Positions 1-43,847 of a stretch of 43,847 nucleotides of DNA are shown here, one piece after another; the stretch's first letter is position 1, and every line of letters begins with the position of its first letter. Origin of the DNA: a virus. The stretch is from the IMG/VR virus record IMGVR_UViG_3300025122_000035, positions 1-43,847 of that record. The stretch is one strand, 5' to 3'. The notes below the pieces were generated by a model. That model ran no database searches, had not been told where the DNA came from, and saw nothing but the letters and a program-made list of their open reading frames with translations. A program made the translations under genes and the position numbers.

Positions 1-398
1 ACGACTGCCTGAACATGTCGTGCGCACTCTACCCAGCTCACCCGTTCAGGGACAGACCGGTCTCGAAGGCAAGCACGTACAACGAGCCACCCAGCGAAAC
101 GGCGCGAGCCGTAGTCGCACACGCTGGGTGTCCTCAGAAAAGAGCATCAAAACGCATCATCGCCGAGCACTGTCGCAAGTGCAACACGGAGACCATCGCG
201 GACTGCGGGAAGCAGGAGTGCCCTCTATTCTACTGGCGGCCGATGCAGGCCGGAGGCCAACCGAAGAGGCGCAAGCTATCTCGGATAGGGCTGTTGGCCG
301 CGCAGGCCAACGCAACGCTGATGACAATGAACAGAGACGGGAACAAGCTGCCAGCCAAGGCCAAGAAGATGGGCGACATCCTCATGAGCGGAGACTGA
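1..398 (+). CDS. Cys-rich zinc-motif phage protein (5' partial)
   Basis: The reading frame is open to the left edge (first full codon at 3), so the gene is probably 5' truncated; the ATG at 15 is only the first internal Met. The visible part starts with DCLNMSCALYPAHPF and later has HCRKCNTETIADCGKQECPLF. These look like two copies of a Cys-pair motif (C..C followed by C.LYP/C.LF) seen in small phage proteins that probably bind zinc. A basic C-terminal helix follows. No enzymatic motif is seen. It lies 31 bases upstream of the helicase gene in the same direction. Function is unknown; a nucleic-acid-binding role is only inferred. Confidence 0.7.
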   Translation, partial: DCLNMSCALYPAHPFRDRPVSKASTYNEPPSETARAVVAHAGCPQKRASKRIIAEHCRKCNTETIADCGKQECPLFYWRPMQAGGQPKRRKLSRIGLLAAQANATLMTMNRDGNKLPAKAKKMGDILMSGD

Positions 399-429
399 AC
401 CATGGCTGGACTCAACAAGGAGAATACAC

Positions 430-2133
430 ATGCGGATTGAGGTCGGCAACTGCCACTCGCGCCTGATAGATCCTCCGGCGCCGCTGCTGAAGCGCATATC
501 CGATGCGTTCACGCACCCCATCCAGAGCCAGGGGTATGCGTTCGCGGCACACGTCATCAAGAGCCACGCCGACGTGCCCGCCAGAAAGATCGCGAAGATC
601 CGCATGGGGTTCCTGTCAGACGTGATTGAACACGAGACATTCAACGGAGAAGAGAAAGACCTACTCGCCACCCTGGACGCGCTGGAGTTGATCGAAGCCG
701 CCAACTGCAAGCATCCGTGGGATGACATTGAGCAAGCGCCACTACTGGAAGACGAAACCCGCGTCATCCCTGAGGACCACGACGTGTACAAGCTGTACTA
801 CGAGTGCAAGATGGCTGACGGATTCGCCAGGCGGGCCAAGCGCAACAAGGACTTCCAGAAGGTCCGCGAGAGCGCAGCCGACCACTACAAAAGCTGCAGC
901 AAGTGCCACTGGAGATGGGAAGAGAGCATCTTCAAGGGAGTAGACTTCCCAACCGGCATCCTGCACCTGGTTGTGCCAATGCTGGAGGACGTCGAGATCA
1001 TTGACAACAGGGAGATCCCAGCCGGGACCCCGTTCGACATTGGCATCACGTTGAGACCCTACCAGGAAGAAGCCGTCATGTCAGCGCTGGACCCATTCGA
1101 GGAAACTCCACACCGTGGCATCATCGAGATCGCGACAGGTGGCGGGAAAACAGAGGTCGCCTTATCGATCGCCGCGCGGCTCGGAGTCAACACCCTCATC
1201 ATCGTTCCGACAACGGCAATCTTCAACGAGTTCACGGAGCGATGGGCCAAGTACACCGACAAACCGCTGGGCACAATCGCGAAAGGGAAAGTCGATCTCC
1301 GGCAGGTGACGGTAGCGATCTTCTCTGACTCGTGGGTCAAGTCAGACGTCGGCAAGGAACTCGCGCGGCGCATCGACTGCCTGATCATCGACGAGCACCA
1401 TAAGATCTCCGCGCGCATCTGGTACAAGTACGTAATGAGCGTCAACGCGTACTACCGCTTCGGACAAACGGCAACAGCGTTCAGGGAGACAGACCTGGAG
1501 GATCTCAAGCTCCAGGCGACCACCGGCCCGAAGCTCGCGGAGATCACGACCAAGCAGCTACAGGATACCGGCTGGCTCAGCAAGTGTAAGGTCAGGATGT
1601 CTCCGGTAAAATGTGAGCCGGTAGGCAGGAGTGGGCCAGAGAAGTACCGAACAGGGATTGTCCTCAACGACGACAGGAACAACCTGATCGCGTGGAAGGT
1701 GCTCAACCATCTCGCGGACGGGAAGAAGGTCCTGGTCATCGTTGCATGGGGAGAGCATGCGGATGAATTGCGAGAGTACCTACCCCACTTCGTGTACTTC
1801 ATTGGCGGCGACAGCGCCGCTGAGATCCAGGCAAAGAAGCTGCGATTCCTCGGCGACGAGAATCTCGCAGTCGGGACCCCAACCGTCGACCTTGGCTTTG
1901 ACGTTCCTTCCATCGACGTGCTCGTGCTGGCCGCCGCAGGCAAGGCTGAGGGCCGAACCCAGCAACGTCTCGGCAGGCTGCTCCGCAAGTCGAAGAGCGG
2001 AGGCGACGGCATCATGGAGGACTTCGTGGACCTGGACGGAGGCAACTTCGAGAAGCAGAGCAAAGCCCGCATAAGGACCTACAAGAAGCTCGGGCAACCC
2101 GTAATCATGGAGGGTGAATCAGATGGGAGATAG
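430..2133 (+). CDS. Superfamily II DNA/RNA helicase (UvsW/DEAD-like)
   Basis: A 567-residue ATP-dependent helicase or translocase. Motif I is ATGGGKTE at about residues 235-242, the Walker B box is DEHH at about 321-324, motif III is TATAFR shortly after, and motif VI is QQRLGRLLRK at about 511-520. RPYQEEAV before Walker A fits the Q-motif region. The first ~190 residues are an extra domain with a CSKC pair and match nothing I recognise. Phage enzymes of this type (T4 UvsW class) unwind branched recombination and replication intermediates; the same role is inferred here. The ATG at 430 has AAGGAG at 417-422. The TAG stop overlaps the next gene. Confidence 0.88.
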   Translation: MRIEVGNCHSRLIDPPAPLLKRISDAFTHPIQSQGYAFAAHVIKSHADVPARKIAKIRMGFLSDVIEHETFNGEEKDLLATLDALELIEAANCKHPWDDIEQAPLLEDETRVIPEDHDVYKLYYECKMADGFARRAKRNKDFQKVRESAADHYKSCSKCHWRWEESIFKGVDFPTGILHLVVPMLEDVEIIDNREIPAGTPFDIGITLRPYQEEAVMSALDPFEETPHRGIIEIATGGGKTEVALSIAARLGVNTLIIVPTTAIFNEFTERWAKYTDKPLGTIAKGKVDLRQVTVAIFSDSWVKSDVGKELARRIDCLIIDEHHKISARIWYKYVMSVNAYYRFGQTATAFRETDLEDLKLQATTGPKLAEITTKQLQDTGWLSKCKVRMSPVKCEPVGRSGPEKYRTGIVLNDDRNNLIAWKVLNHLADGKKVLVIVAWGEHADELREYLPHFVYFIGGDSAAEIQAKKLRFLGDENLAVGTPTVDLGFDVPSIDVLVLAAAGKAEGRTQQRLGRLLRKSKSGGDGIMEDFVDLDGGNFEKQSKARIRTYKKLGQPVIMEGESDGR

Positions 2134-2545
2134 CGGGCCAGTCATAGTCTCCGGATGCTTCAGCGTCATAACCCCGGCTCACCTGATGCTGATCCGAGCC
2201 GCATCAGATCTTGCGCAGATGATGGAAGTGCAATTCGAGATAGTCGTAGACAGCGACCAGTCAATGAAAGCTCAGAACAGGGAAAGCATCCTGGGGATAA
2301 GCGAGAAGGTCAGCGCATTGAGGGTCTTTAGCAGGCACGTCTCCGTCCAGGACAGCATGGCTGCATACATCGGGAAATACAAGCCACGAATCTGGGTTAA
2401 GGGATGGGACCGCATTGGCCTCATGCCAGATGAAGACCTGAAAGCACTAGAGAGCGCCGGAACACACCTGATGTTCATGGGGCCATTCCCAGGTCCCCAC
2501 GCGTCGGACATAATCAGCAGATGCAAAAGGAGCGAACCAGCATGA
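2123..2545 (+). CDS. Nucleotidyltransferase of the cytidylyltransferase-like (HldE C-domain) family
   Basis: A 140-residue single-domain protein. The N-terminal SGCFSVITPAHLMLIRAAS matches the nucleotide-binding signature of the cytidylyltransferase-like superfamily (usual form GxFDxxHxGHxxxL), with TPAH in place of the HxGH element. VKGWDR follows about 85 residues later. The family transfers AMP or CMP to phosphorylated sugars or alcohols, for example the adenylyltransferase half of HldE. A sugar-kinase of the other HldE half lies at 18974, so ADP- or other NDP-heptose-like sugar activation is a reasonable inference. The ATG at 2123 is chosen because GGAGGG lies 8 bases upstream; a GTG at 2114 is the alternative. 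Confidence 0.72.
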   Translation: MGDSGPVIVSGCFSVITPAHLMLIRAASDLAQMMEVQFEIVVDSDQSMKAQNRESILGISEKVSALRVFSRHVSVQDSMAAYIGKYKPRIWVKGWDRIGLMPDEDLKALESAGTHLMFMGPFPGPHASDIISRCKRSEPA

Positions 2546-2790
2546 CGGAACCTGTGGGCAGTGAAGGGCTCATGATCTCAGGCATCAAAGCAGTCAATGT
2601 ACAGGGCATCAAACACATAGACCTGACCCTGGATACAGAAGCAGGGCTGATCCCGGTGACCGGTCGCAACGGGACAGGGAAAAGCCCCCTCATGAACGCC
2701 ATCCCCTGGACTCTCGGAGGGAAACGCGAGTTGTGCGATGTGCCGGTCAGAGAATGCAAGACCGCTGGCGAGACAGTGCTGCGGTGTTGA
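2542..2790 (+). pseudogene. Truncated SMC/RecN/gp46-like ATPase N-terminus
   Basis: An 82-residue ORF beginning like the N-terminal ATPase half of SMC/SbcC/T4 gp46 recombination proteins: a short strand-rich start, then a P-loop GRNGTGKSPLMNAI and WTLGGKREL. It stops at TGA right after the region where family members continue for several hundred residues with a coiled coil and a C-terminal ATP site. I could not find the missing part in the other two frames downstream, so this is a decayed or truncated copy, or a mini-protein that kept only the P-loop. The start ATG overlaps the preceding stop (ATGA) and has AAAGGAG upstream, so it is probably still translated. Confidence 0.6.
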
Positions 2791-2819
2791 ACCCAAAGTC
2801 CGAAGAGGACCAGCACCGA

Positions 2820-3038
2820 ATGACCTTGAACGCTACACCACGCTTCAGCCTGGACTGCCCTGTCATGGGTCAATGGCTCAATGGGATGCGCCTATGTGGG
2901 TGGGAGCCATCATCCAACACGTCCTGCGGAGACGCATGCCACTGCCTATACCCATCGGAGCGGATGCTCCGGTTGGACTGCCCCCGGCGCAGGCTCAGAG
3001 AGAAGTCGGGCAGGTTGGAGGATCACTTCCGTGCGTGA
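2820..3038 (+). CDS. Small Cys-rich hypothetical protein
   Basis: A 72-residue ORF filling the gap between the truncated ATPase and the next gene. It has several cysteines in short clusters (LDCPV, RLCGW, TSCGDACHCLYP, LDCPRR), reminiscent of the Cys-pair/LYP motif in the first gene of the window, so metal binding is possible. AGAGG lies about 11 bases before the ATG and its TGA overlaps the GTG of the next gene by 8 bases, as is common here. No family is recognised. A second frame (2738-3058) is also open, so this may be decayed sequence and not a gene. Confidence 0.35.
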   Translation: MTLNATPRFSLDCPVMGQWLNGMRLCGWEPSSNTSCGDACHCLYPSERMLRLDCPRRRLREKSGRLEDHFRA

Positions 3039-4062
3039 TAGCTACCAGTTCGACCTAGACGGCATCTACCACAACGACCCATCGGATGACGAGGCCCGCA
3101 TCGCAGATGCGTACTCCGACGTATGGGACGCCATCAGCAAGATCGTCGACGACAAGGACAGGCCTCTCATCCCGGACCACTGGAGAATGAAGACCGAGAT
3201 CCCGATGGGCTACATCCAGATCCCTGACTGGGCCACGGTTGGCGAGATGCCCAAGTGCAGCCCGGAGCACGTGGAGATCGCAGCCCGGTTCATGAAATCG
3301 GCCATGGGACACGTCAAGCGGAAGGGCCACATGAAGACAAGCCGGGGAGAGGAGATCTATCTCAACAAGCTGAGATCCATCAGGGCGCTCGACATAGTCA
3401 CGCCTCACTTCGGCTTCTACTGCCCGGACTGGGATGCCCCACACATCAACGAGAACATGGGACTGTTTTGGCTCGAAGAGATCTCCAGCGAAACCAGGAA
3501 CGACGAGTTCGTCAGCGCTGTCAGGGCGCACAGATTTCTGCCGGAAGCGACCGACATAACAATCGCCAGACGGATCAACGCGCTGTGGATACTGAACACC
3601 CGCAAAGACTTCACCAGAAAGGTTATCGGAGAGAGATACATCCACCAGCTACTGGATGCCAAATCCGGAGGTAGGGGAGGGTACCCGTCTATCGGCAGAG
3701 CGAAGCAAATGCCATCATGGGATGACCTTGAGAGAGCATTCATCATCGCAGTGCTCGATGGCCACATCACCACGTCGTGGGATGGCGCGAAGGCCAGCAC
3801 GATGACTGAGGTGATCGCGTTGAAGCGCAGATACAAGCTACATCTATCTGCCGACGAGATCACATACGAAGACGCCAGCAAGCTGGACGAAACAACCCGA
3901 CGCCGCATAGCGAGGGAGCGGGTCAGTGCAAGAAAGAGCAACTTTAGAAACCATCAAGAGCCGAATCGACCTTCGGGAGATCATACCCCAGACGCTGAGC
4001 GATCCAAAGAAGACGAAGACCATCGGCGACTGCACGACAGGACTGTGCCCGTTCCACGATAA
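3031..4062 (+). CDS. Hypothetical protein upstream of primase-helicase
   Basis: About 343 residues, mixed acidic and basic, with no recognised motif. The frame can be opened at an ATG at 2881, but that extension (Arg/Ser/Gly-rich) looks non-coding. The GTG at 3031 has GGAGG at 3017-3021 at good spacing and begins MRDSYQFDLDGIYHND, so it is preferred. The last 45 codons overlap the primase-helicase gene out of frame and have the composition of an unconstrained shadow, so the functional protein probably ends near 3926. Placement directly before the primase and translational overlap suggest a replication-associated role, by context only. Confidence 0.7.
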   Translation: MRDSYQFDLDGIYHNDPSDDEARIADAYSDVWDAISKIVDDKDRPLIPDHWRMKTEIPMGYIQIPDWATVGEMPKCSPEHVEIAARFMKSAMGHVKRKGHMKTSRGEEIYLNKLRSIRALDIVTPHFGFYCPDWDAPHINENMGLFWLEEISSETRNDEFVSAVRAHRFLPEATDITIARRINALWILNTRKDFTRKVIGERYIHQLLDAKSGGRGGYPSIGRAKQMPSWDDLERAFIIAVLDGHITTSWDGAKASTMTEVIALKRRYKLHLSADEITYEDASKLDETTRRRIARERVSARKSNFRNHQEPNRPSGDHTPDAERSKEDEDHRRLHDRTVPVPR

Positions 4063-5920
4063 CACGGAGAGCCCTGCGTTCGCGATCTACCAGGACCACT
4101 ACTACTGTTTCTCGTGCCACGCATACGGGGACATCTTCGAGTGGTACCGGCGCAAGGAAAGCTGCGACTTCATGGCCGCGATCGAGAAAGCGGCCGACTT
4201 GGCGAACGTGCCACTCAGTGACGACTTCGTGTCCCAGGTCGCCGAGGCCAACGAGAAGCGCCGGAAGATGCTCGCGGAGATCGAGGCCTTCGAGTTGGAA
4301 ATGTGGTCCGACGATCACGGCAAGGGCCTCAAGTACTTGACCCGGCGCGGCATCACCCACGAGTCCATCATCGAATTCCGGCTCGGGTATGACCCGGACA
4401 GGAATTGCATCGTCCTGCCCGCGATCGACAGGTCCGGTGTGCCATTGGGCTACTTCACGAGGTACATCAGCCCAAGGGGGGACATGAAGTACCACCACAG
4501 AAACACGATGTGGTACAAGAAAGGCGCGCATCTCTACAACTCCAGATCGCTCTTCAGGGACTGCACGGCGTACATAGCCGAAGGCCCGTTCGACGTAATC
4601 TCCATCCAGCAGTTAGACGTCGGCCCCGTCGTAGGGGTGAACGGGAGCGCTATCACTGAGCAACAGATCGCCACAATCCGAACCCTGTGCAAGAACGTGG
4701 TGCTGGTCGCCGATGCCGCAAAGGAGAACGATTTCCGGCTGCTTCGGAAGAACGTGGAGCGCATCCGGGACGGTGCCCCCGACGTCGGGGTGAGCGTCGT
4801 GATCCCTCCAGGCGACGACGCCAACGCATCGGACCCAGAGGACCTCCGCGTGGCCCTCCAGTCGCCTGTGGCGCCCGAGGGCGCCCTACTCGACCTGGTG
4901 GTGCATGGCGAGACGGAAGATCAGTACGCCCGCGCCAGAAGCTACGTGTCTACGATCCCCGACATCCTCGTCCGAGACGACATCATCAAGAAGCTCGCCG
5001 AGCGGTGGGGCAAGCCTGTGGACATCGTGCGCCAGGCCCTCATCAACGTGAGCGGAAGCACCGGCATCACTCCTCTGACGGTCGAAGAAGCGATGGATCT
5101 GCTGCACGAGGACATCACCCTCGCAAAGCAGCAATGCTTCGTCATCGACTGGCCAGGGCTACACGGCTACACGAAGAGACTCAGGTCAAGGCACATCGTG
5201 GAGGTATGGGCCAGGCCAGGCGTCGGGAAGACGATGGGGCTACTCAACATGCTACGAAGGACAGCCGGGAACTTCGGGCAGGTGTACTTCAGCCTTGAGC
5301 AGCCAGCCAGCGAGATCATCAACAGGCTCCTCATCATGACATCGTGGGACCTCGGGGCGCCCCTCAGCCAAGATGACCTGGACCATATCATCGACACCGA
5401 CCCCGAGAAGTATGACTTCTACAGAAGCCTGATGGGGACGTACTACGAGTACACCCGCATCATCGACAACCGCGTCACCACAGAGCAGATGCGCTCCACG
5501 CTATCAGACATGGCACTCACCAGCGCCGTCCCGATGAGGGTCGTGTGGATCGACTACCTCGGACTCATCAAGGACGAGGAGAACATGGACGAGTATCCGC
5601 GAGTCAGCAAGGCGTTCTACGACCTGCAGGAGATGGCCAAGGAGTTCAACGTGCTGATGGTGATCGCCCACCAGGTATCCCGAAAAGCCGGATCAGGACA
5701 CCAGCCATTGACCCTCGATGCCGGGCGAGGCTCCGGTGTCGGCGAGGAAGTCGCCGACCTCATCGTAGGTCTCTATCGTCCGGACCAGGACGATGACGTG
5801 AATCTTGGGGAGAGGAGGATCATCGCGGACGTGCTGAAGAACCGACACGGCCCTGTCGGGAGAGCGATATGGGGATTCGGCCTGCAGTCCCTGCGGCTGG
5901 AAAGTCGGACTATTTCGTAA
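3926..5920 (+). CDS. Fused primase-helicase (CHC2 zinc finger, Toprim, DnaB-type helicase)
   Basis: A 664-residue replication protein organised like T7 gp4. Zinc-binding residues C41, H44, C61 and C64 (CPFH...CFSC) form the CHC2 finger. The Toprim domain follows with YIAEGPFDV (Glu219) and LVADAAKEND (Asp263). The C-terminal RecA-fold helicase has Walker A ARPGVGKT at about 429-436, Walker B VVWIDYLGL, and the HQVSRKAG and LKNRHGPVG segments of replicative helicases. It would unwind the fork and prime lagging-strand synthesis. The second Asp of the usual Toprim DxD is Ala here (residue 265). Start is GTG with GAGGGAG upstream; it overlaps the previous ORF by 137 bases. Confidence 0.92.
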   Translation: MQERATLETIKSRIDLREIIPQTLSDPKKTKTIGDCTTGLCPFHDNTESPAFAIYQDHYYCFSCHAYGDIFEWYRRKESCDFMAAIEKAADLANVPLSDDFVSQVAEANEKRRKMLAEIEAFELEMWSDDHGKGLKYLTRRGITHESIIEFRLGYDPDRNCIVLPAIDRSGVPLGYFTRYISPRGDMKYHHRNTMWYKKGAHLYNSRSLFRDCTAYIAEGPFDVISIQQLDVGPVVGVNGSAITEQQIATIRTLCKNVVLVADAAKENDFRLLRKNVERIRDGAPDVGVSVVIPPGDDANASDPEDLRVALQSPVAPEGALLDLVVHGETEDQYARARSYVSTIPDILVRDDIIKKLAERWGKPVDIVRQALINVSGSTGITPLTVEEAMDLLHEDITLAKQQCFVIDWPGLHGYTKRLRSRHIVEVWARPGVGKTMGLLNMLRRTAGNFGQVYFSLEQPASEIINRLLIMTSWDLGAPLSQDDLDHIIDTDPEKYDFYRSLMGTYYEYTRIIDNRVTTEQMRSTLSDMALTSAVPMRVVWIDYLGLIKDEENMDEYPRVSKAFYDLQEMAKEFNVLMVIAHQVSRKAGSGHQPLTLDAGRGSGVGEEVADLIVGLYRPDQDDDVNLGERRIIADVLKNRHGPVGRAIWGFGLQSLRLESRTIS

Positions 5921-5925
5921 ATCAA

Positions 5926-5963
5926 TTCCCGAAACAGGTCTCCCAAAGGTATAGTATCTATAC
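5926..5963 (+). promoter_or_regulatory. Promoter-like element A (recombination operon)
   Basis: In the 58-base gap before the gene at 5979, TTCCCG (5926-5931) is followed 18 bases later by TATAGT (5950-5955). CAAAGGTATAGTA, the block around the TATAGT, recurs with the same layout on the minus strand at 39846-39876. GTATAG-TAT-CTATAC (5949-5963) is also a perfect inverted repeat, a possible operator. A good ribosome site (AGGAGGA) follows. Recurrence ahead of two operons on opposite arms argues for a phage promoter; the recognising sigma factor is unknown. Confidence 0.55.
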
Positions 5964-5978
5964 AGGAGGACGCAACCT

Positions 5979-6338
5979 ATGAGCAGTGCCACAGACAGGA
6001 CCGTCAATGACATCACGACCGAAGACGCAGCAGCCGAGTGGTTAGCCAACAAATCACTCATCAAAACGCTGGAAGATCGCCAAGAAGACCTGAAGCTGAT
6101 CCTCACGCCTGCGTTGAGGAAAGGTCCGTTCGGCGGCGTATCGCTAGGGTCGAAGAGCAACGGGTTCAACGACTCGCTGGTGCCCATACTGAAGGCCAAG
6201 GGGCTCCGGTCGGCGATCAAGACGAAGGAGACCCCCATCGCAGCCAAGGTGGCAGACGCCGTCAAAGATGGGAAGATCACAGACGCAGAGATTGACGAGC
6301 ACCGCAAGCCGCGTTCCGAATTCCCGAAGGAGGCGTAG
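5979..6338 (+). CDS. Hypothetical protein, first gene of recombination operon
   Basis: A 119-residue soluble, charged, mostly helical protein. I do not recognise a family. Visible pieces are an N-terminal helical segment around residues 15-45, a Gly-rich stretch KGPFGGVSLGSKSNGF in the middle, and a Lys/Asp-rich C-terminus. It is the first gene after promoter-like element A, has a strong AGGAGGA ribosome site, and lies 3 bases before the Erf-like gene, so a role in phage recombination or replication is the contextual guess. Confidence 0.75.
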   Translation: MSSATDRTVNDITTEDAAAEWLANKSLIKTLEDRQEDLKLILTPALRKGPFGGVSLGSKSNGFNDSLVPILKAKGLRSAIKTKETPIAAKVADAVKDGKITDAEIDEHRKPRSEFPKEA

Positions 6339-6341
6339 CGT

Positions 6342-7322
6342 ATGCCCAAGATCACGTTCGAGAAGGAACCGACGATCACGCAGATCACAGCCGCACTTGT
6401 TGGCGTTCCCGCATGGCCGGGGAGCGGCAACCTGGACGAGCCGGTCTTCATGGACCAGTACGCGCAGTACGTCCATTCGATCAAGAACACGAAGGGCAAC
6501 AAGCCGACTTGGAACCTGTACGTCGGCGTCGATGGACGCATCCGCATCATGACCGACGCTCATGTGCTGCATGGCGAAACGTATGACGAGAGCATCACAG
6601 CAGGCGGCAGCGATGCCGACGCCAAGTTCTTCGTTGCCGAGATACAGATCTACAGCACTCTGTGGGGCAGACGATCCGACCAGGCAACCGCCGTCCTCGG
6701 CGGGTATGACGGCGGCGCGAAGGGCGCGGACCAAACCAACCCGATTGAGAACTCGATAACATCGGCGAGAGGCCGCGTGATCGGCGCGTTCGGTGTTGGC
6801 ATACTCCCCTGCCAGGGGACAGCATCCGCAGAAGAATTGGCTGATGCCCTCAAGCGCGACAAGTCGGACGGCGAGAAATCCAAGGGTGATGCGTCGAGCA
6901 GCGAGAGGCCTCAGTCAAATCCGCCCGCGAAGAAGGCTCCACCGAAGAAGAAGAAGAAGAAGCAGCCGCCCGCGAAGAAGCGCCCGCCCAGCCCGGCACC
7001 GGATGACGACGAGCAGCCAGACGAGACCCTGGAGCCAAAAGAGCAGCCGGAGCCGGAGATCGACAACACCGGAGATGCCCCGGAACTCGACCTGAGTAGC
7101 GTGGATGACAACAACCGGCGACTGCTGGCAATGGCCCTCCGCGTGAAGTACACCATCGCTCCATCCGAGGAGCCGCCCGAGAGCGCATGGGCTCGACTCC
7201 CTGTACTGATCGATGCGTTCGGGAAAACAGATGGCGTGAGCATCCCGCACGATCCGTCGACATGGGAAGCGAAGCACTTCAGTCAGTTCATCAACTGGGC
7301 GAAGGACACGGACATTGAGTAA
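6342..7322 (+). CDS. Erf/Sak-like single-strand annealing protein candidate
   Basis: 326 residues. The segment ENSITSARGRVIGAFGVGI followed by TASAEELADA resembles the conserved ETSA.GRAL...G.GI...ASAEE signature of phage ERF-type annealing and ssDNA-binding proteins; the preceding region (a YVGVDGRIRIM-type strand, then a VAEIQIY strand) also fits. A low-complexity linker rich in Pro, Lys and acidic residues (about residues 195-250, including six AAG codons in a row near 6945-6963) leads to a C-terminal helical domain. It is directly followed by a RecA-like gene, the usual partner context. It would pair or load recombinase on single strands. Assignment rests on a short signature. Confidence 0.6.
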   Translation: MPKITFEKEPTITQITAALVGVPAWPGSGNLDEPVFMDQYAQYVHSIKNTKGNKPTWNLYVGVDGRIRIMTDAHVLHGETYDESITAGGSDADAKFFVAEIQIYSTLWGRRSDQATAVLGGYDGGAKGADQTNPIENSITSARGRVIGAFGVGILPCQGTASAEELADALKRDKSDGEKSKGDASSSERPQSNPPAKKAPPKKKKKKQPPAKKRPPSPAPDDDEQPDETLEPKEQPEPEIDNTGDAPELDLSSVDDNNRRLLAMALRVKYTIAPSEEPPESAWARLPVLIDAFGKTDGVSIPHDPSTWEAKHFSQFINWAKDTDIE

Positions 7323-8424
7323 GAGCGCAGCGAAGAAGCTCGTCAAAGACATCAACAAGAGGGTCGGGCGCCGCGCCGCTACGGTGGCGTCCGACCTTCC
7401 GGTCGTAGTTAGAATTCCATCCACCATCTACTCGCTTGACAAAGCCATAGGTGGCGGGTGGCCTACCGGGACCCCGGTGATGCTCGAAGGTCACAAGGGC
7501 TGCGGGAAGACAACCCTACTGTTCCACCTGGCCGGTCAGGCCCGTGCCGTTATCGACAAGCCTGCCGCCATCATCAACACCGAGGGACCCATCGAGGTGC
7601 AGTCCGACTGGGCGAGTCAATGCGGACTCCCTGACGACACGGTGATCTTCTCGGAAGGCAGCCTTGAAACCGTGCTCGACATTGCCAGGGAACTCATCAG
7701 ATCCACTCAGTTCTCGTTCATCGCCATCGACAGCATCGCTGGGATGCGTCCGGCGTCAGAAGAGGACAAGGGGTTCGAGGAGGGGCGCAGTCGGGGCGGC
7801 CGAGCCGTGCCGATCAACACGTTCATGTGCTCCATCGCCGGATACCTGGCGCAGTACGATGGCGAGCCGTACCCACTCATTGTGTTCACGCAGCATCTGT
7901 ACCAGTCTCCCGGATCTCCTCAAGCCGGATTTGTGAAGAGCGGCGGGCGCGCGCAGGAGTACATCCCAAAGCTCATGCTCAGACTCAACCGTCAAGGGAC
8001 GGACGAGACAGATCTCAAGCTGAAAGCCGGTGGCAAGTCGTCCGTCCACAAGGACAGGACGCACCACGAGATCGGATGGCGCATCCAGAAGAACCAGTGC
8101 GGAGGAAAGCCCGAGGGGTCGCAGGGATCGTTCTGCCTGTTCATCGAAGACGACATCTACAAGCGAGGCACGTTTTCGGACGTAAACCAGGCGATCGTAC
8201 TTGGCCGCATGGCCGGAGTCATCACTCAGGCAGGATCCTACTACACGTACAAGGACAAGCGATACCATGGCATTGCCCAGTTGGCACACGTGCTGGAAGC
8301 TGCAGATGGAATCAAGGAGTGCATCGACACCTATGAAGAGCAAGTCACAGCGGCTAGGCAGAGAGTTCGAGAAGGCCGTGCAACGAAGGCTTCGGAGGCG
8401 ATTCCCGGAGATCAGGACTCGTGA
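7315..8424 (+). CDS. RecA/UvsX-like recombinase
   Basis: A 369-residue RecA-fold ATPase. IYSLDKAIGGGWPTGTPVML is followed by Walker A GHKGCGKTT (about residues 59-67), AAIINTEGP in place of the RecA Glu/Asp switch region, and Walker B FSFIAIDSIAGM. The C-terminal ITQAGSYYTYKDKRYHGI resembles the ...GSWYSY....GQG element of RecA. It should form a strand-exchange filament for recombination-dependent replication and repair. The start is TTG at 7315, overlapping the Erf-like gene by 8 bases (TTGAGTAA). Its 3' end overlaps the next small nuclease gene by 92 bases. Confidence 0.85.
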   Translation: MSKSAAKKLVKDINKRVGRRAATVASDLPVVVRIPSTIYSLDKAIGGGWPTGTPVMLEGHKGCGKTTLLFHLAGQARAVIDKPAAIINTEGPIEVQSDWASQCGLPDDTVIFSEGSLETVLDIARELIRSTQFSFIAIDSIAGMRPASEEDKGFEEGRSRGGRAVPINTFMCSIAGYLAQYDGEPYPLIVFTQHLYQSPGSPQAGFVKSGGRAQEYIPKLMLRLNRQGTDETDLKLKAGGKSSVHKDRTHHEIGWRIQKNQCGGKPEGSQGSFCLFIEDDIYKRGTFSDVNQAIVLGRMAGVITQAGSYYTYKDKRYHGIAQLAHVLEAADGIKECIDTYEEQVTAARQRVREGRATKASEAIPGDQDS

Positions 8425-8683
8425 GCAACCGGCATCCGGCGCAAAGCTGCGCAAGGGCGACATCGCATTCGGCGAGTACATTATCGAGTGTAAGGCGACA
8501 GCGGCAGGGAGCTACAGCATTAAAGCTGAGACGATGAACAAGGCTCGAAATGATGCCATGGCACACGGCAAGGTTCCGCTGCTCGCAATCCAACTCAGCG
8601 ATGGAAGGACCTACTGGGTCGTAGAGGACGGCATCATGCTCGACCTACTGGAGGCCGAAGATGGAACTGACTCCGAAGGTTAG
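8333..8683 (+). CDS. Small PD-(D/E)XK-type nuclease (Holliday-junction-resolvase-like)
   Basis: A 116-residue basic protein. The N-terminus has the REFEKAVQRRLRRRF helix; then SGAKLRKGDIAFGEYIIECKAT gives the G..D...xECK core of restriction-like nucleases (Glu in the helix, Asp in KGD, Glu-x-Lys in ECK). Small proteins of this type in phages act as resolvases or nickases. The ATG at 8333 lies inside the 3' end of the RecA-like gene with AAGGAG upstream; longer starts to the left read as a shadow of RecA. It sits in the recombination operon, which fits junction processing. Confidence 0.68.
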   Translation: MKSKSQRLGREFEKAVQRRLRRRFPEIRTREQPASGAKLRKGDIAFGEYIIECKATAAGSYSIKAETMNKARNDAMAHGKVPLLAIQLSDGRTYWVVEDGIMLDLLEAEDGTDSEG

Positions 8684-8882
8684 CGCCACGCTCCTGATCG
8701 CGCACGACGTGTCGATCGGCGGCACACCGTTCAGTACGCTCGCCAGCTACCTGCGCAGACTGACACAGGACGAAGCCGAGACCGCGCTACTAATCATCGG
8801 CGCGTTAGCGAACGACAGGGGTCTTGCGAAAGACATAACCGGGCTGATGCGGGCAGAAAACGATGCGCGTCTGCTCCGCTAA
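8661..8882 (+). CDS. Small hypothetical helical protein
   Basis: 73 residues, predominantly hydrophobic-polar helices with no transmembrane segment obvious and no recognised family. It overlaps the nuclease gene by 23 bases and ends the first recombination operon; a 69-base gap follows. Coding is supported by its composition and the tight overlap. Function unknown. Confidence 0.6.
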   Translation: MELTPKVSATLLIAHDVSIGGTPFSTLASYLRRLTQDEAETALLIIGALANDRGLAKDITGLMRAENDARLLR

Positions 8883-8951
8883 AGGATCGGCCCAATCGTT
8901 ATCACACACGTAATATCGAACGGATCGTCGATCTACGTATAGGAGACACGA

Positions 8952-9656
8952 ATGACAATCAGGGACAGGCTCCTGAGTCTACACCCTCACGAGGATCAAA
9001 GCTGGCCTAAGTCGCTATGGAGAGCCAGCGGTCTCGGCTACTGCATGCGACAACAACTGATGGCCGCGACCGGCATGGCCTACCCGATCGACACATCACT
9101 CGCTCGCAAGTTCGCCATCAGAACCGGAGCCCACGAAGTGGTTCAGTCATGGATGGTGAAAGAGTTCGGAGACGTGATGCTCGAACACTACATCGAGGAC
9201 AAGGACCGACACGTCGGCGGGCACTCGGACGCGATACTTGTGAGCGCCGACCCGAAGGTCCTAGTGGAGATCAAAACCGCTCAGCAGTTCTACTTCAAGA
9301 ACCTGAAATCCGGCAAGTCCAAGCCTTACTGGGGCGCGCAGATTGACTTCTACGGGAAGACGGCAGCGGCCGAGTTCGGCGAAGAGATCGATGTCATCAC
9401 GCTACTCATAGAGGCCGCAAGCGGCGAGCCAGCCATTATCGACACGGAGCCCGTGCCCTACGAGCCCATTGCGGACATGCTGAACGTCTGCTGGGAGACG
9501 AGGATGCTCCCACCGGTAGACGAGGCGACATGCAGGGACTGCAACTACACGCACATCTGCAACGAACCACTCCACACCATCGACGACCTGCGCGCCGCGA
9601 TTATCAAAGACTATGGGACACCCATAGAACGAGAGGACACAGCCACCGATGAGTAA
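8952..9656 (+). CDS. Cas4-like/RecB-family exonuclease with Fe-S cysteines
   Basis: 234 residues. The PD-(D/E)XK core is GGHSDAI (Asp93) and LVEIKTA (Glu106, Lys108), followed by a Gln in the next helix (WGAQIDFY). One Cys near the start (YCMRQQ, Cys31) and a CRDCNYTHIC triad at Cys194, Cys197 and Cys203 match the four-cysteine 4Fe-4S arrangement of Cas4/AddB nucleases. The family degrades DNA from ends, making overhangs for annealing proteins, which fits the nearby Erf-like and RecA-like genes. No CRISPR genes or array are nearby, so this is a recombination exonuclease and not an adaptation protein. Ribosome site is TATAGGAGA; ATG start. Confidence 0.82.
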   Translation: MTIRDRLLSLHPHEDQSWPKSLWRASGLGYCMRQQLMAATGMAYPIDTSLARKFAIRTGAHEVVQSWMVKEFGDVMLEHYIEDKDRHVGGHSDAILVSADPKVLVEIKTAQQFYFKNLKSGKSKPYWGAQIDFYGKTAAAEFGEEIDVITLLIEAASGEPAIIDTEPVPYEPIADMLNVCWETRMLPPVDEATCRDCNYTHICNEPLHTIDDLRAAIIKDYGTPIEREDTATDE

Positions 9657-10095
9657 CGATCACCGCTCCACGCTCAGGCAGTACCTCGGCAGACTTGTAG
9701 GAGAAGGCCGCCGATGGGATCTGCCGATCGACATGTACAACGCGTTCGGTATATCGAAATCAGGGATGTGGAGGTTCCTACACCGCCAGGCGTGGGCAAA
9801 GGAGGACAAGTTCTTCGACCCAATCGCTGTGGCACTCAGGGACACCAAGAGCAAGCTCTTGTGGATGGCCGGGTACAACCCGTTCGCGGAGCACAATCTG
9901 ACTGTCGACGAACTCTTCCACCTATGGGAAGTCGTCAAGCGGATCGCGGATGCGGTAAGAGGTGGGCACTTCCACGGAGCCGACGTAGACTTCAACCCTG
10001 TCGCCCTGAGCAAGTTGGCACATTGCTCCCACATCAGGTCCGGCCGGTTAGTAGAAGGATGCGAACACTGCAAGAAAGTACCGGAGGACGATTGA
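9649..10095 (+). CDS. XRE-type helix-turn-helix candidate with C-terminal Cys pair
   Basis: 148 residues. The segment YNAFGISKSGMWRFLHR, followed by FFDPIAVALRDTKSKLLWM and AGYNP, resembles an XRE/Cro-type DNA-binding domain (LA..LG....LL..AGY.P). The C-terminus has AHCSHI...GCEHCKK, a possible metal site. It may be a transcription regulator in the recombination region. It overlaps the previous gene by 8 bases and its TGA overlaps the next ATG by one base. The family call is tentative. Confidence 0.6.
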   Translation: MSNDHRSTLRQYLGRLVGEGRRWDLPIDMYNAFGISKSGMWRFLHRQAWAKEDKFFDPIAVALRDTKSKLLWMAGYNPFAEHNLTVDELFHLWEVVKRIADAVRGGHFHGADVDFNPVALSKLAHCSHIRSGRLVEGCEHCKKVPEDD

Positions 10096-10181
10096 TGGCG
10101 AAGAAAACGCCGAAACTGGAGTACGGATTTGCGAGTCAGTGCAGCGCCTGCAACCCGGTGGTCAACGATGCCGACGAATGA
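10095..10181 (+). CDS. 28-residue mini-protein
   Basis: A short ORF, MAKKTPKLEYGFASQCSACN plus eight more residues. Its ATG overlaps the previous stop (TGATG) and GGAGG lies at 10083-10087 at good spacing, which is strong evidence for translation. It contains one CxxC pair and an acidic end. No function can be assigned. Confidence 0.45.
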   Translation: MAKKTPKLEYGFASQCSACNPVVNDADE

Positions 10182-10368
10182 CCGACACCATGAGCAAATC
10201 AGAATGTGGGCGCTGGTCACCGAGATCTTCGGACGCTCTTTGAAGGGTGACATCATCCACTCCTACATCATGGTGAACATGGGGGAGGTCAGCGTAACCG
10301 ACTTGACGGACGATCAGCTTGACGAAGTCATCAAGTGGCTCGAACTCATACCGGAGGCATCATCATGA
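10168..10368 (+). CDS. Small helical hypothetical protein
   Basis: About 66 residues. VSVTDLTDDQLDEVIKWLE at the C-terminus resembles a helical module (S..DLT.eE...vI..Le) found at the end of some phage recombination or ssDNA proteins, but the similarity is weak. Start is uncertain: the ATG at 10168 is used; the ATG at 10204 would shorten it by 12 residues. Its stop overlaps the rmlD-like gene start (ATGA). Confidence 0.5.
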   Translation: MPTNDRHHEQIRMWALVTEIFGRSLKGDIIHSYIMVNMGEVSVTDLTDDQLDEVIKWLELIPEASS

Positions 10369-11291
10369 AGCGTAAGATAGTGATAATCGTAGGACGGACA
10401 GGGCAGCTATCTCGATGCCTGGTTGAGCAATGGCGGAGCAAGCCGGAGATCAATGACGCAATGATCGTCGTGCCTGTGTCGAGCAAGTCGTTCGACATCA
10501 CGGATGAAGACAAGGTCCGCATGGGCATCGGCTCCATCAACCCAGACGTCATCATCAACACGGCCGCGATCCACGATCTCAAGCAATGCGACGACGATCC
10601 GGCCGCAGCACTTGAGGTCAACGCCGTAGGGCCGCGCCACTTAGCGGAACACGCGCCGAGCGGGGTTCCGATAATCCAGATCTCGACCGACTACGTGTTC
10701 GATGGCGTGAACGACGATCAGCCGTACACGGAGACAGACATCTGCAACCCTTTGAACACGTATGGGAAGACAAAGTTGATCGGCGAAGAGACGGTCCTGG
10801 ACAGAGATGCCGGGATGGTTGTCCGCACCGCAAGCCTGTGGAGCGAATTCGGCAGCGTCAGAAAGGGCGGGCGGAACTTCGTTACCACGATGATGAACCT
10901 GGCATCTGGATACGGATCGATCGACGTCGTGGAGAACATCTTCATGACCCCGACCAGCGCGCATGACCTCGCAATGTCGATCCTGTATATGATCGTCAAT
11001 GACATCCCGCTCCAGGGCGTCGTGAACATGGTGAACATGTCCCCGCCAATTTCCTGGTACGAGTTCGCCACGATGCTCTTCCACGAAGCCGGGATGCCAG
11101 CGACAGCGGACAGGGTAAAGCCCATCCAGTCCCCATCGCTTGAAGATCGACCGATGTTCTCAGCCCTCGACGACAGCAAGCTCAACGAGATGGGCTACGG
11201 GCTACCGAATCTCACATCCAGTCTGCGCGCGTTCTTCTCTGAGCGTGGTGCAAAACTCGCCGAAACACACAAGGGAGGCACGAGTCTATGA
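10365..11291 (+). CDS. rmlD: RmlD-like dTDP-4-dehydrorhamnose reductase
   Basis: A 308-residue extended short-chain dehydrogenase. It has the N-terminal NAD(P)-binding region GRTGQL, the INTAAIHD strand, the ISTDYVFDG signature of RmlD proteins, and catalytic YGKTK. RmlD makes dTDP-L-rhamnose by reducing the 4-keto intermediate. An RmlC-like gene follows with a 4-base overlap, supporting a deoxy-sugar pathway, but RmlA and RmlB are not in this window, so the precursor would come from the host or elsewhere on the phage. The ATG at 10365 has CCGGAGG at proper spacing; a GTG at 10335 is less likely. Confidence 0.8.
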   Translation: MKRKIVIIVGRTGQLSRCLVEQWRSKPEINDAMIVVPVSSKSFDITDEDKVRMGIGSINPDVIINTAAIHDLKQCDDDPAAALEVNAVGPRHLAEHAPSGVPIIQISTDYVFDGVNDDQPYTETDICNPLNTYGKTKLIGEETVLDRDAGMVVRTASLWSEFGSVRKGGRNFVTTMMNLASGYGSIDVVENIFMTPTSAHDLAMSILYMIVNDIPLQGVVNMVNMSPPISWYEFATMLFHEAGMPATADRVKPIQSPSLEDRPMFSALDDSKLNEMGYGLPNLTSSLRAFFSERGAKLAETHKGGTSL

Positions 11292-12034
11292 TCCACGGAG
11301 TGACAGTGCAAGATCTGAACGTGATGGAAGATGACCGGGGATACCTGTTCGAGATCCTCACACAACGACCGATCCACTCGAACCCGATAAACATACCAGA
11401 GCCGTTCGGAGCCACCAAGACCGAAGTCGATGACATTATCAGGGAGTACAAGTCCACGATGGCGCCGTCCTGCGACCCGCCTGTCATGCCCCACATCTAC
11501 ATCGCGACCGCGCGCCCCGGCGTTGCCAAGGCGTGGCACATGCACACCAAACAGACCGACCGCTTCTGCATCGTGCATGGCACCGCGAAGATCGGGATGA
11601 TCGATTTGCGCGGCCCGATTTTCACCGATACCAGAACCTGGTGCGCGATGCGGGACCACGACACATGGGTGTGGGACGAGCCGTTTCACGACAGGATGCT
11701 TGACAATGTGAGAGAGCACCACTGTAAAGCCGGAGACGCCGGAGGCGTCAACGAAAACCGAACACAGGCAGATCGGCTATGGGCCGAGATGGTCGGAGAG
11801 TTCGACTGGGGTCAGACGTTCATGGAGACTCAAACCGTCATCCTGTCTGGCGACCGCCCGAAGCTACTCACCATCCCGCCGTTCGTCGCGCACGGCCAGA
11901 TGGGCATTGGACAGGAGATGAGCAAGCTGCTCAACGCGCCAACCGAGGTCTTCGATCGGGAAGACCCCGATGAGATCCGCATCCCGTGCGACGCATTCGA
12001 GAAGCACTACACGTGGGAGATCCAAAACTCATGA
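11288..12034 (+). CDS. RmlC-like sugar epimerase/cupin with insertion
   Basis: 248 residues with features of dTDP-4-dehydrorhamnose 3,5-epimerase-type cupins: DDRGYLFEIL near the start, the core AWHMHTKQTDRFCIVHGTAK with MIDLR, and LTIPPFVAHGQMGIG followed by LLNAPTEVFD near the end. Between the two cupin halves lies an insert of roughly 70-80 residues (about residues 110-185) that includes an HH pair and acidic segments and is longer than in ordinary RmlC. It follows the RmlD-like gene directly, so a role in making a deoxy-sugar nucleotide is inferred; the exact substrate cannot be read. Confidence 0.72.
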   Translation: MIHGVTVQDLNVMEDDRGYLFEILTQRPIHSNPINIPEPFGATKTEVDDIIREYKSTMAPSCDPPVMPHIYIATARPGVAKAWHMHTKQTDRFCIVHGTAKIGMIDLRGPIFTDTRTWCAMRDHDTWVWDEPFHDRMLDNVREHHCKAGDAGGVNENRTQADRLWAEMVGEFDWGQTFMETQTVILSGDRPKLLTIPPFVAHGQMGIGQEMSKLLNAPTEVFDREDPDEIRIPCDAFEKHYTWEIQNS

Positions 12035-12513
12035 ACACCAGCACAGACCAGCCGATCAACGATGGCGCCAGAACATGGGGATGGGTTTGCCGCGTGTGGT
12101 CCGCGATCTGGACTGACGGGGACAGCTACGAGGCGATCAGGAACGAGAATGCCAGGACCAATGGCGAGAACGCCAACCTGAAGGGACAGATCTCCGAACT
12201 GGAGAGGCAACTCAGAGTGTCGTCGCAGTCGAATGCAATGTTCGCGGAGAAAGTCATCGAACTATCCAGGTTGGACGATGAACCAGAAACAGACCAGGCA
12301 CTCGTCACACCCGCAGAAGAGTCACCAGACCAACGGGACGATACCAAGCCACACTCCAGGGTTACATTAGGCAAGGGATTCGACAGGGAGGCCCTAGAGG
12401 AGTCTGCCAGATGTGCGCTCCAGTCGTTCGCCGGTAACGCAACATCGCCAACTTATGCCGCACTCGTAGAGAAACACCGAGCCAGACGACCGGGAGCCGA
12501 AGTCGGAGCATGA
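12031..12513 (+). CDS. Coiled-coil hypothetical protein
   Basis: 160 residues. A Trp-rich N-terminus (TWGWVCRVWSAIW) is followed by a helical coil from about residue 30 to 75 (ENARTNGENANLKGQISELE), then an acidic, Pro/Ser/Thr-containing tail. No enzymatic motif. ATG overlaps the RmlC-like stop. It could be a scaffold or accessory protein for the sugar operon, by context only. Confidence 0.65.
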   Translation: MNTSTDQPINDGARTWGWVCRVWSAIWTDGDSYEAIRNENARTNGENANLKGQISELERQLRVSSQSNAMFAEKVIELSRLDDEPETDQALVTPAEESPDQRDDTKPHSRVTLGKGFDREALEESARCALQSFAGNATSPTYAALVEKHRARRPGAEVGA

Positions 12514-12552
12514 CCGCTATGGCGGGGGAAGCCAGCAAACAGGAGAACACCC

Positions 12553-13005
12553 TTGAGCAAACTGAAGTCGATGGGACTGTCATTTCTGAAGAAGATGCTA
12601 GACCTACTGAAAGACGCAACCAGCGACCTGCACGAGATCCGGAAGATCAAGGTCGGTGGGAAGAAAGTCCAGATCGAGAATACCGACATCGACATCCTCG
12701 GTCCGACGCTTGAGCACCCGCATGGTCGGCTGCGCCTCGAACTGGCGTACCTGGTCGGCGAGGAGCTTGTAACGGTCGAGGCCGAGCGCAACCTCATCCT
12801 TGAGCCGGAGGAAGTCGAAGTCAGGATCAACGGTGCCGACGTAGACGAAGCCGACATCGACGTGCGCCCAAACATCGGCTACGACCTCGGGAGCCTCGTC
12901 GACGGCGGCGTGTCCGCTGGACTCGTGTTCGTCATCGAAACCGACGACGGCGACATCGTCGCGATCACCAAGGCAGTAAAGATCGGCCTGTCGTCCATTC
13001 TGTAG
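12553..13005 (+). CDS. Hypothetical beta-rich protein ending at an amber codon
   Basis: 150 residues starting at TTG (GGAG at 12542-12545). An amphipathic N-terminal helix (LSFLKKMLDLLKDATSDLHE) leads to an acidic strand-rich domain with repeated EVEV/DVDEADIDV patterns. No family recognised. The TAG at 13003-13005 is followed in the same frame by 80 more sense codons (13006-13245) that lack a normal start, so a 231-residue read-through product is possible. Confidence 0.65.
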   Translation: MSKLKSMGLSFLKKMLDLLKDATSDLHEIRKIKVGGKKVQIENTDIDILGPTLEHPHGRLRLELAYLVGEELVTVEAERNLILEPEEVEVRINGADVDEADIDVRPNIGYDLGSLVDGGVSAGLVFVIETDDGDIVAITKAVKIGLSSIL

Positions 13006-13248
13006 ACCACTAACCCAAACAGCAGGCTCCCCCGCCTGCACTCCGAGGCTCTCACGAGCGACGTAACGATCAAGCAGGTCAACTTCCTGGTCCGCAACGA
13101 CATCTGCACCAAGACAGAAGCACAGAGGCTAACCAAGCAAGCCGCGAGCAAGATCATCGGCGCGGTCATAGACGACGACCGAGAGAGACTCGAAGAAGCC
13201 ATGGACTACGCATTCCCTGGCGGCGGCGAGGAATTCCACAAAGGATAG
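13006..13248 (+). CDS. In-frame extension or start-less ORF after amber stop
   Basis: 80 sense codons follow the TAG at 13003 in the same frame and end at a second TAG. The translation (for example TSDVTIKQVNFLVRNDICTK and QAASKIIGAVIDDDRERLEE) has the balanced helical composition of real protein; the other open frame here is Arg/Gln/His-rich as in shadows. There is no ATG, GTG or TTG before 13201; CTG at 13036 or a rarer codon would be needed. Either it is made by amber read-through, or by a non-canonical start, or the upstream stop is a mutation or sequencing difference. Confidence 0.5.
   Translation, partial: TTNPNSRLPRLHSEALTSDVTIKQVNFLVRNDICTKTEAQRLTKQAASKIIGAVIDDDRERLEEAMDYAFPGGGEEFHKG
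13022..13039 (+). promoter_or_regulatory. Stem-loop just downstream of amber codon
   Basis: GCAGGC (13022-13027) and GCCTGC (13034-13039) pair perfectly around a TCCCCC loop. The hairpin begins 16 bases after the TAG at 13003-13005 and has no T-run, so it is not a typical terminator. Its place directly 3' of a stop with an open in-frame extension suggests a possible read-through stimulator. Confidence 0.4.
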
Positions 13249-13255
13249 AGGCTCG

Positions 13256-14275
13256 ATGAACATACTAGTCACTGGCGGAGCAGGCTATATCGGCAGCGTA
13301 CTCACACAGCAACTACTGCTGGCAGGGCACCAGGTGACGGTCCTGGACAAATGCCTGTACTCGACCCCGGAGTCGCTGGCAGCAATCAGCGGCGCCACCA
13401 TCCTGAGAGAAGACGTCCTGGACACAGACCTCACCGGCATCGGTGACTACGACTGGTGCTTCCACCTGGCAGCCGTATCGAACGACCCGACCGCAGAGCT
13501 ATCGAGGAACGACACGTTCCGAATCAACAACAACGGGACCGGGCGCGTCGCCCACGCCTGTGCGACCACAGGCGTCCCGATGCTGCTCGCAAGCACGGCA
13601 TCTGTCTACGGATTCCGCGAGTGGGACCTATGCGATGAGGACACGCCGCTCAACCCGGTGTCAGTCTACGCCGAGTCGAAGGTGGCAGCCGAGCAGACCG
13701 TCGCGAGGATGCACGACGCTCACGGAGGCTTCTTCCCGGTCCTGCGACAAGCCACCGTGTTCGGCTGGTCGCCCCGCATGCGCTACGACCTTGTGGTGAA
13801 CGCAGTAGTCGCCCAGGCGCTCAAGGGCGAACGCGTCGTGGTCCACGGCGGAGGGGAGTGCTGGCGTCCTCTCGTCCACGTCAGTGACGTGGTCAAGTGC
13901 TACATACACATCATGGACATGTCGGCTGGCGAGGCCAAAGGGATGCCGATCTACAACATCGTCCACAAGAACTACCGCATCCTCGAACTCATCATGTGGA
14001 TCAACCACGTGCTCGGGACCAACCACGACATCAACATGGACGTGCTGATCGACCGGGGCAACAGTCCGGACGGCCGCAGCTACGCACTGAGTGGAAAGAA
14101 GGCAGCAGGCATCGGACTACACTGCGACACAGGCATCGCCCAGTGCATCGGGGAGATCGTGGCGAACCACACGCCGGGAAATCTCGGGATCGGCCACCCG
14201 ATCCACAGGAACTACGACTGGCTGATGATGCTGAAGCAGGCCAATGAGAACAGCACGTGGGACCGCATCCCATGA
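13256..14275 (+). CDS. NAD-dependent sugar epimerase/dehydratase (extended SDR)
   Basis: 339 residues. The N-terminal TGGAGYIGS is the NAD-binding GxxGxxG motif; FHLAAVSNDP, LLASTASVYG and catalytic YAESK follow the standard order of GalE-like extended SDR enzymes. GECWRPLVHVSDVV is the conserved sugar-nucleotide-binding neighbourhood. These enzymes epimerise, dehydrate or reduce NDP-sugars; the specific reaction (GalE-, HldD- or other type) cannot be settled. It sits in the glycan block and its stop overlaps the glycosyltransferase start by 4 bases. GAGG precedes the ATG. Confidence 0.85.
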   Translation: MNILVTGGAGYIGSVLTQQLLLAGHQVTVLDKCLYSTPESLAAISGATILREDVLDTDLTGIGDYDWCFHLAAVSNDPTAELSRNDTFRINNNGTGRVAHACATTGVPMLLASTASVYGFREWDLCDEDTPLNPVSVYAESKVAAEQTVARMHDAHGGFFPVLRQATVFGWSPRMRYDLVVNAVVAQALKGERVVVHGGGECWRPLVHVSDVVKCYIHIMDMSAGEAKGMPIYNIVHKNYRILELIMWINHVLGTNHDINMDVLIDRGNSPDGRSYALSGKKAAGIGLHCDTGIAQCIGEIVANHTPGNLGIGHPIHRNYDWLMMLKQANENSTWDRIP

Positions 14276-15321
14276 AGAGAGACAAGCTCTTCTGCATCGG
14301 GAAGGGGAAAGGCAGCACATTGTCGATGCCCATCGCGTCCGAAGGCAACGTGAGTCTCGTCAACCAGTCAAGCATCGTGCAGACGATCGGCGACACGACA
14401 ATCCAGCCCGGAACATCCATCACGGTGCCGACCGACGTAGGCATGGCGATGCTCCGGAGACCGGAGTTCAAAGTGGAGAAGCCATCCATCAACTGGGAGC
14501 CGGGAGACAAGCTGCAGGTGTCGAGGTTCGCTGGGCTCGGGGATCTGATCTTCCTCGTGGCCGCCTGCCACGGGTTCCACATGTACCACCCGGACGTCCG
14601 CATCTATGTCGACGCGCACCCAGACCACCACGAATGGCTGTCGTGGGTCCCGTTCATCAACGTAGGCAAGTGCAACGACCCCAAGTTCGTCGTCGGAACA
14701 ACCAGCCCGTCCCTGGTCCACACCGACCGGGTAAACCACATTGCCGAGCAGATCGGCATCGAGCACCACGACATCCGTTTCCCAATCGACATTCCGAACA
14801 CAGACGCCTGCTGGCTGGAAGATCCGATTCTGTTCGCCCCCTACTCTGCTGGGGCAGGTGCTAGATCCCTACTGGCTAGTACAGTCACTCAGATCCTCGA
14901 ACGAGCGCCGGAGATCGACAGAAACAGATTCGTCTTCGTTCCTCACAACTCCCACCGGGGGAGCACAGGGGCGCTTCGGTACTCGACAGGTCCGCTAACG
15001 ATCGGCGAGTTGTGGGAGTTGGTAAGCGTATCCACTGGCGTCATCACCGTCGATACCGGAGTCGCCTGGATGGCGGCGGCCCTCGGCAAGCCGGTGCTCG
15101 TCTTCTACACGCACTCCAGACCACAGGAGACAGCCAACGCATGCAGTGACATCATGGCCGTCGAACCAGTTGTTCCGTGCGCTCCATGCGGACTGAGAGA
15201 CGGGGACTACCCGTGCGAGGCAGGTAACCATGGGTTCCAATGTCAGAGCTACTACGACTGGCGAGTCGTGATGCTGCGGATGGCCGAGTTCATCAAGCTG
15301 GTCCAAGGAGGCCCATCGTGA
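14272..15321 (+). CDS. Family 9 glycosyltransferase (heptosyltransferase-like)
   Basis: 349 residues. The acceptor-domain start SRFAGLGDLIFLVAACHGF and the donor-domain signature GVITVDTGVAWMAAALGKP with VLVFY are the two hallmark regions of GT9 enzymes, which move heptose from ADP-heptose to LPS core or related glycans. The N-terminal ~75 residues are an extra domain of unknown role. A CAPCGLRDGDYPCE segment near the end gives a Cys cluster. With the HldE-like kinase (18974) and nucleotidyltransferase (2123), this suggests heptose-type chemistry. The ATG at 14272 overlaps the previous stop; an upstream ATG at 14257 lies inside the SDR gene. Confidence 0.82.
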   Translation: MKRDKLFCIGKGKGSTLSMPIASEGNVSLVNQSSIVQTIGDTTIQPGTSITVPTDVGMAMLRRPEFKVEKPSINWEPGDKLQVSRFAGLGDLIFLVAACHGFHMYHPDVRIYVDAHPDHHEWLSWVPFINVGKCNDPKFVVGTTSPSLVHTDRVNHIAEQIGIEHHDIRFPIDIPNTDACWLEDPILFAPYSAGAGARSLLASTVTQILERAPEIDRNRFVFVPHNSHRGSTGALRYSTGPLTIGELWELVSVSTGVITVDTGVAWMAAALGKPVLVFYTHSRPQETANACSDIMAVEPVVPCAPCGLRDGDYPCEAGNHGFQCQSYYDWRVVMLRMAEFIKLVQGGPS

Positions 15322-16037
15322 ACCGAGACGATCACATCATTGAAGCCATCAAGCACTCGACCGACCCCAAGCAGGACTCGTCGCACAATATCACGCTCAA
15401 CGCGATCAGGAAAATCGACCGGCGCAACAAGCAATCTCAACTTCTGATATGGGTGGTCGTTGCGCTGGCGCTGCTGATGGGCAACAACAAGACGGACACG
15501 CCGGAAGCGCCGATGGTCGACAAAGAGATCAGACTACTGGAAGAACCCGATGGCGCAGAGTCTAGCTTCGTAGAGCATGCGAGATCTGCCATCGGTGACC
15601 CGAACGTCGAGCCATGGAAGAAACGACTGTTGAACGAAGGACTCGAAAATGGCTGGCCAGAGCGAGACTGCTCCGTCAGTCTGTACCATCCAAAGGAGGC
15701 CGGATGGCAAGGAGTCGGGCCATGGACTCGATGGACAGGAACCGCAACAGGGACCCTCGTCAGACCCGGCGTTGCATCTTGCGGACAGCGATACCGCAAG
15801 CGATGGCTCGGAGCATGGATATGGGTAGAAGGATTCGGAGTTCAGCATGTAGAGGATGTGTTCCCATCAGGGTCTGAATACTGGTTCGACATTGCCGTCC
15901 CAGCCCCAGTCCACAAGAGCGGGGAACCGTTCAGCTACCAAGAGTGGATAGACCCGCTGTGGATCGCGCGCATCGCCTACGACTACGGGAAGAAGCCATC
16001 AACATTTGTTGTTCTGAGACCTCCGAGAGGGTGGTAG
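15318..16037 (+). CDS. Membrane-anchored 3D/RlpA-like domain protein
   Basis: 239 residues from GTG (AGGAGG upstream). One transmembrane helix near residues 41-55 (LLIWVVVALALLMG) with a basic flank before it implies a cytoplasmic N-terminus and an exported C-terminal domain. That domain has TGTATGTL...GVASCGQRY...WLGAWIWVEGFGVQHVED...FDIAV, which resembles the 3D (double-psi barrel) fold with its G..A....LG..I.V.G.G...V.D pattern. Such domains occur in cell-wall-active proteins, so a role in lysis or envelope remodelling is possible. The fold call is from pattern only. Confidence 0.5.
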   Translation: MNRDDHIIEAIKHSTDPKQDSSHNITLNAIRKIDRRNKQSQLLIWVVVALALLMGNNKTDTPEAPMVDKEIRLLEEPDGAESSFVEHARSAIGDPNVEPWKKRLLNEGLENGWPERDCSVSLYHPKEAGWQGVGPWTRWTGTATGTLVRPGVASCGQRYRKRWLGAWIWVEGFGVQHVEDVFPSGSEYWFDIAVPAPVHKSGEPFSYQEWIDPLWIARIAYDYGKKPSTFVVLRPPRGW

Positions 16038-16045
16038 CATTGACG

Positions 16046-16070
16046 GTTCGCGAGAGGGCACTCGCTGAAC
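16046..16070 (+). promoter_or_regulatory. Hairpin ahead of small wHTH-like gene
   Basis: GTTCGCGAG (16046-16054) pairs with CTCGC-T-GAAC (16061-16070) around an AGGGCA loop, a nine-pair stem with one bulge. It lies in the short gap after the 3D-domain gene and just upstream of a GGAGG ribosome site. No T-run follows. It may attenuate or protect the mRNA at an operon boundary. Confidence 0.35.
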
Positions 16071-16084
16071 GGAGGCCATAAGAC

Positions 16085-16381
16085 ATGATACCGAAACAAC
16101 GGAAGCTGAGCGATGGACAGCAACTGGTCGTTGATGTGATGGGCACCAAACGCATGACGCTGCCGGGCATCACCACAGCGCACAAAGGCGTAACCAAGTC
16201 GGCCGTGCAGTCAGAGCCAGCAAAGGTCAGAGCCATCGTCCGGCGCCTGGTCAAACTCGGCGAGTGCATCTGCTATGGGAAGCCGCCGATCTACTACATA
16301 CCGACATCAGTTATCGAGCAGCCAAAGCAACTCCCGCTTATCGACGTGCCGGTACAAGGCAAGGAGCACGACGTAGAATGA
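16085..16381 (+). CDS. Small winged-helix-like hypothetical protein
   Basis: 98 residues. A basic N-terminal half with helix-turn-helix-like spacing (KVRAIVRRLVKLGECICYG) followed by a strand pair (KPPIYYIPTS) suggests a small winged helix, but no family signature is clear. GGAGG lies 11 bases before the ATG and the stop overlaps the next gene (ATGA). It could regulate this sub-operon. Confidence 0.5.
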   Translation: MIPKQRKLSDGQQLVVDVMGTKRMTLPGITTAHKGVTKSAVQSEPAKVRAIVRRLVKLGECICYGKPPIYYIPTSVIEQPKQLPLIDVPVQGKEHDVE

Positions 16382-17274
16382 CAGACCCATTCCTGGAGTA
16401 CATCGCCACACATGGTAACGCATCGATGATCCCGCTGGGAGGAAACGGCGGGGACCAGCTAATCAGATTCGCCGAGAGGCGCCTGTTGCACAACGCTGGA
16501 AGAACCATCGCCGTACCTGGAGAGCGGTCCGACTACATAGCCTACGGAGGAGGCGGCCTGTTCGGCATCTACGACGACCTATGGGTCATGCAAGAGATCA
16601 AGCCCGGACCAGAGTCACTCGTCTTCTTCCCCCGCGCCTGTCTATGGAGAGACCATCAGTTTCTCCGCAGCTTCATCGGTGAAGTGCGCCGGATGAGCAG
16701 ACGCATCGTGGTGTTTGCGCGAGACCCGATCAGTTTCACGCAATGGACAAAGGCAACATGCTGGGTGGGATGCGACATCGAAGTGCATCTCAGCCATGAC
16801 CCAGTCGTCCTGTTTGACCAGCGGATGGAGGACGACAAGGTCGCGATCAAAGCCATGCTACACCAACCATGCGCCGACACCGTGGGTGTATTCATGCGCG
16901 ACGATTGCGAGTCGTCCTACTGGCCACCATTCACGGTGTCGGGCATGAACAACATAGTGTATGATCCCGCGTTCATGTCGGCATGCCCCCCGATGGACTC
17001 GAAAAACGCGATAAGCTGCTGCTCTCACTTGACGTACCTGACGATTTGTTGCTTCCCGCAGGTCGTCATAACCGATAGACTGCACGTGATGCTGGCCAGG
17101 TGGCTATTCGGACTTGACACGGTGCTGATCCCCACTGCTCAGCACAAGGTGAAAGCAGTCTGGGATCACTCGATCCGGCACAACGCGAGAAACACCCAGT
17201 TCGCAGAGACCCTGGATGATGCCATAGACATACTAGACGACTACGAGTTGGTGGTGGAGGTAACCGATGGGTAG
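16378..17274 (+). CDS. Polysaccharide pyruvyltransferase-like protein
   Basis: 298 residues. The pattern NGGDQLIRFAERRLL, YGGGGLFG, FFPRAC, VVFARDPISF, and VITDRLHVMLARWLFGLDTV with a basic KVKAVWD afterwards follows the layout of the polysaccharide pyruvyltransferase family (CsaB/EpsI/PssK type). These enzymes add ketal pyruvate to sugars in surface polymers, using phosphoenolpyruvate. It belongs to the phage glycan block. The ATG at 16378 has AAGGAG upstream; the longer frame start at 16264 overlaps the preceding gene and is rejected. Confidence 0.8.
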   Translation: MTDPFLEYIATHGNASMIPLGGNGGDQLIRFAERRLLHNAGRTIAVPGERSDYIAYGGGGLFGIYDDLWVMQEIKPGPESLVFFPRACLWRDHQFLRSFIGEVRRMSRRIVVFARDPISFTQWTKATCWVGCDIEVHLSHDPVVLFDQRMEDDKVAIKAMLHQPCADTVGVFMRDDCESSYWPPFTVSGMNNIVYDPAFMSACPPMDSKNAISCCSHLTYLTICCFPQVVITDRLHVMLARWLFGLDTVLIPTAQHKVKAVWDHSIRHNARNTQFAETLDDAIDILDDYELVVEVTDG

Positions 17275-17596
17275 CTATCCCGACATAGATATGGCTCGGA
17301 CGATCGAGCAGGAACGACTAAAGCACCTCGACTGCGAGGAGCGCGCCAGAAACGCAGAGGCGGCGCTGGTCCAGGCCAACGATGAACTCGCAACCTGGCG
17401 CAAGCATGGGATCAAGGTGCCGCACTGGATGGACCTGCCGAAAATCGCAAACACGCTGCTGTCGATCGACGACTCCCCATGGTTCAAGGCCCTTGCTCGT
17501 GCCATGGCGAAATCCAAGCGCTTCCACAACCGGCCCGACATCGCCGACCATGGCAGCGGACACATAGACCTGGGAGCAGACGGAGGCCGACCGTGA
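17267..17596 (+). CDS. Coiled-coil hypothetical protein
   Basis: 109 residues. The first half is a predicted helix/coil (ERLKHLDCEERARNAEAALV), the second half a less ordered basic region. No family recognised. It overlaps genes on both sides by 4 to 8 bases between a pyruvyltransferase and a glycosyltransferase, so it may be an accessory protein of glycan assembly; this is context only. Confidence 0.6.
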   Translation: MGSYPDIDMARTIEQERLKHLDCEERARNAEAALVQANDELATWRKHGIKVPHWMDLPKIANTLLSIDDSPWFKALARAMAKSKRFHNRPDIADHGSGHIDLGADGGRP

Positions 17597-18582
17597 AGAT
17601 CCTGTACCTATCCCCCATGTCCATAGCCGGTGGCGGCCAGCGGCATGCCCAAGTCTTCTCGGACGGGATGCGCGAGAAGGGCCACGACGTGGAGATCGTA
17701 TTCACGCGCATCGGGCACAGAGGCTGCATGTTCCACTTCCTGCTCCGCGACCGCGTCGTCGACGATCTCTGCTACCGATACGATGACCCAACCTACCCTG
17801 GCGATATGGGGCGCCACATCGACACTCAACAACATGACTACCTGATGGTCGACAACGATGAACGACTGCCTGAGATATGGGCGCACTCGTCTCGCCTGCA
17901 GTCCGGTGCCTGCAAAGTCGTCTTTGTCATCCACACGGAGAACAAGCCCGAGTCCCAACTGAGAAGCCTGACCGGGAAGATATGGAAACTGATCTGCGTG
18001 TCCCATAAGATCGCTGACAGATTCAAGTGGGCGCACCCGGTCGTGATCCACAACAACGTGCCGCGCCCCGCAAGCATCGGTATCAACGTCAGGCAGTTCA
18101 TGCACATCCCGGCCGACGCGTTCGTGATTGGGTACATGGGGCGGCTCGACGGGAACAAGGACCCTGAGTTTCTACTGAAGATCGCGCGAGACAATGACTG
18201 GTGGGTGCTGATCGTCGGCAAAGGCCCGATCGCCGTCCCTGTGTCGATGACACCCCGCGTGAGAATCTTCCCGAACGAAGTAGCTATGCCTGGCGACTGG
18301 TACAGCGCCATGAACGTGTACGTGCTCCCATCTCGATCTGAAGGCTTCCCGCTGGCGCCGATCGAGGCGCTCAAGTCGCTGACCAGCGTGGCCATGACAC
18401 CGACGTCGGACTTCCCGGACGTGTTCAATGAGTTCAGATCCGTCCGCTTCTTCGAGCACGGAAACCTGATCGATGCTAGAGAGAAGATCGAGTCGCTCGA
18501 AGCTGACCACCCGTTAGACAACCTGCAAAGACACCCATCTGACTGCATGGTGGAGCGATACTGCGAGGTGATGGAGATATGA
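17593..18582 (+). CDS. GT4/GT-B glycosyltransferase
   Basis: 329 residues from GTG at 17593 (CGGAGG upstream). It begins MKILYLSPMSIAGGGQRHAQ, the usual GT-B N-terminal Rossmann strand and Gly-rich loop. GYMGRLDGNKDPEFLLKIA marks the second Rossmann domain, and SRSEGFPLAPIEALKSL supplies the E-x7-E donor-binding motif of family 4. It would retain configuration while transferring a nucleotide-sugar to an unknown acceptor. Earlier upstream codons in this frame read as a shadow of the neighbouring gene and are excluded. Confidence 0.85.
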   Translation: MKILYLSPMSIAGGGQRHAQVFSDGMREKGHDVEIVFTRIGHRGCMFHFLLRDRVVDDLCYRYDDPTYPGDMGRHIDTQQHDYLMVDNDERLPEIWAHSSRLQSGACKVVFVIHTENKPESQLRSLTGKIWKLICVSHKIADRFKWAHPVVIHNNVPRPASIGINVRQFMHIPADAFVIGYMGRLDGNKDPEFLLKIARDNDWWVLIVGKGPIAVPVSMTPRVRIFPNEVAMPGDWYSAMNVYVLPSRSEGFPLAPIEALKSLTSVAMTPTSDFPDVFNEFRSVRFFEHGNLIDAREKIESLEADHPLDNLQRHPSDCMVERYCEVMEI

Positions 18583-18977
18583 TGTCCCTACAGATGTCCG
18601 TCCAGTTCCGCAGGCGACGATCCAGGATCAAGTCGACCGACAGACTGAGGGCGTATCGTAGAAAGCACGAGTTCGCTGGAAAGCAAACGTTGATCCTGCA
18701 TGGATTAGTCGATCTCGCCGCCAACGCCCAAAAGCTCCATGACGACGGGGCATGCGTCGTAGTAATCCTGGACGACGTCTGGATGGAGTCAATCCAGTAT
18801 CCGACGCCTCCCGGAGTGAAAAAGCCCACAAGGCACATGATAAGCGCCAGCGCAACGTTCCGAGACGGAAGCGAATTCTTGAACTACGGCGAAGAGATGG
18901 TCATGACGAAACCGGCCGACAACCTGACATCTGCCTATTCGGCAAAGCCACATAAACCCGGAGGAATCCCACTATGA
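18579..18977 (+). CDS. Hypothetical protein
   Basis: 132 residues with a strongly basic N-terminus (FRRRRSRIKSTDRLRAYRRK) and a more hydrophobic middle (ACVVVILDDVWME). No recognised family or membrane helix. Its ATG overlaps the glycosyltransferase stop and its own stop overlaps the kinase start. Function unknown. Confidence 0.6.
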   Translation: MMSLQMSVQFRRRRSRIKSTDRLRAYRRKHEFAGKQTLILHGLVDLAANAQKLHDDGACVVVILDDVWMESIQYPTPPGVKKPTRHMISASATFRDGSEFLNYGEEMVMTKPADNLTSAYSAKPHKPGGIPL

Positions 18978-19864
18978 TCGCAGTCGTAGGAGACGTCATG
19001 CTCGATATACTGATGGATGGGAACCTGAAGGGCGTTGCCCCTGGCGAGCCCATGTCCCAGTGGATGGACGGGAAGCTGACCACCAGGCTGGGAGGGGCTG
19101 GCTTCGTCGCAAGCGCGCTCAAGAAGATGGGTGTGAATGAAGTCCACCTGTTCGGGTGCATCGGGCTGCGCAGAGAGAACGGAGGCGCCGACATGTTCGG
19201 GAGAGAGGTATCGGAGCTATGTCTCGACGAGGGCATCATCAATGCATTCTATGCAAGCGGCTCAACCAGCGCCAAGCTCTACACGATCAACAATGGCCAC
19301 CAGGTCATGCGCTTTGACAACAACAAGGACAAGGTCAACTACGATGCAAGAGTGTACCTATCATACATGTCCAGCGCTGACGCCATCATCGTTGTCGACA
19401 TGAGCGAGGGGTTCGTCGCGCACAAGAGCTTCGACCTATCGCACGTAACATGCCCGATCTTCATCGACCCCCGGCCTGAGAACATGGACCACTATCCACA
19501 GGGCGAGCACGTGACGATGGTCTGCAATGAGCGGTCCGCGTTGAAATGCGCTCGGGCATCGAACGTCCTCGGACACGAGGGCGTACCGCAGCAACTGGCG
19601 ACATTGGAAGCCCACTCCGGAGGGCGGGCTGTGATAACACAAGGAGCAGCCGGGGCTGCGTGGATGGAGCCTAGCGGAACAGTACGAACGACCACAAGCG
19701 AAAGCGCACACGTAGACGAGATCGCCAGCACCGTGGGCGCCGGGAACGTGTTCATCGCGAGATTGGCCATGGAGATTCTGGACGACATGCCATTCTCGGT
19801 GGCAGTCCCATCAGCCGAATACACCGCCAGGCAGTTCGTCCACGCAGAGGAGATCTACCCATGA
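18974..19864 (+). CDS. PfkB-family sugar kinase, HldE/HldA N-domain type, catalytic Asp replaced
   Basis: 296 residues. IAVVGDVMLDILMDGNLKGV, then APGEPM and GGAGFVASALKKMG follow the N-terminal pattern of the heptose-7-phosphate kinase half of HldE. FIDPRPENM and VITQGAAGA fit the ribokinase core. The C-terminal signature that normally reads GAGDxF(I/V) reads VGAGNVFIARLAM, so the catalytic-base Asp is Asn258 (codon AAC at 19745-19747). In active PfkB kinases this Asp deprotonates the sugar hydroxyl. Either the enzyme is impaired, has another role, or a single G-to-A difference exists. It should partner with the nucleotidyltransferase at 2123. Confidence 0.8.
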   Translation: MIAVVGDVMLDILMDGNLKGVAPGEPMSQWMDGKLTTRLGGAGFVASALKKMGVNEVHLFGCIGLRRENGGADMFGREVSELCLDEGIINAFYASGSTSAKLYTINNGHQVMRFDNNKDKVNYDARVYLSYMSSADAIIVVDMSEGFVAHKSFDLSHVTCPIFIDPRPENMDHYPQGEHVTMVCNERSALKCARASNVLGHEGVPQQLATLEAHSGGRAVITQGAAGAAWMEPSGTVRTTTSESAHVDEIASTVGAGNVFIARLAMEILDDMPFSVAVPSAEYTARQFVHAEEIYP

Positions 19865-19980
19865 ACGCGCTGTGGAACAACATCGCCCAAGCCCACTCCT
19901 GTATAGCCGACATAGTCCTCGTCGTCGTGTTCGGACCATGGATGTTGCTCAAGCTGATGAGGTCCCCAGACGATGACTGA
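19861..19980 (+). CDS. 39-residue single-pass membrane mini-protein
   Basis: A short ORF whose ATG overlaps the kinase stop (ATGA) and whose end overlaps the next start by 8 bases. The middle (CIADIVLVVVFGPWMLLKLM) is a clear transmembrane stretch, followed by a short RSPDDD tail. Size and topology would fit a small holin-like or regulatory membrane peptide, but nothing specific supports that. Confidence 0.5.
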   Translation: MNALWNNIAQAHSCIADIVLVVVFGPWMLLKLMRSPDDD

Positions 19981-20383
19981 GGAATGGCGCACCCCTGAGA
20001 AGTACCCGCTATACCAAGTCAGCAGTCTCGGACGGGTACGCAAGGGCCGGAAGCCCGTCAACGTGACTCGCCGCGCTGGACGGGGCTACGTGACCCTCCG
20101 GCGCGGCGGCAGGCGGGACACCGTCCCCGTTGCCCGGATCGTCGCATCGACGTTCATACGGCCGTTCAAGCCCCATGAAAAGGTCGTCCATCGGATCGGG
20201 CCGAGCATCGACCATGCAGCGGCGCTGGCGATCGAATCGAAGCGGGCCAACCCGAAAGTCGCCATCGACGAAGCGGTCCGACTCCGGGGTCAGGGATACA
20301 CGTACAGAGAGATCACGGAGAAGACCGGGGTCAAGCGCCAAAACACGGCCAATGCGGTTAAGCGGGCGATGGAGAGGCGTTGA
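19973..20383 (+). CDS. NUMOD4/HNH-derived DNA-binding protein with degenerate HNH
   Basis: 136 residues. EEWRTPEKYPLYQVSSLGRV is the NUMOD4 domain of phage homing endonucleases. The following VARIVASTFIRPFKPHEKVV is the lead-in to an HNH domain, but the usual VNHIDG...NN core is replaced by VHRIGPSIDHAAALA, so most catalytic His/Asn residues are missing. A helix-turn-helix (YREITEKTGVKRQNTANAVK) ends the protein. It probably binds DNA without cutting. The stop overlaps the methyltransferase TTG (TTGA). Confidence 0.7.
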   Translation: MTEEWRTPEKYPLYQVSSLGRVRKGRKPVNVTRRAGRGYVTLRRGGRRDTVPVARIVASTFIRPFKPHEKVVHRIGPSIDHAAALAIESKRANPKVAIDEAVRLRGQGYTYREITEKTGVKRQNTANAVKRAMERR

Positions 20384-21540
20384 CTCTACCGGATCTTATA
20401 GATCACAGTAGCAACAGAGGTGATAAGGTGGAAAAGCACACAGGACGATCAATACACATGCTCCATCAGGCACCGACGCGAATCAACCAAGATGTACAGG
20501 CCCGCATCGACGCTATCAAGATCGGGCAAAAGATGCAGGATCTACCGGCCGAACTTCAACACGACAGCTTCAAGCGCGACATGAGTGATGGCAGTAGACG
20601 AGGAGGCCCGAGCCTCAGGATAATCAAGATGGACCCAAGCAAGCCGTCGCTCACCGTGACCGCGTACATCTACAACAAGTTCGTGCATCCATGGGAGAAC
20701 CGCTACATCACGCCACTGGAAGCGGCCAGGCTCCAAGACATACCCGATGGATACCTGATGGCCGGAACCGACACAAGCATCAGAGAGCAGGTCGGGAACG
20801 CAGTTCCATCGCGTCTCGCATCCGCAGTAGGGCGAACGATACTCGAACACGCGATCAAGCACGGAACACTTAAGGATCACATGGTTGGATGTGATGACGA
20901 GATTCCGTACTTGAGCTTATTCAGCGGAGCGGGAATATTGGACTTTGGCTTCCGAGGAACTGTCGCCCCAGGCTACGAGTATAAGTTCAAGCCGATCATG
21001 CACATCGAATCGAACCCAGACTGCTGCGATACGCTCACGCTCAATTCCGGAATGAACGTGAGTCCCACAAATATCAGGGACATGACATCGCCAATGGACT
21101 ACGTGAAATCAAAGACAGGGCACTCATCGATACCGATAGTGATAGGAGGCCCACCGTGCCAAGCATTCAGTCAAGCCGGGAAGCAAAAGGCAGAACTCGA
21201 TGACCGTGGGACACTGATACGCGAATTCACACGCGTGGTTGCATCTATCATGCCATCCTACTTCGTAATGGAGAATGTTCCCAACCTCAAAGGCGTGGGA
21301 GGAGGAGCGCTATTCCGATCTACGCTATCAAAGTTTGGCCAGCTTGGATACAACACATCGCAATGGAAGCTGTGCGCGGCACACTACGGCACCGCGCAGC
21401 TAAGATGGAGATGGTTTATCGTGGGAACCATGGATCGACATAACCCAGTCGATCGACCTCAGCAAACCCATTTTGACTACAGGACTGTATGGGATGCGTT
21501 TCAAGGACTTCCACCGATACTCTCGCGACGAGGCGCGTAA
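20380..21540 (+). CDS. Circularly permuted C5-cytosine DNA methyltransferase
   Basis: About 386 residues. The usual C-terminal part comes first: the end of the target-recognition domain, motif IX YITPLEAARLQDIPDGY (around residue 110) and motif X QVGNAVPSRLA (around 137). Then comes motif I LSLFSGAGILDFGF (around 178), motif IV GGPPCQAFSQAG with catalytic Cys260, motif VI ENVPNL, and motif VIII QLRWRWFIVG. The chain ends with THFDYRTVWDAFQGLPPI, normally just before the target-recognition domain, so the break point lies within that domain. All catalytic motifs look intact. It would methylate cytosine C5. TTG at 20380 is used; GTG at 20428 is an alternative start. Confidence 0.85.
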   Translation: MTLPDLIDHSSNRGDKVEKHTGRSIHMLHQAPTRINQDVQARIDAIKIGQKMQDLPAELQHDSFKRDMSDGSRRGGPSLRIIKMDPSKPSLTVTAYIYNKFVHPWENRYITPLEAARLQDIPDGYLMAGTDTSIREQVGNAVPSRLASAVGRTILEHAIKHGTLKDHMVGCDDEIPYLSLFSGAGILDFGFRGTVAPGYEYKFKPIMHIESNPDCCDTLTLNSGMNVSPTNIRDMTSPMDYVKSKTGHSSIPIVIGGPPCQAFSQAGKQKAELDDRGTLIREFTRVVASIMPSYFVMENVPNLKGVGGGALFRSTLSKFGQLGYNTSQWKLCAAHYGTAQLRWRWFIVGTMDRHNPVDRPQQTHFDYRTVWDAFQGLPPILSRRGA

Positions 21541-21541
21541 C

Positions 21542-21688
21542 ATGACACAGCGAGTTCAGTTCACCGAAGACGAGATCTCTGCGGCCGTCGACGCATACAC
21601 TGGCGGAGAGAGCGCCCCGTCGATCGCCAGGCGCACTGATAAGCATCCCAACATGGTGAGGAGAGTGATAGGGCGGGGCTCTCGATGA
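21542..21688 (+). CDS. 48-residue helix-turn-helix mini-protein
   Basis: MTQRVQFTEDEISAAVDAYT is followed by a turn and second helix (APSIARRTDKHPNMVRRVIG), the layout of a resolvase-type HTH. It starts one base after the methyltransferase stop and ends inside the strong terminator stem. It is the last gene of the plus-strand arm; a regulator role is plausible. Confidence 0.6.
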   Translation: MTQRVQFTEDEISAAVDAYTGGESAPSIARRTDKHPNMVRRVIGRGSR

Positions 21689-21698
21689 GCCCCGCCCT
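21670..21698. terminator. Bidirectional terminator hairpin between convergent arms
   Basis: AGGGCGGGGCTC (21670-21681) pairs perfectly with GAGCCCCGCCCT (21687-21698) around TCGAT, a 12-bp nearly all-GC stem. It lies between the end of the last plus gene and the end of the capsid gene on the minus strand. There is no long T-run on either side, so it may act as a rho-independent-like or roadblock hairpin for both directions. Confidence 0.75.
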
Positions 21699-21725
21699 AC
21701 TTCGTTCACATAGTTACAACAAAGA

Positions 21726-24206
21726 TCACCACGGTTCTACACCAGCGGTACCCGTGGCAACGACCACTTCGCTGTACGCGTTCGGCCTGACAACGTCCAT
21801 CGCCGACCGGCTCGACACGGAGCGCTTCGCCGTGTTGTCGGATGCGGTGAACTCTTCAGGGCTGACATACAGCGGCACGTATGGGGCGTACACCGCGCCA
21901 GTCTTCGACCAGGTCGGCGGCTTGTATCCCATCAGGAGCGTCGTCGCGTGGAACCACTCGGCCTCATAGACCGTAGTCGTCCCACCGTGGGTCCCGATCT
22001 TCGTCAGGCCGGTGCCAAACTTGACCTGATCCCCAACCACGATGCCACCGCTGTTCATGCCGAGCATAACCTCAACAGCAGTCGGGCCACCGACGATCCA
22101 GTCCGGACGCTCGTAGACCTTCTGCGAGACGAGCGAGCGGGCCTTGCTGATGAACGCGCCCATCCGGTTGTTCCACTCCTGGCCGTTGTAGTTCGAGCCA
22201 GCCGGGATCTCGGTGCCGTAGGAGACTGTTCCGCCAGTCTGGGCGGCGCGGATCATCTCCAGGAAGCCGAGATTGATCTCTCGGGCGATCTCGTCAGTCG
22301 CGGCCTGAATCAACTCCGCGTCGACATCCAGCCCGTGCAGGGCCTTCATGTCCTGGCGAAGATAGGTCGTGACGTGGTAGTAGATCGCCTTGTTGGTAAC
22401 CGTGATGTCCTGATTGCGCAGGTCGAGCGTGATCTGTGCCTTCGTGGCTGCTTCGGTGTGGTCGGCAAACGTGCTGTCGAACACAGTGCTGTCCGAGAGG
22501 TCAGCGTCCGCAGCCGTCTTGAAGTCCATGAAGTAAATCCGTCCGGTCGGCGCCTTCAGCGGCTGGACCGACGCAATCTCGAACGGGATGAGCTTCGGCC
22601 ACAACTGGCGAACCATCGGCAGAAGCGCGGGAAGCTGCGGCGCCAGGACCGACGTCTGCGTGGCGGCGTCCATGATGCCACGCTTGGTGGCGAAGTGGAA
22701 CGGGCGCTCGTCATGCGCCAGCATATTCTCCATCGCGACATCGAAGACGTTCTTCGGGTCATCCCACAGGCTGCGCCCGTTGGATGGGTAGCTGTCGACA
22801 AGCGCGCGATACACGCCTTCGATAGTATCCGGGCGATCGGTCATCTCGCCACTATCGCCGACGAGCCACTTGTCGGCATGGGACTTGGCTCTGGTGTGCG
22901 TCGTCGAAATCCCGATGCCGCTCGGGATCGACTGGGTCATCGCGCTCTCAAGGAACGGAGCGAAATCGACGAACACGGCTTCGACGGCAGCGTCATCATC
23001 GGCCAGGGCAAGAGCGTTCTGCATCGGGATCTTCATCTCGTCGCTGACTTCCACGCCTGCGAGACGCTCCTGCTTGGACCGCTCGAAGCGTTCGAGTGTG
23101 ATCGTGGCGGTCGTGGCACTGGTGGCTGCACCTGCTGCGGCATCGGCCACGGCGGGCGCGACCTTCTCAACCACCTGCCTGACGATGTCATCAACGTCGA
23201 CGCCTACGTCACCGGGGCCAGCGGCCTCGGCAACGGCCTTAGCGACAGCATCGGCGGCAACCTTGGCAGCGGCTTCGTCGACAGCAGCCTTCTCAGCAGC
23301 GGCCTTTTCATCAGCGATCTGCTTCTCTTCTGCGGCCTTCGCATCGGCGGCGGTCTTCTCGTCAGCAACGGTCTTCTCGTCAGCGACGCGCTTCTGCTCA
23401 GCGGAAACAGCCTCATCGGCGATCCGCTTCTCTTTGGCGACCTGCTCAGCAGTCTTAGCCATGACTGAATTGTCCTCTCCCGGTTTTTCCGCGTTATCAT
23501 TCGACACGCCATACGTTTTCGTCTTTGCTGCGCCGCGAAGCACTGCGTCGATGGTATCGAAGACGTAGTCCGTCACTACGTAGTGCAGGACCTCTGGATA
23601 CTCATCGTCATCTTTACCCTTCTTGTGAACAGGCTTCATGCGGCCATAGCCACGGATCGACCATTCGAGGCCTACTCCGGCCTTGAGAATCGCTGCTGCA
23701 TCCTTACCTGCTGCGGTAGGCACAGTGCGACATTCAACGTGCAGGTCATTTCCCTGCAACCCAAGCTCCTCATGTACAAAGCCAATGTCCTTGACGGACG
23801 GGCCTTCAAAGAAGCCGGGATGATCAACGAGCCCAACCAGGCCATTCTTGGGGATCAGCGTACTCTCAGCGAGCTTGATCGCCTTGAGCATCTCACTCCG
23901 GGGGTACAAGCGCTTGTTCTTGTTGACCTTGTCGACCTGAGCGACCACAGCCTTGACCCGAAGCTCTCCGGTCTCCTCATTCTCTTCGAGGATCTCGAAC
24001 GAGCAATCGAACGCGTCAAGTATCTGCTCGCGCCCGTCACTCGCCTTCGTGTCGTTCAGCTTCACCCTGATGGAATCCACCAGAGCCTCGACACCACCGC
24101 TGTCGCCCTCATCGACGATACTATCGGCCTTGTCGAGAATGTCCACGCACTGGTCGAACGTCGTGGCATCTCTTAGCTCGGCGACTAGCTGTTCAACAGT
24201 GTACAT
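21726..24206 (-). CDS. Prohead protease-scaffold-major capsid fusion (T4 gp21/gp23-like)
   Basis: 826 residues in one frame. Residues ~70-235 resemble the T4 gp21 procapsid protease: VNKNKRLYPRSEM, GLVGLVDHPGFFEG (His129), PSVKDIGFVHEELGLQ, and GLEWSIRGYGRM (Ser183). Residues ~249-330 are an Ala/Lys/Glu coiled coil with ADEK-type repeats, as in a scaffold. Residues ~380-826 are a gp23-type capsid: LPALLPMVRQLWPKLIPFEI, VQPLKAPTGRIYFMDFK, and YAPYVPLYVSPE. The fused protein could supply the shell, scaffold and protease in cis. An internal in-frame ATG at 23462 with its own GGGAGAGGA may give extra scaffold-capsid protein. A sigma70-like promoter precedes it. Confidence 0.88.
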   Translation of the reverse strand: MYTVEQLVAELRDATTFDQCVDILDKADSIVDEGDSGGVEALVDSIRVKLNDTKASDGREQILDAFDCSFEILEENEETGELRVKAVVAQVDKVNKNKRLYPRSEMLKAIKLAESTLIPKNGLVGLVDHPGFFEGPSVKDIGFVHEELGLQGNDLHVECRTVPTAAGKDAAAILKAGVGLEWSIRGYGRMKPVHKKGKDDDEYPEVLHYVVTDYVFDTIDAVLRGAAKTKTYGVSNDNAEKPGEDNSVMAKTAEQVAKEKRIADEAVSAEQKRVADEKTVADEKTAADAKAAEEKQIADEKAAAEKAAVDEAAAKVAADAVAKAVAEAAGPGDVGVDVDDIVRQVVEKVAPAVADAAAGAATSATTATITLERFERSKQERLAGVEVSDEMKIPMQNALALADDDAAVEAVFVDFAPFLESAMTQSIPSGIGISTTHTRAKSHADKWLVGDSGEMTDRPDTIEGVYRALVDSYPSNGRSLWDDPKNVFDVAMENMLAHDERPFHFATKRGIMDAATQTSVLAPQLPALLPMVRQLWPKLIPFEIASVQPLKAPTGRIYFMDFKTAADADLSDSTVFDSTFADHTEAATKAQITLDLRNQDITVTNKAIYYHVTTYLRQDMKALHGLDVDAELIQAATDEIAREINLGFLEMIRAAQTGGTVSYGTEIPAGSNYNGQEWNNRMGAFISKARSLVSQKVYERPDWIVGGPTAVEVMLGMNSGGIVVGDQVKFGTGLTKIGTHGGTTTVYEAEWFHATTLLMGYKPPTWSKTGAVYAPYVPLYVSPEEFTASDNTAKRSVSSRSAMDVVRPNAYSEVVVATGTAGVEPW
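23240..23430 (-). repeat. Degenerate tandem ADEK-type coding repeats in scaffold segment
   Basis: The capsid fusion contains short imperfect repeats of the type VADEK, TVADEK, TAADAK, AAEEK, QIADEK, AAAEK and AAVDE in a row. At DNA level this gives repeated GTCTTCTCGTCAGC-like units on the plus strand. The pattern predicts an amphipathic coiled coil and marks the scaffold-like linker. Confidence 0.7.
23462..23481 (-). promoter_or_regulatory. Internal ribosome site and in-frame ATG inside the capsid fusion
   Basis: Reading the minus strand, GGGAGAGGA is followed after ten bases by ATG at 23462 (residue Met249), in frame with the capsid. Translation would start at MAKTAEQVAKEKRI, just after the protease domain, and yield a 578-residue scaffold-capsid product. 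This resembles the nested Nu3-in-C arrangement of lambda. Confidence 0.55.
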
Positions 24207-24236
24207 GCCGCTCTCCCACGTAGTGGCGTTTGGCGA

Positions 24237-24266
24237 ACTCTACCACGACAGGGATATTTCGGTCAA
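24237..24266 (-). promoter_or_regulatory. Sigma70-like promoter for the capsid gene
   Basis: On the minus strand TTGACC (24266-24261) and TAGAGT (24242-24237) are separated by 18 bases. They lie about 31 bases upstream of the capsid ATG at 24206, with GGGAG just before that ATG. It would allow extra transcription of the most abundant structural protein. Confidence 0.55.
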
Positions 24267-24391
24267 GTACCCTTTGTGACATTCTTCACGCCAGATGGCC
24301 TGGGTTTCTCTACAGGGGAACCTGTGTTGATCGGCTTCACAGGCTTCGGATCGAGAACAGCCGTAGTCGTTGGCACTGATTTCGGAGGCAT
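24263..24391 (-). CDS. 42-residue Pro/Lys-rich mini-protein
   Basis: A short ORF beginning MPPKSVPTTTAVLDPKPVKP and ending PSGVKNVTKGT. The ATG has GAGGTGAG at close spacing and follows the ligase-like stop by ten bases. Low-complexity, basic and probably disordered; it could be a small head-associated peptide. The 65-residue longer frame start at 24460 is less likely. Confidence 0.45.
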   Translation of the reverse strand: MPPKSVPTTTAVLDPKPVKPINTGSPVEKPRPSGVKNVTKGT

Positions 24392-24401
24392 CTTACTCAC
24401 C

Positions 24402-25091
24402 TCATCCAGATGCAGCTTCGTAGACAAACCAGTACGGATTCCCGATGTTGATGCTCTCATCTATCCACCTCAGCACCCACTTGCCATCAGACAGGTCATC
24501 CAGATTATCCGGGGTCCTCACAACCTGATAATCAGGCACCTGAACACCGTCAGGGAACTGCAGACCATCGGTGATACGGCAACGCTCCCTGAATGGAAAC
24601 GCGTGAGCCTGCATACCATCATGGAACAGCAGATCGTGAACCCACAGCTTCACATCATCATAGATGCACATGAAGACGGACGACACTATGCCATCCTCTG
24701 CGTAAATGCCGTGCATCATGCTGACCACGTCAGATGGCACACGACTGATCTCTAGCCTGTTCCCGTTGTGATCGAACACAGATAGCGAACCATCATGCTT
24801 GTGCACCTGGTAAGACCTGCCCGAGATGAGGGGCTGTGCCATGACCGGGAACTTGTAGTTGCCGTGACTCCTCAAAGGGCCAACGCGACAATACTCCCCA
24901 GGCGTCACGACGTGGTCGTGGTCCATCTCGTCTACCTTGACATGCGCTATGCCCACATCGCCCATCAAACCCACAACCAAACTGTGGACGGCCCCGTCCT
25001 TGGCTTGATGGGCTAGCGCATGCGCCGCCGCTAAGGCATCATTCGTGATGTAAGGACGACCTGAGATTGCGCGCCGTTGCTTCCTCCGCAT
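24402..25091 (-). CDS. ATP-dependent DNA-ligase-like nucleotidyltransferase fold protein
   Basis: 229 residues from the ATG at 25091 (GGAG upstream). The segment YQVHKHDGSLSVFD gives KHDG at residues 98-101, matching motif I KxDG with the adenylated Lys. KLWVHDLLFHDG (about 148-159) matches the FDLLYLDG strand of ATP-dependent ligases, PFRERCRITDGL (166-177) the P.xERR helix, and DGKWVLRWIDESINIG (202-217) motif IV EGxVxK. The motif III Glu (usually DGE) and the motif V Lys pair are not evident, so activity is uncertain. The first ~85 residues are unassigned. It lies between portal and capsid genes and overlaps the portal stop by 61 bases, an unusual place for a ligase. Confidence 0.55.
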   Translation of the reverse strand: MRRKQRRAISGRPYITNDALAAAHALAHQAKDGAVHSLVVGLMGDVGIAHVKVDEMDHDHVVTPGEYCRVGPLRSHGNYKFPVMAQPLISGRSYQVHKHDGSLSVFDHNGNRLEISRVPSDVVSMMHGIYAEDGIVSSVFMCIYDDVKLWVHDLLFHDGMQAHAFPFRERCRITDGLQFPDGVQVPDYQVVRTPDNLDDLSDGKWVLRWIDESINIGNPYWFVYEAASG

Positions 25092-26557
25092 AGAAAGTGC
25101 TCCTTCGCATGCTGTGACCACAACTGGACCCCCTCCTCAGGGAGCCCTTCGGCGCCACCGGCAGCAAGCCACGTCTCGGCGTCCTTGCTACTCAACTTCA
25201 GCGCGCTCTTCGCGATCACGTCGTTCGGAATACCAAGCTCGGCCCACGTCTTCGCCACCGTGCCACGCAGCACATCAATCTTCACGGCGGACATCGCCTC
25301 AGAAGGGCTGATGCGGGGCTGGATGATTCGGTACTTAGACGTCATCGGATTGCGGCCGTTCAACAGAAGCTGCAGGTCGAAGATCCATCTGAGGGTGGTG
25401 ACATAGGCGATCTGCACATGGCGGCAGAGATACAGGTAGGACTCCCGCTCCTCGTCTGACGTCTTGTCGACGAACGCCTTCTGCCCGACCCTGAGATTGA
25501 GGTACGCGCTCGGAACACCGAGGGCGCAAATCAGGCGCCGCAGCGTGAGGTAGACGTCCTCCAGGTTCTCAAGGTATGGGTTGTCTGCCGGGACGTTGTC
25601 GACATCGCCATCCACCACCCGAGACCCGTCAGTCGTGTAATGCCTGGCAAGGTAGACGTCCGTATCGGCCGTGGCTGGCGCCTCACGGCGCGTCATCTTG
25701 AAGTTCGAGTCCGTCTCACTGTACGTGACAACCGTGTCGGCCGACATGTTGTCGCGGTACTCCTCGATCTTGTCCGCGACGTCCTGTGCATTGAGTCCGA
25801 TCGGGACCGGGATGTGATGCTTCCGCTGAGGGAACGCCCTGGTCATCCGAGCGATCGCCAGCCCATCCTCTTCCGCGCGCAGCCTCTTCGATGCGCTGAT
25901 CGCACACGACAGCATGGGAGTCGAGTAATCCCTCGCCTGCTTGCGACCGAACGAGAACCTGGCAATCTGATAGGGCCACCAGGCCGCTACCAGATTCCCA
26001 TAGTCGTTCACCTGATCCCACGCTGAGAAACCCGCTGCATCGCTGGCCATGGCAACCTTCGGATCTCCCTGCATCACGTTGCCCTTGTCATCCTTGTTGA
26101 TGCTGATCTGATACGCGTATGGAAACGGCTTCACGTTGACGATCCGCACGTCATCCTCATCGCCGGAGACAACAAGCTCAACTGGCATGTCGCCGTGCTT
26201 GAACATGTGCCTGACCCAGTCCCACGCGTTGCGCTGCAGACCAGCGTTATGCACGAGAGGGTTGATAAGATCAAGTTCGGGCTTCGGACCCTCCACCCGG
26301 AACCCGGTCTCATCTCCCTCGTCAAATTGAACGGCGGTCCTGGCGATGTGGTCCATCCCGCGAGCTATGATGGCCTCGTCATCGTCCATCGCCTCGATGT
26401 CATCCCACACGTTCTTCCGCGCGTAGAACCGCGTCCAAGGACTCTGGAACGGTCTTACCCGATTAGATCTCACCCCCTGAGACCCGCCGCCATCGTTGGG
26501 AGAGATGTCGCCCTTGATCGCGCTCCACACCCTACTGAGCATTCCAGGGTTAGCCAT
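25031..26557 (-). CDS. Portal protein (T4 gp20-like)
   Basis: 508 residues from the ATG at 26557. Placement directly after the large terminase and before the capsid fits a portal. The segment RMTRAFPQRKHHIPVPIGLN matches the conserved R..RAP.RR.FyvDvGnlp region of gp20-like portals, and FARK/W-rich N-terminal elements plus the Ala/Leu-rich C-terminal helices fit the clip-wing-crown layout. It forms the ring at one vertex through which DNA is packaged. The 3' end overlaps the next gene by 61 bases. A longer start to 26620 reads as a terminase shadow. Confidence 0.82.
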   Translation of the reverse strand: MANPGMLSRVWSAIKGDISPNDGGGSQGVRSNRVRPFQSPWTRFYARKNVWDDIEAMDDDEAIIARGMDHIARTAVQFDEGDETGFRVEGPKPELDLINPLVHNAGLQRNAWDWVRHMFKHGDMPVELVVSGDEDDVRIVNVKPFPYAYQISINKDDKGNVMQGDPKVAMASDAAGFSAWDQVNDYGNLVAAWWPYQIARFSFGRKQARDYSTPMLSCAISASKRLRAEEDGLAIARMTRAFPQRKHHIPVPIGLNAQDVADKIEEYRDNMSADTVVTYSETDSNFKMTRREAPATADTDVYLARHYTTDGSRVVDGDVDNVPADNPYLENLEDVYLTLRRLICALGVPSAYLNLRVGQKAFVDKTSDEERESYLYLCRHVQIAYVTTLRWIFDLQLLLNGRNPMTSKYRIIQPRISPSEAMSAVKIDVLRGTVAKTWAELGIPNDVIAKSALKLSSKDAETWLAAGGAEGLPEEGVQLWSQHAKEHFLCGGSNGAQSQVVLTSRMMP

Positions 26558-28109
26558 AGCTGACCATCTGCCTTCGCCTGGCACCGCCCACCGGCAGATC
26601 GCCAATGAGCGTGTGTACATCAGCCGCCGTACTGGCCAGCCACCAAGCCATGATGATGTCGGACGACGTGACAGCCCTACCGTACTTGTGCATCTCGTCC
26701 ACCCATGCGCAGATAGGACAGATGTCCCGATGCCCGACGTTGTCCCGATCGTGATCGCCCTTCATGGGTACGATCCACTTCGCCTGAGACATCTCTGCAT
26801 TCAGCCTAGGGAGCCCGGCATCCGGGCTCCACTTCTGCGAGCCGGTGAAGTGACCCTTCAGAGGAATCCCCTCGATGCCCTGATGAGATCCCAGCACCCT
26901 GACCAGGCTCATGAGAGCCACCTGATACGAGTTGTTCTCGACCAATATCACTTTCGGCGCGTGGGCCAGATACTGCTGAATGACAATCTCCGCAAGCTCC
27001 TCCGGGTCCCACTTCCCTCTGAGGATCTCCACCGGCATCCGCTGGCCTTCACCAATCATGGCCACAAACACGACGGAGTGAGATCCCGTCCTCTTCATAG
27101 ACCTGGCCGGATCAACCCCGATTACCTTGACCATGCCATCAAAGCCGAACTCCGGAACATCGCCCAACTCGTACAGGTCATTCATGCACTGGTTCACATA
27201 CGTCATGTTGAACACGGTGAACCTGACGTTACCACCCTTGAGAAGATACTGCTGCCCGAATCTGTCTCCAACCTGCCTGCGCTTCTTCTCAAGCTGCTTC
27301 AGCGGCCAGCGATCCTCCCACAACACAGGACCACACAACCTCCCGGCCGAGTCGATGTCGCAGGCTGGTTTTTTCCAGACGTAGTAGTCCTTCCTGTTGC
27401 TGTACTCGACGTAGATGTCCGGGGGGTCGAAACTCCAGAACGTGCCAATGAAGACAGCCTTGCCTTGCGGGTAGAGCAGGTTCATCCAGTCTTCTTCGAC
27501 CAGTCCCTTGATCTTAGGGATGAGAGAAGGCTGCATAATCGCGCTTCGAGCATCGATGATGTCATCGAACACCAGGATGTGAGCGCGCCCACCAGTACCA
27601 GACGACGTAACACCGACCGCCTCGATCGTGGCGTCCTGAAGACCATGAGACGCATCTCGCTCAACGAAGATCTTGTGCTTGGTCCACTCCTGCCCCGCCG
27701 CTGGCTTCACATGCGGAAAGACTTCGTGGTACCGCTTGTTATTCTGGATGTTGTCCTTGATGAACCTCAGCTTGTCTACAGCCAGATCGTCAGCGCCACA
27801 CACGTACTTGATCGTCGTGTTCGGGTCCTTCCCAATCCGGTACATGATCCAGCCAGCAATCGTGGTGCTTTTCGCCGACTGCCTGGGGCCGATGAGGACG
27901 ATCATCTCCTCTTCGCTCTCCAGGATGTCCCCCCACTCATGCTGATGCTGCGCGCACTTCCACTCCTCGCCCTCCTCATTAATCATGACGTACTCAAGGA
28001 ACGCGGCGAAATCGTCCCTCGCGTCCTGGATGTCCGCCTCTTTGAGCGCGGCCTCCATGTCCGCGAAGTCATCGGCGATATTCGCGCCAGCACCAGGTGC
28101 CTGAACCAT
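26550..28109 (-). CDS. terL: Terminase large subunit
   Basis: 519 residues. The ATPase domain has Walker A IGPRQSAKSTT (about residues 73-83) and Walker B HILVFDDIID (Asp182/Asp183). The C-terminal RNase H-like nuclease shows IGVDPARS (Asp333), VENNSY and SSDIIMAWW, the usual three acidic clusters. It packages and cuts phage DNA at the portal. It overlaps the portal start by 8 bases and follows a probable small-subunit gene by three bases. GGGGGCGTG lies before the ATG. Confidence 0.93.
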   Translation of the reverse strand: MVQAPGAGANIADDFADMEAALKEADIQDARDDFAAFLEYVMINEEGEEWKCAQHQHEWGDILESEEEMIVLIGPRQSAKSTTIAGWIMYRIGKDPNTTIKYVCGADDLAVDKLRFIKDNIQNNKRYHEVFPHVKPAAGQEWTKHKIFVERDASHGLQDATIEAVGVTSSGTGGRAHILVFDDIIDARSAIMQPSLIPKIKGLVEEDWMNLLYPQGKAVFIGTFWSFDPPDIYVEYSNRKDYYVWKKPACDIDSAGRLCGPVLWEDRWPLKQLEKKRRQVGDRFGQQYLLKGGNVRFTVFNMTYVNQCMNDLYELGDVPEFGFDGMVKVIGVDPARSMKRTGSHSVVFVAMIGEGQRMPVEILRGKWDPEELAEIVIQQYLAHAPKVILVENNSYQVALMSLVRVLGSHQGIEGIPLKGHFTGSQKWSPDAGLPRLNAEMSQAKWIVPMKGDHDRDNVGHRDICPICAWVDEMHKYGRAVTSSDIIMAWWLASTAADVHTLIGDLPVGGARRRQMVSYG

Positions 28110-28112
28110 CGA

Positions 28113-28643
28113 TCACGCCCCCGCCGCTTTGCGCATCAACTCCAAATGCTCTCTCATCTGAGCCTTGATCTCATCTCGCATCTCAGGGGGCGCATTCTGT
28201 ATAAGCTGAACGTACTGGTTCGACGATTCCTCCACCACCCCGAAGCTGGACGTGTCCTCAGCGATCTGCTTGTTGATCTTCAGAAGCGTCTCGGCGAGCT
28301 TGGCCGCGTGGTTCCATTTCCCGTTTGCGGAACATGCTTGGATGCCGTCGACCATGACCGACGCCGCTTCGGATAGCTCTCTCACCCGGAACGGCTTGTG
28401 GACTCTGGGGATCGTGGCAAAGATCTCATCCGGGTTCTCGGAGATGTACGCGATGACACGATCGTTGAGTTCGATTCTGCGCTGTTTGATGTCTCCGCAG
28501 GACACGTCGTCGTACCCTTCGCTCTCAAGCTCATCGGCGATAGCGATGTCACTCTTACCGGAAGAAAACAGGCAGACAAGCCGATCGTCGAACTCGGCGT
28601 AGTCGGTACCAACCAGATCCCCCTCGTACAAATCCATCGCCAT
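28113..28643 (-). CDS. Small terminase subunit candidate
   Basis: 176 residues, acidic and helical. The N-terminal region (FDDRLVCLFSSGKSDIAIAD and the next ~25 residues) has HTH-like spacing, and the rest forms predicted helices ending with EMRDEIKAQMREHLELMRKA. Position immediately before terL, GGAGG before the ATG and size all suit a DNA-recognition terminase subunit. No family signature is distinct enough to be sure. Confidence 0.6.
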   Translation of the reverse strand: MAMDLYEGDLVGTDYAEFDDRLVCLFSSGKSDIAIADELESEGYDDVSCGDIKQRRIELNDRVIAYISENPDEIFATIPRVHKPFRVRELSEAASVMVDGIQACSANGKWNHAAKLAETLLKINKQIAEDTSSFGVVEESSNQYVQLIQNAPPEMRDEIKAQMREHLELMRKAAGA

Positions 28644-28647
28644 GATA

Positions 28648-29043
28648 TCATCCTCCAGAACGACTTCCGATACCGGCCCTGACGCTTGTCACGACCTGGT
28701 GCATGTGATCGAAGCAGCCAGCGATGCTGGCGGGAGTGAGCGAACTTAACCCCTTGCAGTATCCGATAATCAGAGATCCGTTGTCAACTTCGGCCACTGG
28801 CACCACGCCCGCGACATCACACAATCTCAACAGATCCACCCAGAACATATCGTCCGGGGGAGACGGAGGCACCATGGACGGATCGTGGACCACAGCCGAC
28901 GTGCACCCTCGATCATCACTCGTGACCGTCATCATGGCATCGCCAGGCAGACCACTGACCAGAATAGAGCATCTAGCGCCTGGAACCTCGACGTATTCGT
29001 TTTCCACGCCCATGCGACCCAGCACTTCACTGATCGTCTTCAT
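28648..29043 (-). CDS. Hypothetical head-operon protein
   Basis: 131 residues of mixed strand and helix with no recognised motif. It starts with MKTISEVLGRMGVENEYVEV, has a GAGGAGG ribosome site and overlaps the upstream gene by 17 bases. It lies four bases before the small-terminase candidate and may be a head or packaging accessory protein. Confidence 0.65.
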   Translation of the reverse strand: MKTISEVLGRMGVENEYVEVPGARCSILVSGLPGDAMMTVTSDDRGCTSAVVHDPSMVPPSPPDDMFWVDLLRLCDVAGVVPVAEVDNGSLIIGYCKGLSSLTPASIAGCFDHMHQVVTSVRAGIGSRSGG

Positions 29044-29644
29044 CGGACGAGACCTCCTCTGTCAGCCTTCGCTTGATGTCGCCCATGCCAGCCAGCATCG
29101 CCGCGACAGACTCGTTCGCTTCGGCCATCATGGACCACCGCAGCGACACCTTATCAGGCTTCGCTCTCAACATCACCGCCATCTGGTCAAGGACCTGTTC
29201 CACATCCCTCGGGGACAGGCCCGACGCGAGGATCGCGCTGGAGATCTGGGCAGCCCGTGGGGGCTTCTTCGGGAACCACTTCTTCGGATCTATGAACTTG
29301 CAGATCTCGGACACGACGTCCCTGTGTATGAACGGCCGGTAGCCTCCGACCTTGAGCAGCTTGAGGTACTTCTTCGCCACGGACAGCGTCCTGGAAATCC
29401 CCGACGAGATCTCGACCTTGAACTCCTTCTTCCTTCTGTCCGTCGCCATGATGCGGATCGGAGAATCGCCCCTCGACAAAACCAGCATGGCGATCAGGAT
29501 CGCGGTCTGCTCCGCAGCGACAGATGCCATGAACGACTTGGCCACGCGATCGCACAACTCGTCTGACGACAAGTCTAGCAGACCGTCCGCGTCACACACG
29601 CTTAGCTGCTCGATCCACTTGACAATCTCTTGCTCGTGGCTCAA
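29027..29644 (-). CDS. Hypothetical basic helical protein
   Basis: 205 residues from TTG at 29644, which overlaps the preceding stop (TTGA) and has a GATGGGGGA ribosome site. It contains a basic middle section (ATDRRKKEFKVEIS, then KWFPKKPPRAAQISSAILAS) and C-terminal helices ending in an acidic EEVSSDEDDQ. It may bind DNA. No family recognised. The longer frame to 29701 would overlap the glycosyltransferase more deeply and is less likely. Confidence 0.62.
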   Translation of the reverse strand: MSHEQEIVKWIEQLSVCDADGLLDLSSDELCDRVAKSFMASVAAEQTAILIAMLVLSRGDSPIRIMATDRRKKEFKVEISSGISRTLSVAKKYLKLLKVGGYRPFIHRDVVSEICKFIDPKKWFPKKPPRAAQISSAILASGLSPRDVEQVLDQMAVMLRAKPDKVSLRWSMMAEANESVAAMLAGMGDIKRRLTEEVSSDEDDQ

Positions 29645-30609
29645 TCGAATCCCCCATCGACGATCATGGTCAGGAACTTGTCCCAGCATGCCCCGACGCA
29701 TTCCCGCTTAAATGCGCCAACAGACTTCGCGGCCCTCTTCCCGACACTGGCACGGATCTTCGTGTCGAACAGCATCTCGATACACTTGACCCAGTCGTCA
29801 GTTGTGCGGGCGATGAACCCGTTCAGCCCATGGGTGATAACCTCCCTGTACTGAGGCAAATCGCTGGCGATGCAGGACATCCCAAGCGCCATGTAGCCCA
29901 CGGCCTTGTGGTGACCCTTACACCTACAGAACTCGGTGTCAGGCAGCGGAGCGATGCCCGCGTTGACCTTCGATATGACATCGATCCAGGTATCGGCGTC
30001 CCACGTTACATGCGTCGACGGTACGCCATAGTCGACAATCCTCTGGCTGTTACATCTCCCGCTGGCGTCCGTGGGCGCCATCACAAACACGATCCCGACC
30101 CTGTCCCCGAAGACCCTGAACGCATCCAGCACCGGCTCCACGTACTGGAGATTGTCGTTCGACCCATGCCAACTGAACCACAGTCTGTCATCGTCGATCT
30201 CCGGCTCGACACGCGCCCCGTCGAAGAAGTCATCCTCAAGCGCCTCATGGATCATAGTCGTGTTCGGATTGATCCTCGCATACCGCTTCCGCATCCACCG
30301 GCTGTTGGTCACGACGAAGTCCGACTCGCGAATGATCTCAGCTTCGGACGGATTATAGAAAGGCCCAGGGATTGTATGGCAATCATTGACGTCAAATATC
30401 GTAGTCTTCCCCGCCAATCGATGTGCATCAACTTCTGCCGGACTCGTCGATCTCTGGAGAACAACAATATCAGCATCGGCCGCGTTGTCCGTACTCACAT
30501 CCCACCCCATAGACCTCAGACCATCGATGACGAACAACCCTCTCCTCCGGTGCGTCGCCTCCAATGGATCATTACCGTACAACTTCCAAAAAACTCGGCA
30601 CTTCCCCAT
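29641..30609 (-). CDS. GT-B glycosyltransferase
   Basis: 322 residues from the ATG at 30609 (GGAGGG just upstream; a second ATG at 30621 has no clear site). Features are TIFDVNDCHTIPG and VVTNSRWMRKRY in the N-domain, FSWHGSNDNLQYVEPVLDAF opening the donor domain, and HHKAVGYMALGMSCIASDLP, which corresponds to the usual K.lEYMA.G.PVVAS segment with the Glu replaced by Gly. REVITHGLNGFIA closes the pattern. It sits between head genes and a radical SAM gene; acceptor unknown, perhaps virion proteins. Confidence 0.78.
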   Translation of the reverse strand: MGKCRVFWKLYGNDPLEATHRRRGLFVIDGLRSMGWDVSTDNAADADIVVLQRSTSPAEVDAHRLAGKTTIFDVNDCHTIPGPFYNPSEAEIIRESDFVVTNSRWMRKRYARINPNTTMIHEALEDDFFDGARVEPEIDDDRLWFSWHGSNDNLQYVEPVLDAFRVFGDRVGIVFVMAPTDASGRCNSQRIVDYGVPSTHVTWDADTWIDVISKVNAGIAPLPDTEFCRCKGHHKAVGYMALGMSCIASDLPQYREVITHGLNGFIARTTDDWVKCIEMLFDTKIRASVGKRAAKSVGAFKRECVGACWDKFLTMIVDGGFD

Positions 30610-30645
30610 CAGACCCTCCATTGACGACAGATATTTTTTAGCATC

Positions 30646-31887
30646 CTATCCATTGATGGTGTTGGCCTCCGCTACAGCGTTTCCCCATTCATCTTCGGAC
30701 ACGTCCGCAAGCCCCATGTCTGCTGACTGGTGCATGAACGACCCCCAGCCGTCCGGCTCGTCCATGTCGCACATGTCCCAGAGCGCCGTTCCAGGATAGG
30801 GAGTCGCGATACTGATGTGCGGCTTTGCCCCCAGATCTTTCATCAGCTTCGCGATCCTGATTGTAGCAAACAACTCATCAGACGTTTCCCCCGGCCACCC
30901 GATCATGAAGTAGAGCACAACGCCTACATCGCGAGCCAGAGCAGCATCCATTACAGCCTTGACTTTCTTCGGTGTCACCTGCTTGCCGGACAACTCCCGC
31001 CAGCGGTCGGTGGCGCTCTCAACGCCGATGTTGATCTGCTTACACCCCGCACGATGTAACGCGTCGAGCATCTCTTCGTCAACGTCCTTGAGCGCCATGT
31101 CGCAAACCCAGTTGTAGTCCACCTTCTCCAATTCGGCACAGACTGCGAGTCCGTGCGCCTTGACCACACCAAACGAGTCGTCGATGATCCGACCATCCGT
31201 CGCTCCGAGAGATTCTACTTCTTCACGCACCATCCCCGGATCTCGCATGCGGACCTTCCGCCCGAACACATCAGGCGCCGAGCAAAACGCGCAGTGGTAC
31301 GGACACCCGCGCTGAGTCTGGACCATGCCCCGGAGAAACGACGAGTACCGGCCACCCCCGATCACGCAATCCCTGTCGGCAATCGGAATGTCTGCTCCGT
31401 CCTCGATGCGGAACTGCCCACCAGGGCAGTTGCTGTCATCAAACACATGGACTGCATCTGGATGATCCCCCTCGCCGATCACCACCGCGTCGAAAACCAT
31501 GCGCTCATCATCAGGCATCAAAGATGGATGGATGCCGCCAGCAACAGATCTTATACCCCTGCGCCTGCACTCCAATCCCATCAGCCGCGCCTGGGTTGAG
31601 TCAACGGTTCCGTATCCTACGCCGACCACGTCCGGTTGCACCGCGTCAAGCGCTTCAGCAAACGCTCGCACCGGCTGCTCCGAATCCGACATCGACGCCT
31701 GCCCCAGAAGGTGAGATCCTCCTGTCGGCATCGGCTCTGGATTGCTCACGTCATCATGCCAGATCTGCACTTCGTGACCGGCGCGCTTCAACGTCGACGC
31801 CACGCCCATCAACCCGAGAGGGTACGTCAGGTAGACATCGGACTGCAGCAATCGAGCGAACGCAGGTTTGGCGAGGAGAATGTTCAA
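30646..31887 (-). CDS. B12-binding-type radical SAM enzyme
   Basis: 413 residues from TTG at 31887, overlapping the preceding stop (TTGA). The N-terminal ~140 residues follow the cobalamin-binding-domain layout (YPLGLMGVASTLKRAGHEV..., VAGGIHPSLMPDD, VIGEGD). The radical SAM motif is RGCPYHCAFCSAP with Cys195, Cys199 and Cys202 (CxxxCxxC). INIGVESATD and YFMIGWPGETSDE are standard later strands. Members methylate unactivated carbons or rearrange substrates with adenosyl radicals. Located between two glycosyltransferases, it may modify a sugar, which is inference. Confidence 0.85.
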   Translation of the reverse strand: MNILLAKPAFARLLQSDVYLTYPLGLMGVASTLKRAGHEVQIWHDDVSNPEPMPTGGSHLLGQASMSDSEQPVRAFAEALDAVQPDVVGVGYGTVDSTQARLMGLECRRRGIRSVAGGIHPSLMPDDERMVFDAVVIGEGDHPDAVHVFDDSNCPGGQFRIEDGADIPIADRDCVIGGGRYSSFLRGMVQTQRGCPYHCAFCSAPDVFGRKVRMRDPGMVREEVESLGATDGRIIDDSFGVVKAHGLAVCAELEKVDYNWVCDMALKDVDEEMLDALHRAGCKQINIGVESATDRWRELSGKQVTPKKVKAVMDAALARDVGVVLYFMIGWPGETSDELFATIRIAKLMKDLGAKPHISIATPYPGTALWDMCDMDEPDGWGSFMHQSADMGLADVSEDEWGNAVAEANTING

Positions 31888-33251
31888 TGAGGTTCCCTCA
31901 GTCCCAGAAGTAGTAACTCAAACGCGCTCGCAGTGACGTGCCACGGCCTGTCCGCTGCCGTCCCCAAGCACCTTCGCTTCATCTCGACCAACTCAGACTC
32001 GTTATGTAGCATCGCGATCATCCTGTCAGCAACCAGCGTCGGCAACACTCCCTGACAGTTGGAAGGGCTGAATATCACCGCGTTGCGCCCATCCTCTGCG
32101 TAATCCCTAGTCCCTATGGACGGGATAACAGGAATGCACCCACACGCCATTGCCTCAAGCGGCGGCAGTGGAGACCCCTCGAACAAGCTGGCGCACAGGT
32201 AGAAGTCGGAGTTGCTGTACAACTCAGCCATCCGGGCCACGGACGGGAGCACCTCGTAATCGTCTACTAGAGCCTGCTTCATTGCGATGTCTTCAGGATG
32301 CTCGAACGGAGAGAAACCACACCCGACAACCCGCAGGGTCGGATCGCGCCGCTTGAGCGCGTCGATGATCTGCATCACCACGTCAGTCCCCTTCCACCAG
32401 ACACTCCGATGGATGAAGAAGACCGAGTTCCGCTTGTCGATGTTACCGCACCGAGGAGAGAAATCCAGCGGGTCAACCCCGTTTCCAGGAAGCGAGCCGA
32501 GAACCTGCATCCCGTAGTACGCCCGGCACTTCTCCGCAAGCTCTTCGCATATCGGGATGTAGTTCACCTGCGGCATGCCGAATGCGCTGGCAGCCCTGTT
32601 GGCCTCTTCCGGACTCCACGTCGGCCAAGCTGGCTCGTCGCCCTGGACAAGCCCGATCTTCACAGCATCCGTCTCCATCCGAGCGACCTCGTAGATCGTC
32701 GGCCAAAACGTCCCGACGACGAAGTCCGTCTCGACATACCCAGACACGACGTCTATTGGGATGCTCTGCAGATCGTCACTACCGATCGACGAGTTGGATG
32801 GGAAGATCTTCACGTCATGCCCGCGCATTGCCAGGTGGTGACATAGACGGCCGATCACCCGCGCGCCGCCGTGCAACTCGCGCAGGTCGCTCATGCGAAA
32901 TAGAACGCTGAACGGCTCTTCGGCATGGGGGACCGGGTCAAACTCGTCAGTCCTATTCCTGAACGACGCCCTGTCCATCGCTTCGATGCCTGGAGGCATC
33001 GGAGCGTCAGACCAGAACGCGCGCAGAAACTCCGTGATGAACTCGCCACCAGCCTTCTCGCCCACGCCGGTCGGGTCCACAAACGCCGGAAGGGCCAACA
33101 GGCTATCGGCCACATCGTTCGGTACACTCTTTGACTCCCCAGGCATGAACTTGTACGACCCGTAGTGCTGCTCGCGCTTAGACGCGTTCATCACCGGCCT
33201 GGAGCCTGGGGTCTTGGTGATTATGCTGCCTCGACGACCTCGCTTCGCCAT
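31884..33251 (-). CDS. GT4 glycosyltransferase with N-terminal phage-type extension
   Basis: 455 residues from the ATG at 33251 (AGGAGAG upstream). Residues ~115-455 are a GT-B enzyme: ELHGGARVIGRLCHHLAMRG, FFIHRSVWWKGTDVVMQIID, and LFEGSPLPPLEAMACGCIPV with E-x7-E. The first ~80 residues, including SYKFMPGESKSVPNDVADSL and FITEFLRAF, look like a small phage neck or structural domain and not part of the enzyme. This fusion could tether the transferase to a virion component. The frame is open to 33320 but those codons lack a ribosome site. Confidence 0.8.
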   Translation of the reverse strand: MAKRGRRGSIITKTPGSRPVMNASKREQHYGSYKFMPGESKSVPNDVADSLLALPAFVDPTGVGEKAGGEFITEFLRAFWSDAPMPPGIEAMDRASFRNRTDEFDPVPHAEEPFSVLFRMSDLRELHGGARVIGRLCHHLAMRGHDVKIFPSNSSIGSDDLQSIPIDVVSGYVETDFVVGTFWPTIYEVARMETDAVKIGLVQGDEPAWPTWSPEEANRAASAFGMPQVNYIPICEELAEKCRAYYGMQVLGSLPGNGVDPLDFSPRCGNIDKRNSVFFIHRSVWWKGTDVVMQIIDALKRRDPTLRVVGCGFSPFEHPEDIAMKQALVDDYEVLPSVARMAELYSNSDFYLCASLFEGSPLPPLEAMACGCIPVIPSIGTRDYAEDGRNAVIFSPSNCQGVLPTLVADRMIAMLHNESELVEMKRRCLGTAADRPWHVTASAFELLLLGLREPH

Positions 33252-33261
33252 GGCATCTCTC

Positions 33262-34038
33262 CTATCCGTAAGCGATCCCTTGTCTCTCCCATGTGAGATC
33301 CACGATGGGGTGATCCGCATAGTAGTACCCAGACCTTCTCGTCACTCTGATCCAGAATCCGGTCGGCGTGTCCTCTTCCGGCGCCCCTGCGTTCTCTGAA
33401 TCGCTGGCGTCATCCAGGAAGCCCTTGTAGAGATGCTCCACGTACCAGTACGTGTTGTCGTGGATGTTGAGCTTCAGCTTGCCTGGAATCACGAACGTGC
33501 CAAGCGCGCTGTGATCGACGAAGTACGTCGCATCGTCACCGGATACGGAGATGTCCTCTACCGTATCAGTGAGCGTTGTAAGGATCGGTCGAAGGACGCG
33601 CGCATTAATCGTGAGAGTGAGGATGTCAGAGCCGTCTGAAGTGTAGGTGGCATAGAGGAAATAGGACTTGTCATCGGGAGGGGTTGCATCGAGATCGACA
33701 TGCCAAGTCGAATCCTGACAGAAGTAGATGTACCCTGGTCCTGCATTGGCCAGACATGCGACCGAGGCCCCCGCGTAATCGATGGCATAACCGATAAGGG
33801 CCTGACCGGCTGGCACTGTGAGAGATAGGCCGCTGCCAGGGACACTTGCCTCCATGTCAGCGATGATGCCGGATGACATGAGGTCATAGAACGTATCCTC
33901 CAATCTATCCTCGACCCCTTGGTCGTTGGTCTCCATGAGATCAAAGTTGGCGTTCATTTTCGTCTGCGTCGACTCTTCGTTGTCTAGGTCAAAGTCGGCC
34001 GCTGCGTCGATGTCCTTGTGATAATCCAGAGGTGACAT
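33262..34038 (-). CDS. Structural protein, probable tail/baseplate or fibre component
   Basis: 258 residues. Acidic N-terminus (MSPLDYHKDIDAAADFDLDN) with a helix, then strand-rich sequence with Gly/Ser/Thr turns (GSGLSLTVPAGQALIGYAID) and aromatic strands at the end. Such composition is common in phage tail appendage proteins. No exact family recognised. It follows an ORF of unknown function and precedes the glycosyltransferase gene. Confidence 0.62.
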   Translation of the reverse strand: MSPLDYHKDIDAAADFDLDNEESTQTKMNANFDLMETNDQGVEDRLEDTFYDLMSSGIIADMEASVPGSGLSLTVPAGQALIGYAIDYAGASVACLANAGPGYIYFCQDSTWHVDLDATPPDDKSYFLYATYTSDGSDILTLTINARVLRPILTTLTDTVEDISVSGDDATYFVDHSALGTFVIPGKLKLNIHDNTYWYVEHLYKGFLDDASDSENAGAPEEDTPTGFWIRVTRRSGYYYADHPIVDLTWERQGIAYG

Positions 34039-34051
34039 GATCCCCGTCTCC

Positions 34052-34324
34052 TTAGTCGATGGTGATGTTGAACACTATGCTGTCAGCCGCCATCCGCTTC
34101 GTCACCCACCTCTTGACAGGCGCCCTCCACCGAGCAAACTCGTCGAGTTTCTGGGCCACCATGAGGCCATGCTTGCGATCCAGGCCAGGGCGTTGGGTCA
34201 TCGTGGCTTTCCTCAGCACCTTGGTATGCCACATGAGAAGCCTTCTCCACCACGCGCTCATATCATACACCGGCTGCTGCATCGTGCAATACGACTCGTA
34301 GAACATGTACGGGTTGCTCAGCAT
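34052..34324 (-). CDS. Hypothetical protein
   Basis: 90 residues, rich in aromatic and basic residues (AWWRRLLMWHTKVLRKATM; FARWRAPVKRWVTKRMAAD). No motif or family is recognised. It is tightly placed between a nuclease gene and a structural gene on the same strand. Confidence 0.55.
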   Translation of the reverse strand: MLSNPYMFYESYCTMQQPVYDMSAWWRRLLMWHTKVLRKATMTQRPGLDRKHGLMVAQKLDEFARWRAPVKRWVTKRMAADSIVFNITID

Positions 34325-34342
34325 GACCCCTCCGTCGATCGA

Positions 34343-34660
34343 TTACTCGTCCTCGGTGTACACAGTCCACTCGCCTGGCTTGCCAGGTCCTCGCCTGCGA
34401 AGATGCCAAAGCTCTCGCTTCGTGTGGGCCGGTGCGCCAACAGTGTTGAGTTCGACGAACGCTGCCGCTCGCGCCTTCGGGCCGTAGCTGGTCTTCCCAC
34501 TCTTGACCTGCACCAGCCTGAAACCACCGGTCTCGCTCGTAGCGATGATGTCCGCTGGCGATTTCGACCCTGCCATACGAAACGGGAACCAGCCTTCATC
34601 CTCCAGCATCCGCATCACGGTGTACTCCGCACTACGCCCTCGCTGGTAGTTCGTTGCCAT
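34343..34660 (-). CDS. Hjc-like Holliday-junction resolvase / PD-(D/E)XK nuclease
   Basis: 105 residues. NYQRGRSAEYTVMRMLEDEG (Glu12), MAGSKSPADIIA (Asp37) and RLVQVKSGKT (Gln51-Val-Lys53) follow archaeal-type Hjc spacing, with Gln in place of the usual Glu of ExK, a variation tolerated in some members. It would cleave four-way junctions before packaging. The ATG at 34660 has GGAGG seven bases upstream and overlaps the preceding stop (TGATG). Confidence 0.75.
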   Translation of the reverse strand: MATNYQRGRSAEYTVMRMLEDEGWFPFRMAGSKSPADIIATSETGGFRLVQVKSGKTSYGPKARAAAFVELNTVGAPAHTKRELWHLRRRGPGKPGEWTVYTEDE

Positions 34661-34821
34661 CACGCAGCCTCCGACTTGCCTACGCTATTCACCACATACG
34701 ACACTGCAGCTTGCGTCACCCCGTACCTACCAGCAACAACCCTCTGTAACTCCCCGGCGCGACACGCAGCGACAATCTCCACCACGTCGCCTTGAGACAG
34801 CTTCCCATGGAACCTGGTCAA
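34660..34821 (-). CDS. 53-residue helix-turn-helix mini-protein
   Basis: From TTG at 34821 the sequence is TRFHGKLSQGDVVEIVAACR, then AGELQRVVAGRYGVTQAAVS and YVVNSVGKSEAA. LS..DV..I...CRAGE.QR.VA.RYGV.QAAVS is the common phage HTH pattern. It overlaps the resolvase start by one base, which supports translation. GGAAGG precedes TTG at rather short spacing. A small regulator or DNA-binding protein. Confidence 0.6.
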   Translation of the reverse strand: MTRFHGKLSQGDVVEIVAACRAGELQRVVAGRYGVTQAAVSYVVNSVGKSEAA

Positions 34822-34839
34822 GGGCCTTCCGCCAACTCC

Positions 34840-36075
34840 CTAACTCGCCGCGTGGCCCTCGACCTGGCCGACTTCGCTTGCACACCCTGGCCCTTCTGCG
34901 AGTCCTTGTTCTGACGTCTCATCTGCCTCTTCGCCCTGTGCGTCGCAGTTTTTTTCGGTGGCGTCCGCATCATCAAGCATCTCTCCTATGAAATCATAGA
35001 TGGTAAGCTGTCTGCTCGCCGGATCGGCGGCCGACTCACCGGCCCACTCGATCGCGGTCTCGCAGTACCCCTTGTCCAACTCGATACCGATGCACTGATT
35101 CCCGTACTCCTGGGCCGCCTGGATAGTGGCGCCAGTCCCCATGAACGGATCACACACAACGCTTCCTCGGTCGGAGTAGGCCCTCATCACAAGAAGAGGA
35201 AGGCCAGGAGGGAACGACGCCTTGTGCGTCCTCTCGGTGCGCTGAACTGACGGGACCTCCCACACAGACCTGACGGAGACATCGTAGTCGTAGCACTTCT
35301 TCTTCGCGCCAGGCTTAAACCACGCCCACACGTTCTCATGCTCCCCTGCTGGCCATGGCCCACTCCGGCTGTACGCAGCGGTCCCAACCCTGTTGAACAC
35401 CTTCTTCCACACGCGCCGAGCCTGTAGCTCCCATCCGGCATCGCTGAACGCATCTGCCAACACGGTCTCAGTGGTCACCTTGTGCGCAGTACTCGGACCG
35501 AAGTTCACCACCGCATACCCACCAGGCTTACACGTGAACCACATGGCGGATGCGGCATCCCTGAGAAGATCCACCCACTCCCCGAACTTCACGCCCTTCT
35601 CGTAGTCCATGCCTACTTGGTACGGAGGCGACGTCACGAACAGATCGACAGACTCAGTCTGCATCTGCCTCATGACAGCGCGGCAGTCGGCGTTGTAGAC
35701 CGTGCGACCATCTGAGTCGTGCATCGGATGTATGAACGGGATCGTGCCGTAGAACCTGTGCCGAACAAGCTCGGCCGCCCCATCGGTCGCCGGGATCGGG
35801 GCGCGATCACCGGAGTCTATGGAGACCTTGCGCTCAAGCGCGTCCTTGCAGTGCCAACAACTGACCATGCTCTTTGGCTTGTTCCTCCAGTTGAGCGCTG
35901 ACACCCTGCGCGAGATGACCCCCTCAAACACCTCGCCCCTCAGCCAGCCTCTGTTACATAGAGACACAACCAACCCGCTGCCCCTGCCACCTCGATGTGT
36001 CGAATGCGCGAAATGCGTCTCGCCATGATCGTCGAGCACGTGAACGTCTTCACCCTTCGCTATGTCAAACCTCAT
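34840..36075 (-). CDS. Beta-class N4-cytosine/N6-adenine DNA methyltransferase
   Basis: 411 residues from the ATG at 36075 (GGGGAG upstream; the longer frame to 36099 overlaps the structural gene more). Motif IV FVTSPPYQVGMDY is at about residues 147-158 and motif I CDPFMGTGATIQAA at about 308-321; this IV-before-I order is normal for the class. TSPPY points to cytosine-N4 or adenine-N6 methylation. An ~100-residue N-terminal region with Cys residues (VSLCNRGW, VSCWHCKD) is extra, and an acidic tail ends the protein. It may protect phage DNA from host restriction. No cognate endonuclease is adjacent. Confidence 0.88.
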   Translation of the reverse strand: MRFDIAKGEDVHVLDDHGETHFAHSTHRGGRGSGLVVSLCNRGWLRGEVFEGVISRRVSALNWRNKPKSMVSCWHCKDALERKVSIDSGDRAPIPATDGAAELVRHRFYGTIPFIHPMHDSDGRTVYNADCRAVMRQMQTESVDLFVTSPPYQVGMDYEKGVKFGEWVDLLRDAASAMWFTCKPGGYAVVNFGPSTAHKVTTETVLADAFSDAGWELQARRVWKKVFNRVGTAAYSRSGPWPAGEHENVWAWFKPGAKKKCYDYDVSVRSVWEVPSVQRTERTHKASFPPGLPLLVMRAYSDRGSVVCDPFMGTGATIQAAQEYGNQCIGIELDKGYCETAIEWAGESAADPASRQLTIYDFIGEMLDDADATEKNCDAQGEEADETSEQGLAEGPGCASEVGQVEGHAAS

Positions 36076-38275
36076 TCCAGGTGGCTCCCCTGTCTTCACT
36101 CTTCCAGCAGCGCAGCGTCCCGGCGTCTACCAAGTAGACGAAGATGTCTTTACCGTTGAAGTACCCGCATGGCTTATTCAACTCGACGCTCGCCTCTACA
36201 ACCACAGGCCTGTAGAACGACAGAAAGTGGTCATGGCTGGACGCAAATCTCAACACCCCCGATTCAACGTAAATCACGTGCTGAGTCGATTTGTCGGGCG
36301 ACGGAAACACGAACGCCTCGTCCGCATCAATTACTGTAGCCATCTCGGTGAAGTTCCTTCCCCAGTCCGTAGATCTCAGCCTAACCATCGCCCCGTCTCG
36401 AACCAGATAGAATAAGACTCGTCCGTTAGTGTCGGTGTAGCCCGAGAAGCTACTGTCGTCGGACGTCGTGTCCGACTTAGGGAGGGCATAGTGCGCTTGA
36501 GAAACACCAGTCTCAAACCAGTTGTCTGGTGGCGCGTTGTAGATGTGCTTCGCTCCGTCGTCTGAGTAGAAGACATACACGAAGCCTGGGATCTGATGAA
36601 AGCAGCACGTGTCAACACCAACCGCCGCAGACACTTCGGTGATGTACTCGCGCGTATACGAGTATCCAGCCGACCCGATGCGCTCGACCGAGTCTATCGT
36701 GGGGCCGATACCGTAGCGCCAACGCCTGCCAACTGCCCCTTGATAATCGTAGAACTCGGGAAGACTCGCTGAAGTCCAATGCCCAAACGCATCCGAATTC
36801 AAGGACTCTACCTCTTCCCATACCGACCCCGCGACTGGGCTCTTGCGCCATAGCTTCGAGAATCCTGCCTGGTTGCGCGAGAGGGACGCTCCACTCAGCA
36901 GGTTGCCGTGCGCGCGCCCCTCCACGATCTTGTCGGGCAACATGCGGTACTTGACGCCGGGCACCATGTTCCAGGTTCCGCAGCGTATCGCGCAGTTGGC
37001 CGTTGTCGTGATAGCCTGCTCCAACGGATTGCCGTCCGGCGCGTCGGCGTTGGGGTAGCAGATGTCGAAACCCCAGCAGGGTGATAACACGTTGGGCGGC
37101 GTCTCGCCATCGCGCACTGCCACATAGTAACCCACGTCGTAACGACTCGCAGTGAAGACCTCGGACACGCGCTGCAAAATACTCGCATAGGAGTCCAGAG
37201 TGTACGCTGTTGTGAGATCCAGCCCAGAGCCCGCTCCAGTCACCCTATCGAAGAACTGCGCTGTCTTCTCGGAGATGTTGTTGCTGCCCGCGTTGGCCTC
37301 CACCGACCCGTACAAGCCTTCGTAAGCTGCATCCAAATGCGCGGACGCTCCACCTTCATGATACTCATACCCCTCGAACGTCTTCAGCACGGTCTGCGCT
37401 GTAACAGACGACTGAACAAGCAGCGGCTCGCCGATCATCCATGCCCCATTGTCGAACCCCGACAGCGCCATGCTAACCACGCGCTCATACAATGGATACG
37501 GATCTGGAGAGAGCAGCATGACAGAGACCGTCTGCGCGCCCGCCACGACAGGAACGCTGAACGTGGCCGTCCGCTCCGCGTGAGAGTAGCTAAACGTCGT
37601 GGTCCGGGTCGAGTCACTCAGATGGTTGTCGGCAATCGAACCGTACTCGCGCCATACCAACGTAAGCGTCAACGTGTCCGTACCCGGAGCAGTAATGGGT
37701 ATGTCGACTTGCTCCCACCCAAGCCAGCAATAGGCCCCCTCGTTGAATGGCTCGGCAGGGTAGTAGTGATTTGCCTTCCGCGTCGTGTAGATCAGAGGCG
37801 GACCTTCCGGTGCCGTCTCAAGCGCCACCTTGTCCAACCGCCCCTCATAGTCTGACGGGATCGTCAACGTCAACGCTCCTGCGCCCGTGACAACAAAATT
37901 GCCGGACGCATCCGCCGTAGGTACGCCGCCCGACCCGATCCAGTCGTCGTGAGCCAACGCGTCGGCCGGACCGTAAATCCCCACGTTGTTCCTGCGCGCG
38001 ATCGACACGCCCGGCCAATCCGTGTCCGCATAACATGACGGCGAGTAGATAGGCGGCACCTGAAGCTCGATGGTCAAGTCGTCATCCCGCAAGCCCAGTT
38101 CACGCGCTGACGTCTGAGTGATCGAGAATGACCGAGATGCACCCGACAAGAGGTCGTATGAATCATCGGGATCTCGATAGTCGAGCCCCGTGACAAGGCC
38201 CGCTACCTGGGTCCACACGCCCAGATCCCGCAATTCTTGAACCTGAGGGTACACAACATCTCCTGGATTAGCCAT
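36065..38275 (-). CDS. Large tail/adhesin protein with C-terminal Asp-box repeats
   Basis: 736 residues from the ATG at 38275 (GGTGG upstream; a Met three codons earlier at 38284 is possible). The N-terminal two thirds are strand-rich with Tyr/Trp/Thr content typical of tail appendages. Near the C-terminus STDWGRNF and SEDRGATW match the sialidase BNR/Asp-box pattern SxDxGxxW, suggesting a beta-propeller-like glycan-binding or processing end. A WNEV end closes the chain abruptly after the last Asp box. It probably contacts host surface glycans. Confidence 0.68.
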   Translation of the reverse strand: MANPGDVVYPQVQELRDLGVWTQVAGLVTGLDYRDPDDSYDLLSGASRSFSITQTSARELGLRDDDLTIELQVPPIYSPSCYADTDWPGVSIARRNNVGIYGPADALAHDDWIGSGGVPTADASGNFVVTGAGALTLTIPSDYEGRLDKVALETAPEGPPLIYTTRKANHYYPAEPFNEGAYCWLGWEQVDIPITAPGTDTLTLTLVWREYGSIADNHLSDSTRTTTFSYSHAERTATFSVPVVAGAQTVSVMLLSPDPYPLYERVVSMALSGFDNGAWMIGEPLLVQSSVTAQTVLKTFEGYEYHEGGASAHLDAAYEGLYGSVEANAGSNNISEKTAQFFDRVTGAGSGLDLTTAYTLDSYASILQRVSEVFTASRYDVGYYVAVRDGETPPNVLSPCWGFDICYPNADAPDGNPLEQAITTTANCAIRCGTWNMVPGVKYRMLPDKIVEGRAHGNLLSGASLSRNQAGFSKLWRKSPVAGSVWEEVESLNSDAFGHWTSASLPEFYDYQGAVGRRWRYGIGPTIDSVERIGSAGYSYTREYITEVSAAVGVDTCCFHQIPGFVYVFYSDDGAKHIYNAPPDNWFETGVSQAHYALPKSDTTSDDSSFSGYTDTNGRVLFYLVRDGAMVRLRSTDWGRNFTEMATVIDADEAFVFPSPDKSTQHVIYVESGVLRFASSHDHFLSFYRPVVVEASVELNKPCGYFNGKDIFVYLVDAGTLRCWKSEDRGATWNEV

Positions 38276-38375
38276 TGGATACATCCACCAAACCCGCTAT
38301 ATCGCCGCACTGCTGCTGCGTCAAACCCTGCCGCAAGTAATGATCATCCAACCACTCCTTGGTTATCGAGATCAT
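38268..38375 (-). CDS. 35-residue truncated helix-turn-helix mini-protein
   Basis: MISITKEWLDDHYLRQGLTQ is followed by QQCGDIAGLVDVSNG and a stop. The pattern W...Y...GLT..Q...I.GLV.VS is a phage HTH that normally continues with a second recognition helix. The ATG overlaps the preceding stop (ATGA) and GGAG lies upstream. It may be a decayed copy of a longer DNA-binding protein. Confidence 0.4.
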   Translation of the reverse strand: MISITKEWLDDHYLRQGLTQQQCGDIAGLVDVSNG

Positions 38376-39250
38376 GGATCGGTACTCCACGTGAGACTGC
38401 TTGGCACATGCGCAGAGGCCGTGAATCCGCCGTCGATTCTTGCGTCGCCAATCAACACCCCGGACCTTTGACGCACCGAGAAGTCGGAGAAGTCTACGAT
38501 GAATGGGAGTCCGTAACCCACGCTTCGAGCAAGCGACGAGTTGGTTACGCACTCAACGTCGAACCCGCCGACTTTGCCGTCCAGGTAGATGCCCGTCGCA
38601 GGCTTTGGAGCCGGGTAGTGATAGCGGGAGAGATTGACATCCGCGTCATCCCACTTGAGGTTCTTGATCTGCGCGTATACAACACCGGCATTCCCTTTGT
38701 GCTGATCTATGTGCAAACTCAAACCGGAATTGGCCGCCCCCTCAGGAGGAGGAGGCGGGGTTCCGGCAGCCCCCGACCACGTGAGAGATCCAAGCGTAAT
38801 TGTCCAGCTTACCGGAGGTTCGTCTTGCCACGCGTCCGTCTCGGTGACTTCGGTAGCATACACGGGGGAGTTGACCCGGCCAGAGCCGGGGCTGGCTGAC
38901 TCCGTGCGCCAGATGCGTCGACCGTCGATGCTGTACGTGAAGTCCCGTTCGATGTCGTCGTCGCCCGCGCCGGAGATGTAGACGAACTCGTGCCCGTGAT
39001 CCACGAGGTCGGCTGACTCTATCCACACAGCAAACGTCAACAACGTGCCCATCGGAGGGCTTGGTCCTGGGGCTGAACCCGACCACCCGCTTGTACTAAT
39101 GTCTTGGATGTAGACCGACATGCCGCCAGCAGTAAAACCGACAAGCGTGGTCGGAGCGGAAACCAGCACAGGGTGAACGGTCTGGTTTTGGACGCGCAGC
39201 GTTCCAGAAATCACCGCTCCGCCGTCCAGCACGTTGGTTTTCGTGGCCAC
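38372..39250 (-). CDS. Structural protein, strand-rich
   Basis: 292 residues from GTG at 39250. It starts MATKTNVLDGGAVISGTLRV, has many Gly/Ser/Thr/Trp strands and a Pro run (GTPPPPPEG) dividing two regions. It resembles small phage baseplate or head-fibre proteins in composition, but no family is recognised. It lies between two other virion-type genes. Confidence 0.6.
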   Translation of the reverse strand: MATKTNVLDGGAVISGTLRVQNQTVHPVLVSAPTTLVGFTAGGMSVYIQDISTSGWSGSAPGPSPPMGTLLTFAVWIESADLVDHGHEFVYISGAGDDDIERDFTYSIDGRRIWRTESASPGSGRVNSPVYATEVTETDAWQDEPPVSWTITLGSLTWSGAAGTPPPPPEGAANSGLSLHIDQHKGNAGVVYAQIKNLKWDDADVNLSRYHYPAPKPATGIYLDGKVGGFDVECVTNSSLARSVGYGLPFIVDFSDFSVRQRSGVLIGDARIDGGFTASAHVPSSLTWSTDP

Positions 39251-39252
39251 TA

Positions 39253-39825
39253 TCAGCCCTCATCCCGTTTCTTCGCAACCCTCCACGCCTTCATCTCATC
39301 CCCGCTGTGCCCTCCGACATGCATATCGTTTTGAAGATGCAGTACGAACTGCCCTATGCCGGACTTCGGGCCGGTAAGTCTGCCAGCCTCGAACAGATGC
39401 CCGATGACGATGTCGTAGCCCTTGAGCACTCCGGCCACGTTGCCCATCGTCGCCTCATACACCCGATCGTGGAACATAGCGATGGGCGCGTACTGCGATC
39501 CATCCACAAACAAAACGCCATCATCAACAGACGATGACGCCAGACCCGCCATCAATAGGGAGCATGCCGTGTTGGCCTTACCCCTCACGATGGCACAGTT
39601 GTTGTTCAACGCGATCTGGACAGAAGCATCGACAACCGGATGAGGTCCTCCTTCGAGCCCGTCCACGATCCCGCCCACTTCATCATCTTCGGTGACCTCG
39701 TCCAGGGTCAGGTGCTTGCCGAGCGCATCCGCATCGACCAACCACATCAGCGCTACCTTAGGCAGCTTGGCGATCGGCCGTCCGCTGTCTGACTTCTTGG
39801 AACTCGCGCGCTTCGGTGGGTTCAT
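39253..39825 (-). CDS. Hypothetical protein, first gene after promoter-like element B
   Basis: 190 residues. A basic N-terminus (MNPPKRASSKKSDSGRPIAK) leads to an alpha/beta body with hydrophobic strands (KVALMWLVDADALG, IVIGHLFEAG). No recognised family. GGAGAC lies before the ATG and the promoter-like element is 21-51 bases upstream. Confidence 0.65.
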   Translation of the reverse strand: MNPPKRASSKKSDSGRPIAKLPKVALMWLVDADALGKHLTLDEVTEDDEVGGIVDGLEGGPHPVVDASVQIALNNNCAIVRGKANTACSLLMAGLASSSVDDGVLFVDGSQYAPIAMFHDRVYEATMGNVAGVLKGYDIVIGHLFEAGRLTGPKSGIGQFVLHLQNDMHVGGHSGDEMKAWRVAKKRDEG

Positions 39826-39845
39826 CGTGATAGTCTCCTATAAGT

Positions 39846-39876
39846 ACTATACCTTTGAGGCGCCCAGAAACGGGAA
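39846..39876 (-). promoter_or_regulatory. Promoter-like element B (late structural operon)
   Basis: On the minus strand TTCCCG (39876-39871) is followed 19 bases later by TATAGT (39851-39846), within CAAAGGTATAGTA. That 13-base block and the upstream TTCCCG are shared with the plus-strand element at 5926-5963. A GGAGAC ribosome site and the ATG at 39825 follow. This is the only gap of more than 50 bases in this part of the minus arm. Confidence 0.55.
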
Positions 39877-39882
39877 AATAGC

Positions 39883-41292
39883 CTACATCAATATCCACTC
39901 GTCACTCAAAGCGAAGCCGTCGAGACCCGCGTTGAACCTCTGGATCGTCCGAGTCAGAGGCCTAAGGCTCACGTTGACGATGTGCAGGAAATCGAGATCG
40001 CCAACCATGTCATTTACCCCGCCCACCGTCCGGCCAACGTAGACCACGCTCGCCGGGATGTTAGCCGTGCCGGTCGCCGCCACGGACCCCACCTTCTGGC
40101 CATTTAGCCACGCCTGCTTTTCCGCACCGTCCCACACCATCGTCAACATGTACCACGTGTCGATGGACAGACTTAGCGGACCTATATCTGAACTCGGATT
40201 CGACACGCCGTCCAGCGCGGCCCGAAGATGGGTCCCGGTGAATTCCAGATTGATGCCGCTCGCCTGATCCACAAACGTAGTCTGCGCGATGGCGTCCAGC
40301 TTAAACACAATCTCGATCGAGAGCTTGTCGAGCGCCTTCGCCGCAGGCGTGAACGTTGCGTAAGCGGAACCGTCGAGACTGATCGCGTTCTTCAAGTACC
40401 CGCTTGCCCAATCGCACCCCACGAGCGAAACGTCCGGCCCGAGGAAATCCGCATGATGCTCAGTCGTCCCGTACCCCTTGTCAAACGAGCAATAGAGCAC
40501 GGAGCCTGGGTGGGCTTGGTACGTCCTCGGACCCCAGTCTTCCTGGGACTTGATGTCGACCGTCAGCAGAACCTCGTCAAGCTCGCCCGAGTAGTAGACA
40601 GCACTACGCCTACCGATCTCGATCGCGTAAGCGCTCACAGCTATAGTGGCGTCCCCATGGGCGAATCTATACACCACGTCATCGACGCCGACGAGCACAA
40701 CGCCATTGTCGAACTGGCAGTGAAAGTGCTGCCACGTGCCGACCGATACCGGTGGACCCGTATACGTCGACCCTTCCACCTCGGCCACCAGGTTCCCGCC
40801 ACTGATGTAGATCTCCATCACGCCGTCCCAGTTGAACACAGGACCGCTCGTCGGCTTAGCCCATGCGGAGAAGTACAGAAACGAGCCCACCGGAGTCGGG
40901 ACATCGACCGTCGCGTATCCGTAGGTCGACGATCCGTTGAACGAGAGACCGCCGTCAAACTTCGACGACACGATCCACGTAGGACCGACTAGCGTGAGGT
41001 CATTTTCCTCAGCACCCGCATCATCGGCGATCAACCCGGACGCGTCATTGCAATGCCACAAGCCGATAGTGTTCCCGTTCTCGACCCCCGGAACACCGGG
41101 CTCCTCGTAGGAGTGCGTCCTGCGCTCGTAGCTGACGCTGGACTCCACCGGACCTTCGAGGGCCTCCATGACAACGTTCAACTGATCGTTCGTGCTCATC
41201 CTGTCGCGGATAACCCTGACGCCGAGACCGTCAGACGTACCCGCCTCACGTGTATTCCTCAGCAGGTTGTATAGATTCCTGGGGGATGTCAT
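39883..41292 (-). CDS. LamG/concanavalin-like tail protein (two domains)
   Basis: 469 residues from the ATG at 41292 (overlaps upstream stop). Two LamG/jelly-roll-type domains are visible: the first around FDGGLSFNGSSTYGYATVDV, FYFSAWAKPTSGP-like strands, VSVGTWQHFHCQFDNGVVLV and SGELDEVLL; the second around NAISLDGSAYATFTP, LSIEIVFKLDAI, SIDTWYMLTMVWDGAEKQAW and NGQKVGS. Such domains bind glycans and occur in phage tail fibres and baseplates. It probably contributes to host attachment. Confidence 0.75.
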   Translation of the reverse strand: MTSPRNLYNLLRNTREAGTSDGLGVRVIRDRMSTNDQLNVVMEALEGPVESSVSYERRTHSYEEPGVPGVENGNTIGLWHCNDASGLIADDAGAEENDLTLVGPTWIVSSKFDGGLSFNGSSTYGYATVDVPTPVGSFLYFSAWAKPTSGPVFNWDGVMEIYISGGNLVAEVEGSTYTGPPVSVGTWQHFHCQFDNGVVLVGVDDVVYRFAHGDATIAVSAYAIEIGRRSAVYYSGELDEVLLTVDIKSQEDWGPRTYQAHPGSVLYCSFDKGYGTTEHHADFLGPDVSLVGCDWASGYLKNAISLDGSAYATFTPAAKALDKLSIEIVFKLDAIAQTTFVDQASGINLEFTGTHLRAALDGVSNPSSDIGPLSLSIDTWYMLTMVWDGAEKQAWLNGQKVGSVAATGTANIPASVVYVGRTVGGVNDMVGDLDFLHIVNVSLRPLTRTIQRFNAGLDGFALSDEWILM

Positions 41293-43538
41293 TCCGGGTA
41301 TTGAACCGCCTCTATCACGCAATTGTAGATCTCATTGTCAGACGAGTGACTGACACTCCCAGGCCCGATTGGGGTAGACGACGAGACAACGAGGAACGGC
41401 GCAGCAACCCCGTGGAACTTGATGAAGCTACCCGGCCTGAGCGCTGGATCATGCTTGGTCTTGAATGAGATGTGCCTGCGCAATGTGCCGAAGATCTTGC
41501 GCAACTGCTCCACATACCACCTGACGTAGTTGATGTGGTTCAATCTGGTGATTGCGATCACGACGCGTCCCTCGCCAACATAAGAGACGTAATCCTCGTT
41601 GATCTGGCTGTCTACGTCTATCCACCCATCCACGATCGGTTTATGGGTCGCATCGTTAAACCCCACAACCCATATCTCGTTGCGGAAGTCCTTATGAAGG
41701 AACTCGACATTGATGTCTGACATGAAGTACGCATAGTCGGCCGCGACCGGATCATCGTCGAGATCCCCGGCCGCGTATGCTGCCTGATCGTCAGCCAACG
41801 CCGCCGCCGCCTGAGCCCTACTCGTGTAAAAAACACGCGAGATGTCCGTGACATCCGGTGGCTCAAGGATGAAGTCTTCATCCCCATTGAAGCCCATGCG
41901 CCAGTTCGACACGAACTTCTCATGCAGGTCCGCGAGGAGTGTGTCGCCCTTCGACCCGCTCTTCGGCTGGAACTGGTAATCCTTGCTGGTCCGATTCTTC
42001 GGGAGGATGATGTTCGCCGCCGACGCATCGACCGTGATCTTAGCCGGGTCGAAGCCCTCCCTCGTCAAGTACATCTCGATAGCGGCCTTCAGCGTCATCC
42101 CATCATAGGCCGGATGCGCCCCAATGATCTTCTGCTGCAACCGGACCCACGCGTCCCCGCACTCCCATGCGATGGTCAGCGCCTCCTTCGTCGGCGTTTG
42201 CCACCACTCAAACAATGGGTCCAGCGTGTAGAGCACGGCTCGATCCACCCCAAACACATCCAGATCAATCCTGTTCATCGGACGGTACGCCAACTCGTTG
42301 TACGCGCCGTCTGGGTTGAACAGCGTAATCGACGCCTTGTAACCTATGAGATCGGCGCTGAGCGTCTCGTTGATGATAACATCATTGGTGATGTCGACCG
42401 CGTTCGGAGTCTTGTCGTCCGCTTCCCCGTCAGCATCGATGCGACAGGTATACAGCACAGGGCTGCGGATACCGTCAGATGTCTGAAAGTTGAGAGTCGC
42501 GTAGAATTCCCTGAACTCGTCCCCGGCCGTCAGGATGCGATTGGTGTCCTTCTCCTTGATGATGGACGAGATCGCGGTGCCGTCCGGCGTCCACTTGTCG
42601 TTGGTCACAGTCGGGAACGTAGCGTCCGACTCATTCTTAGCCACCGGATCTGTATCGAGGCTACCCCCGGCAAGATCGAACGTGTACGGGAGGAAGTTCA
42701 ACACAGACAGCCCGCCGCCCAAGCTCCTCACGCCGGGGGAGCCTTGAGGCATGAGCCTGATACTCTTCCGACCAATCCTACTGCTGTAAACCGCGCCCCC
42801 GTTCTTGAGATAGGGGCTGCGGATCACGAAGTCGTCGTAGTAGTATGTGCCCGCTGCAGCCCCAGTGTTGATCGATCCTATCGGCAGTATCGACATCGTG
42901 AACCAGAACTGTCCGAAACCAGACGCGGGAAGCTCAAGCGGCAACTGCATCGTCCGCACCATCATCGCTGATGGATCTTGCTCAAACGCATCGTAGTCGT
43001 CGTACTCATACTCGTAGACCGTCAACCCATTCACAACATCGATGTGAAACGACAGCGGCGAGAAGTAGTACGTGAGCCCATTGATGGACGCCGACTTAGA
43101 CCAGTCAACACGCGGGAAGAACTGGATGTCAGGACTGAACAACGCCGGGGTCGGAGGGAACCAAAAGAGGTTGAAGTTCATCCCCTGGTTCTCCGCCATC
43201 TGATACGACGGACTCCAGTACGCCTGCCACGGCGTCTCTGCCGGATACGTGTCGTTCCCGGCCCATCCAATGAACGTTCCGCCTCCGCCAAATGGGTCCT
43301 CGCCCTCGATAAACCCATCGGCCTCCGGGAGCAGGTGGAACGCATCCTTGCCGTATGCTATGGCGTCACGATCCAGTTGCGGTTGGAGCATGACAACGCG
43401 AGCCAGGTCGTCGAACATGAACCCGTCAGTCACCAGCCCGCGAGGGTTCCTGCCGAGCGCCTGGAGGTACGTCAACCACGGACGCTGGATGACTCGTTGC
43501 GGCTTGTCTGCCGTAACCGACAGGTCGAATGTAGCCAC
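41289..43538 (-). CDS. Large tail/baseplate protein
   Basis: 749 residues from GTG at 43538, overlapping the previous stop by one base (TAGTG). The first half is aromatic, strand-rich sequence; the second half contains a mixed domain with PMNRIDLDVFGVDRAVLYTL, ITVDASAANIILPKN, and QFQPKSGSKGDTLLADLHEK that resembles the baseplate-hub or distal tail-protein region of phages. Position right after the probable tape-measure gene supports a hub or distal tail role. No precise family is assigned. Confidence 0.65.
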   Translation of the reverse strand: MATFDLSVTADKPQRVIQRPWLTYLQALGRNPRGLVTDGFMFDDLARVVMLQPQLDRDAIAYGKDAFHLLPEADGFIEGEDPFGGGGTFIGWAGNDTYPAETPWQAYWSPSYQMAENQGMNFNLFWFPPTPALFSPDIQFFPRVDWSKSASINGLTYYFSPLSFHIDVVNGLTVYEYEYDDYDAFEQDPSAMMVRTMQLPLELPASGFGQFWFTMSILPIGSINTGAAAGTYYYDDFVIRSPYLKNGGAVYSSRIGRKSIRLMPQGSPGVRSLGGGLSVLNFLPYTFDLAGGSLDTDPVAKNESDATFPTVTNDKWTPDGTAISSIIKEKDTNRILTAGDEFREFYATLNFQTSDGIRSPVLYTCRIDADGEADDKTPNAVDITNDVIINETLSADLIGYKASITLFNPDGAYNELAYRPMNRIDLDVFGVDRAVLYTLDPLFEWWQTPTKEALTIAWECGDAWVRLQQKIIGAHPAYDGMTLKAAIEMYLTREGFDPAKITVDASAANIILPKNRTSKDYQFQPKSGSKGDTLLADLHEKFVSNWRMGFNGDEDFILEPPDVTDISRVFYTSRAQAAAALADDQAAYAAGDLDDDPVAADYAYFMSDINVEFLHKDFRNEIWVVGFNDATHKPIVDGWIDVDSQINEDYVSYVGEGRVVIAITRLNHINYVRWYVEQLRKIFGTLRRHISFKTKHDPALRPGSFIKFHGVAAPFLVVSSSTPIGPGSVSHSSDNEIYNCVIEAVQYPE

Positions 43539-43847
43539 TATCGACCTTCCTGGATGCCAGCGATGTCCCGAGCAAATTGATTCCCGAGCTTCTGAACCGA
43601 CGACTCGATCCTGCGCGTCACTTCTGGCATGTCACCTGTATAGAGCACTCGGACGGTGATCTCCCCATTGCCAGCCTTGAGCATGTTGGCTCTCGTGGTA
43701 TTGTTCGTCGCAGAAAGCATGTCGCTGATATTGCCAATCCCCATTGCTTCAGCCATCGACCCACCGGAAGTGAACTGCTGGATCAACTCCTGCGGAGCGC
43801 CGAGGATCTTGTCCACGATGCCGGTGAACTTGTCCTCGGTCTCGTCA
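43538..43847 (-). CDS. C-terminus of probable tail tape-measure protein (5' partial)
   Basis: The frame is open to the right edge, so only the last ~102 residues are present. The sequence is helical and Gln/Asn/Met-rich (GIGNISDMLSATNNTTRANM; VTRRIESSVQKLGNQFARDI). Tape-measure genes usually precede the distal tail genes, and the next gene downstream is a large tail protein, so this is the likely identity. The GTG at 43816 is an internal codon. Confidence 0.5.
   Translation of the reverse strand, partial: DETEDKFTGIVDKILGAPQELIQQFTSGGSMAEAMGIGNISDMLSATNNTTRANMLKAGNGEITVRVLYTGDMPEVTRRIESSVQKLGNQFARDIAGIQEGR

Follow-up and report, generated by a model that had tools for sequence, protein, structure and literature searches.

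A phage gene carrying a gp21-type protease, a scaffold-like stretch, and a gp23-type capsid protein in one reading frame

Introduction

In phage T4, the model for head assembly, the protease, the scaffold, and the shell protein are produced separately and used in very unequal numbers. The stretch of DNA analyzed here (the window) is a linear IMG/VR record of 43,847 bases, consisting of a single metagenomic contig and probably representing a phage fragment. A preliminary description, made from its sequence, proposed that the equivalents of all three T4 proteins are encoded there in a single frame of 826 residues. Two questions follow: whether such a frame is real, and how a head could be assembled from its product.

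Results

The fused frame and its relatives

The frame at 21726 to 24206 was found as described and lies on the minus strand (Table 1). It opens with an ATG at 24206 and closes with a stop that ends at 21726, giving 826 codons with no internal stop; the plus-strand reading of the same interval contains stops. Searches with Pfam and PHROGs placed a protease domain and a capsid domain within this one protein, and its only Pfam matches were Gp23 and Peptidase_S77. A codon score trained on the other genes of the window was applied to the fusion in 14 blocks of 60 codons, and the fusion frame beat the other two forward frames in 14/14. Antisense scores equaled or exceeded it in blocks 121 to 180 and 301 to 360 and were nearly tied in block 781 to 840; codon usage therefore supports an unbroken frame without proving it. 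An open frame of 506 codons lies on the strand opposite the fusion (window 21948 to 23468, plus strand), and beyond the antisense scores, which rival the forward ones in parts, no further support for it as a gene was obtained. The promoter-like sequence upstream of the fusion may be a chance occurrence, with four such sites in the region against 2.4 expected.

Stronger evidence than codon usage was provided by four other IMG/VR contigs (L181, L183, L184, and L185), which have related terminase and portal genes and carry the same fusion. Three were found through an alignment of the terminase, and in each of these a single frame spans the two domains; L181 was found through the portal, its frame of at least 1026 residues containing both domains before being cut off by the contig end. 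A search with the portal alignment added no fusions beyond those already found. Pairwise identity among the five fusions ranged from 27 to 67% (44% between the window and L183), and the gene order terminase-portal-fusion was common to all. Every locus with a portal of this type and the capsid region in view carried the fusion; L182 ends within the portal, and L203, a weak portal match, had no protease or capsid match. In a capsid tree of 63 rows, the five fusions formed one group with support of 100/100, recovered in 100% of 200 bootstrap trees, on a long branch whose deeper placement is unsure. Given this recurrence, a chance or faulty join is unlikely, and no missed stop or frameshift splitting the genes need be invoked. 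As judged from the sequences, the 826-codon frame is real and unbroken and is not an artefact.

The members differ around this common core. A ChaB domain is present at the N terminus of the L181 and L185 fusions, and a pair of zinc-ribbon-like CxxC motifs precedes the protease in L183, L184, and L185 (the Pfam match, in L183, being only weak); both are absent in the window. The gene between portal and fusion also varies from member to member, and in L183 this position holds a 1068-codon frame (4215 to 7418, plus strand) that matches ATP-dependent DNA ligase.

Elsewhere, separate genes were the rule among the matches. In a profile survey of at least 180 loci, a protease frame was present in 134, a capsid frame in 161, and both, in separate frames, in 120; none of those listed was fused outside the window. 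Likewise, no fusion was present among the matches listed in profile scans of viral loci (at least 80 for the capsid and at least 80 for the protease) or in 11 genome loci. No fused record was present among the matches in annotated phage and plasmid collections, and none of the matched annotated phage records had a single place covering 80% of the query. Single-sequence scans of viral contigs with the fused protein, the terminase, and the primase-helicase returned no relatives, and an initial alignment of proteases had too much divergence for use in searches. Fusions beyond these five may exist.

Table 1. Positions of the fused gene, its parts, and neighboring genes in the window
Feature	Coordinates	Strand	Basis
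Fused protease-scaffold-capsid gene, 826 aa	21726..24206	-	Both domains in one frame; fusion shared with L181, L183, L184, L185
gp21-type protease domain, residues ~70-235	23502..23999	-	PHROG 207, fold match 5JBL, invariant residues
Codon of His129	23820-23822	-	
Codon of Ser183	23658-23660	-	
Codon of Asp213	23568-23570	-	
Codon of Asp220	23547-23549	-	
Scaffold-like stretch, residues ~249-440, Ala/Lys/Glu/Asp-rich	22887..23462	-	Position and composition
Internal ATG (Met249), proposed scaffold-capsid start	23460..23462	-	Best Shine-Dalgarno energy; equivalent in 5/5 fusions
GGGAGAGG, Shine-Dalgarno-like, 11 bases ahead of internal ATG (spacing rather long)	23474..23481	-	Sequence
gp23-type propeptide module, residues ~441-513	22668..22886	-	W447, N494 invariant
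Predicted maturation site Asp513/Ala514	22665..22670	-	Alignment to the [LI]xE position of relatives lacking the fusion
Predicted mature capsid subunit, residues 514-826, 34.0 kDa	21729..22667	-	Pfam Gp23, T4 gp23 fold, mass
GGGAG, ribosome-binding-like sequence for first ATG	24212..24216	-	Sequence
Promoter-like TTGACC-18-TAGAGT upstream of fusion	24237..24266	-	Sequence
239-aa gene between portal and fusion	24402..25121	-	No family match (Pfam, PHROGs)
gp20-type portal gene	25031..26620	-	Pfam Portal_T4, E=1.2e-11
Terminase large subunit gene	26550..28109	-	PHROG 38, E=4e-50; query that led to other fusions

The protease domain

The N-terminal part of the protein was matched by the head maturation protease family PHROG 207 over residues 72 to 327 (E=1.6e-17) and by Pfam Peptidase_S77 (PF03420) over residues 81 to 195, the latter with 24.3 bits, which is below the curated cut-off of 27. 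AlphaFold2 models were built with IMG/VR relatives; their cores were confident, and the linkers and the capsid propeptide were of low confidence. For the model of residues 1 to 260 (mean pLDDT 72.0), the best Foldseek match was T4 gp21 (5JBL, E=2e-10, target TM 0.79), with herpesvirus proteases appearing as weak matches far behind it, and the profile of alignment A5 matched 5JBL at 6e-37. The two residues named in the preliminary description, His129 and Ser183, lie in the gp21-like motifs LVDHP and EWSIRG, which align with phage gp21 proteins. Together with Asp213 they were invariant in an alignment of 36 proteases, and with Asp213 and Asp220 across all five fusions. A VAE motif ends at Glu10 of the window protein, where gp21 proteins have LIE or ISE. 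By sequence and model, this domain is a protease of the T4 gp21 type, with catalytic activity predicted, as had been claimed.

The capsid domain and the predicted start of the mature shell

Pfam Gp23 (PF07068) matched residues 586 to 781 with E=1.6e-26 and 94 bits against a curated cut-off of 24.4, and the major head protein match in PHROGs reached 4.2e-26. The model of residues 430 to 826 had a mean pLDDT of 73.6 and gave T4 gp23 as its best Foldseek match (E=1.4e-16), so that structure prediction yielded both of the folds expected from the preliminary description. By these matches and the modeled fold, residues ~440 to 826 are a gp23-type capsid protein. The large insertion that its nearest relatives have is lacking from the window's capsid domain.

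Its first part aligned with the gp23-type propeptide module, in which W447 and N494 were invariant in 40 capsid proteins. Among 147 non-fused relatives, 143 have [LI]xE ahead of the conserved N-arm, three have Glu in another context, and one is truncated. In the fusions the same column reads I511-M512-D513/A514 in the window and IQE, TLE, QFE, and AFQ in the other four, which is canonical in only 1/5. No [LI]xE was found in window residues 245 to 520, and T4 cleavage specificity thus cannot be assumed. From the aligned column we infer a cleavage that would place the probable start of the mature shell near Ala514. A shell start near residue 370 to 400, as first suggested, is unlikely and was ruled out as a candidate because the propeptide module from W447 to N494 is present and the [LI]xE column falls at I511-M512-D513/A514.

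The scaffold-like stretch and an internal start

Between the two domains, where the preliminary description placed an Ala/Lys/Glu coiled coil, that composition was recovered, with Asp abundant as well; the putative coiled coil was judged from composition. No sequence homologue of this stretch was found among the loci examined, and its core varied from 59 to 149 residues across the five fusions; it is called scaffold-like from its position and composition.

An internal start product had been suspected in the preliminary description, and a start for it is supported by like position: an in-frame ATG lies 23 to 39 residues past the last conserved protease Asp in 5/5 fusions. No start was conserved across the five at the scaffold-capsid border. 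By Shine-Dalgarno energy the conserved ATG ranked 1/19 among the internal ATGs in the window and 1/13, 1/29, 3/30, and 3/31 in the others. Compared with synonymous recodings of the codons upstream, the P value was 0.24 for the window, which by itself is not significant, 0.009 for L183, 0.07 for L184, 0.04 for L185, and 0.18 for L181. The five tests combined by Fisher's method gave P=0.0026, a value that is optimistic because the ATGs were initially chosen for Shine-Dalgarno strength, before the significance test, and because L181 and L185 are close relatives. The shared position in five aligned fusions is the firmer point. With this conserved second start, the virus can probably produce an enzyme-free copy as well, the shorter product being predicted.

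Gene neighborhood

In the window, the gp20-type portal gene is followed by the 239-aa gene and then by the fusion, and from the portal onward the domains follow the order of the T4-type genes 21-22-23; in RB49 the order is 20-67-68-21-22-23. In Munch and similar phages, protease and capsid are separate genes, and the L183 fusion aligned with them in the same order. The best matches of the window's terminase were PHROG 38 and a T7-type terminase model, and its portal and capsid are T4-type; for C48C1, a T4-type phage, other terminase families match first. On these matches the head genes of the window look mosaic.

Beyond the head genes, a C5-cytosine methylase was matched in two stretches at 20380 to 21540 (plus strand). 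When its sequence was read by eye, the C-terminal-type motif QVGNAVPS preceded the N-terminal-type motifs LSLFSGAG and GGPPCQAFSQ, an order that appears to be that of a circularly permuted enzyme. The regions at 10335 to 19864 (plus strand) and 29641 to 33320 (minus strand) contain numerous sugar-related genes, including one for a PfkB-type kinase and others for nucleotide-sugar epimerases and glycosyltransferases, along with a B12-binding radical SAM protein.

Discussion

The explanation that best fits these data, and that we hold to be reasonably probable, is a one-time gene fusion with two co-assembling products and self-cleavage to a 34-kDa shell subunit. It draws on the fusion in five contigs, both predicted folds, the conserved catalytic residues, and the position of the internal ATG. 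The ancestor of a single phage lineage would have undergone one fusion event that joined the equivalents of the T4 protease, scaffold, and shell genes (21, 22, and 23) in their existing order, and the internal ATG is probably the old gene 22 start surviving the fusion. Translation from the first ATG would give a protease-scaffold-capsid protein of 89 kDa, and from the conserved internal ATG a scaffold-capsid protein of 62 kDa. Were both to co-assemble, the protease would enter on only some subunits, and the scaffold would be tied 1:1 to the shell. The protease would then remove both itself and the scaffold by cleavage at or close to Asp513/Ala514, leaving the 34-kDa subunit. With a single gene giving two products, the amount of protease would stay low.

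The most serious competitor, which we nevertheless regard as unlikely, is that only the full-length polyprotein is made, with a protease on every shell subunit that excises itself during or after assembly. The intact frame and conserved catalytic residues suit this scheme, as does the nonsignificant result for the window's internal start taken alone. Against it, 5/5 fusions share the placement of an ATG, in a Shine-Dalgarno-like context, at one and the same domain boundary. A protease:shell ratio of 1:1 would also be a large departure from T4, whose head uses about 55 to 100 copies of gp21 against 960 of gp23 (PMC9958956, PMC5694885). Cleavage straight after translation, with the fusion merely co-expressing separate proteins, is improbable: candidate acidic-P1 sites such as IAD do occur within the scaffold stretch, but they are expected from its Ala/Asp-rich composition, no junction site is conserved in the five-fusion alignment, and HK97 offers an earlier example of a covalently attached scaffold (PMC10275583). 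Joining of separate genes through faulty assembly or sequencing, conceivable for a single metagenomic contig, was rejected as having next to no probability, owing to the four further contigs with the same fusion and gene order at identities down to 27%.

The reading with two products can be set beside known systems. With the T4-type module (T4, RB49, Munch, and C48C1) the window fusion has in common the protease and capsid families, the folds, the order after the portal, and the propeptide module, but gp21, gp22, and gp23 are there three separate genes instead of one frame, and the canonical [LI]xE is replaced by IMD in the window. Fusion of protease and capsid as such is already known, since a single gene encodes both the major capsid protein and the protease in small siphoviruses of Microbacterium cluster EE and Arthrobacter cluster AN (PMC9671004, PMC6606914); the likeness noted is in gene arrangement, and the Pfam families of the window protein are only Gp23 and Peptidase_S77. 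No such fusion was found reported for the gp21/gp23 lineage in open-licence papers. HK97 gp5 resembles the window fusion in its covalent scaffold (PMC10275583), but the HK97 protease is a separate gene, whereas the window's capsid domain, closest to gp23, has the protease in the same frame. In herpesvirus UL26/UL26.5, a protease is fused to scaffold and a shorter in-frame product lacks it, the protease-bearing form amounting to about 10% of the scaffold (PMC12474303); the corresponding short product of the window is predicted only, and the herpesvirus major capsid protein has a gene of its own, unlike the window's capsid domain.

We lean toward a one-gene mode of head assembly in which two starts would set the dose of protease-bearing and protease-free subunits and in which scaffold and protease would be covalent parts of the shell precursor. 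A lineage that fuses protease, scaffold, and shell must solve the dosage problem differently from T4, and the conserved internal start would be a simple, testable answer. The gp21/gp23 lineage thereby gains a fusion comparable with that of some siphoviruses and with the protease-scaffold gene of herpesviruses, and the locus may offer a compact, one-gene system for the study of head assembly and maturation.
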